Source: Saccharopolyspora phatthalungensis (lineage in GTDB: Bacteria > Actinomycetota > Actinomycetes > Mycobacteriales > Pseudonocardiaceae). Taken from it: a stretch of 64,000 nt of DNA. Position 1 is the stretch's first letter, and each line of letters starts with the position of its first letter. The stretch covers positions 868,001 through 932,000 of the forward strand of contig NZ_JACHIW010000002.1 of NCBI RefSeq assembly GCF_014203395.1, read 5' to 3'. The notes under the pieces are model-generated. The model had not been told where the DNA came from and did not search any database. It saw only the letters and a program-made list of their open reading frames with translations. A program made the position numbers and the translations under genes. Below, piece by piece: positions 1 through 64,000 of this stretch.

Positions 1-2
1 TC

Positions 3-3000
3 ACCGTCGCCGACGTTCAATGGGACGTCTTCCTGCCCGCGTTCGTCTCCGCCCGGCCCAGTCCGTTCCTGTCCGCACTCCCCGAGGCGTGCGTCCTCCT
101 CGACGCGTCGGAGACCGGGCCCAGCGCCCGGCTTGCCGCGCTCAGCCCTAGCGAGCGGAGGTCCTGGCTGCGGTCGACCGTAACGTCGGCGGTCGCGTCG
201 GTGCTCGGCTACGCCGAAGCCGGGGACATCGATGGCGAACGTCCCTTCAAGGAGCTCGGATTCGACTCGCTCACCGGCGTCGAGTTGCGCAATCGGCTCG
301 GCGCGGCGCTCGGCGTCGCCCTCCCCGCCACGCTCGTCTTCGACCACCCCACCGCCAACCGCCTCGTCTCGCACCTCGCGGGGCTACTCACCGACGAGCG
401 ACCGGAGCCTGCTGCCACGGCCGCCGCCGGGACCGACGAGCCGTTGGCTATCGTCGGCATGGCCTGCCGCTTTCCGGGCGGGGTGCGCAGCCCGGAGGAA
501 CTGTGGGAACTCGTGCTCGGCGGGCGAGATGCCGTCTCGCCGTTCCCGACCGATCGCGGCTGGGATCTCGGCGCGCTGTTCGACGCGGCGCCGGATGAGT
601 CCGGCAGCAGTGTCGCCACTGCCGGTGGATTCCTCCATGATGCGGCCGAGTTCGACGCGGAGTTCTTCGGGATCTCGCCGCGCGAGGCGCTGGCGATGGA
701 CCCGCAGCAGCGGCTGTTGCTGGAGACCTCGTGGGAGGCGTTCGAACGCGGCGGCATCGACGTGACATCGTTGCGCGGCAGCCGAACCGGCGTGTTCATG
801 GGTGTCAACGGGCAGGATTACGTCTCGCTCCTGCGCGAGGACGCCCAGGGAACGGCGGGCCACCTGCTGACGGGCAACACGACCAGCGTGGCGTCCGGAC
901 GGATTTCCTACACGTTCGGTCTGGAAGGGCCCGCCGTCACCGTCGATACGGCGTGTTCGTCCTCGCTCGTCGCGCTGCACCTGGCGGGACAAGCGCTCCG
1001 CAACAACGAATGCGACATGGCACTGGCCGGCGGCGTCACCATCATGTCCACCCCCACCACCTTCGTAGAATTCAGCCGCCAACGCGGACTCTCCCCCGAC
1101 GGCCGGTGCAAGGCGTTTTCCGGCACGGCCGACGGCACCGGCTGGGGCGAAGGCATCGGCATCGTCCTACTAGAACGACTCTCCGACGCCCACCGCAACC
1201 ACCACCCCGTACTGGCCGTCGTCCGCGGCTCCGCCATCAACCAGGACGGCGCCTCCAACGGACTCACCGCACCCAACGGACCCTCCCAGCAACGAGTCAT
1301 CCGCCAAGCCCTCACCAACGCCGGACTAGCACCGTCCGAAGTAGACGCCGTCGAAGCCCACGGAACCGGAACCCGACTCGGCGACCCCATCGAAGCACAA
1401 GCACTCCAAGCCACCTACGGCCACAACCGCCAAACACCACTATGGCTCGGATCCATCAAATCCAACATCGGCCACACCCAAGCCGCCGCCGGCATCGCAG
1501 GCATCATCAAAATGATCCAAGCCATGCACCACGGCACCCTCCCCCAAACCCTCCACATCGACCAACCCACACCCGAAGTCGACTGGACCTCCGGCGCGAT
1601 AGAACTCCTGACCCAAAACCAGCAATGGCCCGACACCGGCCGACCCCGCCGCGCCGCCATCTCCTCCTTCGGCGTCAGCGGCACCAACGCCCACGTCGTA
1701 TTGGAGCAGGCGCCCGTTTCGACGCAGGAGCAAGCGGCTTCCCGCGTTCCTCCGGTCGTGCCGTGGGTGCTGTCCGCGAAAACTCCCGAAGCCCTCCGCG
1801 TCCAAGCCAAGCAGTTGGCCGACCACCTCTCAGACGAGGCATCCGTGCTCGACGTCGGCTACTCACTGGCCACCACACGAGCCGCCCTCGAACACCGCGC
1901 CGTCCTGCTCACCGGAGACATCACCCAACGACGCAAAGCCCTGACCACCCTGGCAACAGGCAACACACCCACCGAGATCATCACCGGCCACGCCACCGAA
2001 AACAGCCTGGCCATGATCTTCTCCGGCCAAGGCACCCAACGACACCGAATGGGACAACAGCTCTACAACACCTATCCCGCCTTCGCCGACGCCTACGACA
2101 CCGCCTGCGCCCAACTCGACCTCCACCTACCACGCCCACTCCACGAGGTCGTATTCGGCGACGACCCACACCTGATCAACCAAACCCAATACGCACAACC
2201 AGCACTGTTCGCATTCCAAGTCGCCCTCTACCGGCTATGGCAGCACTGGGGCATCCAGCCATCGGTCATCACCGGACACTCCATCGGCGAAATCACCGCC
2301 GCCCACATCACCGGCGTCCTCGCCCTCCCCGACGCGGCAACCCTGATCTGCACACGCGGCCGCCTCATGCAAACACTGCCCGAGCACGGCACCATGATCG
2401 CCGTCACCGCCACCGAAACCGACATCCAACCCCACCTCACCGGCCACGAGGAGACCGTAGCCGTCGCCGCCATCAACAGCCCCACCTCACTCGTCCTCTC
2501 CGGCAACCGCACCACACTCAACGAAATCGCCCGATCACTGCAAGACAACGGCTACCGCGTGACCCAACTACGCGTCTCCCACGCCTTCCACTCACCACTC
2601 ATCGACCCCATCCTCACCGAATTCCACGACACCATCTCCAACCTCAACTTCCGGCCCCCCACCCTGCCGATGATCTCCACCCTCACCGGCCAACCAATCG
2701 ACCACACAACTCTGGCAGCTCCCGAGCACTGGACCCGCCACGCCCGCCACACCGTCCGCTTCGCCGACGCCATCACCGCGATCAACGCCACCACCTACCT
2801 CGAAATCGGACCCGCCGCCACACTCACCCCACACCTGCCCAACACCGCAATCCCCTCACTCCACCACAACCAACCCGAACCCCAAGCCCTCAACACCGCA
2901 CTCGCCACACTCCTCACCCACGGACTCGAACCAAACTGGCACACCTACTTCGCCGCCACCGGAGCACACACCACCGAACTCCCCACCTACCCCTTCCAGC

Positions 3001-5654
3001 GCAAGCGCTACTGGCCGCGCCCTGGTGCCGCGTCGCGGCCCGACGCGGACGGGGCCGGACACCCGCTGCTGACCAGTGCGGTGGAGCTCGCGCACAGCGA
3101 CGGGCTCCTCCTGGCGGGCAGCCTCTCCCTGGCCACGCATCCCTGGCTCGCCGACCACAGCGTGCTGGGTTCGGTGCTGCTGCCCGGTACCGCGTTCGTG
3201 GATCTCGTCCTGCACGCGGCGCGGCTCACCGGCGGGCAAGGATTCGAGGAACTGACCCTGGAAACCCCGTTGGCAGTGCCGGAAAGCGGCGCTGTGCGGA
3301 TTCAGGTGGCCGTGGCGGAGCGCGACGCCGAGGGGCGCCGCCAGGTGACCGTCCACTCAATGCTCGACGGCGAAACGTCCTGGCGAAGGCACGCCTCGGC
3401 CGTCCTGGGTGCCGAAGCGGCGCAACCCGCGGGGAGCCCGATTGTGATGGCGCCGGGCGCGGAGGAGTTGCCGATCGACGATGCGTACGCGGAGTTCTCG
3501 GCGGCCGGCCTGGACTATGGCCCGGCATTCCGTGGGTTGCGTGCGGTGTGGCGGGCCGGCGAGCGCATCGTGGTCGAAACGGCGCTGCCCGACGGTGAGG
3601 ACGCACAGGGGTTCGGCATCCATCCCGCCCTGCTCGACTGCGTGCTGCATGGGGTCGCCGTGGCCGGGATGTTCGGCGCGGACAGGCAGGCGCGACTGCC
3701 GTTCTCCTGGTCCGGCGTCAGGTTGCATGCCACCGGGTCCGCAGTGCTGCGGGCTCAGATCTCCCGGGCGGGCGAGGACTGCATCGCGGTGCACGTTGCC
3801 GACGGCACCGGTCAGCCCGTGGCCACGATCGAACGTCTCGTGTTGCGCAAGATCTCGCCCGAGCAGATCGCGAGCACGGACGCCGAACTGCTGCGGTCGC
3901 TGTTCGAGCTGGCCTGGTTGCCGCGCGAGATTCCACCGGGTGCGGGGGAAATCGCGGTGGCGGGCGATGATCTGCCCGCCGCGCTCGCCAACCGCACGGG
4001 AGGGTCGGATCCGGGCACGCACTTGCTGTTCCGGCCGAAGAACGTCCAGAGCCGCGATCCCGAGGTGGCGCTGGCCGCCGCGACGGAAGTGCTGGAACAA
4101 CTACAGAACTGGACCGATGACCGGACCCTGGTGATCGTCACCCAAGGTGCCGTCGCCTGCGGCGGGACCGTCCCCGACCCGGCCGGTGCCGCCGTGTGGG
4201 GACTGGTGCGATCCGCTCAGTCCGAGATGCCGGGTCGTGTGATCCTGCTGGACATCGACGGTGCCGACGAGTCGTGGGCCGCCGTACCGGCGGCGTTGGC
4301 GTGTGGTGAACCACAAATCGCACTCCGCAACGGCACAACCCACACACCCCGACTCACCCACACCACACCACCACACCCCACCCCACCCAACTGGACCCAC
4401 GACACCATCCTCATCACCGGCGCCACCGGAGCACTCGGCACCCTCATCACCCACCACCTCATCCACACCCACCAACCCCACCACCTCCACCTCCTCAGCC
4501 GAAACCCACCCCACAACCCACCCACCACCATCAACAACACCCACCTCACCCACCACACCTGCGACCTCACCAACCCCCACCACATCACCCACACCCTCAA
4601 CACCATCCCACCCCCCACCATCATCATCCACTGCGCAGGCACCCTCCACGACGCCACCCTCACCCACCAAACCCCCCACCACCTCCACCACACCTTCACC
4701 CCCAAAACCACCGCCGCACACCACCTCCACACCCACACCCACCCCAACACCACCCACATCCACTTCTCCAGCGCCGCCGCCACCCTCGGCACCCCAGGCC
4801 AAGCCAACTACGCCGCCGCCAACGCCTACCTCGACGCACTCGCCCACCACCACCCCAACACCACCACCATCGCCTGGGGCCCCTGGAACACCGGCATGAC
4901 CGGCACCAACCTGGGGCGCATCGCGCGAACCGGTCTCACGCCCATCACCGCGGCGGAAGGACTCAAGCTCTTCGACGCCGCGCTCGCCACTGGCGCGAGC
5001 GTCGTCCTGCCCATGCGGCTGAACATCCCGGCGTTGCGGCGTCGAGCGGCCGAGAGCGGAATCCCGCACGTGCTCCACGACCTGGTCCGCCCGGTCGCGA
5101 AGATGCGCGTCGCCGCTGATGCGCCCGGCCCCGAGAACCGGTCGTTTGCCGAGACACTGCGCGCCCTCCCGCCGCACGAACGGCAGGAACGGCTCGCGCA
5201 GCTGGTTCGCGGCCGTGTCGCTGAGGTCGTGGGGCAAGAGTCGGGCGACGCGATCGCCATGGACCGACCGTTCGCCGACCTCGGGTTCGACTCGCTGATG
5301 GCGGTCGAGTTGCGCGGCGCGTTGGAGACCGCGACCCGGCTGCGACTGCCCGCGACGTTGATCTTCGACCGGCCCAGTCCGGCGGCACTATGTGACTACC
5401 TCGCGGCCGAGTTGCTACCCGACGACGTGTCCGGGCCTGATGTGGTCTTCGCCGAGATCGACCGCTTGGAAGCCGTACTCACCCAGATCGGTCCGCAACA
5501 CGCGCATGGTGCGCAGATCAGGAGCCGGCTGCGCGCCCTGCTGGGTTCCTGGGAGCTCTCCCCTCGCGGCGACGACGCCGCCGAGGAAGCCCTGGCGGCG
5601 GCCGATTTCGAGGAAGTTTTCTCGATCATCGATGACGAACTCGGCTCGTCCTGA
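3..5654 (+). CDS. Modular type I polyketide synthase, 5'-truncated by the window edge (ACP / KS-AT-DH-KR-ACP / docking)
   Basis: The frame is open from the first bases, so the true start lies upstream. In order it encodes the end of a KR, an ACP (LGFDSL, phosphopantetheine Ser at nt 267), then a full module. That module has KS (DTACSSS, Cys at nt 954; HGTGT; KSNIGH), AT (GHSIG, Ser at nt 2280), DH (HxxxGxxxxP with His at nt 3156; HPALLD), KR (TGATGALG, Ser/Tyr active site), ACP (LGFDSL, Ser at nt 5292) and an acidic C-terminal docking region ending DELGSS. The AT carries HAFH, the malonyl-CoA signature, so the module should add an acetate unit and leave an enoyl double bond. The KR has LHD where B-type KRs have LDD; B-type stereochemistry is likely but less sure. 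The KR core is unusually rich in His, Thr, Pro and Asn and is nearly duplicated in the next gene. The next PKS starts 32 nt downstream, and the C-terminus should dock to its N-terminal coiled coil. Confidence 0.96.
1131..1697 (+). repeat. KS-segment copy 1
   Basis: Second half of the KS of the first module, nearly identical to 11561-12127, with only scattered base changes. The flanking KS and AT sequence is clearly more diverged. Confidence 0.85.
4293..4904 (+). repeat. 612-nt KR copy 1
   Basis: Encodes the KR catalytic half of the first module and matches 9710-10321 with one visible base difference (Pro/His codon near 4377). The coding strand is almost pure C and A with few G, giving a His/Thr/Pro/Asn-rich KR. 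Confidence 0.9.
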
Positions 5655-5686
5655 CCTCTCGAACGCCGGACCGGAACGGAAGTGAC

Positions 5687-8600
5687 GTGAACGAGGAGAA
5701 GACGCTCCAGTACCTCAAGCGGCTCACCACCGAACTGCGGGACACCAAGCAACGGCTGCGCTGCGCCGAGGAACGTGACCGCGAGCCGATCGCCGTCATC
5801 GGCATGGCGTGCCGGTTTCCGGGCGGCGTGCGCGCTCCCGAACAGCTGTGGCGGCTGGTCGCCGCGGAGCAGGACGCAATCGACGAATTCCCGCGCGACC
5901 GCGGCTGGGATCTCGCCTCGATCACCAGCGACACCCACGAGGGCGGATTCCTCTACGATGCGGCGGAATTCGATGCGGACTTCTTCGGGATCTCGCCGCG
6001 GGAGGCGCTGGCGATGGATCCGCAGCAGCGGTTGCTGCTGGAGACCTCGTGGGAGGCGGTGGAGCGTTCCGGAATCGTCCCTGGATCGTTGCGCGGCAGC
6101 CGGACCGGCGTGTTCGTCGGGGTCATGTACCACGACTACGCGTCACGTCTTCCCGCGATCCCGGAGGTGGTCCAGGGCTATCTGGGCACGGGCAACTCGG
6201 GCAGCATCGCCTCCGGCAGGCTCGCCTACACCCTGGGGCTGGAGGGGCCCGCCGTCACCATCGACACGGCGTGTTCGTCATCGCTGGTCGCCCTGCACCT
6301 GGCCTGCCGGGCATTGCGCCGATCGGAGTGTTCGGCCGCGCTGGTCGGCGGCGCGACGGTGATGGCGAGCCCGGCCCCGTTCGTCGACTTCAGCCGGCAG
6401 CAGGGCCTCGCCCCGGATGGCCGCTGTAAGGCGTTTTCCAGCACCGCCGACGGGACCGGGTGGGCGGAGGGCGCCGGAATGCTGCTCGTAGAGCGCCTTT
6501 CGGATGCCCAGCGCAACGGACACCCGGTGCTCGCGATCATCCGCGGCAGCGCAGTCAACCAGGACGGCGCGTCCAACGGGTTGACCGCGCCTAACGGGCC
6601 ATCCCAACAACGCGTGATCCGTGACGCGCTCGTCGACGCGGGACTGCGCGCCGACCAGGTGGACGCCGTCGAGGCCCACGGCACGGGCACTCGCCTCGGC
6701 GATCCCATCGAAGCACAAGCACTCCTGGCCACCTACGGCCAGAACCGCGAAACACCCCTGTGGCTGGGATCCATCAAGTCCAACCTCGGCCACACCCAGG
6801 CCGCCGCCGGCATCGCAGGCATCATCAAAATGGTCCAGGCCATGCACCAGGGCATCCTGCCCCGCACCCTCCACATAGCGGAGCCCACGCCCGAGGTCGA
6901 CTGGGAGTCCGGTGCCGTTTCGCTGCTCACCGAAAAGGTGCCCTGGCCGCAGCGCGTGCCACGACGCGCCGCCGTGTCGTCCTTCGGTTTCAGCGGCACC
7001 AACGCACACGTGATTCTGGAACAGGCACCGGATGCGGCTGATTCCCCGGCCGAGCCGGTGGTCACCCCGCCTGTCGTGCCGTGGGTGTTGTCCGCGCGCA
7101 CCGAGACCGATTTGCGCGCCCAGGCCGCGCAGCTGGCCGAGCACCTTACCGATGAGGCGCCGGTGCTGGACGTCGGCTACTCGCTGGGCACGGCCCGCAC
7201 CGCATTCGACGAACGTGCCGTACTCCTGGCCGGAAGCACCGCCGAGCGCAGGCGGGCGTTGAGCGCCTTCGCAGCCGGTGAGGCACCCGCCGCCGTCCTC
7301 ACCGGACGGGCCGGCGAGGGTGGTCTGGCGATGGTGTTCTCCGGCCAAGGCTCCCAGCGCCTGGGCATGGGACGAGAGCTCTACGAAACCTTTCCGGTGT
7401 TCGCCGACGCCTTCGACGCCGTCTGCGCCGAGATCGACCCGCATCTGCCGCACCCGCTGGCGAACGTCGTGTTCGGCACCGACGGCGAGCCGATCAATCG
7501 AACCCAGTACGCGCAGCCGGCGCTGTTCGCCATCGAGGTGGCCATCTGCCGCCTGTGGCAGCACTGGGGAATCCAGCCGTCGATCGTCGCCGGGCACTCT
7601 GTCGGCGAAATCGCCGCCGCCCACATTGCCGGTGTGCTGTCGCTTACCGACGCGGCGACGCTGGTGTGCGCGCGCGGTCGCCTCATGCAATCCCTTCCCC
7701 CCGGTGGCGCGATGGTGGCCATCGACGCCACCGAAGACGACGTCCTCAAGCTTCTGGCCGGAAATGCGGACAAAGTTGGTATCGCCGCGATCAACGGTCC
7801 GAATTCCCTCGTCCTCTCCGGCGACCACGCCACGCTGACCTCGATCGCCGGATCGCTGCGTGCCGCAGGAAACCGGGTCACCTGGCTGCGGGTGTCACAT
7901 GCATTCCACTCGCCACTGATCGATCCCGTCCTCCCCGAATTCCGCGACATCGCGGCAGCCTTGAACTATTCATCCCCCACGCTGCCGATGGTCTCCACCG
8001 TCACCGGACAACTCGTCGACGACGACACCCTCTCCCAGCCCGAATACTGGGTCCGCCACGCCCGGCACACCGTCCGTTTCGCCGAGGCCATCACCGCCCT
8101 CAGCCACCACGCCACCACCTTTCTCGAAGTGGGCCCCAGCGCCAGCCTCACCCCTCATCTGCCCGACGACGCACTCTCCTCGCTCCGCCACAACGACGCC
8201 GAATCAGCGGCCCTCGCAACCGCTCTCGGGAAACTCATCACCCGCGCAAGCTTGCCCGACTGGCGAAACCTCTACGCGAACTCCGGAGCCTGCACGACCG
8301 CGCTGCCGACCTATCCGTTCGCCCGCAAACGCTACTGGCTGGAATCGGCCGAGAGCGCGGCGACCGATGTGTCGGCGGCCGGCCTGCTGGGATCGGATCA
8401 CCCGCTGCTCACCGCCGCGGTCGGTCTCGCCGAGGGCGACCGGATGCTGCTCACCGGCAGCCTTTCGCTTACCTCGCACCCGTGGCTTGCCGATCACACC
8501 GTGCTGGACCGGGTGGTGGTGCCCGGCGCCGCATTGGTCGAACTCGCGCTCCACGCCGGGCAGCAGGCCGGACACCCGCACCTGGCCGAACTCACGCTCG

Positions 8601-11600
8601 GCGCCCCACTCGTGCTCACGGACAGCGCACTCCACGTCCAGACCTTGCTCGGGGAACCCGACGGGGACGGCGGGCGGCCGGTCAGCATCTTCACGCGCGA
8701 GGCCGACGCGTCCTTCGACCAGCCGTGGACGAAGCATGCCGAAGGACGGCTCACCGGCCAGACCCCGCAGCCCGCCGAAATGCTCACCCAGTGGCCGCCG
8801 ACCGGGACGGTTCCCCTTGACATCAACGGATTCTACGGGTCTGACGGCCCGGCCGATCTCCGGTACGGTCCGGCGTTCCAAGGACTGCGCGGGGCTTGGC
8901 AACGAGACGGGGAGATCTTCGCCGACGTCGCGCTAGGAGACGATCAGCTGGCGGACGCCGATCGCTTCGCGCTGCACCCCGCCCTGCTGGACTCGGCCCT
9001 GCACGCGATCGGCCTCAGCACGCAGCCCGGCGAGCACTCGTCCATACCGTTCTCGTGGACGGACGTCTCCCTGCATGCGGTCAATGCCCGGGAGCTGCGA
9101 GTCCGGATTTCCCCAGCGGGGCCCGATGCCGTGTCGCTCGTGCTCGCGGATCAGACCGGGCGCCCCGTGCTCACCGTGGCCCGTCTGCATCTTCGCCCGA
9201 TTCCCGAGGAGGGACTGCCTTCGGCCGCGACGCGTTCGCTGTATCGCGTGTCGTGGGTGCCGCTGCCCGACCTCGACCGGCCCACACCGCCCGGAAGATG
9301 GGCGGCCATCACCACCGATGCGCAGTTCGCCGGCCAGGCGGACGAGTATGGAGATCTGAGCGAGCTCGGCCGCGCCATCGACGACGGTAAGCCGGTCCCG
9401 GAGGTCGTGCTGGTTCCGTTCGTTCCGCCAGAAGGCGACACCGAGGACAAAGCGGAACGGGCCGCGGTCAAGGCCCTGGAGTTGGCTCAGCAGTGGCTCG
9501 CCGACGACAGGTTCGCCGCGTCGCGACTGGCCCTCATCACCCGAAGCGCCCTGCTGCTTGATTCGGACACCGCGGCGGACGTGCCGGCCGCATTGGCCAA
9601 CGCCGCCGTCTGGGGGTTGATGCGTTCCGCCCAGTCCGAGCACCCCGATCGGTTCCTCTTGGTCGACCTGGACGACACCGATGCCTCGCCACTTCGGCCG
9701 ATCGCTACGGCGTTGGCGTGTGGTGAACCACAAATCGCACTCCGCAACGGCACAACCCACACACCCCGACTCACCCACACCACACCACCACACCACACCC
9801 CACCCAACTGGACCCACGACACCATCCTCATCACCGGCGCCACCGGAGCACTCGGCACCCTCATCACCCACCACCTCATCCACACCCACCAACCCCACCA
9901 CCTCCACCTCCTCAGCCGAAACCCACCCCACAACCCACCCACCACCATCAACAACACCCACCTCACCCACCACACCTGCGACCTCACCAACCCCCACCAC
10001 ATCACCCACACCCTCAACACCATCCCACCCCCCACCATCATCATCCACTGCGCAGGCACCCTCCACGACGCCACCCTCACCCACCAAACCCCCCACCACC
10101 TCCACCACACCTTCACCCCCAAAACCACCGCCGCACACCACCTCCACACCCACACCCACCCCAACACCACCCACATCCACTTCTCCAGCGCCGCCGCCAC
10201 CCTCGGCACCCCAGGCCAAGCCAACTACGCCGCCGCCAACGCCTACCTCGACGCACTCGCCCACCACCACCCCAACACCACCACCATCGCCTGGGGCCCC
10301 TGGAACACCGGCATGACCGGCGACCTCGACGCATTGCCCGCAGGCATTAGGGCGTTGACGGAGGAGGAAGGTCTACGCCTCTTCGACGCCGCACTCGCGA
10401 GCGGCGAGAGCGTTGTACTGCCCATGCATCTGGATGCGCGAGCGCTCGCCGCCAGCCGGGGAGGCGCGGTTCCCGCGCTGCTCCGGAAGCTGGTTCCGAC
10501 GACTCCGCGCCGTGCGGCGCAAGGGGAACCAGACGCTTCCACCCTGGCCGACCGGCTGCACCGGATGTCCGAAGTGGAACAGGATGACACCCTCCTCGGC
10601 TTGGTTCGCGGCCAGGTTGCGGGGGTCCTCGGGCACACGGATCCGGATTCGGTCGAGCCCGCCCGGGCTTTCGGGGATTTCGGGTTCGATTCGCTGACGT
10701 CCGTGGAGTTCCGCAACCGCCTGAACTCCGCGACGGGATTACGGCTGCCCGCGACGCTGGTGTTCGACCACCCGACCCCGATCGCGCTCGCCCGGCACCT
10801 GCGCACTCAGCTGCTCGGCGCACCGGAGCGAGCCGTCGAATCGATCTCGGTGCGATCGGCCGACGACGACCCGATCGTCATCATCGGCATGGCTTGCCGC
10901 TATCCCGGCGGCGTCGATAACCCGGAAGAGCTGTGGCGGCTGGTGGCGACGGGCGCGGACGCGATCTCGCCGTTTCCCACCGATCGCGGCTGGGACGAGG
11001 CGAGGATCTACGACCCGGACGGGGAGTCGCCCGGGTCGAGTTATGTGCGGGAGGGTGGTTTCCTGCACAACGCCGCGGAGTTCGACCCCGCACTCTTCGG
11101 GATCTCTCCCCGCGAAGCGCACGCCATGGACCCGCAGCAACGGCTCCTGCTCGAAACCACCTGGGAAGCCCTCGAACGCGCCACCATCGACCCAACATCG
11201 CTGCACGGCACCCGCACCGGCGTGTTCGCCGGAGTCATGTACAGCGACTACGCCACCCGCTTCAGCGACGACACGACCCACTCCAGCGGGAACCTCGGCA
11301 ATGGCAGCGCCCCCAGCATCGCCTCCGGTCGCATTTCCTACGCCTTCGGCCTCCAAGGTCCGGCAATCACCATCGACACCGCATGTTCCTCGTCCCTGGT
11401 CGCGCTGCATCTGGCGGCGCAATCGCTGCGCAACGGCGAATGCGACCTGGCGTTGGCCGGCGGGGTGACCGTGATGGCCACGCCGGCGGCGTTCATCGAG
11501 TTCAGCCGCCAGCGCGGGCTTTCCGCCGATGGCCGGTGCAAGGCGTTTTCCAGCACCGCCGACGGCACCGGCTGGGGCGAAGGCATCGGCATCGTCCTAC

Positions 11601-14600
11601 TAGAACGACTCTCCGACGCCCACCGCAACCACCACCCCGTACTGGCCGTCGTCCGCGGCTCCGCCATCAACCAGGACGGCGCCTCCAACGGACTCACCGC
11701 CCCCAACGGACCCTCCCAGCAACGAGTCATCCGGCAAGCCCTGGCCAACGCCGGACTAGCACCGTCCGAAGTAGACGCCGTCGAAGCACACGGAACCGGA
11801 ACCCGACTCGGCGACCCCATCGAAGCACAAGCACTCCTAGCCACCTACGGCCACAACCGCCAAACACCACTATGGCTCGGATCCATCAAATCCAACATCG
11901 GCCACACCCAAGCCGCCGCCGGCATCGCCGGCATCATCAAAATGATCCAAGCCATGCACCACGGCACCCTCCCCCAAACCCTCCACATCGACCAACCCAC
12001 ACCCGAAGTCGACTGGAACACCGGCGCGATAGAACTCCTGACCCAAAACCAGCAATGGCCCGACACCGGCCGACCCCGCCGCGCCGCCATCTCCTCCTTC
12101 GGCATCAGCGGCACCAACGCCCACGTCATCCTCGAACAACCACCGGCAGAAACGGCTCCGGCGCAACCACCAAGAAGCGAAAACCCGGTCGCACACCCGG
12201 CTGCGGTGCCGTGGTTGCTGTCCGCGCACACAAAGTCCGCGTTGCGCGCCCAGGCCGCCCGGCTGGCCGAACGTCTCACCGACGACGACTCGATCCTCGA
12301 CGTGGGCTACTCGCTGGCCACCACCCGAGCCGCGTTAGCGGAACGTGCCGTGATCGTCACCAGCGATCTCGCCCAAGGCGCCCAAGCGCTTGCCGCGCTG
12401 GCCCAAGGCACCGACCACCCCGACCTGCACACCGGGCGGGCCGCCGAGAACAGCCTGGCAATGGTCTTCTCCGGCCAAGGTTCCCAACGACACCGCATGG
12501 GACACCAACTCTACGAGACCTATCCCGCCTTCGCCGACGCCTTCGACACCGCCTGCGCCGCAATCGACCCACACCTACCCCGCCCCCTGCGCGACGCAGT
12601 GTTCGGCGAAGACCCCGAACTGATCAACCAGACCCAGTACGCACAACCCGCGCTCTTCGCATACCAAACCGCCCTCTACCAACTCTGGCGGTACTGGGGC
12701 GTCCAACCGACGATCCTCGCCGGTCATTCCATCGGCGAAATCACCGCCGCGCACACCGCCGGAGCGCTCTCCCTGTCCGATGCGGCCGCACTCATCTGCG
12801 CACGCGGCCGACTCATGCAATCCCTCCCGCCCGGTGGCGCGATGGTAGCGATCACCGCATCCGAGAACGCCATCGCCGCCTACCACACCGGGCACGAGAA
12901 CGCAGTCTCCGTTGCCGCCATCAACAGCCCCACTTCGCTGGTCCTCTCCGGCGACCGCAGCGCCCTCGCGACGATCACCGAATCACTGCGCGACAACGGC
13001 CACCGAACTACCTGGCTCCGCGTCTCGCACGCCTTCCACTCACCGCTGATGGAGTCCATCCTCGCCGAATTCCGCGACACCGCGGCGAAACTGAAGGCCC
13101 AGCCCGCCACGGTGCCGATCGTCTCGACCCGCACCGGGCAACTCATCGACGACACCACGCTGGCCAACCCCGACCACTGGGTCCAGCACGCCCGGCACAC
13201 CGTGCAATTCGCCCGCGCCGCCAGCACGCTCAACACCCACGCCACCACCTTCCTCGAAATCGGCCCAGCCAACACCCTGACCCCGCACCTGCCCAACACC
13301 GCCGTCGCCTCCCAACGCCACGACCAACCCGAAGCAGCGGCTCTCACCACCGCACTCGGCCAGCTCGTGGCGCACGGAATCAGCCCCGATTGGCAAAACC
13401 ACTACGCGCAATCCGGGGCTCGCGCGACCCCGCTGCCCACCTACCCCTTCCAACACGCCCGCTACTGGCTGCACCACCACCCCACCCCCGCTGACCCTCA
13501 CACGATCGGGCTCGACCGCACCCATCACCCGCTGCTCGACGCGGTGGCAGGCACCCCGGATGCGGACGCCGTGGTCTTCTCCGGCCGGGTCTCTCTCGCG
13601 GCACATCCGTGGCTCGCCGACCACGCCGTGGGCGATCAAATCCTGTTGCCCGGCACGGCCTTCGTCGATCTGGCTCTCCATGCGGGCGCGCACCTCGGAA
13701 ACGACGTGCTCGATGATCTGACATTGGAAACGCCACTGGTCATCCCCGAACGAGGCGCGGTGGACATTCAGCTCACCGTCGGAGCCGCGGACACGGCAGG
13801 ACGGCGAACGGCACGCATTCATTCCCGAGAATCTCATGGGCGAGCATCCGATGAACACCCCTGGGTCCGGAACGCGACCGCGGTGCTCAGACACGCCGAG
13901 GAGGATGTGTCCGAGGAGTCCGCCGAGCACTGGCCGCCGCCCGGCGCCGTGCCGCTCGGCCTCGATGCGGTATATGAAGAGCTGGCAGAAAAGGGTCTGC
14001 GCTACGGCCCGGCTTTCCGCGGGCTGCGTGCCGCGTGGCGGCGCGCGGACGACCTTTACGTCGAGGTGTCCTTGCCGGAAGACCTGGCGGACACGGGTGG
14101 CCGGCACGTCGTGCATCCCGCGCTGCTCGATTCGGTGCTGCATGCAGTGGGGCTCGGTGACTTCGCCGAAACGGGCGCCGCACTGCCATTCGCGTGGCGC
14201 GGCGTGCGCGTAGCCACCCCCGGTGCGCACGCCCTCCGAGGACGACTGGAGTCCACCGGCGGGAGCGGTATCTCCCTTCACTTGTCCGGTGTGGACGGAC
14301 GATCGGTCGGCAGGGTGGCGGAGCTGACCCTTCGACCGGTGGAGGCAATGGCAACGGTCCATCGTTCGCTGTTCGCCGTGGAATGGCGGAAACTCGGAGC
14401 GGCTGGCGCGGTCACACCCGCCGCCGGCTGGGCAGTGGTCGGCGAGGGCGAAACCAGCTTGTCCCGCGCGTTGCGCGACAGCGGCACCCCCGTGGAGTCC
14501 TATCCAGACCTGGCAAAGCTCAGCGAGACAGTCGCGGAGTCTGGGGCGGCCGTGGAACGGGTCTTCGTGCCCCGCACCGAGCCCCATACGGTAGGGGGCA

Positions 14601-16948
14601 TACCTGCCCTGGCCAACCGGCTGGTCACCGGCACCGTCGAGCTGCTGCGGGACTGGCTTGCGAACGAACACTTCAGGTCCGCACAACTGGTCCTGGTGAC
14701 CCGTGGTGCCACCGGCCCGCACCCGCACCCTGCCTACGCATCGATCTGGGGCCTGGTCCGTGCCGCACAGGCCGAGCACCCCGGGCGTCTGACGCTGATC
14801 GATCTCGATCCCGAAGCACCGGAGATCAGCTGGCCCGAGCTCGCCGCTGTGCTCGCTTCCGGCGAGCCGGAGGCGGCGCTGCAACAGGGCGCGGTGCGGG
14901 TGCCCAGGCTGGTTCCCGCTGCGGCCGCCGAAACCTCGGCGGTGGACCTCACCGACGGCACTGTGCTGATCACTGGCGCCTCCGGCGCGCTCGGCCGGAC
15001 GGTGGCACGCCACCTGGTGCTCACTCGCGGCGTCCGGGATCTCCTGCTCATCAGCCGCAGCGGAAACGCGGGCCTCGGCATGACGACGTTCGTCGATGAA
15101 CTGGCAAGCGCCGGGGCCCATGTCACTTCCGCCGCGTGCGACGCCGCCGATCGTTGCGCTGTCGCGTCGCTGCTCGACACCATCCCCGAGGATCGGCCAC
15201 TGCGCGCCGTTGTGCATTGCGCGGGTGTGCTCGACGACGGGGTGCTCGGGTCACTCACCGCAGAGCGCCTGGCCCGGGTCCTGCGACCGAAGGTCGACGC
15301 GGCTTGGCATCTTCACGAGCTGACCGAAGACCTGGACCTCGCGGCATTCGTCCTGTTCTCGTCCGCGGCGGGCACGCTCGGCTCGGCGGGCCAGGGCGCC
15401 TATGCCGCGGGCAACACCTTCCTCGACGCGCTGGCCGCGCACCGCAGGGCCAAGGGACTCGCGGGCCTGTCGCTCGCGTGGGGACCGTGGGACGTCGAAG
15501 GCGGCATGGCGGCCGATCGCCACCGGCTCGAACGCGGTGGTGTGGTTCCGTTTTCGCCCGCCGAGGGGCTTGCCCTGTTGGATGTCGCGCTGGCCAGGCC
15601 GGAACCGGTGCTCGTGCCGGTCCGAGTCGACACCTCGGTGCTGCGTGCCGCGGCCGACCGGGAAGCGCTTCCGCGCATCTGGCATGGCCTGGTGCGGCCG
15701 AAACCGCGAACGTCACGGAGGCATGAGGCCACCGAGAACCGAGACCCGCGCGAATTGCGCACGCGGCTGGCCGACCTAGCCGTCGACGAGCGGGAGGAAG
15801 CGCTGCTCGACCTGCTCCGGGGGGAGGTCGCTGCCGTGCTCGGCTACCGCGACGCCGAGGAGGTCGGCGTCGACCGCGCGTTCACCGAGCTCGGCTTCGA
15901 TTCGCTGACCGCGGTCGAGCTGCGCAACCGCCTGGAACGGGTCACCGGGCTGCGGCTGCCGGGCACGGTCGTGTTCGACCACCCGACGCCACCCGCGCTC
16001 GCCCGGTTCCTGTGGAACGAGCTGGACGACGGGGCGCGGGCCGAGCATTCCACGGCAGTGGACACCCTCGGCGCGTATTTCCGGCAGGCGTGCGAGCAAG
16101 GACGGATCGAGGAGGGCATGGAGCTCGTCCGGCACGCGGCGCGGTTGCGCGCCGCCTTCCACTCGCCCGACGAATTGCGCCAGCGCCCGCACCCGGTTCC
16201 GCTGGCACGCGGACCGCGCACTCCCACGCTGCTCTGCTTCCCCGCGGTGGTGGCGATGTCCGGTGCCCACCAATACGCACGCTTCGCCGCGGCACTCCAG
16301 GACTCCCGCGACACCGTGGTACTGCCCGAACCTGGCTTCCTCGCTGGGGAACAGCTGCCCGGCAGCGTCGACGCACTGGTCGAGTCGCAGGCGCAAGCCG
16401 CACTCGACCACGCAAACGGAGCGCCGGTCGCCCTGCTCGGCTACTCCTCCGGCGGCTGGATCGCGCACGCGGTCGCCGAACGGCTGGAACGGTGGGGCCA
16501 GCCCGCGAACGCTGTGATCCTGGTGGACACTTACCTGCCGCTCGAAATGAACCCCCGCCTGCAGAAGGCGTTCACCGGTGGGCTGTTCTCCCGGCGCGAG
16601 CAGTTCGTGTCCATGGACCACGTGTCGCTGACCGCGATGGGCGGCTACTTCGAGGTGTTCGGCGACTGGGAACCGCGCTCGATCAACACCCCCGCGTTGT
16701 TCGTTCGCGCCAGGGATCCCCTGCCGGACGAGACCGGGGCCCCGCTCGCGGAATCGGATTGGGGGCCGACCTGGTCGCTGTGCGACGCGCGAGCCGAGGC
16801 CCCCGGAGATCACTTCACGATCATGGAGGAACACGCCGGAACCACCGCGCGGACGGTCGACGCATGGCTCACCGACCTCCCCGCACCCGATGGCCCTCAC
16901 CCGATGGCCCATGACCGGACAGCCCGACGAGAAGGAGAACGCGAATGA
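5687..16948 (+). CDS. Modular type I polyketide synthase, two modules plus terminal thioesterase
   Basis: A GTG start follows a weak purine-rich site. Residues 1-35 form a class-1 docking coiled coil (charged, Leu-spaced). Module 1: KS (Cys at nt 6272), AT (GHSVG, Ser at 7598, HAFH = malonyl), DH (HTVLDRVVVP, HPALLD), KR (a near copy of the preceding gene's KR), ACP (FGFDSL, Ser at 10691). Module 2: KS (Cys at 11384), AT (Ser at 12728, HAFH), DH (HAVGDQILLP, HPALLD), KR with a canonical LDD motif (B-type), ACP (LGFDSL, Ser at 15902). A thioesterase follows from about residue 3,500, with GYSSGG (Ser at nt 16445), an Asp in VDTYL and a His in GDHF. Both DH motifs have Asp where the textbook motif has Gly, a substitution I recall from other DHs. 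The TE makes this the last chain-extension protein, releasing an acid or macrolactone with two, or with the upstream module three, conjugated double bonds next to C1. The product is not recognised. Confidence 0.97.
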   Translation: MNEEKTLQYLKRLTTELRDTKQRLRCAEERDREPIAVIGMACRFPGGVRAPEQLWRLVAAEQDAIDEFPRDRGWDLASITSDTHEGGFLYDAAEFDADFFGISPREALAMDPQQRLLLETSWEAVERSGIVPGSLRGSRTGVFVGVMYHDYASRLPAIPEVVQGYLGTGNSGSIASGRLAYTLGLEGPAVTIDTACSSSLVALHLACRALRRSECSAALVGGATVMASPAPFVDFSRQQGLAPDGRCKAFSSTADGTGWAEGAGMLLVERLSDAQRNGHPVLAIIRGSAVNQDGASNGLTAPNGPSQQRVIRDALVDAGLRADQVDAVEAHGTGTRLGDPIEAQALLATYGQNRETPLWLGSIKSNLGHTQAAAGIAGIIKMVQAMHQGILPRTLHIAEPTPEVDWESGAVSLLTEKVPWPQRVPRRAAVSSFGFSGTNAHVILEQAPDAADSPAEPVVTPPVVPWVLSARTETDLRAQAAQLAEHLTDEAPVLDVGYSLGTARTAFDERAVLLAGSTAERRRALSAFAAGEAPAAVLTGRAGEGGLAMVFSGQGSQRLGMGRELYETFPVFADAFDAVCAEIDPHLPHPLANVVFGTDGEPINRTQYAQPALFAIEVAICRLWQHWGIQPSIVAGHSVGEIAAAHIAGVLSLTDAATLVCARGRLMQSLPPGGAMVAIDATEDDVLKLLAGNADKVGIAAINGPNSLVLSGDHATLTSIAGSLRAAGNRVTWLRVSHAFHSPLIDPVLPEFRDIAAALNYSSPTLPMVSTVTGQLVDDDTLSQPEYWVRHARHTVRFAEAITALSHHATTFLEVGPSASLTPHLPDDALSSLRHNDAESAALATALGKLITRASLPDWRNLYANSGACTTALPTYPFARKRYWLESAESAATDVSAAGLLGSDHPLLTAAVGLAEGDRMLLTGSLSLTSHPWLADHTVLDRVVVPGAALVELALHAGQQAGHPHLAELTLGAPLVLTDSALHVQTLLGEPDGDGGRPVSIFTREADASFDQPWTKHAEGRLTGQTPQPAEMLTQWPPTGTVPLDINGFYGSDGPADLRYGPAFQGLRGAWQRDGEIFADVALGDDQLADADRFALHPALLDSALHAIGLSTQPGEHSSIPFSWTDVSLHAVNARELRVRISPAGPDAVSLVLADQTGRPVLTVARLHLRPIPEEGLPSAATRSLYRVSWVPLPDLDRPTPPGRWAAITTDAQFAGQADEYGDLSELGRAIDDGKPVPEVVLVPFVPPEGDTEDKAERAAVKALELAQQWLADDRFAASRLALITRSALLLDSDTAADVPAALANAAVWGLMRSAQSEHPDRFLLVDLDDTDASPLRPIATALACGEPQIALRNGTTHTPRLTHTTPPHHTPPNWTHDTILITGATGALGTLITHHLIHTHQPHHLHLLSRNPPHNPPTTINNTHLTHHTCDLTNPHHITHTLNTIPPPTIIIHCAGTLHDATLTHQTPHHLHHTFTPKTTAAHHLHTHTHPNTTHIHFSSAAATLGTPGQANYAAANAYLDALAHHHPNTTTIAWGPWNTGMTGDLDALPAGIRALTEEEGLRLFDAALASGESVVLPMHLDARALAASRGGAVPALLRKLVPTTPRRAAQGEPDASTLADRLHRMSEVEQDDTLLGLVRGQVAGVLGHTDPDSVEPARAFGDFGFDSLTSVEFRNRLNSATGLRLPATLVFDHPTPIALARHLRTQLLGAPERAVESISVRSADDDPIVIIGMACRYPGGVDNPEELWRLVATGADAISPFPTDRGWDEARIYDPDGESPGSSYVREGGFLHNAAEFDPALFGISPREAHAMDPQQRLLLETTWEALERATIDPTSLHGTRTGVFAGVMYSDYATRFSDDTTHSSGNLGNGSAPSIASGRISYAFGLQGPAITIDTACSSSLVALHLAAQSLRNGECDLALAGGVTVMATPAAFIEFSRQRGLSADGRCKAFSSTADGTGWGEGIGIVLLERLSDAHRNHHPVLAVVRGSAINQDGASNGLTAPNGPSQQRVIRQALANAGLAPSEVDAVEAHGTGTRLGDPIEAQALLATYGHNRQTPLWLGSIKSNIGHTQAAAGIAGIIKMIQAMHHGTLPQTLHIDQPTPEVDWNTGAIELLTQNQQWPDTGRPRRAAISSFGISGTNAHVILEQPPAETAPAQPPRSENPVAHPAAVPWLLSAHTKSALRAQAARLAERLTDDDSILDVGYSLATTRAALAERAVIVTSDLAQGAQALAALAQGTDHPDLHTGRAAENSLAMVFSGQGSQRHRMGHQLYETYPAFADAFDTACAAIDPHLPRPLRDAVFGEDPELINQTQYAQPALFAYQTALYQLWRYWGVQPTILAGHSIGEITAAHTAGALSLSDAAALICARGRLMQSLPPGGAMVAITASENAIAAYHTGHENAVSVAAINSPTSLVLSGDRSALATITESLRDNGHRTTWLRVSHAFHSPLMESILAEFRDTAAKLKAQPATVPIVSTRTGQLIDDTTLANPDHWVQHARHTVQFARAASTLNTHATTFLEIGPANTLTPHLPNTAVASQRHDQPEAAALTTALGQLVAHGISPDWQNHYAQSGARATPLPTYPFQHARYWLHHHPTPADPHTIGLDRTHHPLLDAVAGTPDADAVVFSGRVSLAAHPWLADHAVGDQILLPGTAFVDLALHAGAHLGNDVLDDLTLETPLVIPERGAVDIQLTVGAADTAGRRTARIHSRESHGRASDEHPWVRNATAVLRHAEEDVSEESAEHWPPPGAVPLGLDAVYEELAEKGLRYGPAFRGLRAAWRRADDLYVEVSLPEDLADTGGRHVVHPALLDSVLHAVGLGDFAETGAALPFAWRGVRVATPGAHALRGRLESTGGSGISLHLSGVDGRSVGRVAELTLRPVEAMATVHRSLFAVEWRKLGAAGAVTPAAGWAVVGEGETSLSRALRDSGTPVESYPDLAKLSETVAESGAAVERVFVPRTEPHTVGGIPALANRLVTGTVELLRDWLANEHFRSAQLVLVTRGATGPHPHPAYASIWGLVRAAQAEHPGRLTLIDLDPEAPEISWPELAAVLASGEPEAALQQGAVRVPRLVPAAAAETSAVDLTDGTVLITGASGALGRTVARHLVLTRGVRDLLLISRSGNAGLGMTTFVDELASAGAHVTSAACDAADRCAVASLLDTIPEDRPLRAVVHCAGVLDDGVLGSLTAERLARVLRPKVDAAWHLHELTEDLDLAAFVLFSSAAGTLGSAGQGAYAAGNTFLDALAAHRRAKGLAGLSLAWGPWDVEGGMAADRHRLERGGVVPFSPAEGLALLDVALARPEPVLVPVRVDTSVLRAAADREALPRIWHGLVRPKPRTSRRHEATENRDPRELRTRLADLAVDEREEALLDLLRGEVAAVLGYRDAEEVGVDRAFTELGFDSLTAVELRNRLERVTGLRLPGTVVFDHPTPPALARFLWNELDDGARAEHSTAVDTLGAYFRQACEQGRIEEGMELVRHAARLRAAFHSPDELRQRPHPVPLARGPRTPTLLCFPAVVAMSGAHQYARFAAALQDSRDTVVLPEPGFLAGEQLPGSVDALVESQAQAALDHANGAPVALLGYSSGGWIAHAVAERLERWGQPANAVILVDTYLPLEMNPRLQKAFTGGLFSRREQFVSMDHVSLTAMGGYFEVFGDWEPRSINTPALFVRARDPLPDETGAPLAESDWGPTWSLCDARAEAPGDHFTIMEEHAGTTARTVDAWLTDLPAPDGPHPMAHDRTARREGERE
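9710..10321 (+). repeat. 612-nt KR copy 2
   Basis: Partner of 4293-4904, in module 1 of the second PKS. Identity begins at GGCGTTGGCGTGTGGTG and ends at GGCATGACCGGC, sharply at both ends. Confidence 0.9.
11561..12127 (+). repeat. KS-segment copy 2
   Basis: Partner of 1131-1697, in module 2 of the second PKS. The corresponding KS of module 1 (about 6431-7010) is not part of the conversion tract. Confidence 0.85.
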
Positions 16949-17403
16949 CGGAAATAACCCCTGAGTTGGTCGCCGCCGCCTATGCGGCGGTGAGCTCCGG
17001 GAACCGGGAGAAGACGGCGCTGTACTGGTCGGAAGACCTGCGCTTCCTCGCGCCGGGCAACCATGCCCAGGCAGGCTGGCGCGTGGGAATCGACGACTTC
17101 ATGGCCTACGTCCAAGGCATGCTGGAGGCATCCGGCGGGTCGTGGCACATGCGGCCGATCACCTTGCTCATCAACAACGAGGACGGCTATTCCATCGACG
17201 CCAACAGGATTCACGCCGTGCGCGACGGAGCGCCGGAGGGCAGCGCCTCCCCCTTCGACGTGCTCGACATCTCCGGGGTGCAAATGCTCAAGTGGGACAA
17301 CGGCAAGGTCGTCGAGGGATACGGCGGCATTTTCGGCGACGGTGCCACGAACTACAACCAGTGGTGGTCGCCAATCAACGCCGACGGCGAGCGCCGCTAC
17401 TGA
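16945..17403 (+). CDS. SnoaL-like (NTF2-fold) protein, PKS-coupled
   Basis: A 152-residue protein whose ATG overlaps the PKS stop (ATGA), with an AAGGAG-type ribosome site inside the PKS 3' end, so it is translationally coupled to the terminal PKS. Its size and aromatic-rich C-terminus (GYGGIFGDG, NYNQWW), together with an early helical segment, fit the SnoaL-like/NTF2 fold. That family includes polyketide cyclases, isomerases and many unassigned proteins. I cannot see a diagnostic catalytic His/Asp arrangement, so the reaction is unknown. Coupling to the PKS suggests a role on the released polyketide, such as cyclisation, epoxide opening or dehydration, but this is inference. No signal peptide, so it is cytoplasmic. 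Confidence 0.8.
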   Translation: MTEITPELVAAAYAAVSSGNREKTALYWSEDLRFLAPGNHAQAGWRVGIDDFMAYVQGMLEASGGSWHMRPITLLINNEDGYSIDANRIHAVRDGAPEGSASPFDVLDISGVQMLKWDNGKVVEGYGGIFGDGATNYNQWWSPINADGERRY

Positions 17404-17571
17404 TCGGCGACTCTGCGGGAGTTACCGTCGCCGCCTGGCGGTCCAGACGTGACAGGGGGATCCCCGACTGATGTATGCCCAAATACACGGCGCTGGGGCT
17501 GTCCTCGCCAGGCGACGCCTGGACGGTTTGGGACCCTGTGGGCAGGCGGTGCGAGCTGAGTCCCACACCGC

Positions 17572-17589
17572 AAGCGGCTTTCGCCGCTT
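17572..17589. terminator. Short hairpin between convergent genes
   Basis: A perfect 7-bp stem (AAGCGGC / GCCGCTT) with a TTTC loop lies between the SnoaL-like gene and the end of the opposite-strand hydrolase, overlapping the hydrolase stop codon. It may end transcription in both directions. There is no clear U-run, so the call is tentative. A GGGGATCCCC palindrome lies at 17456-17465 in the same gap. Confidence 0.35.
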
Positions 17590-18352
17590 ATAAAACAGAC
17601 CCAAGGAAGGCCACGATGGCCGCGGCGAGTTCGGGCGCGGCGGTGGCGGTCGTATGGTCCCCGGGCACCACGGCGTGGCTGCCGCGCGGCAAAGCGGCGG
17701 CCAGCGCCGGTGTCGACCCGTCGCGGTCATCATCGGCTCCCGCCACCACCAGCGTCGGCACCTGAATCCGCGCGACGGCATCGGGCGTCGTGTTGACGAC
17801 GGTGTCCAGCACGTGCTGGAGCGCCACCGGATCGCCGTCGACGGACCTGAGCCACCGCTCGGCCTTCCACTCCGGCGAGCCGGGCGCGAACGTGCCGAGG
17901 CCACCGAACACGCGGCGGAGGAACGTCCCGACACCGCCGCCCAGGCCGGTAATCTCGTGCATGCCCTGCCCCGCCACGATCGCGCGCTCGGGCATCGCGC
18001 CGCGCGCCAGCATCCTGATCACGGTCCGTCCGCCCAACGAATAGCCGCCGAGGTCGTAGCCGTCGAGCCCGAGGTGCTCGACCAACGCGAAACCGTCGTC
18101 GGCCAGCACGTCGCGAGGATAGGAGGAGATCTCGTGTGGCTTCGCACTGTCACCGTGCCCCCGGAGGTCCGGCATGATCACGCGATGACTGCGCGCCGCG
18201 ATCGTTTCGGCGTGGCCGGGGCGCACCCAATTCTGCGTCGCGAGCGAGAAGAAACCATGCAGCAGCACGAGCGGGCGCCCCTGGCCGAGCTCCCGGTAGG
18301 CCAGGCGCGTGCCGTCGCGACCGGGGAAGTAGTGCACTGGAAGATCGAGCAC
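17588..18352 (-). CDS. Alpha/beta-fold hydrolase
   Basis: A 254-residue single-domain hydrolase. It has the oxyanion-hole region LLHGF, the strand PDLRGHGDS, the nucleophile elbow GYSLGG (GxSxG) and a late VVPGDH that supplies the catalytic His; an Asp sits in VVAGADDD. The size and motifs match soluble esterase / epoxide hydrolase / C-C hydrolase members, and no lid signature separates them. It starts at GTG with AGGAG about 13 nt upstream; a second GTG five codons later is possible. It is transcribed away from the CitE-like gene with only about 40 bp between starts, so they share a divergent promoter region, and it converges on the PKS operon. Whether it acts on the polyketide is unknown. 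Confidence 0.88.
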   Translation of the reverse strand: MLDLPVHYFPGRDGTRLAYRELGQGRPLVLLHGFFSLATQNWVRPGHAETIAARSHRVIMPDLRGHGDSAKPHEISSYPRDVLADDGFALVEHLGLDGYDLGGYSLGGRTVIRMLARGAMPERAIVAGQGMHEITGLGGGVGTFLRRVFGGLGTFAPGSPEWKAERWLRSVDGDPVALQHVLDTVVNTTPDAVARIQVPTLVVAGADDDRDGSTPALAAALPRGSHAVVPGDHTTATAAPELAAAIVAFLGSVL

Positions 18353-18393
18353 CCGGCGAACCGTACTCCTGCTCGCCGATCGGTGGGTGCGCG

Positions 18394-19227
18394 ATGATCG
18401 AACTTACCCGCAGCTGGCTGTACGTCCCAGCGCACAAGACCGAATTGCTGGCCAAGGCGATGGCCGGAGCGGCTGACGCCGTCGTGCTCGACCTGGAGGA
18501 TGCGGTCCCGGCCGATGCGAAGGACGTCGCGCGGGACAACGCCGTGGCGGCGCTGGGGATCCGGCACCCCAAGCCGGTCTGGGTGCGAATCAACGCGCTG
18601 GAATCGCCGTGGGGCAAAGCGGACCTTGCCGCGTTCGCCGGCACGGACGCGGGCGGGCTGCGGTTGCCCAAGGCGGAGGAACCCGACCTGGTCCGGATGG
18701 CCGCCGACGATACCGGGCTGCCGGTGCACGCGATCATCGAATCCGCGCTCGGCGTCGAAAACGCCTTCCGACTGGCCACCGCGCACCCGTTGGTCGCGGT
18801 TCTTTCCCTGGGCGAAGCCGATCTCATGGCGGATCTGAGGGTGCGTGACCGCGCAGCCCTGGACTGGGTGCGACAGCGGGTGGTCAACGGCAGTCGCGCC
18901 GCGGGCCTGCCCAGCCCGCCGCTGGCAGCGTGGACCGACGTCGCGGACCTGGCCGGGCTCGCCGAGGACACCGCGGCCGCCAAGACCCGGGGTTTCTTCG
19001 GCCGGTCCGTGCTGCACCCCAAGCAGATCGACGTGGTCAACCGCCTCTTCACCCCCGACGCCGACGAGGTGGCCGACGCACGCACGCGGCTGGAGCGGTC
19101 GCGTCACCGGCGGGACGCGGCCTGGATGGATGATCAGGGCAGGTTCGTCGACCCGGCGCTGATCGCCAATGCGCGCTGGCTGGTCGAGTTGGCCGACGCG
19201 CTTAAGCAGAGGGGATCCGCGAAGTGA
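18394..19227 (+). CDS. HpcH/HpaI aldolase - citrate lyase beta-subunit (CitE-like) family lyase
   Basis: A 277-residue protein with the CitE-like barrel signature: RSWLYVP start, LDLEDAV (metal/acyl-CoA Glu-Asp), RLPKAE, AIIESALG, LSLGEADL and the C-terminal GRSVLHPKQI. Members cleave or condense acyl-CoA substrates such as citramalyl-CoA, malyl-CoA or citryl-CoA. Its stop overlaps the GTG of the MmgE/PrpD gene (GTGA), so the two are coupled and probably act on related C4-C6 acids. A citramalyl-CoA lyase role would fit a PrpD/cis-aconitate-decarboxylase-like neighbour, but no CoA-transferase is present to complete that pathway here. It starts divergently from the alpha/beta hydrolase. Confidence 0.88.
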   Translation: MIELTRSWLYVPAHKTELLAKAMAGAADAVVLDLEDAVPADAKDVARDNAVAALGIRHPKPVWVRINALESPWGKADLAAFAGTDAGGLRLPKAEEPDLVRMAADDTGLPVHAIIESALGVENAFRLATAHPLVAVLSLGEADLMADLRVRDRAALDWVRQRVVNGSRAAGLPSPPLAAWTDVADLAGLAEDTAAAKTRGFFGRSVLHPKQIDVVNRLFTPDADEVADARTRLERSRHRRDAAWMDDQGRFVDPALIANARWLVELADALKQRGSAK

Positions 19228-20648
19228 CGAGAACTCCGGCGCAGCAAATGGCCGCTCTGGCGGCCGAGGTCACCCGGACCGGTCTGCCCGACGAGTTGCG
19301 CGAGGACATGGCGGGGCGTGTGGTGGACGTGATCGGCAACAGCCTCGCCGCCGTGGGTGCCGAACCGGCCCGGATCGTTTCGGCGACAGTCGGTGCGTGG
19401 GGCGGTAATCCGGCGGCGACCGCAATCGGTCTGACGCAGCGTTTGCCCACCCCGTCGGCGGCTTTGGTCAACGGCACCCTCGCCCACAGCCTGGATTTCG
19501 ACGACACGCATCTACCATCGGTGTTGCACCCGTCCGCGTCGGTGATCCCGGCCGCGTTGGCGGTGGCCGAAGAGGTGGACGCGGCTGGTCCGGCACTGCT
19601 CGATGCGGCGACCGTCGGCGTGGAAATCGCTTGCCGGCTCGGCATGGCCGGATACGATCCGGCCGCGAACAACTCGGTGTTCTTCGACCGTGGCCAGCAC
19701 GCCACCGCTATCTGCGGCACGGTCGGCGCCGCCGTGGCCGCTGGCATGCTGCGGGGTCTGGCCGGGGATGCACTGACCTCGGTGATCGGCATCGCGTGCA
19801 GCATGGGTGCCGGGGTGATCGAGGCCAACCGCACGGGCGGCACGGTCAAGCGGGTGCACTGCGGCTGGGCGGCGCATGCCGGTGTGGTGGCCGCCGACCT
19901 GGCCGCGCGGGGGCTCACCGGTCCGCCAACCGTGTTGGAGGGCAGGTTCGGGTTCTTCCAGGCATTCTGCGGTGACCGGGCCGATCTCGGCCCGCTCACC
20001 GATGGGCTCGGCGACCGCTGGGAGACTCCGGGGATTTTCTTCAAACCCTATCCCTGCAACCACTTCACCCACGCCGGCATCGACGGGGCCTTGCGGCTGC
20101 GGGAATCCGGGGTGACTCCGGAGTCGATCGTCGCGGTGACCCTCGGCGTGCCGGGCCCCGTGGTGCACACGATCGCGGAGCCGCGGGCGGAGAAGATCTG
20201 CCCGAGGTCGGGCTACCACGCGGCGTTCAGCGGCCCGTTCGCCGTGGCCTCGGCGCTGCTGGGCGGCGGCGGTCTGGGAGTGTTCCACGAGGACTTCACC
20301 GACGCCGCCGCGAAAGACCCGGTTCGGCTCGCGCTCGCCGCGAATGTCCAGGTGGTCGAGGACCCCCGCTGCAGCGAGATCTTCCCGCGCCAGTTCCCCG
20401 CGATCCTCACCGCCGAGCTGGCCGACGGATCCCGTCGGGAGGAGGCGGTACTGAGCAACCGCGGCGGACCGGACAACCCGCTGTCGGCTGCCGAACTGAC
20501 CACCAAGTTCATGCTCAACTCGACGCGCTCGACGAGCCGTGAACAGGCCGAGCGCCTCGCCGAGCTGGCGTGGGGATTGCGCACAGCCGCGAAAGTGACC
20601 GACCTGACCCGATCGCTGGGCGGCCTGGAGCCCGCACACAACCGCTAG
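19224..20648 (+). CDS. MmgE/PrpD family protein (2-methylcitrate dehydratase / cis-aconitate decarboxylase-like)
   Basis: A 474-residue protein of normal family length. Recognisable stretches are ALVNGTLAHSLDFDDTH near residue 80 (with the conserved H-D-D-T-H), HPSASVIPA, the GQHATAICGT segment, MGAGVIEANRTGG, and FKPYPCNHFTHAGID in the second half. MmgE/PrpD members dehydrate methylcitrate or decarboxylate cis-aconitate; a few are epimerases or of unknown function. It starts at GTG, overlapping the CitE-like stop by 4 nt, with an AGAGGGG ribosome site. The pair looks like a small acid-metabolism operon rather than PKS tailoring genes. Nothing in the sequence fixes the substrate. Confidence 0.88.
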   Translation: MTRTPAQQMAALAAEVTRTGLPDELREDMAGRVVDVIGNSLAAVGAEPARIVSATVGAWGGNPAATAIGLTQRLPTPSAALVNGTLAHSLDFDDTHLPSVLHPSASVIPAALAVAEEVDAAGPALLDAATVGVEIACRLGMAGYDPAANNSVFFDRGQHATAICGTVGAAVAAGMLRGLAGDALTSVIGIACSMGAGVIEANRTGGTVKRVHCGWAAHAGVVAADLAARGLTGPPTVLEGRFGFFQAFCGDRADLGPLTDGLGDRWETPGIFFKPYPCNHFTHAGIDGALRLRESGVTPESIVAVTLGVPGPVVHTIAEPRAEKICPRSGYHAAFSGPFAVASALLGGGGLGVFHEDFTDAAAKDPVRLALAANVQVVEDPRCSEIFPRQFPAILTAELADGSRREEAVLSNRGGPDNPLSAAELTTKFMLNSTRSTSREQAERLAELAWGLRTAAKVTDLTRSLGGLEPAHNR

Positions 20649-20855
20649 CTGCCCGCTTGATGTGTCTGCTTGCGACCGGAGCCGATGCCGGCTCCCGGCA
20701 TGGCCGCACCGAGGTGTTCCCCGGCCGTCGTTTCTGCTCGTCGAGCGCCTTGAGGCGGTGAACGCGAAGTTCACGAGAACACCTCTGACCACAGTGCACG
20801 TCTCCGAGCCGAGGGCAGACTTCGTCAGACGGCTCGCGGTGGGCCGACCAGTTCG

Positions 20856-21394
20856 ATGCCGATGGCGACGACGGACAACGCTTGGCACCTCTGGCAAAAC
20901 AGTCCGACACCGCGCAGTTCGGTCGGTGCATCGCTACCCGCCATCATCCGAGATGCCATACACACCGCCCGGACTTTGGACGGGAACCACGGCGAAGCGT
21001 CTACGCGACGCTCACCAGTGCTTACGGCTTCGCCCACCAAGTGCTCGCATGGGTATCGGACACACCATTGTTGTGGTTGGTTGCCGACAGAGCCATGAAC
21101 GCTGCTGAACACGCTGGAGAGCCCGAGTCGCTGGCTTTGGGTGCGTGGTGCTTGGCAACGTCTGGCGCACAACCGAACGAGAAGGAGACGCTTACCAGCT
21201 TGTGACCGAAGCTCAGACGCTGCTGGAGCCCCGCCTCAACAACGGTGACTACACCACACGCGCCCTTTGGGGCGCTCTTCACCTGCACGGCGCGATCAGG
21301 GATTCTCGACAGCGACGCCCCCAGCTACGCCCGCATTTCCGCAGTGGGCTGCCACGCCTGCGCTGTCGCACGCCTCCACGCCGACGCCGCCTAG
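20856..21394 (+). pseudogene. Frameshifted C-terminal remnant of a TPR-bearing transcriptional regulator
   Basis: Three successive frames give one coherent protein if joined. ASLPAIIRDAIHTARTL is in one frame. YATLTSAYGFAHQVLAWVSD through VADRAMNAAEHA is in the next (from about nt 21000). VLGNVWRTTEREGDAYQLV through RALWGALHLHGAI is in a third (from about nt 21145), with a possible fourth segment ending HADAA at the TAG at 21392. This Ala-rich tetratricopeptide pattern is typical of the C-terminal half of actinobacterial XRE-family regulators. No HTH N-terminus is visible upstream, and 20649-20855 shows no gene. Both main frame changes correspond to a single missing base. It is either a decayed gene or an under-called sequence. 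Confidence 0.6.
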
Positions 21395-21400
21395 AAAACG

Positions 21401-21453
21401 CCGGTGGCCGTGTCGTGGTACCCGATCTGCGCCCCGAGCGGCACGGCCACCGG
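21401..21453. repeat. 12-bp perfect inverted repeat
   Basis: CCGGTGGCCGTG (21401-21412) is perfectly complementary to 21442-21453, with a 29-nt spacer. It sits just after the regulator remnant and about 75 bp before the toxin gene. It could be a terminator for the former or a regulatory structure for the latter; there is no U-run. Confidence 0.4.
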
Positions 21454-21526
21454 ACTCCACCCGCGTTGAGAGCCACAAACACCCCACCTGGCCCGAAGAA
21501 CACGAAAAAGGGATACAAAGGAACGT

Positions 21527-22367
21527 ATGAGCCTTGATGACGTAGCGAGGGGATTAGATAGGGCCACTGAACTTCTACTGGTATCAGCACTTACCGAAGC
21601 GCAGAGCTTGCTGGAAGAGGCCGCCGAAACCCTCCACGCCGTGGTAGCAGAGAGCAACGACCCTGAAATCGCAGAGGCTTTCGCGAGCTTGCAGCACTCC
21701 ACCACGGAGATTGAGCGAGCATTCCAGCTCGGCACTAAAGTAAAGAACCGGATCGCCACCTACCGTGCTCAGGTTGTTGGCACTAGTGAGCATCAAAACG
21801 GCCGATCCGGAGCCCCGTCATCAGAAAGTACGTCCAGGCCAGCGATGCGCATCCAGGCTAGTATGCGGCCATACGACTGCCTACCGAGCCCGAGATATCT
21901 ACGCCCAAGTCAACGCCCGAGGGCGTCACCGATGACCCGGCAACGTGGCCAGGCGCAGTCGAGGATGACGGAGAAACGAACGAAGAGAGGTTCAGCTCCG
22001 ACGAAGAATCTATTGCTAAACGGCTTGCGCAGACCGGGCAGAACATCGTACGCAGATTGCCGACGCGCGATCATGCCCGTACGGCTGACTCCACGGTCAA
22101 CGGTGATCCCGTAGAATTCAAGACGCTGCAACAGAAGGACAACCAGCCGCCGACACACAAAACCGTCAAAAACGCGCTCAGCAAGTCACAAGCCAAAGGG
22201 GTCAGAGTTCCGACGTTATCGTCGACGCGAGACGAACAGATCTGACAGAAGGGCAAGCAGTCAACGGATTAAAAGCCTATCTGAACGCCCCTGGAAACGC
22301 CTATAAACTCGCCCGAGTAAGAATATGGGGAAAGACTTTTGACTTCGACTGGAAGAGGAACAGCTAG
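21527..22367 (+). pseudogene. Polymorphic toxin with CdiA-type nuclease C-terminus, broken by two apparent frameshifts
   Basis: The ATG is preceded by AAAGGA. The first frame gives an 85-residue helical N-terminus (SLDDVARGLD ... EIERAFQLGTKVKNRIATYR) followed by a Ser-rich linker. The second frame, from about nt 21862, gives an acidic stretch, then IAKRLAQTGQNIVRR, DPVEFKTLQ and KTVKNALSKSQAKG. The third, from about nt 22203, gives SSDVIVDARRTDLTEGQA through RVRIWGKTFDFDW and stops at TAG 22365-22367. The ExK in VEFKTL, then the strand VIVDAR and a closing RVRI, match my recollection of CdiA-C / restriction-endonuclease-fold tRNase toxins. The second break lies at a GGGG run (22198-22201), where one added G restores the frame. 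The following gene overlaps the stop by one base, as expected for toxin-immunity pairs. The region is visibly AT-richer than its surroundings, suggesting transfer. Confidence 0.65.
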
Positions 22368-22783
22368 TGCCCGCCTACTTTGATGTGTACTTCGGTAGCC
22401 ACAGTGGTCGCCAAGGCTCTATAACTGAAGACCTAGAGCGCATTATTGGATTGAAATTCGAGCCGATCGAGGAAATATACGCGGATCATATTGCGGTTCG
22501 CAACCCCGGCACCAACCATTTCATTTCTTACGAACTGCTTCTCAAGCAAAGTCTTAGCGAAGATCTAGACGAAGACATGGGTATACCGTTTACGCAAATG
22601 CCTCATAGTGTGACTGTCCGGGGGCCTCGCGGCGACGAAGAGCAACACAAGGCGCTCGCACAGGGTATTTTCACCCAACTCAAGGAAAATGGCTACAAGC
22701 CCATCTATTTCGTCTACGACCTCGACGACGTGATCGACTTTTGGGACCCCGACCAGAAGGGCGAGCACAGCAAAGACTTTTAA
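22367..22783 (+). CDS. Probable immunity protein for the adjacent CdiA-type toxin
   Basis: A 138-residue soluble, acidic protein starting at GTG, with a one-base overlap with the toxin stop (TAGTG). No signal peptide or membrane segment is visible. Sequence landmarks are YFDVYFGSHSG at the N-terminus, ISYELLLKQS in the middle and PIYFVYDLDDVIDFW near the C-terminus. I do not recognise the family; the role is inferred from position, size and coupling. Codon use is markedly more AT-rich than in the PKS or giant genes, consistent with acquisition together with the toxin. Its reading frame is intact although the toxin frame is broken. Confidence 0.65.
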   Translation: MPAYFDVYFGSHSGRQGSITEDLERIIGLKFEPIEEIYADHIAVRNPGTNHFISYELLLKQSLSEDLDEDMGIPFTQMPHSVTVRGPRGDEEQHKALAQGIFTQLKENGYKPIYFVYDLDDVIDFWDPDQKGEHSKDF

Positions 22784-22795
22784 GCTCAGCCGCCC

Positions 22796-22836
22796 AAAGG
22801 TCCCGTTTCGGCCGCAACTGTCCGAAGCGGGGCTTT
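22796..22836 (+). terminator. Hairpin after the immunity gene
   Basis: CCCGTTTCGG (22802-22811) pairs with CCGAAGCGGG (22822-22831) through one G-T pair. It is flanked by AAAG and CTTT that can extend the stem, and lies 12 nt after the immunity stop. This is the likely end of the toxin-immunity unit. The remaining 22837-23095 shows no credible gene. Confidence 0.5.
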
Positions 22837-23095
22837 CGACTGTCAGAGCCCACCGTGGAACGGGACAGCACGCAAGCGCAGGCAAGCATGGTCGCAGCAG
22901 CATGTCCCGTCTCAGCGGATGTGTTGCCGAATTTTTCGCTATCAGATCAAGGGTGCCGCCAAGGCGGCCCCGCCGGGGACCCGCGTGGGCTTGCGCCTGC
23001 GGCCTGGCGGCCGACCGCGCCCGCGCACCCCGGCGACCACCATTGGACGGACGCCGGGAAGGCGCACTCGCCACCCCCAGTGCGGAACCCGACCG

Positions 23096-24850
23096 TCAGC
23101 GCTGTCCGGGCCCGCCGGGGTCGTGGACGTGGAAGCCTCGGCCGGTTTTGTATCCGAGGTGCCCGGCCATGACCAGCTCCCGGAGATGCTTGGCGGGAAA
23201 CAGCTCCGGCTCGCCGAAGGTGTCGTAAAGCCGCTCCAGGATCTCCAGGGAGACGTCGAGACCGATCATGTCGAGCAGGCGGAGCGGACCCATCGGGTAG
23301 CCGTGCGCCCCGACCATGATCGTGTCGAGCTCATCGGTCGTGGCACACCCTTGCCCGATCATGTTCACCGCGCGGTTGAGGTACGGGAACAGCAGTGCGT
23401 TGACGATGAATCCGGTCCGGTCCTGGCAGCAGACCGGATGCTTGCCCAGCGCCGACACCAGGCGCAGCGCGGTCGCAGCGGTCTTGTCGGATGTCAGCGG
23501 GGTACGGGTTACCTCAACCAGCCGCATGGCCGGCGCCGGGTTGAAAAAGTGCAGCCCGATCACATCCTCGGGCCGGCCGGTAGCGTCCGCGCACCGGCCG
23601 ACCGGCAAGCTGGAGGTCGTGGTAGCGAGCACCGTTCCTGGCCGGGTGGCCTGGTCGAGTTGCGCGAACACGTCCTGCTTGGCACGGAGATCCTCGCGCA
23701 CCGCCTCGATGACCACGTCGCAAGCCGCGATCGCGCCTAACTCGGTCGTGGCGTTGAACCGGGTGACGATCGCGGCCAGTTGGTCATCGGTGATCCGGCC
23801 GCGACGCACGCCGCGCTGAAGCGACCGTTCGATCGCCGCTGTCGCTTCCTTTGCGCGCACAGCGGTCCGCGCCACGAGCGTGGTAGGGAAACCGGCTGCC
23901 GCGCACACTTCCGCGATACCGGTGGCCATGGTGCCCGAGCCGAGCAGCCCGATCCGCCGGATCGCGGCGCCACGACGACGTGGGGCCGGGGTCGGCGCGC
24001 TTGCATCATCACTGCCGTAGCGGTAGAAGCCACGGCCGGACTTGCGACCCAGCAATCCTGCTCCCACCATCGACGACAGGACCGGAGCCGGCCGAAAGCC
24101 CCGGTCGCCGGTGCGGGCGGCCAGCGCGGTGAGGCTGTCCACCACCATGTCGATGCCGAGCGCATCCAAATGGGCCAACGGCCCGATCGGCATCCGGCAA
24201 CCCAGGGTCATCGCCGAGTCGATGTCGTCACGTGTCGCATATCCCTGGCCCAGCATGACCGCCGCACTGTTCAAATAGGACAGTGTGAGAGCGCCGCCGA
24301 GGAATCCGGGGTTGTCGCCGACGGCCACCGTAGTCAGCCCGAGATCTGCCACGAACTCGGCGACGTCGTGGCGGACCGAGGAGCCGGTGAGCGGGGTGTG
24401 CACCACCTCGACCACCGAAGTCTCGGCGACGGCACCCGGATTGCCGACATGCAGGCCGACGGTACGGTCCACCCGGCCGCAGCGCGCCGCGATCTCGGTG
24501 ACGGCGAAGCCCGTCGTGGTCGTCGCTAACACCGCGTCCGGCCGGCAACATGCATTCGCCCTCCGCAGCACGTCGACCTTGAGGTCCAGGTTCTCCGGCA
24601 ATGCCTCGATGACGAGGTGCGCCTGCGCGAAAGCGGCCGGGGCGATCGTGTACGCGACGAGATTCCCGGCGTCGGGCGTGCCCAGTTGGTCCAACGCCTG
24701 TGCGACCCTCGCCCTGCCTTCGGCGAGCGCGTAGCCATCCGCCTCGGCACACAGCACTCGCCTACCGCTGCGAGCGATCATCGCGGCGAGCGCCGAACCG
24801 ACGGCGCCGAGGCCGACCACGCCCACTACGGGGAAAGACTTGGATGGCAT
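23096..24850 (-). CDS. Fused tandem 3-hydroxyacyl-CoA dehydrogenase (two HAD domains)
   Basis: About 584 residues made of two homologous 3-hydroxybutyryl-CoA dehydrogenase-like halves; single-domain members are about 285 residues. The N-half (1-285) has the Rossmann loop GLGAVGSALA, GLHVGNPG and a C-terminal GCRMPIGPLAHLDALG. The C-half (295-end) has GSGTMATGIAEV, GLHFFNPAPAMRLVEV (catalytic His/Glu region), DRTGFIVNALLFPYLN (catalytic Asn) and YPMGPLRLLDMIGLD. In the N-half the segment equivalent to FIVN reads FLGG, so the catalytic Asn is missing and that half is probably structural or regulatory. The start is ATG at 24850 with AGGGA 8 nt upstream; an in-frame TTG precedes it. It is divergent from the serine hydrolase across a 460-bp region rich in repeats. 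It likely oxidises a 3-hydroxyacyl-CoA or reduces a 3-ketoacyl-CoA; the substrate is unknown. Confidence 0.9.
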   Translation of the reverse strand: MPSKSFPVVGVVGLGAVGSALAAMIARSGRRVLCAEADGYALAEGRARVAQALDQLGTPDAGNLVAYTIAPAAFAQAHLVIEALPENLDLKVDVLRRANACCRPDAVLATTTTGFAVTEIAARCGRVDRTVGLHVGNPGAVAETSVVEVVHTPLTGSSVRHDVAEFVADLGLTTVAVGDNPGFLGGALTLSYLNSAAVMLGQGYATRDDIDSAMTLGCRMPIGPLAHLDALGIDMVVDSLTALAARTGDRGFRPAPVLSSMVGAGLLGRKSGRGFYRYGSDDASAPTPAPRRRGAAIRRIGLLGSGTMATGIAEVCAAAGFPTTLVARTAVRAKEATAAIERSLQRGVRRGRITDDQLAAIVTRFNATTELGAIAACDVVIEAVREDLRAKQDVFAQLDQATRPGTVLATTTSSLPVGRCADATGRPEDVIGLHFFNPAPAMRLVEVTRTPLTSDKTAATALRLVSALGKHPVCCQDRTGFIVNALLFPYLNRAVNMIGQGCATTDELDTIMVGAHGYPMGPLRLLDMIGLDVSLEILERLYDTFGEPELFPAKHLRELVMAGHLGYKTGRGFHVHDPGGPGQR

Positions 24851-25144
24851 CAAGAAATCCCTTCGGTCACCGGGGCACCGGCGAAGGTGTCCACCGGTGC
24901 GGGTGACGAGACGGCGTCGCCGATCTCCGCCTCACGGCCGGGCAGGTGGATCACCGACGTCACCGGGCCGTGGAGTATTGCCCGGCCGGTCCGTCGACGA
25001 TCCGGTGGTCGGGCCTTCGCCGCAGCACCTCGCCGAGCGCGACCTCGGAGCCTGCTTGCGGTGCTTGAGTCGACATTCCCATCCTCGGATCCGGCGGGCA
25101 GGAGCACTGCACGTCAAGTCCTTCGTACCCGACCGATATCCGAT

Positions 25145-25200
25145 TGTGAAGTGAACCTTCGTACACGGGCGGAAATTTGTGTACGAAGGTTCACTTCACA
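25145..25200. promoter_or_regulatory. 22-bp perfect inverted repeat (operator or terminator-like)
   Basis: The arms 25145-25166 and 25179-25200 are perfectly complementary with a 12-nt spacer; the core is GTGAACCTTCGTACAC. A 14-nt part of it (TGAACCTTCGTACA) recurs at 33874-33887, upstream of the P450 and dioxygenase genes. The shape suits a dimeric repressor site of TetR/GntR type. A very stable RNA hairpin is the alternative. Confidence 0.55.
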
Positions 25201-25222
25201 CTCTTGCGCGCGGTGACGTAGA

Positions 25223-25278
25223 TATTTGTTGGCGCTGGGCCTATTTGTTGGCGCTGGGCCTATTTGTTGACGCTGGCC
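25223..25278 (+). repeat. 19-bp tandem repeat, three copies
   Basis: The unit TATTTGTTGGCGCTGGGCC occurs exactly at 25223-25241 and 25242-25260 and imperfectly at 25261-25278. It ends 35 bp before the serine-hydrolase start, so it overlaps the likely promoter or leader. It may be a repeated activator site or replication slippage. Confidence 0.75.
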
Positions 25279-25313
25279 GGGGTAGGCAAGCGAGCGTTCG
25301 GTGAAGGGCGGTC

Positions 25314-26537
25314 ATGGGACAGCTACAGCAGGAGACCGAGCCGACCGCGGTCGGCCTGGATCCGGCACGCATGGCACGGCTGGACCGCCACTTCGACCGC
25401 TACATCGACGACGGCCGGCTGCCCGGCTACCTGCTCGTCGTAGCCCGGAAGGGCCGGATCGCGCACCTGGCCACCCGTGGCCTGCGCAACCGGGAAGAAG
25501 GGCTCCCGGTCGAGCCGGACACGCTGTGGCGGATGTATTCGATGACCAAACCGGTCACCTCGGTCGCCGCGATGCTCCTGTACGAGGAGGGCCTGTTCTC
25601 CCTCAACGATCCCATCGCCGATCACCTGCCCGCGTTCGCGGACGCGAGGGTGTACGTGGCCGGCATGGGAACCAACCTCGCGACCCGGCCGGCTGTCGAG
25701 CCGGTCCGCATCTGGCATCTGCTGACCCACACGGCGGGAATGACTTACGGTGCGTTCCACACCCATCCCATCCATGCCGCCTACTGCGCGGCGGGGCTGG
25801 AGTCCGGACCGCCGCCGGGCATGGACCTCGCCGCGGTGTGCGACCGCTATGCGGGCCTGCCGTTGCAGTTCGAGCCGGGAACGGCGTGGAATTACGGGGT
25901 CGGCACCGACGTCATCGCCCGGCTGATCGAGGTGCTCTCCGGAATGCCGTTCGACGAGTTCGTCGCCGAACGCCTCTTCCGCCCGCTCGGGATGGACGAC
26001 GCCGGGTTCTTCGTCGGATCCGAGCGAACCGACCGCCTCGCCGTTGTCTACCGGCCGGATGCGAACGGGCGGGCAACGCCGCTTCCCGGTGCGCCACCGC
26101 TCACGCGCCCGGATTGCGTGTCGGCCGGCGGCGGGCTGGTCGCCAGCGCGCTCGACTACTACCGCTTCACCGAGATGCTGCGCAGGGGCGGTGAACTGGA
26201 CGGCATCCGGTTGCTCGGCCCGCGCACCGTCGAGCTCATGGTCACCAACCACCTCCCCGACTGCGGAGATCTCCGGACGTTGTCTCCCCCGGAACTCGAT
26301 CCGGGGGTTTACGGATTCGGTTTCGGGCTCGGCTTCCAGGTGACCGTGGACCCGATCACGGCGAAGGTTCCGTCCCGCGTCGGCGAGTACGGCTGGGTGG
26401 GCAAGGCCAGCACGTTCTTCTGGGTCGATCCGCAGGAGGAGCTGACCGTCCTGTTCCTGACCCAGCTTCAGCCGCAAACCGCACACCCGATCCTGCCGCA
26501 GCTGAAACAGCTGGTGTACCAGGCGATAGTCAGCTGA
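25314..26537 (+). CDS. Serine hydrolase, class C beta-lactamase / LovD-like family
   Basis: 407 residues with no signal peptide, so probably cytoplasmic. The catalytic SxxK is Ser76-Lys79 (YSMTK). The general-base Tyr is likely Tyr194 in AWNYGVG. The usual KTG is replaced near the C-terminus by a Trp-Gly element (YGWVGKAS), as in esterase and acyltransferase members rather than true beta-lactamases. Other family marks are HLLTHTAGM, FEPGTAWNY and RPLGMDDAGF. Members act as esterases, D-aminopeptidases or polyketide side-chain acyltransferases (LovD type). The ATG is preceded by AAGGGCGG. Being close to a PKS and divergent from a fatty-acid-type dehydrogenase, an acyl-transfer or ester-cleaving role on the cluster product is possible but unproven. 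Confidence 0.88.
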   Translation: MGQLQQETEPTAVGLDPARMARLDRHFDRYIDDGRLPGYLLVVARKGRIAHLATRGLRNREEGLPVEPDTLWRMYSMTKPVTSVAAMLLYEEGLFSLNDPIADHLPAFADARVYVAGMGTNLATRPAVEPVRIWHLLTHTAGMTYGAFHTHPIHAAYCAAGLESGPPPGMDLAAVCDRYAGLPLQFEPGTAWNYGVGTDVIARLIEVLSGMPFDEFVAERLFRPLGMDDAGFFVGSERTDRLAVVYRPDANGRATPLPGAPPLTRPDCVSAGGGLVASALDYYRFTEMLRRGGELDGIRLLGPRTVELMVTNHLPDCGDLRTLSPPELDPGVYGFGFGLGFQVTVDPITAKVPSRVGEYGWVGKASTFFWVDPQEELTVLFLTQLQPQTAHPILPQLKQLVYQAIVS

Positions 26538-26760
26538 GACGGCCGAAGGAAGCGCTCAGCGACGGTGGTGCCGTGTCCAGGAGTGTTGTCGGGCAATCGA
26601 TGGGCCCACGCAGGGGGTGGGCGTCTTCCCTATGCAACCCGTTGCCGGAGCAGGGAATGTGGCTGCCGTTCGACTGGGGCGAAGGCCCGCCGCCCGTGAC
26701 ACCACCCCTCAACCCCGCCGCCGCGCTGCAGGTGGACGAAGGTGGGCAGCGGGGGCGCGC

Positions 26761-27492
26761 CTACTGGAGTCCATAAATCGTCTTGACCGCCCTCACCTCG
26801 GCAGCGGTGGGTGAGGTCGCAAGAAAACCCTCTTGCTTAAGCCGCGCCAACATGAGCTCGTCGCGTTGCAGGGGGTCAACGGAATGATTCAACCCCAGCG
26901 CGTGGCCGATTTCATGAGCGACAGTACCGATCTGGAGATCCTTTTTGTCCGGTTGGTTATCCCAGCCACTCCCGGTGAAGTATTCCGGGTTCAATTTGAT
27001 TGTCGCGGCTTCAATGGCATGGCAACCCCCGTGCTCAGGTGGAACGCATTGCCCCCTGCCGGAAGTCCACACTCCGGGAACCACCTGCCCAGGGCGGCTC
27101 TGCCAGTTTTCATTGTGGCCGATCTTGATGATGATCGACGCCTGGCGACGATTCGTGAACTGCCAGCTGTTACCTTTCCACTCCCGCCAGCGCTGCTCCC
27201 CCTCTTCCAGCAGCATGCGGGCGCCGGGGCCGAAAAGCGCGGTATTCCAGTTCCGGACAGCGGTGTCGACAACGTCTTTCATGGCTGGGTTGTTTCGAAG
27301 TTCTGGTGACATTTCCCAGGAGACGTAAGGTAACGCGTTCTCCGGGTTGACCTCGGCACACTCACAGTCGGCGCTGGGGCGTGGGTTGGGGTCGGCCGCG
27401 CTCGGCGGGAGAGCTGTCAGCGCGAGCCCGCATGTCAGCACCGGCAGGGCGAGGGCAATCGCGAGTAGGGAACGCTTGATCCTCATGAACAT
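26761..27492 (-). CDS. Secreted matrixin-like zinc metalloprotease
   Basis: 243 residues. A Sec signal peptide (basic MRIKR start, hydrophobic core to about residue 30, cleavage near PPSAA) is followed by a short propeptide-like region. The catalytic motif HEIGHALGLNH in the last third is the HExxHxxGxxH zinc-binding signature of matrixins and related metzincins, followed by a possible Met-turn (DELMLARL). Two Cys residues near CVPPEHGGC could form a disulfide. GGAGG lies 5 nt before the ATG. It is exported and probably degrades extracellular proteins. It converges with the serine hydrolase; the 223-bp gap between them holds nothing identified. The nearest same-strand gene is the secreted lectin upstream, suggesting a secreted-enzyme pair. 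Confidence 0.88.
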   Translation of the reverse strand: MFMRIKRSLLAIALALPVLTCGLALTALPPSAADPNPRPSADCECAEVNPENALPYVSWEMSPELRNNPAMKDVVDTAVRNWNTALFGPGARMLLEEGEQRWREWKGNSWQFTNRRQASIIIKIGHNENWQSRPGQVVPGVWTSGRGQCVPPEHGGCHAIEAATIKLNPEYFTGSGWDNQPDKKDLQIGTVAHEIGHALGLNHSVDPLQRDELMLARLKQEGFLATSPTAAEVRAVKTIYGLQ

Positions 27493-27719
27493 GATGTCCT
27501 CCGACGTGATCGACCAAGCGATCTTGACTGTCGAGATTCCACGGAATGTGTCGGTGTGTGGTGCGCCGGTAGCGCGGTGGCCTCGGCGGAGCTACGCCAA
27601 GGGAATGCACGCGGGGCCACCGGCGCTGTGGCTCGGTCGTGCACGGCGGCGCCACACGGCCCAGAGGTGATGGCGCATCGCTGTCGACGGTCGCGTCCGC
27701 GGTAAGGGGCACTCCCTTA

Positions 27720-28709
27720 CTACGCGAACGGGATCTGAGTCGGCCTCGTCCACCTCTGGTTGTCCCCCGCAGTGCAGTCCCAGATTTGCAGCAGGGTCCC
27801 GTTTTCCGTGCTCGCGCCGGTCGCGTCGAGACACTTGTGGGATTGTGGGTTGATCAACTCTCCGAACGGGCCGTTCTCCCATTCCTGCGCGCCTGACCCA
27901 TTGCAGGTCCACAACTGCACCCGCGTGCCGTTGTCCATGCCGCCGCCGCTGACGTCCAGGCACTTACCCAGGGCCTGCAAAGTGCCGTCGGGGCTGACGG
28001 TCCACCACTGATTGGCCTGCCCGACGTTGCAGTCCCACAGCCCCGCCGCAGCGCCGTCATCGGCGCTGCCGCCCAGGACGTCCACGCACTTGGCGCCGAC
28101 GTTGGCGGGCTCGGTGAGCACGCCCGTCTGAGGGGGCAGCCACTCTTGGTTGATGCCCCAGTGGCAGTCCCAGATTTCCAGCAGGGTGCCGTTGTTCGAG
28201 CTTCCGCCGGTCGCGTCCAGACACCTGCCGGACTGTGGGTTGTACACCGTTCCGTCCGTGCCTACCACCCACTTCTGCGCACCTGACCCGTTGCATTCCC
28301 AGATCTGCACTCGCGTGCCGTTGCCCGTGCCGCCGCCGCTGACGTCCAGGCACTTACCCAAGGCATACACGGAGCCGGCTGGATCGCTGCCGCCCGCAAG
28401 GACGGTCCACCGCTGGTTGGGCTGCCCGTCGCCGCAGTCCCACAACTCCACTGCGGTGCCGTTATCGGCGCTGCCCCCTGTGACATCCATGCACTTGCCG
28501 CCGATCCCTAGGACCGGTCCGATCCCGAACGTGACGGGAAGCGTCACATCCGCCGCTTGCGCCGACGGGGCGGCCGTGGCCAGCCCCGCCAACGTTAGCG
28601 CGCATGTTACCGCGCACGCGCCAATCCGCGCTGCGCATCGTCGGAAAATGCGACGCCATGGCGCACGAGAGGTGCTCGATGACGCGCTTTGATCGAGTGT
28701 GATCCTCAT
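27720..28709 (-). CDS. Secreted protein with two ricin-B-type beta-trefoil lectin domains
   Basis: 329 residues. An N-terminal Arg-rich stretch and hydrophobic segment ending PSAQAA act as a Sec signal peptide. The rest is two trefoils of about 130 residues. Repeated units carry GKCMDV/GKCLDVSGG, NGT plus VQIWECNG-type strands and QxW-like ends (QRW, QKW, QEW, QWW, QRW). Ricin-B repeats bind galactose- or xylose-type glycans; there is no catalytic domain, so it is a free-standing secreted lectin. The start has AGGAG 9 nt upstream. It lies upstream of the secreted metalloprotease with 227 bp between, so co-transcription is uncertain. The internal repeats match one another closely at DNA level. 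Confidence 0.9.
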   Translation of the reverse strand: MRITLDQSASSSTSRAPWRRIFRRCAARIGACAVTCALTLAGLATAAPSAQAADVTLPVTFGIGPVLGIGGKCMDVTGGSADNGTAVELWDCGDGQPNQRWTVLAGGSDPAGSVYALGKCLDVSGGGTGNGTRVQIWECNGSGAQKWVVGTDGTVYNPQSGRCLDATGGSSNNGTLLEIWDCHWGINQEWLPPQTGVLTEPANVGAKCVDVLGGSADDGAAAGLWDCNVGQANQWWTVSPDGTLQALGKCLDVSGGGMDNGTRVQLWTCNGSGAQEWENGPFGELINPQSHKCLDATGASTENGTLLQIWDCTAGDNQRWTRPTQIPFA

Positions 28710-29159
28710 GAACCGTCACTCCTGCTGCGATTGCCGATGAAGACCGAAACAATGCCCTAGGCATGGTCGCCGATGAAGAAGAGGAAGAATGAGCCGCCAT
28801 CGTCGCGACTTCCGGTACGGACGTCAGTTCCCGTCGGGCCTGTCGCCGTCACGTTCGTCGTCGGTCGCGCACGGTCGCGCCCTGACTGCCAAATGTCGCA
28901 ATGGCAAGAAGACGAGCGTTCATGACAAGCACTCCATGATCCGCTCTCGTCGCGAGCACTTCCGCGTGCGTGCAACATTACAAGGCCGTAGTTGAGCACG
29001 GAATCGGCTATTTGGTCTCAACGAAGACCCTTGGCCTCGATCCTGCATCGATGGTTTTGGGTAACGGTTCGGCGGCAAAAAGGCGAGATGTCCGTTGACA
29101 CCGAGGTGATCCAAGGTCCCTGGCGGGCGCGGCAGTTCCTGGGTTTTCCGGTTTTGCTT
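28710..29159. other. Gene-poor stretch upstream of the lectin
   Basis: 450 bp with no credible gene on either strand. It must contain the lectin promoter (- strand) and the end of the lasso operon transcript. No strong terminator hairpin was recognised. Confidence 0.5.
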
Positions 29160-29591
29160 TCAAGATGGGGAAATCCCGCGTGGCGGGACGCAAAGCATGA
29201 CCTTATATCCGGCGGCGTCCGCGGGTTCGCCTACCCGGCGGCCGTCCGCCTCGACCCAGGCGTGCGCCGCAAACGGCGCCATCATGACCCCGGTGCACCA
29301 GGTGGGCCAGTTGCCATAGAGGCGGCACAGCAGTGCAGTCGCGATCGAACGGTTCAGGCAATAGCGTCCGGCGCAACGCCTGCTGACCGCGACAACGTTT
29401 TGGCGAGCGCGTAAGGCCGATTCGTAATCGGCGGCCTTCGCACCGCGACTGATGAACTTCAGCACCGCGCATAATCGATGGGGTCGCAGCCTCGCCAAGA
29501 TCCGTGAGCCTGTGACGGCGACGATGACGAGCACGCGTCTGCCTGGTGGCGGTTTGCAGGAATCGCTGTCGAGCGTCTGGCTATGGCTCAT
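29160..29591 (-). CDS. lasB2: Lasso peptide leader peptidase B2 (transglutaminase-like)
   Basis: 143 residues of the transglutaminase-core family that removes the leader of lasso precursors. The catalytic triad can be placed at Cys78 (GRYCLNRS), His110 (AHAWVEADG) and Asp116, in the order and spacing of B2 proteases. It should act with the RRE protein B1, which presents the leader, before the cyclase closes the macrolactam. The ATG overlaps the B1 stop (ATGA). It is the last gene of the operon; no dedicated lasso ABC exporter follows, so export may depend on a transporter elsewhere. Confidence 0.9.
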   Translation of the reverse strand: MSHSQTLDSDSCKPPPGRRVLVIVAVTGSRILARLRPHRLCAVLKFISRGAKAADYESALRARQNVVAVSRRCAGRYCLNRSIATALLCRLYGNWPTWCTGVMMAPFAAHAWVEADGRRVGEPADAAGYKVMLCVPPRGISPS

Positions 29592-29845
29592 GAAACCCTC
29601 ACGAGTCCGGCTTTGACCAGTTGATCCAGCAGCGCCGCGACGTCGGCAGCGGCTCGTTGTTCATCCACCGCTCGGCTGGCGGCGAGCCGCGCGGCCACCT
29701 CTTGTGGGGTGGCTCCGGAAAGCAAGGCGGACAGCACTTCGGCGCCGGTAACGTTCAGCTGCCAGTAACGGCCGCTGCGTTCATCCAAGAGAACCATACC
29801 GTCATCCGCGGAGCAGACGGAGACATCGTCGCGAAGTGAAGTCAC
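29588..29845 (-). CDS. lasB1: Lasso peptide RRE protein B1 (PqqD-like)
   Basis: 85 residues from the GTG at 29845, chosen because it overlaps the cyclase stop (GTGA) and has AGGAGG 7 nt upstream; an upstream in-frame start lies inside the cyclase gene. The fold signature is a beta-strand with LLDERSGRYWQLNVTGAEVL followed by helices, typical of PqqD-type RiPP recognition elements. It should bind the YxxPxLxxxGxF leader motif of the precursor and deliver it to B2 and the cyclase. Stand-alone B1 and B2 is the usual arrangement in actinobacterial lasso clusters. Confidence 0.9.
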   Translation of the reverse strand: MTSLRDDVSVCSADDGMVLLDERSGRYWQLNVTGAEVLSALLSGATPQEVAARLAASRAVDEQRAAADVAALLDQLVKAGLVRVS

Positions 29846-31743
29846 TGTGTCGCCTCCTCGGCGGCAGCGCTGAGATATCGCGGGGTGGGGTAAGCCGACA
29901 GGTCTCGCAACCACTCTTCCGCGCCCAACGTGTTAGCCAACTGAGCTGCCCCGCCACATAACACGTACGGGTTGAGCATGGCGTTGCGCAGCATCGCCTC
30001 ATCGGCGATTCCCAGCTCAACCAGCAGCGAGCTATCGGACCAGTCGGCGAGATCTCGCTGATTGGCGCGCAAGCCGGCGAACCACTCCTGTCCACAGTGG
30101 TCTTTCGTCTCCCTTCGCAGATGCGCCTCGGGAACAATTCCACTCATTGCCTCGGCCAGCAGCGGCTTGTACGACCACGGTGCACGTGCTTGATCCGGAC
30201 GGACCGACAAACACGCGTTGACCACCGCATCGTCGCAGTAAGGGCTCTCGATCCTCAGCCCTTCATCATCCGAGGTGTGGGCAAGGAGTCTGGCGACGCT
30301 TCCCGCCTCCTGCACGTGATGTATCCAGACGTGCCGGCATGCGTCCGGGCCAAGCGGGCCAACCCGTTCAGAAGCGGATCTCAGCAGGTCCCGGAGAAGT
30401 TCGATGGCCATATCGCTCGCCCACGGCGGAAGCTGCGGGCGGCACCCCCAGGGCTCCGGGTTCGTATCGAGAACATCGATCTCCCGTAATCGTCCGGCCG
30501 TGGTCGCCAGCCAAGCCGGATATGTGCTGCGATCCAGGAGCAGGTTGCCAGTCGCTTTCCAATCCCATCGATCCCGCGCGCGCCAGCCGGCGAGCTGGCG
30601 CAGGGCCGACAGCGGTCGATGACGCAACATCCGCCGCAGATACAACACCGGTGGCTGCACGACGTGGTCTCCGCCGTGCCCACTCAGACGACGCGACGCG
30701 CCAAAGGCACGTACCACATCGGACACATGCATCGAAGCGGCTCGATCCCACTTGAGGGCATGCGGTTCGTCCGCCGGTTCACGGCGCCTGTCCAGCCCGG
30801 TGAAGAACGCCGGCAGTTCCGCCGAGCTGAATACCAGATTCTCGGCATTGGCCAGCCGCTCATGAGATTGCAGCGCGTAGGCGTGATCTTCGTTTCCCGG
30901 ATCGCTCCACCGCACGGTTGAGGTCACCAGTCGCGCGCCAGCCTCGGCGGCTAGAAAACACAATGACGTTGAGTCCATACCGGACAAGTCAGCGCCGACG
31001 ACCTCGCCGGGACGAACGCGGACCGCCACAGCGGCACGCAACGCCTCGCGTAGCGGAACCGCGCCCTGCCCGAGGGACAGCTCGGCAGGTGGAGCGTGCC
31101 ACCAGGTGACGGTGCGGTGACTTCCGTCTGCCGCGAGCTGAAGCGCTTCGGCCGGCTCAAGAGCGTGGACTCCGGCCCACATCGCCCGCTTCGCGATCGG
31201 ATGCGGCAAGACCGGGAATGCGATGCGGGCCGCGAGTTGGCTCAGATCGATATCGGCCCGGGACAACCAGGCCAGCGTGCGCGCCCGGTCCGCGCCGAAC
31301 GTCACGCCGTCTATTGACGCGTGGTAAATCCTGCGTGCTCCCGAGGCATTCCCGCGCAAGTAGCATCTTCCGTTGACCGATCCAACCACCGCGAAACTGC
31401 CGTGCGCGCCGCTGATCGCTCGCTCGATATCGCCGATATCGGTTACGCTCTTGAGGCGGACGGCGAGTTCGGCCGACGACAAGGAACATGTCCCCACCGT
31501 TGCCAGCGACTTACTCCCGCTGGCGCAAACCGTCAGCTCGTTCTCGCCCCAGCTGCCCAGCAGCCACGGCCGGTTCGAAGGATAAGACACCACCCGCTCG
31601 GCCCGATCCCGCAGCCGGTGCATGATCTCCGACGACACGACCCGGTCGGGAACGACCACGAACCACGGCAGCCGCCCGTTGTCCTTTTCCACTATGTCCG
31701 CCACCCCGACGTGTAAAGAATGCGGCCCGCGACATAACCCCAC
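29842..31743 (-). CDS. lasC: Lasso cyclase (asparagine-synthetase-like ATP-dependent macrolactam synthetase)
   Basis: About 633 residues. The N-terminal third has the glutaminase-like fold without a catalytic Cys1. The synthetase domain has the PP-loop DLSGMDSTS (SGGxDS variant), which binds ATP. It also has SGHGGDHV and, near the C-terminus, ESPYCDD and WSYKPLLAEAM, typical of AsnB-type cyclases. It should adenylate the side chain of the ring Glu in the core peptide and join it to the Gly1 amine. The precursor gene lies 105 nt upstream, separated by a stable stem-loop. The exact start is uncertain: GTG at 31743 is used, and GTG at 31704 is an alternative. B1 overlaps its 3' end. Confidence 0.92.
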   Translation of the reverse strand: MGLCRGPHSLHVGVADIVEKDNGRLPWFVVVPDRVVSSEIMHRLRDRAERVVSYPSNRPWLLGSWGENELTVCASGSKSLATVGTCSLSSAELAVRLKSVTDIGDIERAISGAHGSFAVVGSVNGRCYLRGNASGARRIYHASIDGVTFGADRARTLAWLSRADIDLSQLAARIAFPVLPHPIAKRAMWAGVHALEPAEALQLAADGSHRTVTWWHAPPAELSLGQGAVPLREALRAAVAVRVRPGEVVGADLSGMDSTSLCFLAAEAGARLVTSTVRWSDPGNEDHAYALQSHERLANAENLVFSSAELPAFFTGLDRRREPADEPHALKWDRAASMHVSDVVRAFGASRRLSGHGGDHVVQPPVLYLRRMLRHRPLSALRQLAGWRARDRWDWKATGNLLLDRSTYPAWLATTAGRLREIDVLDTNPEPWGCRPQLPPWASDMAIELLRDLLRSASERVGPLGPDACRHVWIHHVQEAGSVARLLAHTSDDEGLRIESPYCDDAVVNACLSVRPDQARAPWSYKPLLAEAMSGIVPEAHLRRETKDHCGQEWFAGLRANQRDLADWSDSSLLVELGIADEAMLRNAMLNPYVLCGGAAQLANTLGAEEWLRDLSAYPTPRYLSAAAEEATQ

Positions 31744-31757
31744 CTAAACGATCGCGA

Positions 31758-31809
31758 CAGAGAGGCGCCGAACCGGTTTGTCCGCAAACCGGCGAAGACA
31801 TCCTCTCTG
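31758..31809 (-). terminator. Nested stem-loop between lasso precursor and cyclase genes
   Basis: The inner stem CCGGTTTG (31773-31780) / CAAACCGG (31785-31792) has a TCCG loop; the outer stem is CAGAGAGG (31758-31765) / CCTCTCTG (31802-31809). Such a structure directly after a RiPP precursor usually stabilises or partly terminates the short precursor mRNA, giving excess precursor over enzymes. The position is seen; the function is inferred. Confidence 0.6.
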
Positions 31810-31848
31810 CCGCTGGTCAGCGCACGTTACTCAGGCGCCGGTCGGCTG

Positions 31849-31992
31849 TCAGATCGTGCCGAGGTAAGAGAAGAAACCTTCGACGTAGAGGTACTGATTT
31901 CCCTGCGTCTGCTCGGCGAAATCCCCGACTTCTTCCAGTAACGGTGCGACATAGATGGCCTTGTCGTTATCAAGCTCCGTCGATTCGACCAT
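31849..31992 (-). CDS. lasA: Lasso peptide precursor, class II
   Basis: 47 residues; ATG with GGAGG 7 nt upstream. The leader contains the RRE-binding motif YVAPLLEEVGDF (YxxPxLxxxGxF) and ends EQTQ, with the conserved Thr at position -2. The predicted core is GNQYLYVEGFFSYLGTI (17 residues): Gly1 for the macrolactam amine, Glu8 as acceptor (8-membered ring), and a 9-residue tail with bulky Phe10, Phe11, Tyr13 as candidate steric plugs. There is no Cys, so class II. The core is unusually aromatic and has no positive charge. I do not recognise it as a known lasso peptide. A longer reading from 32085 is possible but lacks a ribosome site. Confidence 0.92.
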   Translation of the reverse strand: MVESTELDNDKAIYVAPLLEEVGDFAEQTQGNQYLYVEGFFSYLGTI

Positions 31993-32020
31993 GCGCTCCT
32001 CCTTTCCGATCATCAGTAGT

Positions 32021-32044
32021 CCGGGTTGCGCCATCGCAGCCCGG
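32021..32044 (-). promoter_or_regulatory. Hairpin in the leader of lasA
   Basis: CCGGGTTGCG (32021-32030) pairs with CGCAGCCCGG (32035-32044) across a 4-nt loop with one G-T pair. It lies about 30 nt upstream of the lasA start and 80 nt after the ferredoxin stop. It could terminate the P450-ferredoxin transcript or attenuate lasA. Confidence 0.45.
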
Positions 32045-32122
32045 AAAATCGGGGCGCCGTCGGTCGACGGCGGCAAGGTGGCCATCTCGATGAATCCATC
32101 GGCCGCGTGGCCGTGGCGCGAG

Positions 32123-32320
32123 TCAGGGATCCTCTTGTAGCGTGATGGCGGCGTTCGGGCAGAGGCCGACGACGTCGCGCAGGATGTCGGCGCGCGACGG
32201 GTCGGGGTCCGGATTCGACACCGTCACCAGCCCGTCCTCGTCGGCGTCGAACAGGTCGGGCGCTGCGCGCACGCAGTGACCCGCGCCGATGCATCGGGTC
32301 TTCTCCGCGGAGATGCGCAT
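32123..32320 (-). CDS. Small 3Fe-4S-type ferredoxin
   Basis: 65 residues from the ATG at 32320, which follows AGGAG by 7 nt; the P450 stop lies just 8 nt upstream. The Cys pattern CIGAGHC ... CPNAAI with APDLFD is typical of the short 3Fe-4S (or 4Fe-4S) ferredoxins that pass electrons to bacterial P450s. Direct linkage to the P450 makes it the obvious redox partner. No ferredoxin reductase is encoded nearby. An upstream in-frame start five codons earlier overlaps the P450 stop region and has no better ribosome site. Confidence 0.92.
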   Translation of the reverse strand: MRISAEKTRCIGAGHCVRAAPDLFDADEDGLVTVSNPDPDPSRADILRDVVGLCPNAAITLQEDP

Positions 32321-32328
32321 GGCGGCTC

Positions 32329-33567
32329 CTACCAAGCGACGGGAAACTCGTACATCCCGAAGATCGCGGTGTCGTATTTGAACGGCAGGTCATCCACCTC
32401 GACCGCCGCGCGCAGTCCCGGAACGCGCCGGAACAGCGTCTCGTAGGCGATCTCCAGCCAGGCACGGCCGAGATTTTGCCCGAGGCACTGGTGGACGCCG
32501 TACCCGAATGCCAGGTGGTTGCGGGCGCCGCGGTGGATGTCGAGGTCGTCGGGGCGCTCGAAGGACCGCTCGTCGTGGTTGGCCGAGGCCGTGAGCACGA
32601 AAACACCGTCTCCGGCCCGAATGAGCTGCCCGCCGATCTCGATGTCCTCGATGGCCACCCGAGCGAAGCCCGCACCGTCCACAATAGAGTGATACCGCAG
32701 CAGTTCGTCGACCGCTCCCGGCCACAGCGCGGGATCGGCGCGCAGCTCGGCGAGTTGTCCCGGGTGCCGGAGCAGGGTGAGTACGCCGAGCGGGATCATG
32801 TTGTGCGTGGTCTCGTGTGCGGCGATCAACAGTTGGTGGATCATGCCGACGAGGGCGTTGTGGGACAGCTCCCCCGTCGCGAGCCGTTCGGTGACCAGCC
32901 GCCCGACGAGATTGTCGCCGGGCTCCTGCTCGGCCCGCGTGACCACGTCGTCGAGGTACGCCCGGATCTCCGCGATCGCCGCCCTGGCCAGGGCGGTTTC
33001 GCCGGCAACCGTCACCATCTTCCGGTTTCGGATCCGCGATTGGAAGAAAACGTGGTCCTCGTACGCAACGCCGAGGAGCTGGCAGATGACCATCGAGGGG
33101 ACCGGCTGCCCGAACGATTCGATCAGGTCCGCCGGGGGACCACCCGAGAGCATTTCGTCGATCAGCCGGTCGACCACGGTCTGGATGCCGGGGCGCATGG
33201 CCTTGACGCGTTTGACGCTGAACTCGGGGATCAGCATCCGCCGGTACACGTCATGCTCGGGAGGGTCCACGTTGAAGAATTCGCCCTCGTGGAGCCGGCC
33301 GCGTTTCCTGGCGGACTCGGGCGTCTCGGGCGTCAGGGCGGGAAAGCCCGGCCGCGTGATGTCGGTACTGATTCGCGGATCGGCGAGCACCTGCTGGGCC
33401 TCGGCGTGCCGCGTCACGACCCACGCCGTCCGTCCGCTGGGCAGCATCACGCGGGCGAGCGGCGCCTCCTCGCGTAGCTGCGCGTATTCCGCCGGCGGAG
33501 CGAACGGGCATTGACGCCGCATCGGAAAGCTTTGAATTGCGGCCTGGTTTTCGTCGAGCATGGTCAT
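32329..33567 (-). CDS. Cytochrome P450 (CYP105/107-like)
   Basis: About 412 residues, soluble bacterial type. I-helix AAHETTHN (oxygen-activation Thr), K-helix ELLRYHS (ExxR), and the heme loop FGYGVHQCLGQ with the axial Cys. WVVTRHAEAQQVL and FFNVDPPEHDVYRRML are typical of macrolide or polyketide hydroxylases and CYP105-type enzymes. The start chosen is ATG at 33567, with GAGAG about 11 nt upstream; a GTG at 33600 and ATG at 33561 are alternatives. Ferredoxin follows within 8 nt and the lasso operon on the same strand, so its substrate could be the lasso peptide, the polyketide or something else; sequence alone does not decide. It is divergent from the dioxygenase gene. Confidence 0.93.
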   Translation of the reverse strand: MTMLDENQAAIQSFPMRRQCPFAPPAEYAQLREEAPLARVMLPSGRTAWVVTRHAEAQQVLADPRISTDITRPGFPALTPETPESARKRGRLHEGEFFNVDPPEHDVYRRMLIPEFSVKRVKAMRPGIQTVVDRLIDEMLSGGPPADLIESFGQPVPSMVICQLLGVAYEDHVFFQSRIRNRKMVTVAGETALARAAIAEIRAYLDDVVTRAEQEPGDNLVGRLVTERLATGELSHNALVGMIHQLLIAAHETTHNMIPLGVLTLLRHPGQLAELRADPALWPGAVDELLRYHSIVDGAGFARVAIEDIEIGGQLIRAGDGVFVLTASANHDERSFERPDDLDIHRGARNHLAFGYGVHQCLGQNLGRAWLEIAYETLFRRVPGLRAAVEVDDLPFKYDTAIFGMYEFPVAW

Positions 33568-34007
33568 AGTGGTGGTGTCTCTCGTGACGGCCTGTCGCAC
33601 CGAATCTTCAGCCCGTCCCGGATGTGTTGGCTACCCGGGGTGGGCGCGGGACAGGGGTGACCAAGTTTTGTACATCGACGCACCGTGAGAGCCTCGTCGT
33701 ATCCGATGATCGGCTGGCCCAAGTCCGTGCGCTGGACCTTGGCGTGTTCCGGGCGAATCCTGAGCCTTGGGGACAGAATGCGAGACAGGTAGCTGCACGC
33801 TCCATCGGCAGAAGCGACCTTCAGCCGATGTCGACATGCTCGCAGTCTTGCCCATGCCGATGCCGTGCTCAATTGAACCTTCGTACATGAACTTTTGTTG
33901 CATGCACGATTGTTCAATTTACGCCAAACGCGCACCATGTCTAGAAATGATCGTGCACCATGCCTGGAAACGCGTGCACCATGCCTAGAAATGATGGGAC
34001 GAGTGAC
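33568..34007. promoter_or_regulatory. Divergent P450 / dioxygenase control region
   Basis: A 440-bp stretch with no gene. It contains TGAACCTTCGTACA (33874-33887), shared with the inverted repeat at 25145-25200; an 8-bp inverted repeat AATTGAAC (33871-33878) / GTTCAATT (33912-33919); and three direct repeats near the dioxygenase start. It is AT-richer than its surroundings, as expected for a bidirectional promoter. Confidence 0.55.
33932..33996 (+). repeat. Three imperfect ~21-23-bp direct repeats before the dioxygenase start
   Basis: Units beginning GCACCATG start at 33932, 33955 and 33976, followed by a variant of CCTAGAAATGAT. The copies create in-frame ATGs at 33960 and 33981 that lack ribosome sites. 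They may be regulator sites or slippage products. Confidence 0.6.
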
Positions 34008-34802
34008 GTGACCGACACGACAGCCCAGACCAAGTCCGACGCAGTCGCGGAGCGATTCGTCACCGCGTTCCGGGAGGACGGCTTCACGCATATCCCGAGC
34101 CTGCTCACCGCCGAGGAAGTAGCGCGATACCGAGAAGCCGCGTTGGACGCCATCGAGCGGCACGGCAAGACGGCCGGCATGGGCGGCGGTGGCACGGCAC
34201 TCGTGCAAACCAAGGGCGCGTGGTGGAAGCACGAAACCCTGCGCAACCTCTCCCGCCACCCCAGGATCGGCGCGGTCGCCGAGCAATTGGCCGGCATGCC
34301 GCTGCGCGTGTGGGGCGGCGAGGCGTTCGCCAAGCATCCGCACGACGAGGTACCCACCATTTGGCACGACGACCTGACGTTCGCGCCGCTGGACTCCCGG
34401 ATGACGATGAACGCGTGGATCGCGCTCGTCGACGTGCCGGTCGAGCGTGGCTGCCTGACCTTCCTGCCAGAGTCGCATCGCCGCGCCGATCCGTACCGAG
34501 GTGAGCTGTCCGCAGCGCGGGAAAACCCGGATTCCTACCTGTTCACCCAGTGGCCGCAGCTCGGTTGGAGCCCCCGGGTCACCGTGCCGCTGCGGGCCGG
34601 AGACGCCACCTTCCACCAGAGCCGCGTGGGACACATGGCCGGTGGCAACACCTCCGAGGAGACCCGCGAGGCATTCATCATCACCTACACCGACGCGGAG
34701 GCGACCTACCAGCCACTTCCCGGCCAAAGCCCGCTGGAGGACCTGGAGCCCGGCCAGCTGCCGCCCGACGACCGCTACCCCCGAGTCTCCGACTTCGGCT
34801 AG
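34008..34802 (+). CDS. Phytanoyl-CoA dioxygenase (PhyH) family Fe(II)/2-oxoglutarate oxygenase
   Basis: 264 residues from the GTG at 34008, preferred because GGGACGAG lies upstream and the earlier ATGs sit inside direct repeats. The iron ligands are His and Asp in IWHDDLTF and the distal His near HQSRVGHMAGG; the 2-oxoglutarate-binding Arg is in EETREAF. FVTAFREDGFTHIPSLLT is the family's typical N-terminus. Members hydroxylate or halogenate small molecules, including natural products. It is divergent from the P450 and probably shares its control region, so a joint oxidative tailoring role is plausible. Substrate unknown. Confidence 0.9.
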   Translation: MTDTTAQTKSDAVAERFVTAFREDGFTHIPSLLTAEEVARYREAALDAIERHGKTAGMGGGGTALVQTKGAWWKHETLRNLSRHPRIGAVAEQLAGMPLRVWGGEAFAKHPHDEVPTIWHDDLTFAPLDSRMTMNAWIALVDVPVERGCLTFLPESHRRADPYRGELSAARENPDSYLFTQWPQLGWSPRVTVPLRAGDATFHQSRVGHMAGGNTSEETREAFIITYTDAEATYQPLPGQSPLEDLEPGQLPPDDRYPRVSDFG

Positions 34803-34909
34803 AGAGCGTTGCACAAGTGGTTTGCGTAGCATTTGGCCTCCTGGGCTGGTGCCGGTAGCGAAACCTCAGACGCCGCCTGGGCTCAAACAGACGCTAGGAG
34901 TAGCCGGGG

Positions 34910-35545
34910 ATGAGTGCCGTGAGTTGCCACCTCGGGATGTCCCTCGATGGCTTCGCCGCCGGTCCGAACCAGAGCCCGAAGGATCCGGTCGGCGTGGGCG
35001 GCATGCGGCTACACCAGTGGGTGTTTCCCACCCGCGCCTGGCACGAACACCGGGGCCTGGAGGGCGGTGCGCGCTCGGTCGACTCCGAAGTGCTCGCCGA
35101 GGTCATCCAGGGGATCGGCGCCTACATCATGGGTCGCAGGATGTTCGGGGGCGGCGACGGTCCGTGGGATGAGTCCTGGCGCGGCTGGTGGGGCGAGGAG
35201 CCCTCGTTCCACGCGCCGGTTTTCGTGCTCACCCACCACCCGCGGGAGCCATTGGAAATGCGGGGCGGCACCACCTTCACCTTCGTCACCGACGGGATCG
35301 AGTCCGCGCTCCGGCAGGCCCGCAAGGCGGCCGGTGACCGGGATGTCTCGATCGCCGGCGGGGCCCAGACCGTGCAGCAGTTCCTCGCCGCGGGCCTGCT
35401 CGACGAGCTTTTCATCCATCTCGTCCCGATCGTGCTGGGTGCCGGCGAGCGCCTGCTGGATAACGTCGGCAACCCGACCCTTGAACCGGTCACGGTAGTG
35501 CCATCCGAGGCGGTCACCCACATCAAATACCGGGTCGTCCACTGA
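34910..35545 (+). CDS. Dihydrofolate reductase family protein (RibD C-terminal-like)
   Basis: 211 residues; ATG with AGGAG 9 nt upstream. SLDGFAAGPNQS at the start, GAYIMGRRMFGGG in the middle, then IAGGAQTVQQFLAAGLLDELFIHLVPIVLGAGERLL towards the end are the standard marks of the actinobacterial RibD-C/DHFR-like family. It should bind NAD(P)H and reduce a small substrate; most members have no assigned role. It lies 107 bp after the dioxygenase on the same strand, so co-transcription is possible. Confidence 0.88.
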   Translation: MSAVSCHLGMSLDGFAAGPNQSPKDPVGVGGMRLHQWVFPTRAWHEHRGLEGGARSVDSEVLAEVIQGIGAYIMGRRMFGGGDGPWDESWRGWWGEEPSFHAPVFVLTHHPREPLEMRGGTTFTFVTDGIESALRQARKAAGDRDVSIAGGAQTVQQFLAAGLLDELFIHLVPIVLGAGERLLDNVGNPTLEPVTVVPSEAVTHIKYRVVH

Positions 35546-35721
35546 AACATCGCGGACATAGCGTTACGGAATGCGTGAATCGGGCGCCCGCTGCGGCACA
35601 CTGTCGCAAACACGCTGACGGCGTGTCCTGTTTGCCGGAAAGGGAGCCGAGATTACGCGGAAAGCCTCCGCAGGTGGTGGCGGCACGCCACACCACCGAT
35701 GCCTGAAACGGGGAAACATCG

Positions 35722-36645
35722 ATGCACGCGGTCGTCACGGGCGCCACCAACGGGATCGGCGCGGCGATTGCCCGGCGGCTCGCCGGCGAAGGACTGACGG
35801 TCACCCTGGTCGGCCGCAGCGACCAGCGCCTCCGGGCGGCGCGGGAGCGGATCGCCGCCGCGGTGCCTGGCGCCGAGCTCGTTCTGGAGCGGGCCGATCT
35901 CGCCGAGCTCGCCCAGGTGCGCGACCTCGCCGAGAGGCTGCTGAGCGGTTCGGCACCGGATGTGGTCATCAGCAACGCCGCCCTGGTCACCCCGCTGGAC
36001 CGGCGGACCTCCGACGGCCTGCCGCGGGTGCTGGCCGTCAACCACTTGGCGCCTTACCTGCTGCTGCGTGCCCTCGCGGCGGCCTTGGACCGTGCCAGGC
36101 TGATCGTGGTCGGCTCGGATCCGGTATCGCTGGCCCTGGAACCGGTCGATCTCGACGATTTCCCCCTTGCCCACCCGGAACGACTGGGCGAGCCCGCCGG
36201 GCTGCGGCCGTATTACGCCTACGCTCGCACCAAGAACATGAACACGATGTTCGTCTATGCGCTTGCCCGCCGCCTGGCCGGGACCGCCATCACCGTCAAC
36301 GCTTGCCACCCCGGTCTTATCTCCGGCACCGGACTGAGCCGGGAGGTACCCGGGCTCGGCGAGCTGATCAAGCAGGCATACCGGGACGGCATTTTTCCCC
36401 AACCCGGCCCACAACCCGGCGGCGGGAGGTGGGCGCCCGGCTCGTCCGGGCCCAAGGATCGTCCCGGCCCGGACATCGGAGCCGACACGCCCGCGTGGCT
36501 CGCCACCTCGCCCACGGTCGAAGGCGTAACCGGCAGCTTCTTCGTCGACCGCATCGCCGTCCAGACCGCGCCGCACACCACCGACCCCGAACGCTGCGAG
36601 CGCGTGTGGCACGACAGCGCCGCGCTAGTCGGACTCTCCCCCTGA
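35722..36645 (+). CDS. Short-chain dehydrogenase/reductase, retinol-dehydrogenase-like
   Basis: 307 residues, longer than the classical 250-residue SDR because of a Pro/Gly-rich insert near residues 225-260. NAD(P) loop TGATNGIG, structural SNAALV, catalytic YARTK (YxxxK) and the following NACHPGLISG. The Asn-rich RTKNMNTMF after the active-site Lys resembles the human RDH-type 'SKLANxLF' helix. GGGGAAA lies upstream of the ATG. The substrate is unknown; it stands alone with 176 bp before and 235 bp after it. No gene was recognised in 36646-36880. Confidence 0.88.
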   Translation: MHAVVTGATNGIGAAIARRLAGEGLTVTLVGRSDQRLRAARERIAAAVPGAELVLERADLAELAQVRDLAERLLSGSAPDVVISNAALVTPLDRRTSDGLPRVLAVNHLAPYLLLRALAAALDRARLIVVGSDPVSLALEPVDLDDFPLAHPERLGEPAGLRPYYAYARTKNMNTMFVYALARRLAGTAITVNACHPGLISGTGLSREVPGLGELIKQAYRDGIFPQPGPQPGGGRWAPGSSGPKDRPGPDIGADTPAWLATSPTVEGVTGSFFVDRIAVQTAPHTTDPERCERVWHDSAALVGLSP

Positions 36646-36880
36646 GCGCACAACGTCCACCACTGCTGCGCGCGGCGCGTCGGTCGCTCCTTCGTCAAGC
36701 CCCACGCGGGTGACCGTCGCTGAGCTTTTTCGGATGTGGTCGAGCGCACCGATACCGTCACACAACGCATGGTTGTGACTCGCCGACTCGGCGGTTGTTT
36801 GATCCGCTGGCTACTGCTCGCTTTGATCTGAGCGATCATCGTGAGGTTGTTAAGGCGAGACAGCGAGGGACGCACTGGGC

Positions 36881-38125
36881 ATGGTTGGTAGGCGGTCGCT
36901 GGGGCGGCAATTCGGGTATCTCTGGGCGGCCTTTTCGGTCAGCACGCTGGGCACGTGGCTCGCGTTCGACGCGTTTCCCCTGGTCGCGATCCTGGTGCTG
37001 CACGCCGGGGAGACCGAGGTGTCCGCGCTGAAGGCGGCGAGCTTGGCGGTGGGAGCGGCGGTCGCGGTGCCGCTGGGCCCGTGGGTGGAATTCCGCCGCA
37101 AGCAGCCGGTGATGGTCGCGATGGACCTGATCCGGTTCGCGGCGGTGATGACCGTTCCCGCCGCATTCGTGCTCGGCCTGCTCAGCTTCGCGCAACTCCT
37201 GGTCGTCTCGGTCATCGTCGCCGCGGCCGACATCGCCTTCAACGCGGCCAGCGGGGCCTGCCTGAAAACGCTCGTGCGGCCCGAGGACCTGCTCATCGCC
37301 AACGGGCGGTTCGAGTCCACGACCTGGACCGCCACCGTGCTCGGACCACCGCTGGGCACGGCCGCGATCGGGCTGTTCGGCCCGCTGACGACAGTGCTGG
37401 CCGATGCGGTCAGCTACCTGCTCTCGGCACTGGGGATCCGCGCGATCGGCGGGACGGAGCCGCGCCCGGCCCGGACCGACCGACCACGGCTGCGAGCCGG
37501 CGACCTGGTCGAAGGATGGCGCTACATCTTGACGCACCCGGCGCTGCGCCCGCTTTTCTTCAACACGATCCTCGTCAGCAGCCTGATCATGGCGACCTCG
37601 CCGCTGCTGGCCGTCCTGATGCTCGGCCGCCTCGGTTTCGCGCCGTGGGAATACGGCCTGGCATTCGGGGTCTCCTGCGTCGGCGGCCTCATCGGCTCCC
37701 GGCTGGCCGCCCCGCTCGTTGCACGATTCGGGCGCCACAAGATCATGCTCGGCGCCGGGGCACTGCGCGCGTGCTGGTCCATCGGGTTGGTCTTCATCTG
37801 CCCCGGCCCGGCCGGGCTCGCGCTCGTCATCGCCGTCGAGTTCGCCTTGATCACCTGCATGGGCGTGTTCAACCCGGTGTTCGCCACCTTCCGGCTCGAT
37901 CAGGTTCCGACGGACCGAGTCGCCCGCACCCTGTCCGCATGGTCGGTCACCGGAAAGGCCACCAACGCGGTCATGGTCGCCCTGTGGGGCCTGTTGGCGG
38001 CTTTCACCGGCGCCCACACCGCGATCTTGATCGCCGGTCTGCTTATGCTCGCAACGCCGCTCCTGCTCCCCCGGCACGACCATGCGCCACTGCACGATCG
38101 CGAACCGGCCGCCAGCCGCACATGA
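36881..38125 (+). CDS. MFS transporter (MFS_3 / enterobactin-exporter-like)
   Basis: 414 residues with about 12 predicted membrane segments. The N-terminus FGYLWAAFSVSTLGTWLAFDAFPLVAI and the loop GPWVEFRRKQPVM correspond to the first helix and the loop 2-3 motif of the MFS_3 group. A cytoplasmic middle loop with RAGDLVEGWRYILTHPALRPL is highly typical of this group. It likely exports a small molecule such as a siderophore, antibiotic or peptide product. It is the only transporter gene in the window and so a candidate exporter for one of the two nearby biosynthetic clusters. GAGGG lies 12 nt before the start. Confidence 0.9.
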   Translation: MVGRRSLGRQFGYLWAAFSVSTLGTWLAFDAFPLVAILVLHAGETEVSALKAASLAVGAAVAVPLGPWVEFRRKQPVMVAMDLIRFAAVMTVPAAFVLGLLSFAQLLVVSVIVAAADIAFNAASGACLKTLVRPEDLLIANGRFESTTWTATVLGPPLGTAAIGLFGPLTTVLADAVSYLLSALGIRAIGGTEPRPARTDRPRLRAGDLVEGWRYILTHPALRPLFFNTILVSSLIMATSPLLAVLMLGRLGFAPWEYGLAFGVSCVGGLIGSRLAAPLVARFGRHKIMLGAGALRACWSIGLVFICPGPAGLALVIAVEFALITCMGVFNPVFATFRLDQVPTDRVARTLSAWSVTGKATNAVMVALWGLLAAFTGAHTAILIAGLLMLATPLLLPRHDHAPLHDREPAASRT

Positions 38126-38204
38126 CACACCACCACTGGTCTCCTGTGGTGATTTCCGTGGAACGAACGCGAACGAAACCTGTTTCATCGGGAGTTGGAA
38201 GGGG

Positions 38205-39062
38205 TCATCGGGCGTCGGAAGGGGCTACCTCGCGAATGGAGCCGACGTCCTCGGCGGCCCGTTCATAGGCGGCAGCGATGGCTTGGTGGCGTTGCTCGAC
38301 CATGCCGTACGACTCCGGGTGGGTGAGGGCATACAGGTCACCGCGTTTGACGGCGCGGACCACCACCTCGCCCGCCTCGCGGGAGGTGATCCAGCGGTAG
38401 GCCGGGTTGTCCACCCGGGAGACGTCGAAGTCCGCGAGCCCGCCTCCCGCGTGGCGCCTCGGACGGTTGCGCGAGCTTTTGTGGATGTTCGTTCGTACCG
38501 CTCCAGGACACAGCACGGTGGCACCGACCTTGGAGCCTGCCTGCTCAAGTTCGGCGGCGAGCGTCTCGGTGAGCGCGACCACTCCGGACTTGGTGACGGA
38601 GTAGGCGCCGAGGCGCGGTTGCGCGACCAGGCCGGCTATCGACGAGGTGTTCACGATGTGGCCGCCGTCGTCGTTGGCCGCAAGGATGGGCAGGAATGTC
38701 TGCACACCGTGGACCACTCCGTACAGGTTCACGCCGATCATCCAGTGCCAGTCCTCGATCGTCATGTCGGCGATCCGCGCGATCGGCCCGATTCCGGCGT
38801 TGTTGCAGATCACGTGCACGGTGCCGAACCGCTCGGTCGCCGACCGCGCGAGCGCCCGTACGCTTTCCAGATCGCTGACGTCGGTGTGAATTCCCACCGC
38901 GTCGATCTCGGCGGCCGTATTCCGCAGGGTTTCCGGCTCGATATCGGCGATGACCACCCGCATGCCTTCGGCACGGAATTGTTCGGCGATGCCCCTGCCG
39001 ATACCGGTGGCGCCCCCGGTGACCACGGCGACCTTTTCACGCAAGTCTGGGAGTGCGCTCAT
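38205..39062 (-). CDS. Short-chain dehydrogenase/reductase
   Basis: 285 residues from ATG 39062; a 66-codon upstream in-frame extension has no SDR homology and is not included. TGGATGIG cofactor loop, an Asp ending strand 2 (IADIEP, favouring NAD), NNAGIG, Ser in NTSSIAG, YSVTK (YxxxK) and LCPGAVRTNI. It is a classical SDR oxidoreductase. It is transcribed divergently from a LysR regulator across 316 bp, the normal arrangement for a LysR target gene. The opposing MFS gene ends 79 bp away. Confidence 0.92.
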   Translation of the reverse strand: MSALPDLREKVAVVTGGATGIGRGIAEQFRAEGMRVVIADIEPETLRNTAAEIDAVGIHTDVSDLESVRALARSATERFGTVHVICNNAGIGPIARIADMTIEDWHWMIGVNLYGVVHGVQTFLPILAANDDGGHIVNTSSIAGLVAQPRLGAYSVTKSGVVALTETLAAELEQAGSKVGATVLCPGAVRTNIHKSSRNRPRRHAGGGLADFDVSRVDNPAYRWITSREAGEVVVRAVKRGDLYALTHPESYGMVEQRHQAIAAAYERAAEDVGSIREVAPSDAR

Positions 39063-39345
39063 CTGTCGTCGTTCCCTGCCTTCCATCGCCGGCCTGGGCG
39101 GGTTTCGAGGCACTTGAACTTCCGGTAGATCGTCGCCGGTGGCCGGGAGGTAATCGTGTCGGCGAGCCCGTCGGCGGCCTCGCCACCGTAACAGCGTCGG
39201 CCCGGCCCCTAGAAGACCGCAAACGGTCGGTCCATTACGCGGCCGTCCGGCACAACGCAACGGGCCTTTCGGAAGCCAACATTAGGATCTCTTTTAAGAG
39301 CACGAAAAGGCTTACCGGCCAAGCGGCCCAGTCTCCGGCAGCAGC

Positions 39346-39377
39346 ATCAGACAAGGTGGTAGGCGCTATCGTCTGAT
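39346..39377. promoter_or_regulatory. Inverted repeat touching the LysR start
   Basis: ATCAGAC (39346-39352) and GTCTGAT (39371-39377) are complementary with 18 nt between, ending one base before the LysR ATG. It could be the autoregulatory site in the divergent SDR/LysR region. No TN11A-type box was fixed further upstream. Confidence 0.45.
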
Positions 39378-39378
39378 C

Positions 39379-40323
39379 ATGAACTTCGAGGCCGTGCGGG
39401 CATTCGTGGCGGTGGCCGAAGACGGGCAGTTCCAGATCGCGGCCGACCAGCTGGGCATCAGCCAGCAGGCCGTATCCAAACGGATCGCCGCGCTCGAATC
39501 CTTCCTCGGCACCAAGTTGTTCGAGCGCGTCGCCTCCGGTGCCGTGCTGACCGCGGACGGCGTCCGGTTCTTGCCCAGAGCAAAGGCGGTGCTGGTGGCG
39601 GTAAAACACGCCGTGGAGTCGGTGCGGCGGGAGTCGCGGCCATTGCGCGTCGACGTGCTGAGCCGCCGTCTCGCTTCGGCGGAGATCCTTCGGGAATTCC
39701 ACCTGGGCCACCAGGCGATCTCCATCGAGATACTGACCACGAGCGGCGTGGATGCGACGATCCGCGGACTGCTCGACGGCGACATCGACGCGGGTTTCTG
39801 CTACCTGCGTGAGCCCATCGACCGGACCGATCCCCAGCTCGCGCAGTCCTTCGCCTATTTCGAGCCGGTGCAGATCGTGGTGAGTGACCGGCATCCGCTC
39901 GCCGGACATGCCGCGGTCCGGCCGGATGAGCTGACCCCGTTCACGGCTTGGGTCCCGGGGATCGTGACCGGCACGGAGTGGGCGGGATTCTACGAAGAGT
40001 TCGCCAGGGCGTTCCGGATCGACATCGACTCGACCGGCCCGAATTTCGGCTTCGAGTCGTTACTCGACACCATTGCCGACTCGCCGGCGTTGCTCACCTT
40101 CGTCGGCGAGAAGACCCGAGGCTCATGGCCGGAGCACCAGCGGCTCACCCGCATCCCGTTGGCGAGGCCGAAGCCTCTCTATCCGTGGTCGCTCATCTGG
40201 CACGCTGGAAATCAGCATCCCGGACTAGGCGAACTCGTCCGGCACGTGCGCCGTTCGTTCGCCCCCGTGGCGGTGCGCGAGGAAGTGTGGCTGCCCGATC
40301 TCGTGGCTCCGACGCGACGATGA
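39379..40323 (+). CDS. LysR-family transcriptional regulator
   Basis: 314 residues. N-terminal winged HTH (AADQLGISQQAVSKRIAALE, then LFER) at about residues 15-60, followed by a periplasmic-binding-like effector domain. Length and layout are normal. It is divergent from the SDR, which is the most likely target, with an inverted repeat beside its own start. The effector is unknown. The C-terminus resembles actinobacterial LysR proteins that control adjacent oxidoreductases. Confidence 0.92.
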   Translation: MNFEAVRAFVAVAEDGQFQIAADQLGISQQAVSKRIAALESFLGTKLFERVASGAVLTADGVRFLPRAKAVLVAVKHAVESVRRESRPLRVDVLSRRLASAEILREFHLGHQAISIEILTTSGVDATIRGLLDGDIDAGFCYLREPIDRTDPQLAQSFAYFEPVQIVVSDRHPLAGHAAVRPDELTPFTAWVPGIVTGTEWAGFYEEFARAFRIDIDSTGPNFGFESLLDTIADSPALLTFVGEKTRGSWPEHQRLTRIPLARPKPLYPWSLIWHAGNQHPGLGELVRHVRRSFAPVAVREEVWLPDLVAPTRR

Positions 40324-40393
40324 TCCGCCGCGTCGGGCCGGGATTCCCCAAATTTAGGCACAATCGGGAACCACGGCCGCCGGACGAGGACGC

Positions 40394-40429
40394 ATGCTGG
40401 CCCGGCGATGAGATCGCCGGGCCGAGCAT
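40394..40429. terminator. Strong bidirectional hairpin terminator
   Basis: An 11-bp perfect stem (GGCCCGGCGAT / ATCGCCGGGCC, loop GAG) extended by ATGCT / AGCAT around a one-base bulge. It lies 70 bp after the LysR stop and 40 bp before the end of the opposite small secreted gene, serving both. Confidence 0.65.
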
Positions 40430-40469
40430 TCGCCGTGTTCAAATTGGACCGCTGGCGGTTCGACCGCCG

Positions 40470-40763
40470 TCAGTCTTCCTGCTGCTGCCAGCCCGCCTGG
40501 GTCTGGTCCGTGTCGGCGTCGGTGGCCTGGTGGTTCCAGCTCACCACGTTCTGGTCGCCCTTGCCCACGTTGAACACGTACATGACGGGCCGGTTGCTGT
40601 TGCTCTGCGCGGTGCTGGCGTCCTGGTCCTGGCTCAGGTCCTGGTCCTGGCTAATGCTCGGCGACGGTTTGCCGTGGCCGCAGGCAAACGCCATTCCCGG
40701 AGCACCGAACAGCAGGGGGAGCCCCAGAACAGATACAGCGACGATGCGCTTGACAGAACGCAT
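40470..40763 (-). CDS. Small secreted Gln/Asp/Asn-rich protein, unknown function
   Basis: 97 residues. A signal peptide (MRSVKR, hydrophobic core, cleavage near GMAFA) precedes a mature part of about 70 residues. The mature part is rich in Gln, Asp, Ser and Asn with the repeated dipeptide QD (ISQDQDLSQDQD), then VMYVFNVGKGDQNVVSWNHQ and an acidic Gln-rich tail. A single Cys follows the signal peptide (FACGHG), but no lipobox is clear. GGGG lies upstream of the ATG. Many actinobacteria encode such small secreted proteins of no known role. Its 5' leader holds two hairpins. Confidence 0.7.
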   Translation of the reverse strand: MRSVKRIVAVSVLGLPLLFGAPGMAFACGHGKPSPSISQDQDLSQDQDASTAQSNSNRPVMYVFNVGKGDQNVVSWNHQATDADTDQTQAGWQQQED

Positions 40764-40806
40764 AACAATAATCCCCTTCGTACTGACCTCAGTGAATGAC
40801 GCCGCA

Positions 40807-40870
40807 GGGAATCCGCCACCGCTTGTCAGGATGAATGGCAGTGGATTCCCGTCGGGGTTGGGAAACCCCG
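40807..40870 (-). promoter_or_regulatory. Two hairpins in the 5' region of the small secreted gene
   Basis: CGGGGTT (40853-40859) / AACCCCG (40864-40870) has a 4-nt loop. GGGAATCC (40807-40814) pairs with GGATTCCC (40843-40850), enclosing 28 nt. Together they form a structured leader. I compared it mentally with the c-di-AMP riboswitch and it does not match; treat it as an unassigned leader structure. Confidence 0.4.
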
Positions 40871-40938
40871 CCGCAGCGGGGCCATCTAAAACATATCGCC
40901 GCTAGATCGCCGGGCAACTCGAAATATCGTTGATCACC

Positions 40939-41198
40939 TCATCTGATGATCTTGGGTGGAATGACCTCGGCCAATGCAATGGCGGGAAACCCCTCCTGCG
41001 GAACCCGCATCACCCACCCGGAACTCCCGCCCACCCCCCAGCAACGAACCCACCTCATTACGTCACCTGCCGCGCCGGACCCAACGACGCGAAACCCACC
41101 AGAGCCACCCGACTCACCCGTACCAGCCTTGCCCAACACCTCCCCAAAACCATTCAGCATGTCACTCTCAGACATACTCCACGACTCCGACAAACCCC
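40939..41198 (-). pseudogene. Possible frameshifted 3' end of the giant repeat gene
   Basis: Just beyond the giant's stop, a second - frame (open from 41229) continues for about 90 codons to TGA at 40939, with GVGGLSESWSMSESD, FRVVGSGAAGDVMRWV and EGFPAIALAEVIPPKI. The other giant reads GVGGLLSKQTTSES at the equivalent place, so these codons may be the true continuation, lost through one missing base between about 41200 and 41260. Alternatively it is chance coding-like sequence. Confidence 0.4.
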
Positions 41199-44100
41199 CT
41201 ACTCCGACCACACATCCGACTCCACCCACTCCGACGACTCACCCTGACTCACCCCACTACCAGGCCAGAACAAACGACGACGCCCACCACCCCCACCGCC
41301 CGACCCGCGCCCCGCATCCCCCACCGAAAGCCGCCTCGCCCCCCACCTCGACTCCCCCACCACACGATCCCGCACACCACCACCGCCAGACCCACCATCA
41401 CCCGCGCACGCCCACCGGTACAACCGCTCCAACAACACACGCCGCTCCCGCTCCATCCCCTCATTCGCGTCCGTACTCCCCTCCTCCCGCACGGGCTCCC
41501 GCACCGACAACTCATCACTCGGCCGCGGCAGAAAACCACCACCAGCCTCCCCACTCGCACTCAGACTCGCACCCGCCAACCCCCGCAACCGCTCCCGCAA
41601 CGCCTCCGCAGCCACCCGATCATCCGGAGCCCGCAACACCTGATACGCCATTACCAACCGCACCGAATCCACCGCCCCAGCACCCAACACCGCATCCGCA
41701 GCAGCAAGCAGCCCTGCCACGGCGTCAGCACCCTGCAAGCCCATCACCTCCCGCAACGCCGCATCAGCCGCCACCACCAACCCATTCAACTCCCACACCG
41801 CCGCATCGCGCCGCGCCCCCCGCACCACCCCCACCGCAGCCCCAGCAGCCCTCGCCTCATTCCGCAATACCCCAACATCCACACCACCCAACACCCCCCG
41901 CCGCGCAATGTCCGACCAGCACTCCACCCGCGCCCGCAACTCAGGCACATACGACGCCGAACCATCAACCAAAAGCCGACGCAACGAAGTCACCGACGCC
42001 AACAACTCAGCAACCAACCGCGACCGCTCACCCGCATCCCCATCCGCCAAGGACCCGCCCACCGACCCACACACCGAGGACGCTGGCTTGCCAAGAGCAC
42101 TCGTCCCTGGCTCCCGCACGTCCCACCCCTGGCCCAACGCCGGCGCAACGGTCATCGGATCAGACAGCTGCGCGGGCGACGGCTCACCCTCCGTCGGCAC
42201 GCCACCGGAACCCGACGCCTCGCCGACCGAATCATCCTCATTCCTGATCTCCTCAAGCCGCGACCGACCCCAATCCTTGCCCTTGCCGAACATCCTCCCC
42301 AGCGCCGCGCCGGTATACGGTTTGCCCGCGTCACGACTGCGACGCGCCTCCGCACGCGCCGCCTCCCGCACCGATTCCTGATCCTGCTCACGCAAAGCCG
42401 ACCGCGTCACGCCACCCTCATCCCTGATTTCCGCAAGCCGCCGCCGGCCCCACGCCTCTGACTTTCCGAATCTCGTCCCCAACTCCGGACCGTTGTAGGG
42501 ATTGCCCGCATCACGGGCACGACGTGCCTCCGCACGCGCCGCCTCCCGCTCCGACTCCTGATCCTGCTCACGCAAAGCCGACCGCGTCACGCCACCCTCA
42601 TCCCTGATTTCCGCAAGCCGCAACCGACCCCAGTCGTCGCTCTTTCCGAACGTCCTGCCCAGCGCCCCGCCGGTGTAGGGCTTGCCCGCGTCACGAGCCC
42701 GACGCGCCTCCGCACGCGCCGCCTCCCGCGCTTGCTCCGCTACATCGTGCCGACTGCTCACACCCGCATCGCCTCTGATTTCCTCAAGTCTGGCCTTACC
42801 CCACGACGCGCTCTTTCCGTATTTCCTTCCCAACGCCGCACCGGTATAGTGCACACCCGCATCACAAGCAAGACGCGCATCCGCCCGCGCCGCCTCGCGC
42901 TCCTGCTCCTCCAAAAGGGGTCGGCCCACACCACCCTCCGCGGCGATTTCGGTAAGCCGTAGCCGACCCCATTCCTTGTGCTTATCGAACTTCCTCCCCA
43001 ACTCCTCACTGGTATAGGGCTCACCCGCGTCACTAGCACGACGCGCCTCCGCCCGCGCCGCCTCCCGCACCTGCTCCGCACCGTCAAGATCGTCGGCCTC
43101 GGGCACCACCCCCGGCGCCGGACCAGGCCCCGCAGGCATCCGCGCGGCAGCTTCGTCAAGCGACCCCACAGCGCCCACAGGTACCGATGCATCAACCAAC
43201 CCATCGCTGCGCAGCCGGGTCACCAGCGCCCCGGCATCGCGCACGCGCTTCCGCAATTCCGCCACATCCACGCCATCAAGAGCTCTCCGACCTAACGTCC
43301 CCCACCAATGCTCAACGCGCTGCCGCAACCCAGGCAGATAACCCTGCGGCGCACCAACCAAAAGCCGCCGCAATGTGTCAACCAAGCTCCGCAATTCAGC
43401 AACCAACCGGGACCGCTCATCTCCATCCGTACTTGCCGCCAACGCGCCCGCCGACCAACCCGCGGCCGTCCCAGTGTCTTCGACGTGGGGACGTCCCGAA
43501 CCCTCAGACAACCCCGCGGCGAACGACTCAGCAGCCCTTTCGTTGGGCTTACCGCTGCCCGTGAAGTCCTGTCCAGAACGCGGCGTTTCGCCAGCTGATT
43601 CCGCGACCTCAGCTCCGATCTCCCGAAGCCGCGACAAACCCCAATCCTTGCCCTTTCCGAACTTCTTCGCCAGCCTCTCACCGCTGTATGGCGTGCCCGC
43701 GTCACGAGCACGACGCGCCTCCACGCGCCCGGCCTCCCGCAACTGCTTCTCCCGTAGCGAACGGGTCACGCCGGCCTCATTCTCGACTTCCGCTATCCGG
43801 GCCCGACCCCACGCGTCGCTCTTTCCGAACAGGTCCCCCAACGTCTTACCGCTGTGGGAAGTCCCCGCGTCACGAGCACTTCGCACCTCTACCCGCGCCG
43901 CCTCCCGTTTCTGCTCCTCCAATGCCGACCTGGACACACCACCCTCGTTGTCGACTTCCGCGAGCCGCATCCGCCCCCAGTCTTTCCCCTTCCCGAACTT
44001 GTCCGCCAACGCGGCGCCGGTCCAAGACTCGCCCGCGCCGCGAGCACGACGCACCTCAGCCCGCGCCGCCTCCCTTTTCTGCTCCTCCAATGCCGACCTG

Positions 44101-47100
44101 GACACGCCACCGTCGTTGTCGACTTCCGCGATCTGCAGCGCCGCCCAGCCTTTGCCCCTCCCGAACTTCTTTCCCAATGCCGTCGCGGTGTAGTGCTCCC
44201 CCGCATCACGGGCGCGACGTACCTCCCTACGCGCCACCTCCCGCAATTGGTCCTCCAGTGCCGGCTGGGAACCACCAACCTCTTGCTTGACTTCGGCGAT
44301 CCGCGAGGCACCCCATTTCATGCCTCGGTGGAACTTCTCCCCCAACTCCTTACCGGTGTAGGAATCGCCCGCCGCAAGGGCCCGGCGCACCTCCGCACGA
44401 GCGGCCTCTCGCTCCTGCTCGTCCAATGCCGGCTTGCCCACACCAGTCTCATTGCTGATTTCGACTAGCCGCCGGTGCCCCCACGTGTCGCTCTTTCCGT
44501 ACTTGTCCGCCAACGTCTTAGCGGTGCAGGGTTCCCCCGCGTCACGGGCACGACGCGCCTCCGCACGCGCCGCCTCCCGCTCCTGCTCCGCCTCGTCGAT
44601 TGCCAGCCGACCCGCACCAACCTCATTGCTGATTTCCGCGATCCGCAGCCGCCCCCAATCTTTGCCCTTGCCAAATTTCGCCCCCAACGTCTTACCCGTG
44701 TAGGGCTTGCCCGCGTCCCGGGCACGACGCGCCTCCGCACGCGCCGCCACCCGCTCCTCCTCCTCCAAATTGTGCCGAGGTACCACACCCTCTTCCCTGA
44801 TCTCCGCAAGCCGCGACCGAGCCCACACAAAGCTCTTCCCGAATTTCGTCGCCAATGCCATTTGGCTGTAGGGCTGACCGGCGGCATAGGCTCGACGCGC
44901 CTCCGCACGCGCCGCCACCCGCTCCCGCTCCTCCAGGTCCTGCCGAGTCACCCCACCCTCATCCTTGATTTCCAACAGCCGTTGCCGCCCCCATTCCTTG
45001 TTCTTCCCGAACCTTTCTCCCAACTCCCCGGCGGTGTAGGGCTTGCCCGCATCACGGGCAAGGCGTGCGTCCGCACGCGCCGCCTCCCGCATCTGCTCGT
45101 TCGACAACTCCGCCCGGTCAAGCGTTTCGGCATCGTGATCACGCCCGTAAGGCAACCGCGCCGCACCTTCGTCGACGGAGTCATCGGCAAGACGCCGCTT
45201 ACGGCCGCTGCTTTCACCGGTCAAATCCGTTCCGGTGCCGCCATGATCGGCTGCGTTCTCGCCAAAGGCCATCAGCGGCAACTCATCCGGGTCATGAAAC
45301 CCGCCGCCCGCTCCCAGATCCAGACCGGCATCAGGCACCCGCGCGCCTACCTGCTGCGGGCGCCCATGCGGCTCCGAAAGCTCGACCAACCCATCAGTGC
45401 GCAACCGCGCCACCAACGCCTTTGCATCACGCGCGCGTTTGCGCAACCGCTCCAGCTCCACAGCATCAAACCCGCCCCTGTTCAACGTCCCCGACCAGTG
45501 CTCAACCCGCTCCCGCAGCCCAGGCAGATAATCCTCCCGCGCACCGACCAAAAGCCGCCGCAACGAACCGACAGATCCGGCCAACTCGGCAAGCAGCCGC
45601 GACCGCTCAGCCATTTCCGCCTCTGACACGCCCCGCAAGGACCCCGCACCCGTCGCATGACTCCAGCCGGCGATGCTGGCAAACACATCACTGCCCGCAG
45701 AACTCTCGAACATCGTTGTGCCCGCGGGAAAATCCGGCCCCGCCCCGGCCCGGATGGCCAACCCCGACCCCTCGGAGCCCAACCTGACCGCCAGTTCACG
45801 GGAGAAGCGCACCGCCTCGTCATGGCCGTATCCACCGTCTCTCGCCGCGACCAGGGTCACCACATCGTCCAGCGAGACACCCACATCCCGACGCACCAGC
45901 TTCATGGCATCATGCGTGCCCTGCACGATCCGCACCGCCTGATCACGGGACCCGGCCACCGACTTGGCCCGCTCAATCTCCCGGCGAAGATCCGACTCCG
46001 TCCACTCCGCCAGAGCGACCGACTCGGGAACGTGCTGCGCTTCCTCGGTCGCAGCCACATCCGCCGAGGAAGCGCCTTCAATCGACGCACTACCCCCAAA
46101 ACCCGACGTCCCGACCGAATCACCATCCTCGTTGCTGATCTCACGAAGCCTCGCCACACCCCAGTCCTTGCCCCTCCCGAACTTGGCTCCCAGCGCCGCG
46201 CCGGAATAAGGCGCACCCGCGTCACGAGCCCGACGTGCCTCCGCCCGGCCCGCCTCACGCTGCCGTTCCGTCAACGCCGTCCGGCTCAGAACAACCTCAC
46301 CCCGGACCTCCGCAAGGCGCGCCCGGCCCCACCCCTTGCTCATTCCGTACTTCTTCCCCAACGTCTTACCGTTGTAGGGCTTGCCGGCGTCACGAGCACG
46401 ACGTGCCTCGGCCCGTGCCAACTCTCTCAACCGCTCCAGGTCGCGAGGCCCCTCGGCGTCACCCAACCCTTCCGACGCCTGGCCGGGCCCCGCCGGTCTC
46501 CGCGCCGCACCCTCATCGGTCACATCATCGGCACGCCTGCGCTTCCGACCATGACCGATCGAAACCGTTTCGCCAACACCGCCGTCAGTGTCCGCAACGG
46601 ACACCGACCGGCCTCCCGCATTCCACCCGGGTTCCGACGACGGCTCACCGGACACCGTATCGAACAACCACGCCCCCGCATCATCCCCAGAGTCAACAAC
46701 TCCGGACTCAGGCGATACCGACATCGCGTCATCACCGGACTCGGAATCCACCTGCGCACGACGCGCCTCCCGCAACCGCTCCTGGTCCACCTCCGCCGAC
46801 TGGATCGCCCGGGTCTCATTCTTGATTTCTGTCAGCACCCGCCAGCCCCAGTCCTTGCTCTTCCCGAACTTCGCCCCCAGCGCCGCGCCAGAGTAAGGAT
46901 TGCCCTCGTCACGAGCCCGACGCGCCTCCGCCCGCGCTGCCTCCCGCAGCCGCTCCCGCTCCCGCTCAGCCTCGGACAACCGGGACACGGCATCCTCATC
47001 CCGGATTCCCGCAGGCCGCGCCCGCCGCCGCACCGTGCCCTTTCCGGACTTCAACGTCTCACCGGTGTAGGGCTCCGGCCGCCCCGTGTCGCGGGCAAGA

Positions 47101-50100
47101 CGCGCCTGCGCAGGTACCACCTGATCCGCCGATTCCGCCCGGGTCGCATCGTCCTGCTCGTGGACTTCCTCAAGCCTCCGCCTACCCCACATAGAAGTCT
47201 TTCCGTACTTCTTCCCCAACGCCGCGGCGCTAAAGCGCAGGCCTTTAGCATGAGCACGGCGCAGGTCCGCCCGCGCCGACTCCCGCGCCTGCTCGTCCAA
47301 CACCGCCCGGCTCACACCGCCGTCGTCCTTGATCTCCCCGAGCCGACGCCAGCCCCACGCCGAGCTTCGTCCGAACTTCTTCCCCAACTCCTCACCGTTG
47401 TAGGGTTCACCCGCATCACCCGCACGACGCGCCTCCACCCGCCCCGCCTCCCGCAATTTCTCCTCCAGATCCCGCCGACTCACGCCGCCCTCATTGCCGA
47501 TTTCCGCAAGCCGCGCCCGACCCCAGTCCTTGCCCTTCCCGTACTTCTTCCCCAGCGCCGCCCCCGTGTAGGGCTTGCCCTCGTCACGAGCCCGGCGCGC
47601 CTCCTCCCGCGCCGCTTCCCGCACCTGCTCCGTATTGCCAAGACCGACGGACCCATCCACTGCCCCCGACGCCGGATCAGGCTCGCCCCGGCTCGGCACC
47701 CTGCCGGCATCAGACGCTTCCTCGGTACCGCTGCGCTCACCGCCACTGTTTTCACCGCGAGAATGCGTTCCTACAGCGGCACTATCATCAGTGTCCGCAA
47801 CAGACATCGACGGCCTTGTCTCATCCAGGCTCGAATACTCGCCACCGAACCCGCCAGCCGCACCCTGTGACCGCTCGGCCGCGAAGAAAGATCCCAGCTC
47901 GCTGCGCACCCGCTCGACCAACGTTTTCGCATCACTCGCCCGCTTCCGCAAACCGGCCAGCTCCGCGCCATCGAACCCGCCCCGATCCAACATCCCCGAC
48001 CACAGCCCAACCCGCTCGATCAACTCAGGCATATAGTCAAGCGGCGCATCCACCAACAGCCCGCGCAAAGCATCCACCGACACCCTCAACTCAGAGACCA
48101 GCCGTGCCCGCTCGCCCCCATCCGCGCTCACCGACGTCTCGCCCCGGTCAGCCGCGTCCCATCCAAGGTCCAATGTCGGCTCGGCGGTCACCGGATCGAA
48201 CAGCCACGAAGCCGAATCGGCAGCAGGCCCGACAGGGCTCGGGTCAAACGCCCACGACCGCGCGCCATCCGCCGAGTCGGCAAAACCCGGATCGAACCAC
48301 CACGAGTCCACGCCATCCCCAAACCCAGCGGTCACATCAACCACCTGACCACTGCCCGCTGATTCACCGAAACTCGGCGCATCCGCCTGCTGATCCGGTC
48401 CCACCCCAGCACTGGCGGTCAACGCCGAACCCGCAAAACCCAGTCTGGCCGCCAATTCTCGGGAAAACCGCACCGCCGCATCAGGTCCATTTTCGGCAAA
48501 CCTCGCCGCGACCAGAGCCACCACATCATCCAGAGACGCCTTCGCGTCCCCCAGAGCCAGCGCCACTACGTCCTGCGTGTCCTGCACAATCGGCATCGCC
48601 GCGTCGTACGGTTCAGCAACCGCCAGCGCCCGCGCAATCTCCGCACGGAGATCCGACTCGGTCCACTCCGCCACCGCAAGCGGCACAGAAGCGCCCTGCT
48701 CAACCGCCGCCACATCCGGTGACGAGACGCGCTCCCTTGCCACATCACCCCCCGAACCCGATGCTGGGACGGCTGAACCACCAACCTCATTCCGGATCTC
48801 GGCAAGCCGTTGCCGCCCCCAGTCCTTGCTCTTGCCAAATCTCTTCGCCAACGCCTCACTGGTGTAGGGCTTGCCCTCGTCACGGGCACGACGCGCCTCC
48901 GCACGCGCCGCCTCCCACTCCCGCTCGCGACCTTGCTCGATCAAATCCGACCGGCTCGTTCCGCCCGCATTCCTGACTTCCGTGATCCGCTCCCAACCCC
49001 ACGCCGAACCCTTTCCGAACCTCTTGCCCAGCTGCTCAGCGGTGTAGGGCTGCCCCGCATCACAAGCACGACGCGCCTCCACCCGCGCCGCCTCCCGCAA
49101 CTGCTCCAGTTCCCGCTGCGTCAATTCCGCCCTGGTCAAACCGCCCTCATCCCGGATTTCCGCAAGCCGCTCCGCGCCCCACTCCCGGCCCTTTCCGAAC
49201 TTCTTGCCCAGCTGCTCAGCGGTGTAGGGCTGCCCCGCATCACAAGCACGACGCGCCTCCACCCGCGCCGCCTCCCGCAACTGCTCCAGTTCCCGCTGCG
49301 TCAATTCCGCCCTGGTCAAACCGCCCTCATCCCGGATTTCCGCAAGCCGGGCTTTGCCCCACGACGCGCTCTTTCCGAACTTCGTCCCCAACGTGTCACC
49401 GGTATGGGGCTCACCCGCGTCACGAGCACGACGTGCCTCCGCACGCGCTGCCTCTCGCACCCTCTTCCCCCGCTGTCCGCCCAAACGGCGCCGGGGCGTA
49501 TCCGCCTCGCTAGGCCCTCGCTCCGCCCCCTCGGCACGGCCTCGGCTACTGCTACTGCTCGCACCGACCGATTCCGTCGCACCAAAACCGCTATCAGTGT
49601 CGGCAAGAGACACCGACGGCCACACCACTGCCGGATTCACATACTCGTGCTCCGCCGCGAACCCGAAATCGGCTCTCTGGAAGAACTCGGGCCCGAGACG
49701 GTCCTCCGACGTCCCTGCCCCGCCAGCGGCGCCCCACACCGGCTCGTCCATGTCCCATCCAGGCCCCAATGCCTGCTCGGCCACCACCTGATCAAACGCC
49801 CACGCCCCCAGACCGAAGCCGGACTCGACAAAGCCCGGATTGACGGCCCACGACGTCACCTCATCCGCCGACCCGACAGGTCCCGGATCGAACGACCACG
49901 AGCCCGCATCGTGCCAAGACTCAGTAGTGACACCACCAAACTCACTACTGCCGACAGAATCCTCCAACACCGAGGCGTCCGCTCGCGGATCCGGCCCCGC
50001 GCCAGCCTGGATGGCCAGACCCGTGCGCCGCGTGCCCAGCTTCGCCGCCAACTCCCGGGAAAACCGCACCGCCTCGGCACGGCCGTGCTCACGGACACTC

Positions 50101-52676
50101 GCCGCAACCAGAGCGACCACATCATCCAACGACACATCCGACTGCCCACGGGCCAGCGTCACCACATCATGCGTGCCCTGCACGATCCGCTTTGCCATGG
50201 CACCCGGCCCACCCAGAGCCCTGGCGCGCTCGACTTCCCGACGCAGAACCGACTCCGTCCACTCCCTCACACCGGCCGAATCCGCTTGTTCCACGGCGGG
50301 CCCCTGCAAACCCGCCTCGGACCCCGCCGTCTCGTCTGCGCGCCGCGACTCGGGTGAGGGCGAACCCCCCGTCTCCGCTGTGTCCGCCGGAACTGCCAAC
50401 GATGACTCCGGCTCATTACCGCTGCCCGGTCGAGACGAATACCCGTTCCCGACAGCAGAATCCGTACCGGGCTCCACTGCTGCGGGCACACCGGGACGTG
50501 TCGCACCGCCCCCGGCAGACACCTGTCCCGCCCTGCCATCGACCTCCGGAACCACCGTGGCCGCCGAAGAATTCGTCGCCGAGAGCGCGACTTCCGAGGA
50601 CATGTCGAGCACATCGGTGGCATCTGTCACCGGCTTTCCCATTGGCGAATCCGCCACCGGGACCGTGGGCTCCAGCACCCGCGCACCGCCGGCATGGACG
50701 CTCAGCTCGTTCGCACCGAACATGGTCGTAGTGGGATGCTCAACACGATGCAGCGAATCGGCATTTCCGGTATGGAAAGCATCCGCCACCCCGCCATCGG
50801 ACACGAGCGAGCCACCGGGGCTGGAAGAACCCGACCCCGGCGCCGGCACCTGCGTCGAGCCCGCCGCCGAATCGGCCGGATCGTCTACAGCAGACGATGA
50901 AACAGCGGAGTAGCCGTTGTCGGAGGCCGGTCCGTAGGCCGGCGGCGCATCGACACTCGAATCCCGCACCGTGAACCCGCTGGGAACCAGTGAATCGTTA
51001 CTAGCGAGGCCATTACCGTGAGCAGGGCTGTAGGGTGGCGGCGGTGTGCCCGGCCTGTGCTGGCCTCGCAGCGCATCCGGGGCCGTTGCATCGCCCTCAT
51101 GCCACGACACCGGCCCGGTATCGCTCGGCTTCCCAGGCTCACCGATCTCGGCGTGACCTCCCACCGAGACACCGGTATCCACATCCCGCAACCCACCCGC
51201 CGACGGGGTAACCGTGAGCTTCGGCACCGATGTCTTTTGAGCCGCGCGACCCGGCGATTTCGTACCTGCGGCCCGGGACAAGTCGGCCGAATTCTCCTTG
51301 CCAGTCTGGAAAGCCGACGTGGCCGTAATATTCGCCCCCACCAGACCCGGTACTGGGTCGGTGACCACCGTTGCGAAACCGGCGGCCGTCACCCCAGAGT
51401 TCTCCCCAGACCCAGAGCCCGCCCAAGACCCAGAGTCAGCCCCAGACCCAGAGTCAGCGCCGGGCAGGCCGTTCCGCGACAGGTGCTTGTCGCTGACGGT
51501 CTCCGCGAAGCCGGGCTTCTCGCCCGCCTGCGACCCGAAGTCCACCTTCAAATCCGCTGAAGTGCCGGTGTCGGTGTCCGTACCGCTGGAATCCTTCTCC
51601 CCGCCGGCGGCGTCCCGCGCCCCGCCCGCCGGAATCAACTGCCCCCGCAACGCCAACCCCGCCAGATTCCCGATACCCGAACCCACCGCCTCCGACAACC
51701 CCGCCGTGAACGAGAACGGATTCCACTGCGCCCCCTGACCACTCAACGCCCCATACCCCGCCTCGCCGAACATCTCGGTCAACCCCTCTTCCAACGACTC
51801 CCCCAGCCCGTGACCAAACCGGGCCGCCCACATCGCCCGCACCGACATCCCCGTGAAATCCTCAATATTCTTCGACACCACATCAGCAAAGCGCGCCATC
51901 GACGACAACGAATACTGCTCCGCGTGCTCCTCCACAGCATGCTTGGCAGCCGCGGCCAACACCTCAGCATCGATCTTGTCGCCCAAACCCCGCACCAACA
52001 CTTTGGTAATCGCATTACCCACCACATTGCCCAACGCCGAGAGCGGCACCGCCAGCAACGCGCTGAACGACCCCACCCCCACCGCCATCGTCGTCAGCTG
52101 GCCATCCCACTTCTTCCGCGTCCCCAACGCGAATTGCGCACCCTGCGCGCCGACCTCCACCAACAGCTGCAACCCGATCCCCACCACCTGGGCCACCGCC
52201 AGCCGCACGAACAACTGCCCCCACCACCGCGTCAGCAGAAACCGCATCACCGCGAAACGTGCCGCCAACCACGCCATACTCGCCCCACCCGTCAGCCCCG
52301 CCATCGCCACCGCCCACGCCACCTCCCCCAACAGCAACACCAACCCGCCCACCGTCGCGAACTTCAAATACTGCACCTGCAACGCCAGATTCCGCACAAA
52401 CCCCGCCAACTCCCGCAACCCCACACCACCCGCCTCCAACACCGGAGAAAACGCCTCCAACCGGTCCGCGAACCGGTCCGCCGCCTTGCCCGAGAACCCG
52501 CCCCGTACCCGACCCACCACCTCCCGCACCACCGGACCCAGCTCCTCCACCGTCGCCGCGCCCGACTCCAACGCCCCCGCCACCGCGAACAAAGCATCCT
52601 CATCCGCATCCGTCATGTCCTCACCGGTCAGCACCTGAAAAAGCCGTCTCACCTCCTCCGGCACCAGCAAGGACAT
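41199..52676 (-). CDS. Giant ESX/CpnT-like protein with ~25 helix-turn-helix-like tandem repeats
   Basis: About 3,825 residues. ATG 52676 has GAGGTGA upstream; an in-frame TTG lies at 52682. Residues 1-390 are an ESX/CpnT-like N-terminus: helical start (LFQVLTGEDM, FSGKAADRF), several hydrophobic segments, and GHGLGESLEEGLTEMFGEAG. A long Ser/Gly/Pro linker follows. After it come three copies of a ~90-residue unit (WTESDLRREI ... VQGTHDVV ... SLDDVVALVAA ... FSRELA), four or five copies of a helical unit (RLVAELxxSVxxLRRLLV ... PELRxRVExWS) and five blocks of a ~56-residue HTH-like repeat. The repeat consensus is REAARAEARRARDAGKPY then TGxxLGKKFGKGKDWGRxRLAEI. The C-terminus is Gly/Ser-rich and ends abruptly at TAG. 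The family is not recognised beyond the N-terminus, which in other actinobacteria belongs to T7SS-linked polymorphic toxins. The repeats suggest nucleic-acid or self-association binding. Confidence 0.85.
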   Translation of the reverse strand: MSLLVPEEVRRLFQVLTGEDMTDADEDALFAVAGALESGAATVEELGPVVREVVGRVRGGFSGKAADRFADRLEAFSPVLEAGGVGLRELAGFVRNLALQVQYLKFATVGGLVLLLGEVAWAVAMAGLTGGASMAWLAARFAVMRFLLTRWWGQLFVRLAVAQVVGIGLQLLVEVGAQGAQFALGTRKKWDGQLTTMAVGVGSFSALLAVPLSALGNVVGNAITKVLVRGLGDKIDAEVLAAAAKHAVEEHAEQYSLSSMARFADVVSKNIEDFTGMSVRAMWAARFGHGLGESLEEGLTEMFGEAGYGALSGQGAQWNPFSFTAGLSEAVGSGIGNLAGLALRGQLIPAGGARDAAGGEKDSSGTDTDTGTSADLKVDFGSQAGEKPGFAETVSDKHLSRNGLPGADSGSGADSGSWAGSGSGENSGVTAAGFATVVTDPVPGLVGANITATSAFQTGKENSADLSRAAGTKSPGRAAQKTSVPKLTVTPSAGGLRDVDTGVSVGGHAEIGEPGKPSDTGPVSWHEGDATAPDALRGQHRPGTPPPPYSPAHGNGLASNDSLVPSGFTVRDSSVDAPPAYGPASDNGYSAVSSSAVDDPADSAAGSTQVPAPGSGSSSPGGSLVSDGGVADAFHTGNADSLHRVEHPTTTMFGANELSVHAGGARVLEPTVPVADSPMGKPVTDATDVLDMSSEVALSATNSSAATVVPEVDGRAGQVSAGGGATRPGVPAAVEPGTDSAVGNGYSSRPGSGNEPESSLAVPADTAETGGSPSPESRRADETAGSEAGLQGPAVEQADSAGVREWTESVLRREVERARALGGPGAMAKRIVQGTHDVVTLARGQSDVSLDDVVALVAASVREHGRAEAVRFSRELAAKLGTRRTGLAIQAGAGPDPRADASVLEDSVGSSEFGGVTTESWHDAGSWSFDPGPVGSADEVTSWAVNPGFVESGFGLGAWAFDQVVAEQALGPGWDMDEPVWGAAGGAGTSEDRLGPEFFQRADFGFAAEHEYVNPAVVWPSVSLADTDSGFGATESVGASSSSSRGRAEGAERGPSEADTPRRRLGGQRGKRVREAARAEARRARDAGEPHTGDTLGTKFGKSASWGKARLAEIRDEGGLTRAELTQRELEQLREAARVEARRACDAGQPYTAEQLGKKFGKGREWGAERLAEIRDEGGLTRAELTQRELEQLREAARVEARRACDAGQPYTAEQLGKRFGKGSAWGWERITEVRNAGGTSRSDLIEQGREREWEAARAEARRARDEGKPYTSEALAKRFGKSKDWGRQRLAEIRNEVGGSAVPASGSGGDVARERVSSPDVAAVEQGASVPLAVAEWTESDLRAEIARALAVAEPYDAAMPIVQDTQDVVALALGDAKASLDDVVALVAARFAENGPDAAVRFSRELAARLGFAGSALTASAGVGPDQQADAPSFGESAGSGQVVDVTAGFGDGVDSWWFDPGFADSADGARSWAFDPSPVGPAADSASWLFDPVTAEPTLDLGWDAADRGETSVSADGGERARLVSELRVSVDALRGLLVDAPLDYMPELIERVGLWSGMLDRGGFDGAELAGLRKRASDAKTLVERVRSELGSFFAAERSQGAAGGFGGEYSSLDETRPSMSVADTDDSAAVGTHSRGENSGGERSGTEEASDAGRVPSRGEPDPASGAVDGSVGLGNTEQVREAAREEARRARDEGKPYTGAALGKKYGKGKDWGRARLAEIGNEGGVSRRDLEEKLREAGRVEARRAGDAGEPYNGEELGKKFGRSSAWGWRRLGEIKDDGGVSRAVLDEQARESARADLRRAHAKGLRFSAAALGKKYGKTSMWGRRRLEEVHEQDDATRAESADQVVPAQARLARDTGRPEPYTGETLKSGKGTVRRRARPAGIRDEDAVSRLSEAERERERLREAARAEARRARDEGNPYSGAALGAKFGKSKDWGWRVLTEIKNETRAIQSAEVDQERLREARRAQVDSESGDDAMSVSPESGVVDSGDDAGAWLFDTVSGEPSSEPGWNAGGRSVSVADTDGGVGETVSIGHGRKRRRADDVTDEGAARRPAGPGQASEGLGDAEGPRDLERLRELARAEARRARDAGKPYNGKTLGKKYGMSKGWGRARLAEVRGEVVLSRTALTERQREAGRAEARRARDAGAPYSGAALGAKFGRGKDWGVARLREISNEDGDSVGTSGFGGSASIEGASSADVAATEEAQHVPESVALAEWTESDLRREIERAKSVAGSRDQAVRIVQGTHDAMKLVRRDVGVSLDDVVTLVAARDGGYGHDEAVRFSRELAVRLGSEGSGLAIRAGAGPDFPAGTTMFESSAGSDVFASIAGWSHATGAGSLRGVSEAEMAERSRLLAELAGSVGSLRRLLVGAREDYLPGLRERVEHWSGTLNRGGFDAVELERLRKRARDAKALVARLRTDGLVELSEPHGRPQQVGARVPDAGLDLGAGGGFHDPDELPLMAFGENAADHGGTGTDLTGESSGRKRRLADDSVDEGAARLPYGRDHDAETLDRAELSNEQMREAARADARLARDAGKPYTAGELGERFGKNKEWGRQRLLEIKDEGGVTRQDLEERERVAARAEARRAYAAGQPYSQMALATKFGKSFVWARSRLAEIREEGVVPRHNLEEEERVAARAEARRARDAGKPYTGKTLGAKFGKGKDWGRLRIAEISNEVGAGRLAIDEAEQEREAARAEARRARDAGEPCTAKTLADKYGKSDTWGHRRLVEISNETGVGKPALDEQEREAARAEVRRALAAGDSYTGKELGEKFHRGMKWGASRIAEVKQEVGGSQPALEDQLREVARREVRRARDAGEHYTATALGKKFGRGKGWAALQIAEVDNDGGVSRSALEEQKREAARAEVRRARGAGESWTGAALADKFGKGKDWGRMRLAEVDNEGGVSRSALEEQKREAARVEVRSARDAGTSHSGKTLGDLFGKSDAWGRARIAEVENEAGVTRSLREKQLREAGRVEARRARDAGTPYSGERLAKKFGKGKDWGLSRLREIGAEVAESAGETPRSGQDFTGSGKPNERAAESFAAGLSEGSGRPHVEDTGTAAGWSAGALAASTDGDERSRLVAELRSLVDTLRRLLVGAPQGYLPGLRQRVEHWWGTLGRRALDGVDVAELRKRVRDAGALVTRLRSDGLVDASVPVGAVGSLDEAAARMPAGPGPAPGVVPEADDLDGAEQVREAARAEARRASDAGEPYTSEELGRKFDKHKEWGRLRLTEIAAEGGVGRPLLEEQEREAARADARLACDAGVHYTGAALGRKYGKSASWGKARLEEIRGDAGVSSRHDVAEQAREAARAEARRARDAGKPYTGGALGRTFGKSDDWGRLRLAEIRDEGGVTRSALREQDQESEREAARAEARRARDAGNPYNGPELGTRFGKSEAWGRRRLAEIRDEGGVTRSALREQDQESVREAARAEARRSRDAGKPYTGAALGRMFGKGKDWGRSRLEEIRNEDDSVGEASGSGGVPTEGEPSPAQLSDPMTVAPALGQGWDVREPGTSALGKPASSVCGSVGGSLADGDAGERSRLVAELLASVTSLRRLLVDGSASYVPELRARVECWSDIARRGVLGGVDVGVLRNEARAAGAAVGVVRGARRDAAVWELNGLVVAADAALREVMGLQGADAVAGLLAAADAVLGAGAVDSVRLVMAYQVLRAPDDRVAAEALRERLRGLAGASLSASGEAGGGFLPRPSDELSVREPVREEGSTDANEGMERERRVLLERLYRWACAGDGGSGGGGVRDRVVGESRWGARRLSVGDAGRGSGGGGGGRRRLFWPGSGVSQGESSEWVESDVWSE
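42226..43078 (-). repeat. HTH-repeat block E (5 units)
   Basis: The last block of the giant; five ~56-residue units. The variable pairs before the invariant Trp are KE, AS, DD, EA, KD in protein order. Units 3 and 4 share identical linkers (GGVTRSALREQDQES), so they duplicated recently. Confidence 0.85.
43600..45105 (-). repeat. HTH-repeat block D (9 units)
   Basis: The longest uninterrupted block: nine units in direct tandem. The pairs before Trp are KE, FV, KD, DT, MK, KG, KD, DA, KD. One unit has HRGMKW in place of GKxxxW, and two (13th and 17th overall) have Ala instead of Gly after the Trp. Confidence 0.85.
46123..46440 (-). repeat. HTH-repeat block C (2 units)
   Basis: Two units with pairs KG and KD before the Trp, lying between a Ser/Asp-rich linker and a WTESDLRREI unit. 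Confidence 0.8.
46790..47634 (-). repeat. HTH-repeat block B (5 units, one degenerate)
   Basis: Pairs KD, SA, SM, none, KD. The fourth unit has lost the Trp and the FGK turn (ETLKSGKGTVRRRARPAG) and looks decayed. A truncated sixth start (LREARRAQVDSE) follows the last unit. Confidence 0.8.
48775..49470 (-). repeat. HTH-repeat block A (4 units)
   Basis: The first block of the array. Pairs AS, RE, SA, KD. Units 1-3 share the linker GGLTRAELTQRELEQL or a close relative, and units 2 and 3 are nearly identical over their first half at DNA level (about 49040-49130 and 49220-49310). Confidence 0.85.
51510..52285 (-). repeat. DNA patch nearly identical to 62788-63560
   Basis: About 770 bp encoding the middle of the ESX/CpnT-like N-terminus (ASMAWLAARF to the GEKP linker) is almost base-for-base the same as in the second giant. 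The flanking N-terminal codons are visibly more divergent. This points to recent gene conversion or selection for an identical module. Confidence 0.85.
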
Positions 52677-52803
52677 TCGCAATCACCTCATCAGCTCACA
52701 CTCGAAATAGTTCATGCCGCGCCTCCGGCGCAGTCGCTTGGGGACGCACCGGGCAACCGTCGACTGCCTCATGGTCGCCCGCCGCCACGACCGCACCCGC
52801 ATG

Positions 52804-53679
52804 TCATGCTCTTGGCTTAGTGACCTCGCCGGCGCGTGGCCAAGCGGCACGACGCTGGTGCGCCAGGAACCGGATGACCCGCAGCTCGAACGGAGTCGGG
52901 TCGATCAACGGCTTACCACGCCACTCCGTCGGATCGACAAGCCGAACCCCGCCATCGTCGCGCACCACCGCCAACAGGTGGGCAACGCTTTGCCTTACCC
53001 GGCAATCCTTCCTACCTATCCAGATCAGGGCAACCGAGCCTACGGGAAAGGTCTCGACCTTCCGCAACACCCCAGCCCAATGCCGGTGCGCCCGGACACC
53101 GGCGACCGTGGCCGGAACACCGTCGAGGAAAACAACATCGCCGTCGGCGTAGTCGGCGTACGACAGGTGGCCGGTCAGCTCACGCCCACCGAGCTGACGA
53201 CGCAACCACACCATCACACGGGTACCCTCTCCGCCCTCCACAATGAACTCCGCCACCTCGCCGCATGCCGAGCCGCTCACCACTTCGGCACCGGGAAAAT
53301 GATCCGCCGACATCCGGTCCCACCAACCCGGCACCTCGGTTACCGGATCCCGCGGCAAAGCCGAAGGCGGCCAACCGTTCACTGCGGCATCTGTCGCGAC
53401 AAGGCATTTACGCGCGCTGACCCGCCAAACCCACAGACGCCACTCAGACCGCGACAGGTTGAGCTCCTCATCAACCGGACCGGCGTCCCGAAAGCTATCT
53501 CCGCCATCCCTGGGTGCACAGATCGTCGCGACCGGCATCGGCTCAAGGGACCCGGCATAACGGCGCCCGAACAGCACCGCCCGCTCAGTCGTGAGGGCCG
53601 GTGCCTCATCGCTGAGCACCACACGAGACCCACGGGTTTCGTGCAGCCAAACACGCGCGCGCTCGGCAAGATCCCTCAT
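52804..53679 (-). CDS. YrhB-like / papain-fold-toxin-like protein between the giant genes
   Basis: 291 residues from ATG 53679 (GGGGAG upstream); the same frame runs further upstream without recognisable protein. The N-terminal part (ERARVWLHETRGSRVVLSDE ... VLFGRRY) resembles the YrhB-like fold common in actinobacterial toxin-immunity loci. The C-terminal part (DVVFLDGVPATVAG, VRQSVAHLLAVV, GGVRLVDPTEW) has a His and a late Asp in the order seen in papain-fold/glutamine-deamidase toxin domains. A catalytic Cys is not certain, though DCRVRQ is a candidate. It lies between two same-strand giants and could be an effector, an immunity protein or a cassette module. Assignments are from memory of the families, with low certainty. 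Confidence 0.5.
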   Translation of the reverse strand: MRDLAERARVWLHETRGSRVVLSDEAPALTTERAVLFGRRYAGSLEPMPVATICAPRDGGDSFRDAGPVDEELNLSRSEWRLWVWRVSARKCLVATDAAVNGWPPSALPRDPVTEVPGWWDRMSADHFPGAEVVSGSACGEVAEFIVEGGEGTRVMVWLRRQLGGRELTGHLSYADYADGDVVFLDGVPATVAGVRAHRHWAGVLRKVETFPVGSVALIWIGRKDCRVRQSVAHLLAVVRDDGGVRLVDPTEWRGKPLIDPTPFELRVIRFLAHQRRAAWPRAGEVTKPRA

Positions 53680-54004
53680 GGCTCCCCGTCGCCCGTGCCC
53701 ACAACTAGTCCACCGAGTATGCGTTTCCCGACACTGACACTCAAAGCCGGTTTCCCCAACGCCGCCACGATCTTGCCCGCATGTACCCAACCGCACCGTG
53801 ATCAGTCCGCCGAAGACCCAACCGACGATCCCGTTCACCACGGGTTTCGGGCATCGCGCGGAGCACCCATGCCCGCGAACACCCGAACATCAGGAAAATC
53901 CGCCGGATCCCGGACGACGGCGGCTACCGTTCGCATGTCCGCAACACCGAGCATGATGGCCCGCGAGGCCGGCGTCGGCGTCCGGGCAGTACCATGCCCT
54001 CGCG
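53680..54004. other. Spacer between giant gene and YrhB-like gene
   Basis: 325 bp after the second giant's stop. No ribosome site or recognisable gene is seen. The - strand frame of the YrhB-like gene stays open to 53841 but shows no conserved features, and may be the relic of a fused upstream region. Confidence 0.4.
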
Positions 54005-57000
54005 TCAGGCGCCTACAGCCGGTCCGGTGCCGAGGCCGCGCAGTCCCGGTTGACCTGGGCCGACCGGCAATCCACCACCGGCAAGGCCCCAATCAGCCAA
54101 CGGGTATACGGTAAACGGCGATTGCAGGCTCGGCGGGACCGGGATCCGTTTGTCCTTCGCCCCTGCCGTGCCCGTGGCCGTGATCTCACGCGCTGCCGCC
54201 AGGTCGGCTCGCCGGGCCCGCACGTCGATCCAGATCTCGACCCGGGTGGGTCCCTCGGCGGGCAGGAACTGCGGCGTCGCGACGAGTCCGACATCGCTGG
54301 GCCCGAACCGGTTGTCCTCCGGGATGTTCCACTGCGCGATGCGGAGCTTGTCCTTCAGTTCATTCGCGACGTAGGAGAAGTCTTTCTTGGCTTGCGATTC
54401 GTTGTCGTCGCGTGCGTTGAGATCGCCGTGCACGACGTAACGCACGCGAGGCTGGTAGCCCTGTCGTCTCGCCTCTAGGACCTTGTCCATTACCGGGTAC
54501 AAGGCGTGGCGGGCGCGCACCCTCGACGGAGCGTCCTCGCCGACTGTCACGCGCGCGTCAGCGGGGGCACCTGCGAGAGTGGGTTCGGTGCGGGCGATGG
54601 CGAGCTCTAGTTCATAGGTCCGCTTGGCCTGCCACCACGCCCGCTGCGCGGCCTGCTCCCGCGCCATCGCCTCACTCCAGCGTTGTTTCGCTACCAGTTT
54701 CCGCGCCGTCGCCTCGCGCCGCTCCTGTTCGGCGACCGCGACCTTCGCCTGCAATTCGGCTGCCGTTGCCTGCGACAGGGTGACGCGAGCGGCGCGCTCC
54801 TGATCGATGGCATCGGTCCACTTCGCTCCCCGTTCGGCGAATTCCTTCGTGGCGGACACCAGCGCGGCGGGCAGCTCGATGCCGCGGTCACCGCGGCGGA
54901 TCACGTAGCCTGCCTCGAACCCGGCATCGACGACTGCGGTCTGCTTGCCGACGCTGTACTTACCCGGGCTGGCGACGATGCGGAACTCCGCGCCGTGCAT
55001 CCAGGTGCTCGTAATGCCCTTAAGCGGAGAATCCGCGGTCTTGTCCGGAAGCTTCTTGCCGGCGCTTTCGCTCCAGAGCGACTGCCCGCCCTCGTACTCG
55101 CGCGTACCCAGGGCAAACAGCGGAAGGTTCCACCCACCAGCCGACGCGAACGCCTTATCGCTCTTCTCGTGGTCATCGGATGCCTTCGGATGCGACACGC
55201 CGCCGGCGATCAGGGGCACCATCGAAAGAACATGCCGACCACCCGTACTGACCTCGTCATATTCGGTCTCCGGAGTCGCCATCGACCCGCCCATGCTGAT
55301 GCGCCCGCTGGTCGAGGTGAGTGTGCCCCGGTCGGGGATCCGGAGGTGCACGGCCACGTCGACGCCGAGTTGGGGTGGCAGGTCGACCAGCAAAGCCTGC
55401 GCGTGCGGGTCGGCCAGCCTGCCCAGCAGCGCCTCCAACCGGTGCGGGGAGAACCACGCTCGCAGCGCCCGGCGCACATCCGCGTTCACCCCGCCCCCGG
55501 CGGCGGTGATGGCCCGTTCGGCCGCAGCGACCAGGTCCTCAACCTTGCCGGTGAACTCCACCGCCCGGAACTGCCCGGGAGCGGGCAACTTCTCGGCGTT
55601 GCCGCCGGAGCGCCAGCGCCGCACCGCCTCATCCGCAGCCTCCGACACCGGGCGGTCGGCGAGCGTGGCGGTGCGGGGCCGCGCAGCGACCTCGGCGGGC
55701 ACTGTGTCCTCCACCGCGGTGCGCACCCCGACGGTGCGCACGTCCGGGGCCTCCGCTATCCGCTGCCCATGCCGCTCGAGACGCACGTCGAACAACACCT
55801 CGGCACGATGCGACGCCAACGCTCCCGACACCCGCTCCGAGTTCGTGTAGTTCTCGGCGGCAGTACGCGTCCGGGTGCGGACTTGCTTCAACCATGCGGC
55901 GCCGTATGCGATTCCCAGGCCCGCCTTGACATAGAGGGGTCCGTGGAACGGGCCTGGTTCGCCGCTGTCCGAAACGGGCCCCGAGGGTCCGGATCCGTCG
56001 ATGTGAACCGCGGGGATCAGCGCGCCGAACGTTTCGAGGAGCACCCGGCGGGCCCGTCGGGTGCTGCTTGACAGGATGGACGCCGCACTTCCTGTGACCA
56101 GTTCGCCGTGCGTGATCCCCTCGGCGACCGGCTCCGAGCGCAGCTTGGCGCCCACGTGGAGCTCGTAGGTGCGTCCGCTGAACCTGTCCTCCAACCGCAA
56201 CGGCGTGCTGGCCCCGCCGTTGGCCGCATCGCCCATCTTGGCCTGCACATTGGACAGGAAGCGCTCCACCTCGCGGTAATTGTCGTGCGCGGTATCCCGT
56301 GCGGAACTCGGCAGCAACCGATCGGCCTGCTCCGCGCCGAGACTGCGGGACACTTTCTCGTGCAACAGCGGAATTCGGTCGGTCAAGTCGACCGCCTCGG
56401 TGACCCCACCACTCCACGACGGCGCGGCCAGCGCGTGCCCGGCCGGCACCGGCACCACATCCGCCGACGGGCTGGGAGGTTTCACCGGGCTCGCCCATCC
56501 TCCGGCGGCGTTGCGGGCGCGCTGCGCGTCCACCTCGGCTTGCTTGGTCCTGATCTCCTGCAACTGCTCGTCGGTGACCAGGACCGTGCCTGCCCGTGGC
56601 AGCGTGAATCGCTCCGCCGACCGGACCGCCGGTTTCGGTGCGAGCAGTCCCACTCGGTCGATCTTGCCCACCGTGCGGACCTCGGTGGCGACGGTGGCCT
56701 CGACGTTCACCTCGACCAGATGCAGTTCACGCGGCTTGCCCGTCACCGAACGCGTGTGGCTGCTGCTGACCACCTGCCCGCGCTTGCGTGACGAACTGCC
56801 CGCCCACAGCGTGGTGTCGGCGAAGCCCAGCGCGGTGAGACTGCTGGTGTTCGGGCCGTGCTGGGCGGAAAAGTCGCTGATCGGGATCATCGCGGGTTCG
56901 ATGGAGTTGCCGAAGGTGACGGTGCTGGTCGTCCCGCTGTAGGTGCTGCGCCCGCCGGTCACCGAGTGCGTCGGCTGCTGCCACACCTTGACCGGTTTGC

Positions 57001-60000
57001 CCTCGGCGTCCAGCACCGGCGTGGGGTCGCGCAGCAGGAGCGAATATTCGACCGCACCGTGCTGGTCCCGGCGGCGCCGAGGCGAGAACAGCCCGTCGAG
57101 CCGGAACTTCTTGCTGAGGCTGCGCGGATTCCCTCGCACCGTGGCCAACGACATCCCGGAATCAACCAGGCGCCCGTTGTCCCCGAGCTGCCAGCTTGAG
57201 TGCCCGGAGAGTTCCCTGAGCTGCTTGAACGCCGATTCACGGAGGTGTTTCATGCCGTGCAAGGACACGATCGGCATACCGTCGAAGACCCGCGAGAACC
57301 CGCGCCGCGTCGTCTCGTCGTCGTGGGGGACCTGGGATCGCCCGACGGGTTCGACGGCGGCCTTCTTTATTTCGATCAACTCGGTTTTCAGTTTTTCCGC
57401 CTGCCATGCGGGCAGATCGACGACGATGTCGACATCGACGACGCCCGGCTCACGGCCCTCGGCGGCAGCCGTGCGGTCCACGATCCGCAGGTCCCGCACC
57501 GGTGGCGTGTGCATGCCCGGCCTACCGATGGTCACGCCCTTCGCGAGCGTGTTCCACTCCTGCCAATGCGTTCCCGACGCCTTGTACCTGACCCGGTAAG
57601 CTAAGCGCTTGCGCGGTTCGGGTCCCACCCTGCCCGTGGCCGTCGGTTCGTTCCCGCGAGCGCCGCCGAAGGACAGTTCGGTGTTCTCCCCGGTGGCCGA
57701 GGACTTTCCCCGCGCGAAATTGACCTTGTGGTAGCTGGTGAGGACCGCCGTTTCCCCGGCCAGCACCGAGTAGATGCGCGCCACGAAGCCGGCCTCGGCC
57801 GACCAGGTCACACCGGTGCTGTGCTGCACGGTTTCGGAATCGGTCAGGGTCGCCGTCGCGGCCGCCTCGTCGATCGGGCCCAGATCCTTGACATCACGCA
57901 CCTCCGCCGCCAGCGCCAGCGAAGCGTGGTAGTCGTGCCCTCGGCCGTGTTCGACCAACTCGACCACGGTGGCCTGATCGGCAAGCATCTCCTCGGCAAC
58001 CCGCGGTGACGACAACCGGTCACTGGAAGTAGCGGTGTCGATCTGCTCGCCGCGCGCCAACTGCCGGGCCTTCTTGGCCTTGATTCCCCCGGCCAGCTTC
58101 GGATCGTCGAAATCGGCGACGAATGCGGTGTCCCGCCATGCCCACCGGTGATGCCCCGGGATCGTGCGCGCCGAATCGCGCAGGATCTGGGCGAGTTTGG
58201 CTCCCGCCCCGCTGGCCGCCAACGCCGCGCCGGTAATGCCCGCCACACGGTGCGGATGCGGCTGGTTGTCGTCGTTGATCAGACCGGCTTCGCGGGCGAA
58301 CTGCGATACTGTCCAGTGGATGGCATCCACCGCCTCGGGGAATGTGATCGGCGGGCGGCCGGGCGTGCGGACCTGCAAGTCGTAAACAGTGCGGTAGCGC
58401 ACCACCGTGACGTTGCTCGCCGCGGCATCGCTGCGTCCCGACGCATGGGCGAACTGCTGGTCGTGGCTGCGTCCCACGCTGCCCCCGACGTAAGGAGCCG
58501 CCGAGGCGATCACCGGTCCAACCGCGACACCGGGCCCCCCGGCCACCGATCCACTTACCTCGCGACCCGCACCGTGCTGACTCGTCGCCGTCGCGCCCCC
58601 CTTGCTGGAGGACACCAACGAGGCATTGTCGATCTTCTCCAGGTAAGCGACTTCCCGTGCTACGGCACGCATCTGCACGAAACGCACGCGAGTGGACAAC
58701 ATCCGTTTCAACGGATTGCCAGAAGGCAGCAATGGCTCCGACGACACCCACCCACGCCCAGCAGCCGCTTCCTGCTGGCTCACCGCCATCCGCGGCAAAA
58801 GATGTTCAATGCCGGACTGGCTGAGGAAGTGTCGCAGGACATCGCGCGCCAGGCCGCCAAGCGCGCCGAATTGCGCGGCCACCTGGTCATAGATGGCCGG
58901 TACTTGACCCGGCGCCGTCTTGATCCGCACGGGCTTGCCCTGGTACTGGCCATGGATCAAGTGCCGGACGTCGGTTCCTTCCAGCACCGAAGGTGGCAGC
59001 TCAGCCGGCACCGGCACGGCACGACCGCGATCGACCGACCGCAACCCGGTGGGCACGCTCAACTCGACGCCGACCGGGCCGGCGCCGGGATGACCTTCTC
59101 CACCAACGATCGTGGCACCAGTGCTGCTACGTCCCTCGTCATCCAGCCGGGAAATGTGGAACCGCACCGGCACGCGCACCGCGCGTGTCCCGGCGTACTC
59201 GGTGTCGCCGCCGGAAACATGCTTGTCCGGCAAGGCGATGGTCATCGACTCCTTGTTGGTATCGACACGATCGGTGGCTCTGTTCACCGCCGTCCCGGTC
59301 GGCAGGTTGACCGCACCGAAAGCCATCATCCCCGGGACCGCTGGGATGAAGAAAATCTGCCGGTAGTTCGGTTTTCCGGCGGACTTGGTGCCGGCTCCCG
59401 TGGCGCTTTCGGTCATCGTGGTGGCCGACTGCTCGGCGCCGGGCCCGTCCGCGGCGACCCGGTGCGTCCAGTCGAACTCGGCGCGTACCCAGAGCTTCGC
59501 ATCACCGACCCGGAACTCGCGGCCATAGCCGAGCAAGGTTCCGACTTCGTTGCTCACGGCTTGTTTCAACGCGTCAAGGCCGTCCTTGTCGCTGTCGTCG
59601 GGCAACAGTCTTCCCGCTGCCGCGACGACCTGGTCGGTCCCCACGGTCCTGCTGAGCTGCCGCGCCGGGCCCAACGATGCGCTGCGACGGAGATACCCGG
59701 GCAACCGCAACCGGGGTCTGCCTGGGTCGTCGCCGTCTGGCTTGGTCCGAGCACCGGCGGTTTCGCCGGGCGCATCTTTGCCGATGGTGGGATTTTCGCT
59801 GGTCCTCCCCGACGGCTCGGCCGACTTTGTCTTTGTCATCGGGCCGGTCTCGGCTACGGGCGTGGCGGACTCCGAAGTCGTTTGCTTCGACAGGAGACCA
59901 CCAACCCCAGAGGGCCCGCTCTTTTTCGGCCATAAGATGGGCCAAGACCGACGGCGTTGTGCACCCCTCGCGTCAACAGAGCCGGGGCTTGGGCCTTGCG

Positions 60001-63000
60001 CCGGTCGCTTTCCCGCATCCGCGCGGTCCCGGGCACCGTGACCGCTTGCCCGGTCATCATCACCCGCATCCATCAACATGTAGAGGCGCTCCAACAGCTC
60101 ACGCCGCTCCTGCCCCAGGGCGTCGCCGGCATCCATGCTGTTGACGTCGCGCACCGTTTCAACCGCCGGCACCTCATCGCGCGGCTGCGGAGGGAACACG
60201 CCGCCACCGCCACCCGCCTCCGGGCCGGCACCCGCACTCACGCTCATGCTCGCGGCCAGGTATTCGTGCAACCGCTGCCGCATCGCCTCGGCAGCTGCCC
60301 GATCATCGGGTGCCCGCAACACCTGATGCGCCATCACAAGCCGGAGCGGCTCCGCCGCCCGACCACCCAGTAGCTCATCGGCAATGGCGAACAAACCCAA
60401 GAGAGCTTCAGGCCCCTGCCGATCCGTCACTTCCAGCAACGCCGCATCAGCCGCCTCGATCAACGCATTCATCTCCCGCACCGCGGCGTCACGCCGGGCC
60501 CGTCGCACCATCCCGACAGCGGCGGCAGCAGCCTGCGTCTCGTTCCGCAACGCCCCTACCTCCATGCGCTGAAGTGAGGGCTGCTGCGCGATATCCGACC
60601 ACCACTCCATCCGCGCACGTAATTCAGGCGCATAAGGCGCCGAAGCGTCAACCACAAGCTGCCGCAACGACTCCACCGAAGCCATCAATTCGGAAACCAA
60701 CTGCGACCGCTCCGGCGCGGCCACATCGGCCGACGCGGCAACCTCCGTCGGCACACCACCCGCAGAATCCACTGCCCCGCTGGTTGAATCACCATTCTCG
60801 GCACTGATCTCGCGAAGCCGCGGCTTGTTCGCCGCCAACTCGTTTCGCACCCGCTCGACCGACATCCTCAACTCAGAAACCAACCGCGCCCGCTCAGACA
60901 CCTCCACGACGGGCGCACGCCCCTCCGGCACCGAAGCATCCGCCTGCGGATACGGCCCCGCGCCGCCCTGGATCGCCAGACCCGTCCCCCGCGTACCAAG
61001 CTTGGCCGCCAGCTCCCGAGAAAACCGCTCCGCCTCGGCACGGCCAACCGCAGCGGCCCTTGCGGCGACCAATGCCACCACTTCATCCAGTGAAATGCCC
61101 GACTCGCCCCGGGCCAGGTACACCACATCGTGCGTGCCCTGCACGATCCGCACCGCCGCCGCACGCGGCCCGCCCACCGACTGGGCCAACTCAACCTCCC
61201 TGCGGAGATCCGACTCCGTCCACTCCGCCACGGCCGTCGATCCAGGTCTTTCCCCGGCATGCCCCGCCTCGGACACCACCGTGCCGGTAGCCGTAAAGTC
61301 AGCGTCCGCCGACGCCGTCTCCGGACCCGACTGCGCACCCGGAACCGCCTTCTGCGCCGCACCCTCAGGAATAACAGTCGACGAGTTCGCCACAACATGC
61401 AGCCCGCCGGCCTGCTTCGGCGCCTCAATCGAACCCGCCCCGCCCACCGGACGGGGGCTGGACCCATCCGCACCAAACCGCACCCACTGTGGACCACTCC
61501 GATCACGCCCCGGCATCAGCGCAACGACATCACGCCCCGCACTCCGGGCCGCCTCCGCGGCCTGCCCCGGCGACACCACCACACCCGCACCCGCACGATC
61601 TCCGGACACCAACACCACCGGACCCGCATTCACATCACCGGCCCGGCCACGCACGAACTCCGCAACCCCACCGTCCGACAGCCCCTCCGCCGGCACCGTC
61701 ACCAGCACGGCGTCCTCCGGCAACCCCACCGGAAGGCCGGCGCGACCAGTAATCGGGGCACTCGAAGAGGCCATTCGCGACGAGGTATCCATCGGCATCG
61801 ACGAATCCGGCAGACCACCGCTCGGGCGAGCCGAGATCGTTTCCCCCGCAACAGAACTCGCGTGGGGATCCACCCCTACGGACGCCCCAGGAACGGTTGC
61901 GCTACCCCGCGCAAATCCCTGCACGTTGGTCCCGCCGTCGGGGTGCGGAACCGTCCCAGCCACCGGAGAAGACGTCTCCGAGACGACGGCGACCGAAGAC
62001 GAATCGGGCTCATCAGTGCTACCCGGCAACGGCTTTTCCAGCTGCGAGTCGACCACTTGTGTCGTGGTCTCCACCCGCACACCATCCGCAGGCGCGGCCG
62101 GACTGTCCATGCCAGACTCCGCAGCGTCGGCGTGACCGTCACGCTGCGGTGAATCGCTAACCGTCACCCGGTCTTCAGAACCCGTTAAAGCACTCGGGTA
62201 ATCGCCGTGATTATCCACATTAGACGATGCGATCTCTCCATGGCCGTCACCGACGGCACGGCTGTACGCCAGCGGCGGCGTTACGGCGTCGGAATCGCCA
62301 CCGATGACACGTCCGCCGGGAACCGGTGAACCACTGCGGACAAGGTCGTCACCGCGAGGCGGGCTATAGGGTGGCGGCGTGTCCTGTCCCCGCAGCGCGC
62401 CCGGAGCCGTTGCATCACCAGCACGCCACGACACCACCACCCCGGTATCGTCCGTCCTCTCGGACATACTGGCCGGAGAGTCCTGCCCCGCTCCGGCACC
62501 CGCGTCCACACCCCTCGGCTCATCACCGGGCGTCGCCACCCCGTCGACAGACCGGGCAACCCTGGGTTCCGGTATCGAAGCTCCATGAACCAGGCCACCC
62601 AACGAAGGCACACCCCAGGACGGAGACAAGTCGGGCACATCCTTCTTGGCCGCCCCACTTTCTTCACCTTCTGCCACAACGGACGGTTTACCCAGTGCCA
62701 CTTTTTCGGTATCGGGCGCTTTTTCGGTATCGGGCACGCCGCCCGTCGAGCCGGACCTTTCGCTGAGGGCTTCCCGGAAGCTGGGCTTCTCGCCCGCCTG
62801 CGACCCGAAGTCCACCTTCAAATCCGCTGAAGTGTCGGTGTCGGTGTCGGTGTCCGTCCCGCTGGAATCCTTCTCCCCGCCGGCGGCGTCCCGCGCCCGG
62901 CCCGCCGGAATCAACTGCCCCCGCAACGCCAACCCCGCCAGATTCCCGATACCCGAACCCACCGCCTCCGACAACCCCGCCGTGAACGAGAACGGATTCC

Positions 63001-63952
63001 ACTGCGCCCCCTGACCACTCAACGCCCCATACCCCGCCTCGCCGAACATCTCGGTCAACCCCTCTTCCAACGACTCCCCCAGCCCGTGACCAAACCGGGC
63101 CGCCCACATCGCCCGCACCGACATCCCCGTGAAATCCTCAATATTCTTCGACACCACATCAGCAAAGCGCGCCATCGACGACAACGGATACTGCTCCGCG
63201 TGCTCCTCCACAGCATGCTTGGCAGCCGCGGCCAACACCTCAGCATCGATCTTGTCGCCCAAACCCCGCACCAACACTTTGGTAATCGCATTACCCACCA
63301 CATTGCCCAACGCCGAGAGCGGCACCGCCAGCAACGCACTGAACGACCCCACCCCCACCGCCATCGTCGTCAGCTGGCCATCCCACTTCTTCCGCGTCCC
63401 CAACGCAAACTGCGCACCCTGCGCACCCACCTCCACCAACAGCTGCAACCCCATCCCCACCACCTGGGCCACCGCCAGCCGCACGAACAACTGCCCCCAC
63501 CACCGCGTCAGCAGAAACCGCATCACCGCGAAACGTGCCGCCAACCACGCCATACTCGCCCCAGCCGTGGGCCCTGCCATCGCCACCGCCCAGGCGATCT
63601 CCGCAAGCAACAGCAGCAATCCACCCACCGTCACGAACTTCAGATACTGCACCTGTAACGCCAGGTTCTCCACGAAGCCCGCCAACTCCCGCAACCCCAC
63701 GCTCCCGGCCTCCAGCGCCGGAACAAATCTGTCCAACCGCGCGGTGAACCGGTCCGCCGCCTTCCCCGAAAACTCCACCCGCACCCGCCCGACCACATCC
63801 CGCACCACCGGACCCAGCACCTCCACCGTCGCCGCGCCCGACTCCAACGCCCCCACAACCGCGAATAACGCATCCTCGTCCGCATCCGTCATGTCCTCAC
63901 CGGTCAGCACCTGAAAAAGCCGTCTCACCTCCCCGGGCACCATCACAGACAC
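54005..63952 (-). CDS. Giant ESX/CpnT-like protein with large unknown C-terminal region
   Basis: About 3,315 residues. GTG 63952 is chosen because it aligns exactly with the ATG of the other giant (VSVMVPGEV versus MSLLVPEEV); an ATG lies 9 nt later and the frame stays open to the window edge. Residues 1-390 match the other giant. A disordered Ser/Pro/Gly linker follows to about residue 900, one WTESDLRREV unit, a scar of an HTH repeat (KPRLREISAENGD at about 60787-60840) and the QLVSELMASVESLRQLVV helical unit. From about residue 1,420 comes ~1,900 residues of mostly beta-rich sequence unknown to me (e.g. PNYRQIFFIPAVPGMM, VVRYRTVYDLQVRTPG). It ends with a charged coiled coil (about 54590-54850) and a short final domain. 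It is probably a surface or secreted T7SS-type protein, but no enzyme motif is recognised. Confidence 0.8.
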   Translation of the reverse strand: MSVMVPGEVRRLFQVLTGEDMTDADEDALFAVVGALESGAATVEVLGPVVRDVVGRVRVEFSGKAADRFTARLDRFVPALEAGSVGLRELAGFVENLALQVQYLKFVTVGGLLLLLAEIAWAVAMAGPTAGASMAWLAARFAVMRFLLTRWWGQLFVRLAVAQVVGMGLQLLVEVGAQGAQFALGTRKKWDGQLTTMAVGVGSFSALLAVPLSALGNVVGNAITKVLVRGLGDKIDAEVLAAAAKHAVEEHAEQYPLSSMARFADVVSKNIEDFTGMSVRAMWAARFGHGLGESLEEGLTEMFGEAGYGALSGQGAQWNPFSFTAGLSEAVGSGIGNLAGLALRGQLIPAGRARDAAGGEKDSSGTDTDTDTDTSADLKVDFGSQAGEKPSFREALSERSGSTGGVPDTEKAPDTEKVALGKPSVVAEGEESGAAKKDVPDLSPSWGVPSLGGLVHGASIPEPRVARSVDGVATPGDEPRGVDAGAGAGQDSPASMSERTDDTGVVVSWRAGDATAPGALRGQDTPPPYSPPRGDDLVRSGSPVPGGRVIGGDSDAVTPPLAYSRAVGDGHGEIASSNVDNHGDYPSALTGSEDRVTVSDSPQRDGHADAAESGMDSPAAPADGVRVETTTQVVDSQLEKPLPGSTDEPDSSSVAVVSETSSPVAGTVPHPDGGTNVQGFARGSATVPGASVGVDPHASSVAGETISARPSGGLPDSSMPMDTSSRMASSSAPITGRAGLPVGLPEDAVLVTVPAEGLSDGGVAEFVRGRAGDVNAGPVVLVSGDRAGAGVVVSPGQAAEAARSAGRDVVALMPGRDRSGPQWVRFGADGSSPRPVGGAGSIEAPKQAGGLHVVANSSTVIPEGAAQKAVPGAQSGPETASADADFTATGTVVSEAGHAGERPGSTAVAEWTESDLRREVELAQSVGGPRAAAVRIVQGTHDVVYLARGESGISLDEVVALVAARAAAVGRAEAERFSRELAAKLGTRGTGLAIQGGAGPYPQADASVPEGRAPVVEVSERARLVSELRMSVERVRNELAANKPRLREISAENGDSTSGAVDSAGGVPTEVAASADVAAPERSQLVSELMASVESLRQLVVDASAPYAPELRARMEWWSDIAQQPSLQRMEVGALRNETQAAAAAVGMVRRARRDAAVREMNALIEAADAALLEVTDRQGPEALLGLFAIADELLGGRAAEPLRLVMAHQVLRAPDDRAAAEAMRQRLHEYLAASMSVSAGAGPEAGGGGGVFPPQPRDEVPAVETVRDVNSMDAGDALGQERRELLERLYMLMDAGDDDRASGHGARDRADAGKRPAQGPSPGSVDARGAQRRRSWPILWPKKSGPSGVGGLLSKQTTSESATPVAETGPMTKTKSAEPSGRTSENPTIGKDAPGETAGARTKPDGDDPGRPRLRLPGYLRRSASLGPARQLSRTVGTDQVVAAAGRLLPDDSDKDGLDALKQAVSNEVGTLLGYGREFRVGDAKLWVRAEFDWTHRVAADGPGAEQSATTMTESATGAGTKSAGKPNYRQIFFIPAVPGMMAFGAVNLPTGTAVNRATDRVDTNKESMTIALPDKHVSGGDTEYAGTRAVRVPVRFHISRLDDEGRSSTGATIVGGEGHPGAGPVGVELSVPTGLRSVDRGRAVPVPAELPPSVLEGTDVRHLIHGQYQGKPVRIKTAPGQVPAIYDQVAAQFGALGGLARDVLRHFLSQSGIEHLLPRMAVSQQEAAAGRGWVSSEPLLPSGNPLKRMLSTRVRFVQMRAVAREVAYLEKIDNASLVSSSKGGATATSQHGAGREVSGSVAGGPGVAVGPVIASAAPYVGGSVGRSHDQQFAHASGRSDAAASNVTVVRYRTVYDLQVRTPGRPPITFPEAVDAIHWTVSQFAREAGLINDDNQPHPHRVAGITGAALAASGAGAKLAQILRDSARTIPGHHRWAWRDTAFVADFDDPKLAGGIKAKKARQLARGEQIDTATSSDRLSSPRVAEEMLADQATVVELVEHGRGHDYHASLALAAEVRDVKDLGPIDEAAATATLTDSETVQHSTGVTWSAEAGFVARIYSVLAGETAVLTSYHKVNFARGKSSATGENTELSFGGARGNEPTATGRVGPEPRKRLAYRVRYKASGTHWQEWNTLAKGVTIGRPGMHTPPVRDLRIVDRTAAAEGREPGVVDVDIVVDLPAWQAEKLKTELIEIKKAAVEPVGRSQVPHDDETTRRGFSRVFDGMPIVSLHGMKHLRESAFKQLRELSGHSSWQLGDNGRLVDSGMSLATVRGNPRSLSKKFRLDGLFSPRRRRDQHGAVEYSLLLRDPTPVLDAEGKPVKVWQQPTHSVTGGRSTYSGTTSTVTFGNSIEPAMIPISDFSAQHGPNTSSLTALGFADTTLWAGSSSRKRGQVVSSSHTRSVTGKPRELHLVEVNVEATVATEVRTVGKIDRVGLLAPKPAVRSAERFTLPRAGTVLVTDEQLQEIRTKQAEVDAQRARNAAGGWASPVKPPSPSADVVPVPAGHALAAPSWSGGVTEAVDLTDRIPLLHEKVSRSLGAEQADRLLPSSARDTAHDNYREVERFLSNVQAKMGDAANGGASTPLRLEDRFSGRTYELHVGAKLRSEPVAEGITHGELVTGSAASILSSSTRRARRVLLETFGALIPAVHIDGSGPSGPVSDSGEPGPFHGPLYVKAGLGIAYGAAWLKQVRTRTRTAAENYTNSERVSGALASHRAEVLFDVRLERHGQRIAEAPDVRTVGVRTAVEDTVPAEVAARPRTATLADRPVSEAADEAVRRWRSGGNAEKLPAPGQFRAVEFTGKVEDLVAAAERAITAAGGGVNADVRRALRAWFSPHRLEALLGRLADPHAQALLVDLPPQLGVDVAVHLRIPDRGTLTSTSGRISMGGSMATPETEYDEVSTGGRHVLSMVPLIAGGVSHPKASDDHEKSDKAFASAGGWNLPLFALGTREYEGGQSLWSESAGKKLPDKTADSPLKGITSTWMHGAEFRIVASPGKYSVGKQTAVVDAGFEAGYVIRRGDRGIELPAALVSATKEFAERGAKWTDAIDQERAARVTLSQATAAELQAKVAVAEQERREATARKLVAKQRWSEAMAREQAAQRAWWQAKRTYELELAIARTEPTLAGAPADARVTVGEDAPSRVRARHALYPVMDKVLEARRQGYQPRVRYVVHGDLNARDDNESQAKKDFSYVANELKDKLRIAQWNIPEDNRFGPSDVGLVATPQFLPAEGPTRVEIWIDVRARRADLAAAREITATGTAGAKDKRIPVPPSLQSPFTVYPLADWGLAGGGLPVGPGQPGLRGLGTGPAVGA
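62788..63560 (-). repeat. DNA patch nearly identical to 51510-52285
   Basis: Partner of the conversion patch in the other giant gene; visible differences are single bases such as GAACGGATACT versus GAATACT-type codons (Pro/Ser at the AEQYPLSS / AEQYSLSS site). Confidence 0.85.
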
Positions 63953-64000
63953 GCAAACCACCCACTCAGACCACAGAGCCAGCGGCCGAGGAATCAACGG

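Follow-up and report, generated by a model that had tools for sequence, protein, structure and literature searches.

A string of positively selected, predicted helix-turn-helix units in a giant WXG100_2 protein of Saccharopolyspora: a candidate DNA-reading array

Results

The window, a stretch of 64,000 nucleotides from the genome of a soil bacterium of the genus Saccharopolyspora (in the GTDB sense), contains a giant open reading frame of 3827 aa without internal stop (P0001, 41199..52682), which lies on the minus strand, as do all window features described here. Its likely start is the ATG at 52676, preceded by GAGGTG, and its GC content by codon position is 0.71/0.57/0.74. The protein begins with an N-domain of about 350 aa that is opened by a WXG100_2 domain (PF25547; residues 25-145, 52248..52610; E 2.5e-9, 37.7 bits, cut-off 27). 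Directly upstream on the same strand is an ORF of 345 aa (52804..53841) with a papain-fold toxin 1 / glutamine deamidase domain (PF15644; E 5.3e-17, 63.4 bits, cut-off 24.1).

P0001 carries an array of 56-60-residue helix-turn-helix (HTH) units in five blocks of 4, 5, 2, 9 and 5. The sequence-only reading had counted about 25 units with a variable residue pair in front of an invariant Trp, and we recovered these as 24 clear units and one degenerate unit, together with the listed pairs. The pairs are AS, RE, SA and KD in block 1 (48783..49463); KD, SA, SM and KD in block 2 (46812..47627), where the degenerate unit without Trp (46980..47114) stands before the last pair; KG and KD in block 3 (46125..46433); KE, FV, KD, DT, MK, KG, KD, DA and KD in block 4 (43605..45095); and KE, AS, DD, EA and KD in block 5 (42234..43073). 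A Trp-anchored pattern finds the 24 clear units, with their Trp at residues 1108 to 3471. Counting positions from this Trp, which makes the variable pair -2/-1, the residues W, R-28, R-24, G-18, L-10 and E+7 are each kept in 24/24 units. Between the HTH blocks lies a 79-aa repeated module B (50034..50270, 48438..48674 and 45777..46013), and a 72-aa module C is present in four copies (47898..48113, 45393..45608, 43203..43418 and 41814..42029). When a C-terminal toxin domain was sought downstream of block 5, no Pfam match was obtained. A second giant in the window (54005..63997, 3330 aa) has a P0001-type N-domain, one module B and one module C, and a search of it for the HTH unit found none.

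The WXG100_2 N-domain occurs at 40 places in the genome, one of them partial, and 33 giant WXG100_2 proteins together hold 621 HTH units. The number of units per giant reaches 62, and units are absent from six of the 39 giants with a complete N-domain. Taken together, the family's open frames occupy about 490 kb (5.7% of the genome). A profile of the P0001 unit gave at least 150 matches in the genome (the best 150 of 951 candidates were scored), and as the weakest of these still had an E value of 1.7e-21, a chance origin of the array was dismissed. The spacing from unit to unit is mostly 52-64 residues, with linkers that vary. A length-limited protein search with block 4, in which 2072 candidates were scored, returned 11 proteins, all on contigs whose lengths match those of this genome, and a scan of genome contigs with A2, possibly not covering the window's own genome, detected no close relatives elsewhere. 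Three giants of a genome of the same genus (G006) have isolated HTH units or none.

An ESX locus is found at about 10-19 kb of contig C1, with EccB, EccD, an FtsK-type ATPase, an S8 protease and a WXG100-like protein below the cut-off, and the head of the giant C1:5149 lies about 5 kb from it. Because of this proximity of the locus to a paralogue and of its own WXG100_2 N-domain, export or surface display is suggested for P0001. Ten paralogue tails were scanned, of which one had a Scabin-like domain, another an alpha/beta hydrolase, and eight no recognised domain. A conserved trafficking-type head with many variants per genome is the arrangement of polymorphic toxins, and the WXG100_2 giants show it.

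Structure prediction of a single unit gave a three-helix HTH (pLDDT 91.1) with helices at residues 2-15, 22-28 and 33-47. The predicted unit contains the HTH core of helix 2, turn and helix 3, and the variable pair, residues 33-34, opens helix 3, as had been proposed from the sequence; this placement suggests that the pair is exposed. The structural neighbours of the unit are mostly HTH domains with weak scores, the best being NiaR (TM 0.73), and several of them were solved with DNA, namely LexA, AraR, DeoR and sigma A region 4 on -35 DNA. In a profile comparison with sigma region 4, hhalign of the A5 profile against four region-4 sequences from the genome's own sigma factors gave an E value of 1.3e-4 at a probability of 54%. 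No curated HTH family matched P0001 above its cut-off. The hhalign alignment places -2 on R584 and -1 on E585, and its gapless extension places +2 on R588 and +3 on Q589, in what we take to be the sigma-70 numbering of these positions. Recognition of the -35 element is reported for R584, E585, R588 and Q589 of sigma-70 (PMC2613000 and PMC8407463).

The arrays of the relatives match many HTH families, and the paralogue P0005 exceeds the cut-off of Sigma70_r4 at the level of the whole protein (26.4 v 24.1 bits); both results add up from weak stretches. Sequence searches of the PDB with A5 returned a CAP repeat entry (E 2.8e-4), another protein (0.057) and the BirA HTH (0.075-0.24), and those with A2 and with one G018 array piece returned chance-level matches only. 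NCBIfam gave nothing useful.

DUF2637 proteins contain one homologous unit with the x-x-W-G signature, in agreement with the sequence-only reading. In DUF2637/SpdB-type proteins one unit sits on a membrane domain, whereas P0001 has 25 units and no DUF2637 match, and the single HTH unit is the only part in common. SpdB2 of pSVH1, a Spd membrane protein and as such a possible carrier of the unit, binds DNA non-specifically (PMC4170104). A search of plasmid records with two DUF2637-type proteins gave no match.

A variation limited to the pair was not supported. Over 45 core columns of the 24 P0001 units, -1 ranks second and -2 seventh in entropy, and -17, +3, -12, +9 and -8 are comparable to the pair. 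In P0001 the pair thus does not stand out by itself; in the genome set the idea returns in a broader form that takes in four sites and more. Among 456 distinct near-complete units, -1 (3.55 bits), +2 (3.52) and -2 (3.41) are the most variable, followed by -12 (3.17) and by +10 and +3 (3.06 each). These units derive from the 621 matches, of which 457 had six gaps or fewer (456 distinct) and 399 had an ungapped 43-residue core; the last set was the input for dN/dS, and losses were heaviest among the more divergent giants. Positions -2, -1, +2 and +3 show 354 distinct quadruplets in the 399 units, compared with a maximum of 270 over 2000 random draws of four other sites and with 315 for the best alternative four picked by hand.

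When a codon model was fitted to 70 disjoint pairs of closely similar units, omega was 1.86 at -2/-1 (LRT p 3e-5) and 1.92 at +2/+3, against 0.27-0.28 for helix 1 and for the remaining sites. With 119 pairs the values were 1.47 (p 2e-4), 1.51 and, for most of the framework, 0.26. The analysis was pooled over 29 giant genes, and the close pairs were mostly within one protein (61/70 and 84/119). Positions -2/-1 had been fixed in advance by the sequence-only reading, and +2 and +3 were picked after the entropies were known. Among 42 adjacent site pairs -2/-1 ranks first at all three thresholds. The pair is thus fast and selected, but the variation is not confined to it, since +2 and +3 are equally fast and +6, +9, +10 and, less markedly, -12, -11 and -8 are fast too. 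Identical pairs were excluded from the ranking of adjacent pairs, the substitution spectrum and the codon model, and included in the comparison of silent rates and in one of the two analyses behind the wider selected face. Positive selection is found at positions that would be base contacts, judging from the sigma alignment.

Discussion

Overall, the earlier interpretation is partly supported, and the likeness to TALE- or pentatricopeptide-type modular arrays is the part that was not borne out, given the spacing and a three-unit model that has a pTM of 0.38 and no regular superhelix. A rigid TALE-like code of one residue pair is not supported, because at least four positions vary and the linker lengths differ. 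TAL effectors of plant pathogens are diversified DNA readers built from repeats of 33-35 residues in which a single residue pair varies. Like them, P0001 is a large bacterial protein with a long array and with variability near one residue pair; it differs in its larger three-helix unit.

We consider it somewhat probable that P0001, a giant type VII-linked, polymorphic-toxin-like protein, strings together DNA-binding domains whose specificity has been diversified by selection, with DNA binding, specificity, export and target of the array being what we infer. Its passenger region would be a flexible chain of 25 small HTH units, each docking its third helix on DNA in the manner of sigma region 4, with the bases chosen by -2, -1, +2 and +3 and many weak contacts made in series. 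Duplication and exchange would copy units, mostly within one protein, and maintain a uniform framework; selection would vary the reading face, as it does in the zinc-finger arrays of PRDM9. The array might then hold DNA of a neighbour, a mobile element or the matrix close to a toxin or processing partner, for instance the papain-fold protein. More tentatively, and with odds somewhat against it, hundreds of HTH units with mostly distinct four-residue faces under diversifying selection could be evolvable DNA-reading arrays on type VII-linked giants, in which each giant recognises its own composite DNA signature (competitors, plasmids, phages) in an arms race.

In eukaryotes, zinc-finger arrays of the KRAB type are the same kind of diversified array as PRDM9, for which positive selection at base-contact residues is described (PMC3890296). 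PRDM9 and the giants would have in common tandem DNA-reader domains, a uniform framework and selection at base-contact residues, and they differ in that the one is a eukaryotic zinc-finger protein and the other a putative DNA binder of HTH type in a bacterial giant WXG100_2 protein. With sigma-70 region 4, the P0001 unit shares the profile match and variable positions aligned with base-reading residues, and it is distinguished by the invariant Trp, the tandem arrangement and the lack of a sigma context. The WXG-headed polymorphic toxins of actinobacteria resemble the family in the WXG-like head, the variable body, the toxin-like tail (on 1/10 paralogue tails) and the papain-fold toxin gene beside P0001; P0001 itself has no recognised toxin tail, and the excerpt of PMC3482391 does not mention HTH arrays.

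The main alternative, which we regard as unlikely, is that the strings do not bind DNA and instead recognise proteins through diversified surfaces (in kin or immunity recognition, in receptor binding, or as antigenic or phage-escape variation of a surface protein). The selected face would fit this in also taking in +6, +9 and +10, and less so -12 and -8, as would the 27% of large hydrophobics at +2, the weak resemblance of the three-unit model to helical-repeat proteins such as RecX, and the polymorphic-toxin-like setting, in which arms races are usual (PMC3482391). However, change is strongest at the four positions that align with the base-reading residues of sigma, the residues there are 59-71% polar or charged, and the unit is common to DUF2637 proteins. 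A passive role of the array as spacer or stalk, with exposed faces that simply tolerate change, seems to us less probable still; giants without units, numbers as high as 62, the variable linker lengths and the three G006 giants would suit it, but relaxed sites predict an omega of about 1, compared with the 1.5-1.9 seen, and the lead of -2/-1 among adjacent pairs at every threshold is left unexplained. A mutational device in place of selection (a diversity-generating retroelement or cassette conversion) is very improbable: codons with two or three base changes are commoner at the reading face (49/138 of the changed codons vs 90/587 elsewhere), but all four bases change there and the adenine-specific variation that marks targets of diversity-generating retroelements was not seen, while conversion should import silent changes and the local silent rate is near the global one (0.237 v 0.209, widest threshold).

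If the array binds DNA, it would be a bacterial counterpart of the diversified DNA-reading arrays of animals and plant pathogens; in the openly licensed PMC literature we found no diversified tandem-HTH reader in giant WXG-headed proteins. About 350 natural reading faces in 399 units of one genome would make residue-to-base rules of the HTH learnable, and the role of giant WXG100-headed proteins becomes directly testable. Even with a protein ligand, such sharply placed selection, in a family of this share of the genome, describes a large unexplored system.

Two further ideas were rejected. KD ends all five P0001 blocks, but only 7/140 block-last units in the genome set. To look for frameshifted tails, the 3.3 kb that follow each of 34 giants and the broken copy C1_4320268 were compared with all giants, and most giants (27) had no match in this region. 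Five further matches were the next giant in line, pieces flank the broken copy, an array-like piece of 46 aa lies in another frame after C1_4944791, and a match of 515 aa follows C5_10144.

HTH arrays in the window protein and its paralogues

The window protein is encoded by an uninterrupted open reading frame of 3827 aa on the minus strand (41199-52682), with a candidate ATG start at 52676 preceded by GAGGTG. At its N-terminus lies a WXG100_2 domain (PF25547; 37.7 bits vs a cut-off of 27), which opens a head of approximately 350 aa. The five blocks of helix-turn-helix (HTH)-like repeats described by the sequence-only reading were recovered at the same coordinates, as 24 units found with a Trp-anchored pattern and one degenerate copy. 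Between and after these blocks are three copies of the 79-aa module B and four of the 72-aa module C; genome-wide, these modules are repeated between HTH blocks in 79 and 50 copies, respectively. One unit region (46980-49463) matches Pfam DUF5053 below the cut-off, and the paralogue P0005 matches it above the cut-off; DUF5053 may be related to the HTH unit.

Searching the 8.54-Mb assembly, in which the window occupies G000:C2:868001-932000, with the 350-aa head gave 40 places: 33 at 81-100% identity (including the window protein), another 6 at 64-65% and a single partial copy that contains a stop. The 40 regions, some truncated by contig ends, were taken for analysis. Of the 39 giants whose head is complete, 33 proved to carry HTH units, 621 in all, when searched with a profile from the window's 24 units. 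The open frames of the family total 163,310 aa and account for about 5.7% of the genome, and as several of the genes reach contig ends the true number may be higher. A broken giant lies at C1:4320268, where a TGA falls within the matched part of the head and pieces resembling giants follow downstream.

Variation and selection in the HTH units

Variation had been proposed to be concentrated at the residue pair just before the invariant Trp (-2/-1), which is predicted to open helix 3. Within the window's 24 units, variability is distributed over several positions, which by the sequence-only reading's own test would tell against such concentration. The claim did hold in a wider form among 456 distinct units, where the three most variable columns were -1, +2 and -2.

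When close units were linked in a spanning forest, the uncorrected pN/pS was highest at +2 (2.00), -1 (1.83), +3 (1.73) and -2 (1.66), with a global value of 0.61. After grouping and bootstrapping, these four sites, which align with the -35-reading residues of sigma-70, gave dN/dS of 2.1-3.1 with every lower bound at or above 1.84; values were 1.4-2.1 for +6/+9/+10, 0.9-1.4 for -12/-11/-8 and close to 0.3 at the remaining sites. Estimates from a codon model that took account of base composition at each codon position were lower, yet stayed above 1 at the four sites (1.86 and 1.47 for -2/-1, 1.92 and 1.51 for +2/+3), with 1.61 and 1.21 for +6/+9/+10, 0.97 and 1.20 for -12/-11/-8 and 0.26-0.28 elsewhere. 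When each unit was used once, in disjoint pairs at three thresholds, amino-acid changes at -2/-1 numbered 21/120, 65/483 and 118/1022, and each time this pair ranked first among the 42 adjacent pairs, with the single sites +10 and -8 coming close. As same-protein controls, module B, module C and the head had overall ratios of 0.49, 0.56 and 0.23, and their high sites were scattered.

The separate lineage G033 is partly similar to G000 in the placing of variation: its core residues show 13 differences relative to the most frequent copy, of which 6 are located at -1 and +2 to +4 and another 3 at +9. In the older G047 and G018 arrays the leading sites include +2, +6 and -2, with -1 and +3 absent from the leaders, which counts against generality of the four-site pattern.

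Proposed binding by the arrays

The closest copies of a unit nearly always share a protein (28 of the 29 closest links). A uniform framework, closest copies in one protein and selection on one helix face are also the pattern of evolvable reader arrays such as PRDM9 (PMC3890296). On this likeness, we propose that each HTH unit docks helix 3 on DNA, and a string of units would give a composite, tunable affinity. Candidate targets would be DNA of competitors, plasmids, phages or extracellular matrix. The main rival explanation is that the ligand of the HTH strings is a protein. A rigid TALE-like code is unlikely because the linkers vary, unit spacing being 56 in 91 steps, 60 in 69, 58 in 24 and from 48 upward in the others.

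Each of the components (HTH domains, WXG-headed proteins, polymorphic toxins) is already known; searches of openly licensed PMC papers gave no account of HTH units arrayed in tandem in WXG-headed or polymorphic-toxin-type proteins. Should sequence-specific DNA binding prove true, tandem HTH arrays on giants would merit a separate category.

Probable type VII and toxin setting

Upstream of the window protein, on the same strand and within 52804-63997, are a second giant of 3330 aa, which shares the WXG100_2 head and is without an HTH unit, and between it and the window protein a 345-aa papain-fold toxin/glutamine deamidase protein (PF15644); 163 bases separate the giant from the papain-fold protein and 121 bases the latter from the window protein. 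For the N-terminal part of the papain-fold protein there is one further occurrence, directly upstream of the giant at C4:162658 (41% over 116 aa). Single paralogues carry a Scabin-like ADP-ribosyltransferase tail (C2:1962936, minus strand) and an alpha/beta hydrolase tail (C2:1353857, minus strand). An ESX/type VII locus at approximately 10-22 kb of C1, about 5 kb from the giant C1:5149, encodes EccB, EccD, an FtsK-type ATPase, an S8 protease and a weak WXG100 match, with an AAA-LuxR regulator following the protease. Taken together, the head, the papain-fold neighbour, the Scabin-like tail and the nearby ESX locus suggest a place for the family among type VII-linked polymorphic toxins, and we infer that the window protein is exported. 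A second EccB is present at C1:2529042. Elsewhere in the window (201-16948, plus strand), two ORFs encode modular type I polyketide synthases, the first with KS, AT, DH, KR and carrier domains and the second, in its scanned first part, with a docking domain at the start.

Relatives in other genomes

Including the window's own genome, the window-unit profile matched in 20 of 100 genomes and the head in 32. With A5, a wider profile from 34 units, matches were detected in 33 of the 200 genomes examined from the bacterial family, with no more than 35 candidates scored in each genome. Seven (G000, G014, G033, G047, G171, G177 and G208) had more than 10 scored matches and the other 26 had one or two each. 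Many single units sit in proteins a few hundred residues long. The sequence-only reading had linked the unit to DUF2637-type proteins, which applies to part of these: of four scanned, two passed the DUF2637 cut-off, one fell below it and one had no family. Plasmid records gave no match to two DUF2637-type proteins. SpdB2 of pSVH1 is reported to bind DNA non-specifically (PMC4170104), a possible parallel at the level of the Spd-type proteins.

Within the same genus, Saccharopolyspora in the GTDB sense, head matches were present in G005, at positions that correspond to contig NZ_GL877879.1 of S. spinosa NRRL 18395, and numbered at least 20 in G006. Of the 20 scored there, 16 lie close to an end of the 9.44-Mb contig, at most approximately 320 kb away. 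Three G006 proteins, one of them read in part, gave 2, 7 and 0 isolated unit matches and no array at a loose threshold. In G033 (C1:6150000-6185700), a giant of 11795 aa carries a tandem run of seven units; the DNA of six is almost the same, which looks like a recent amplification.
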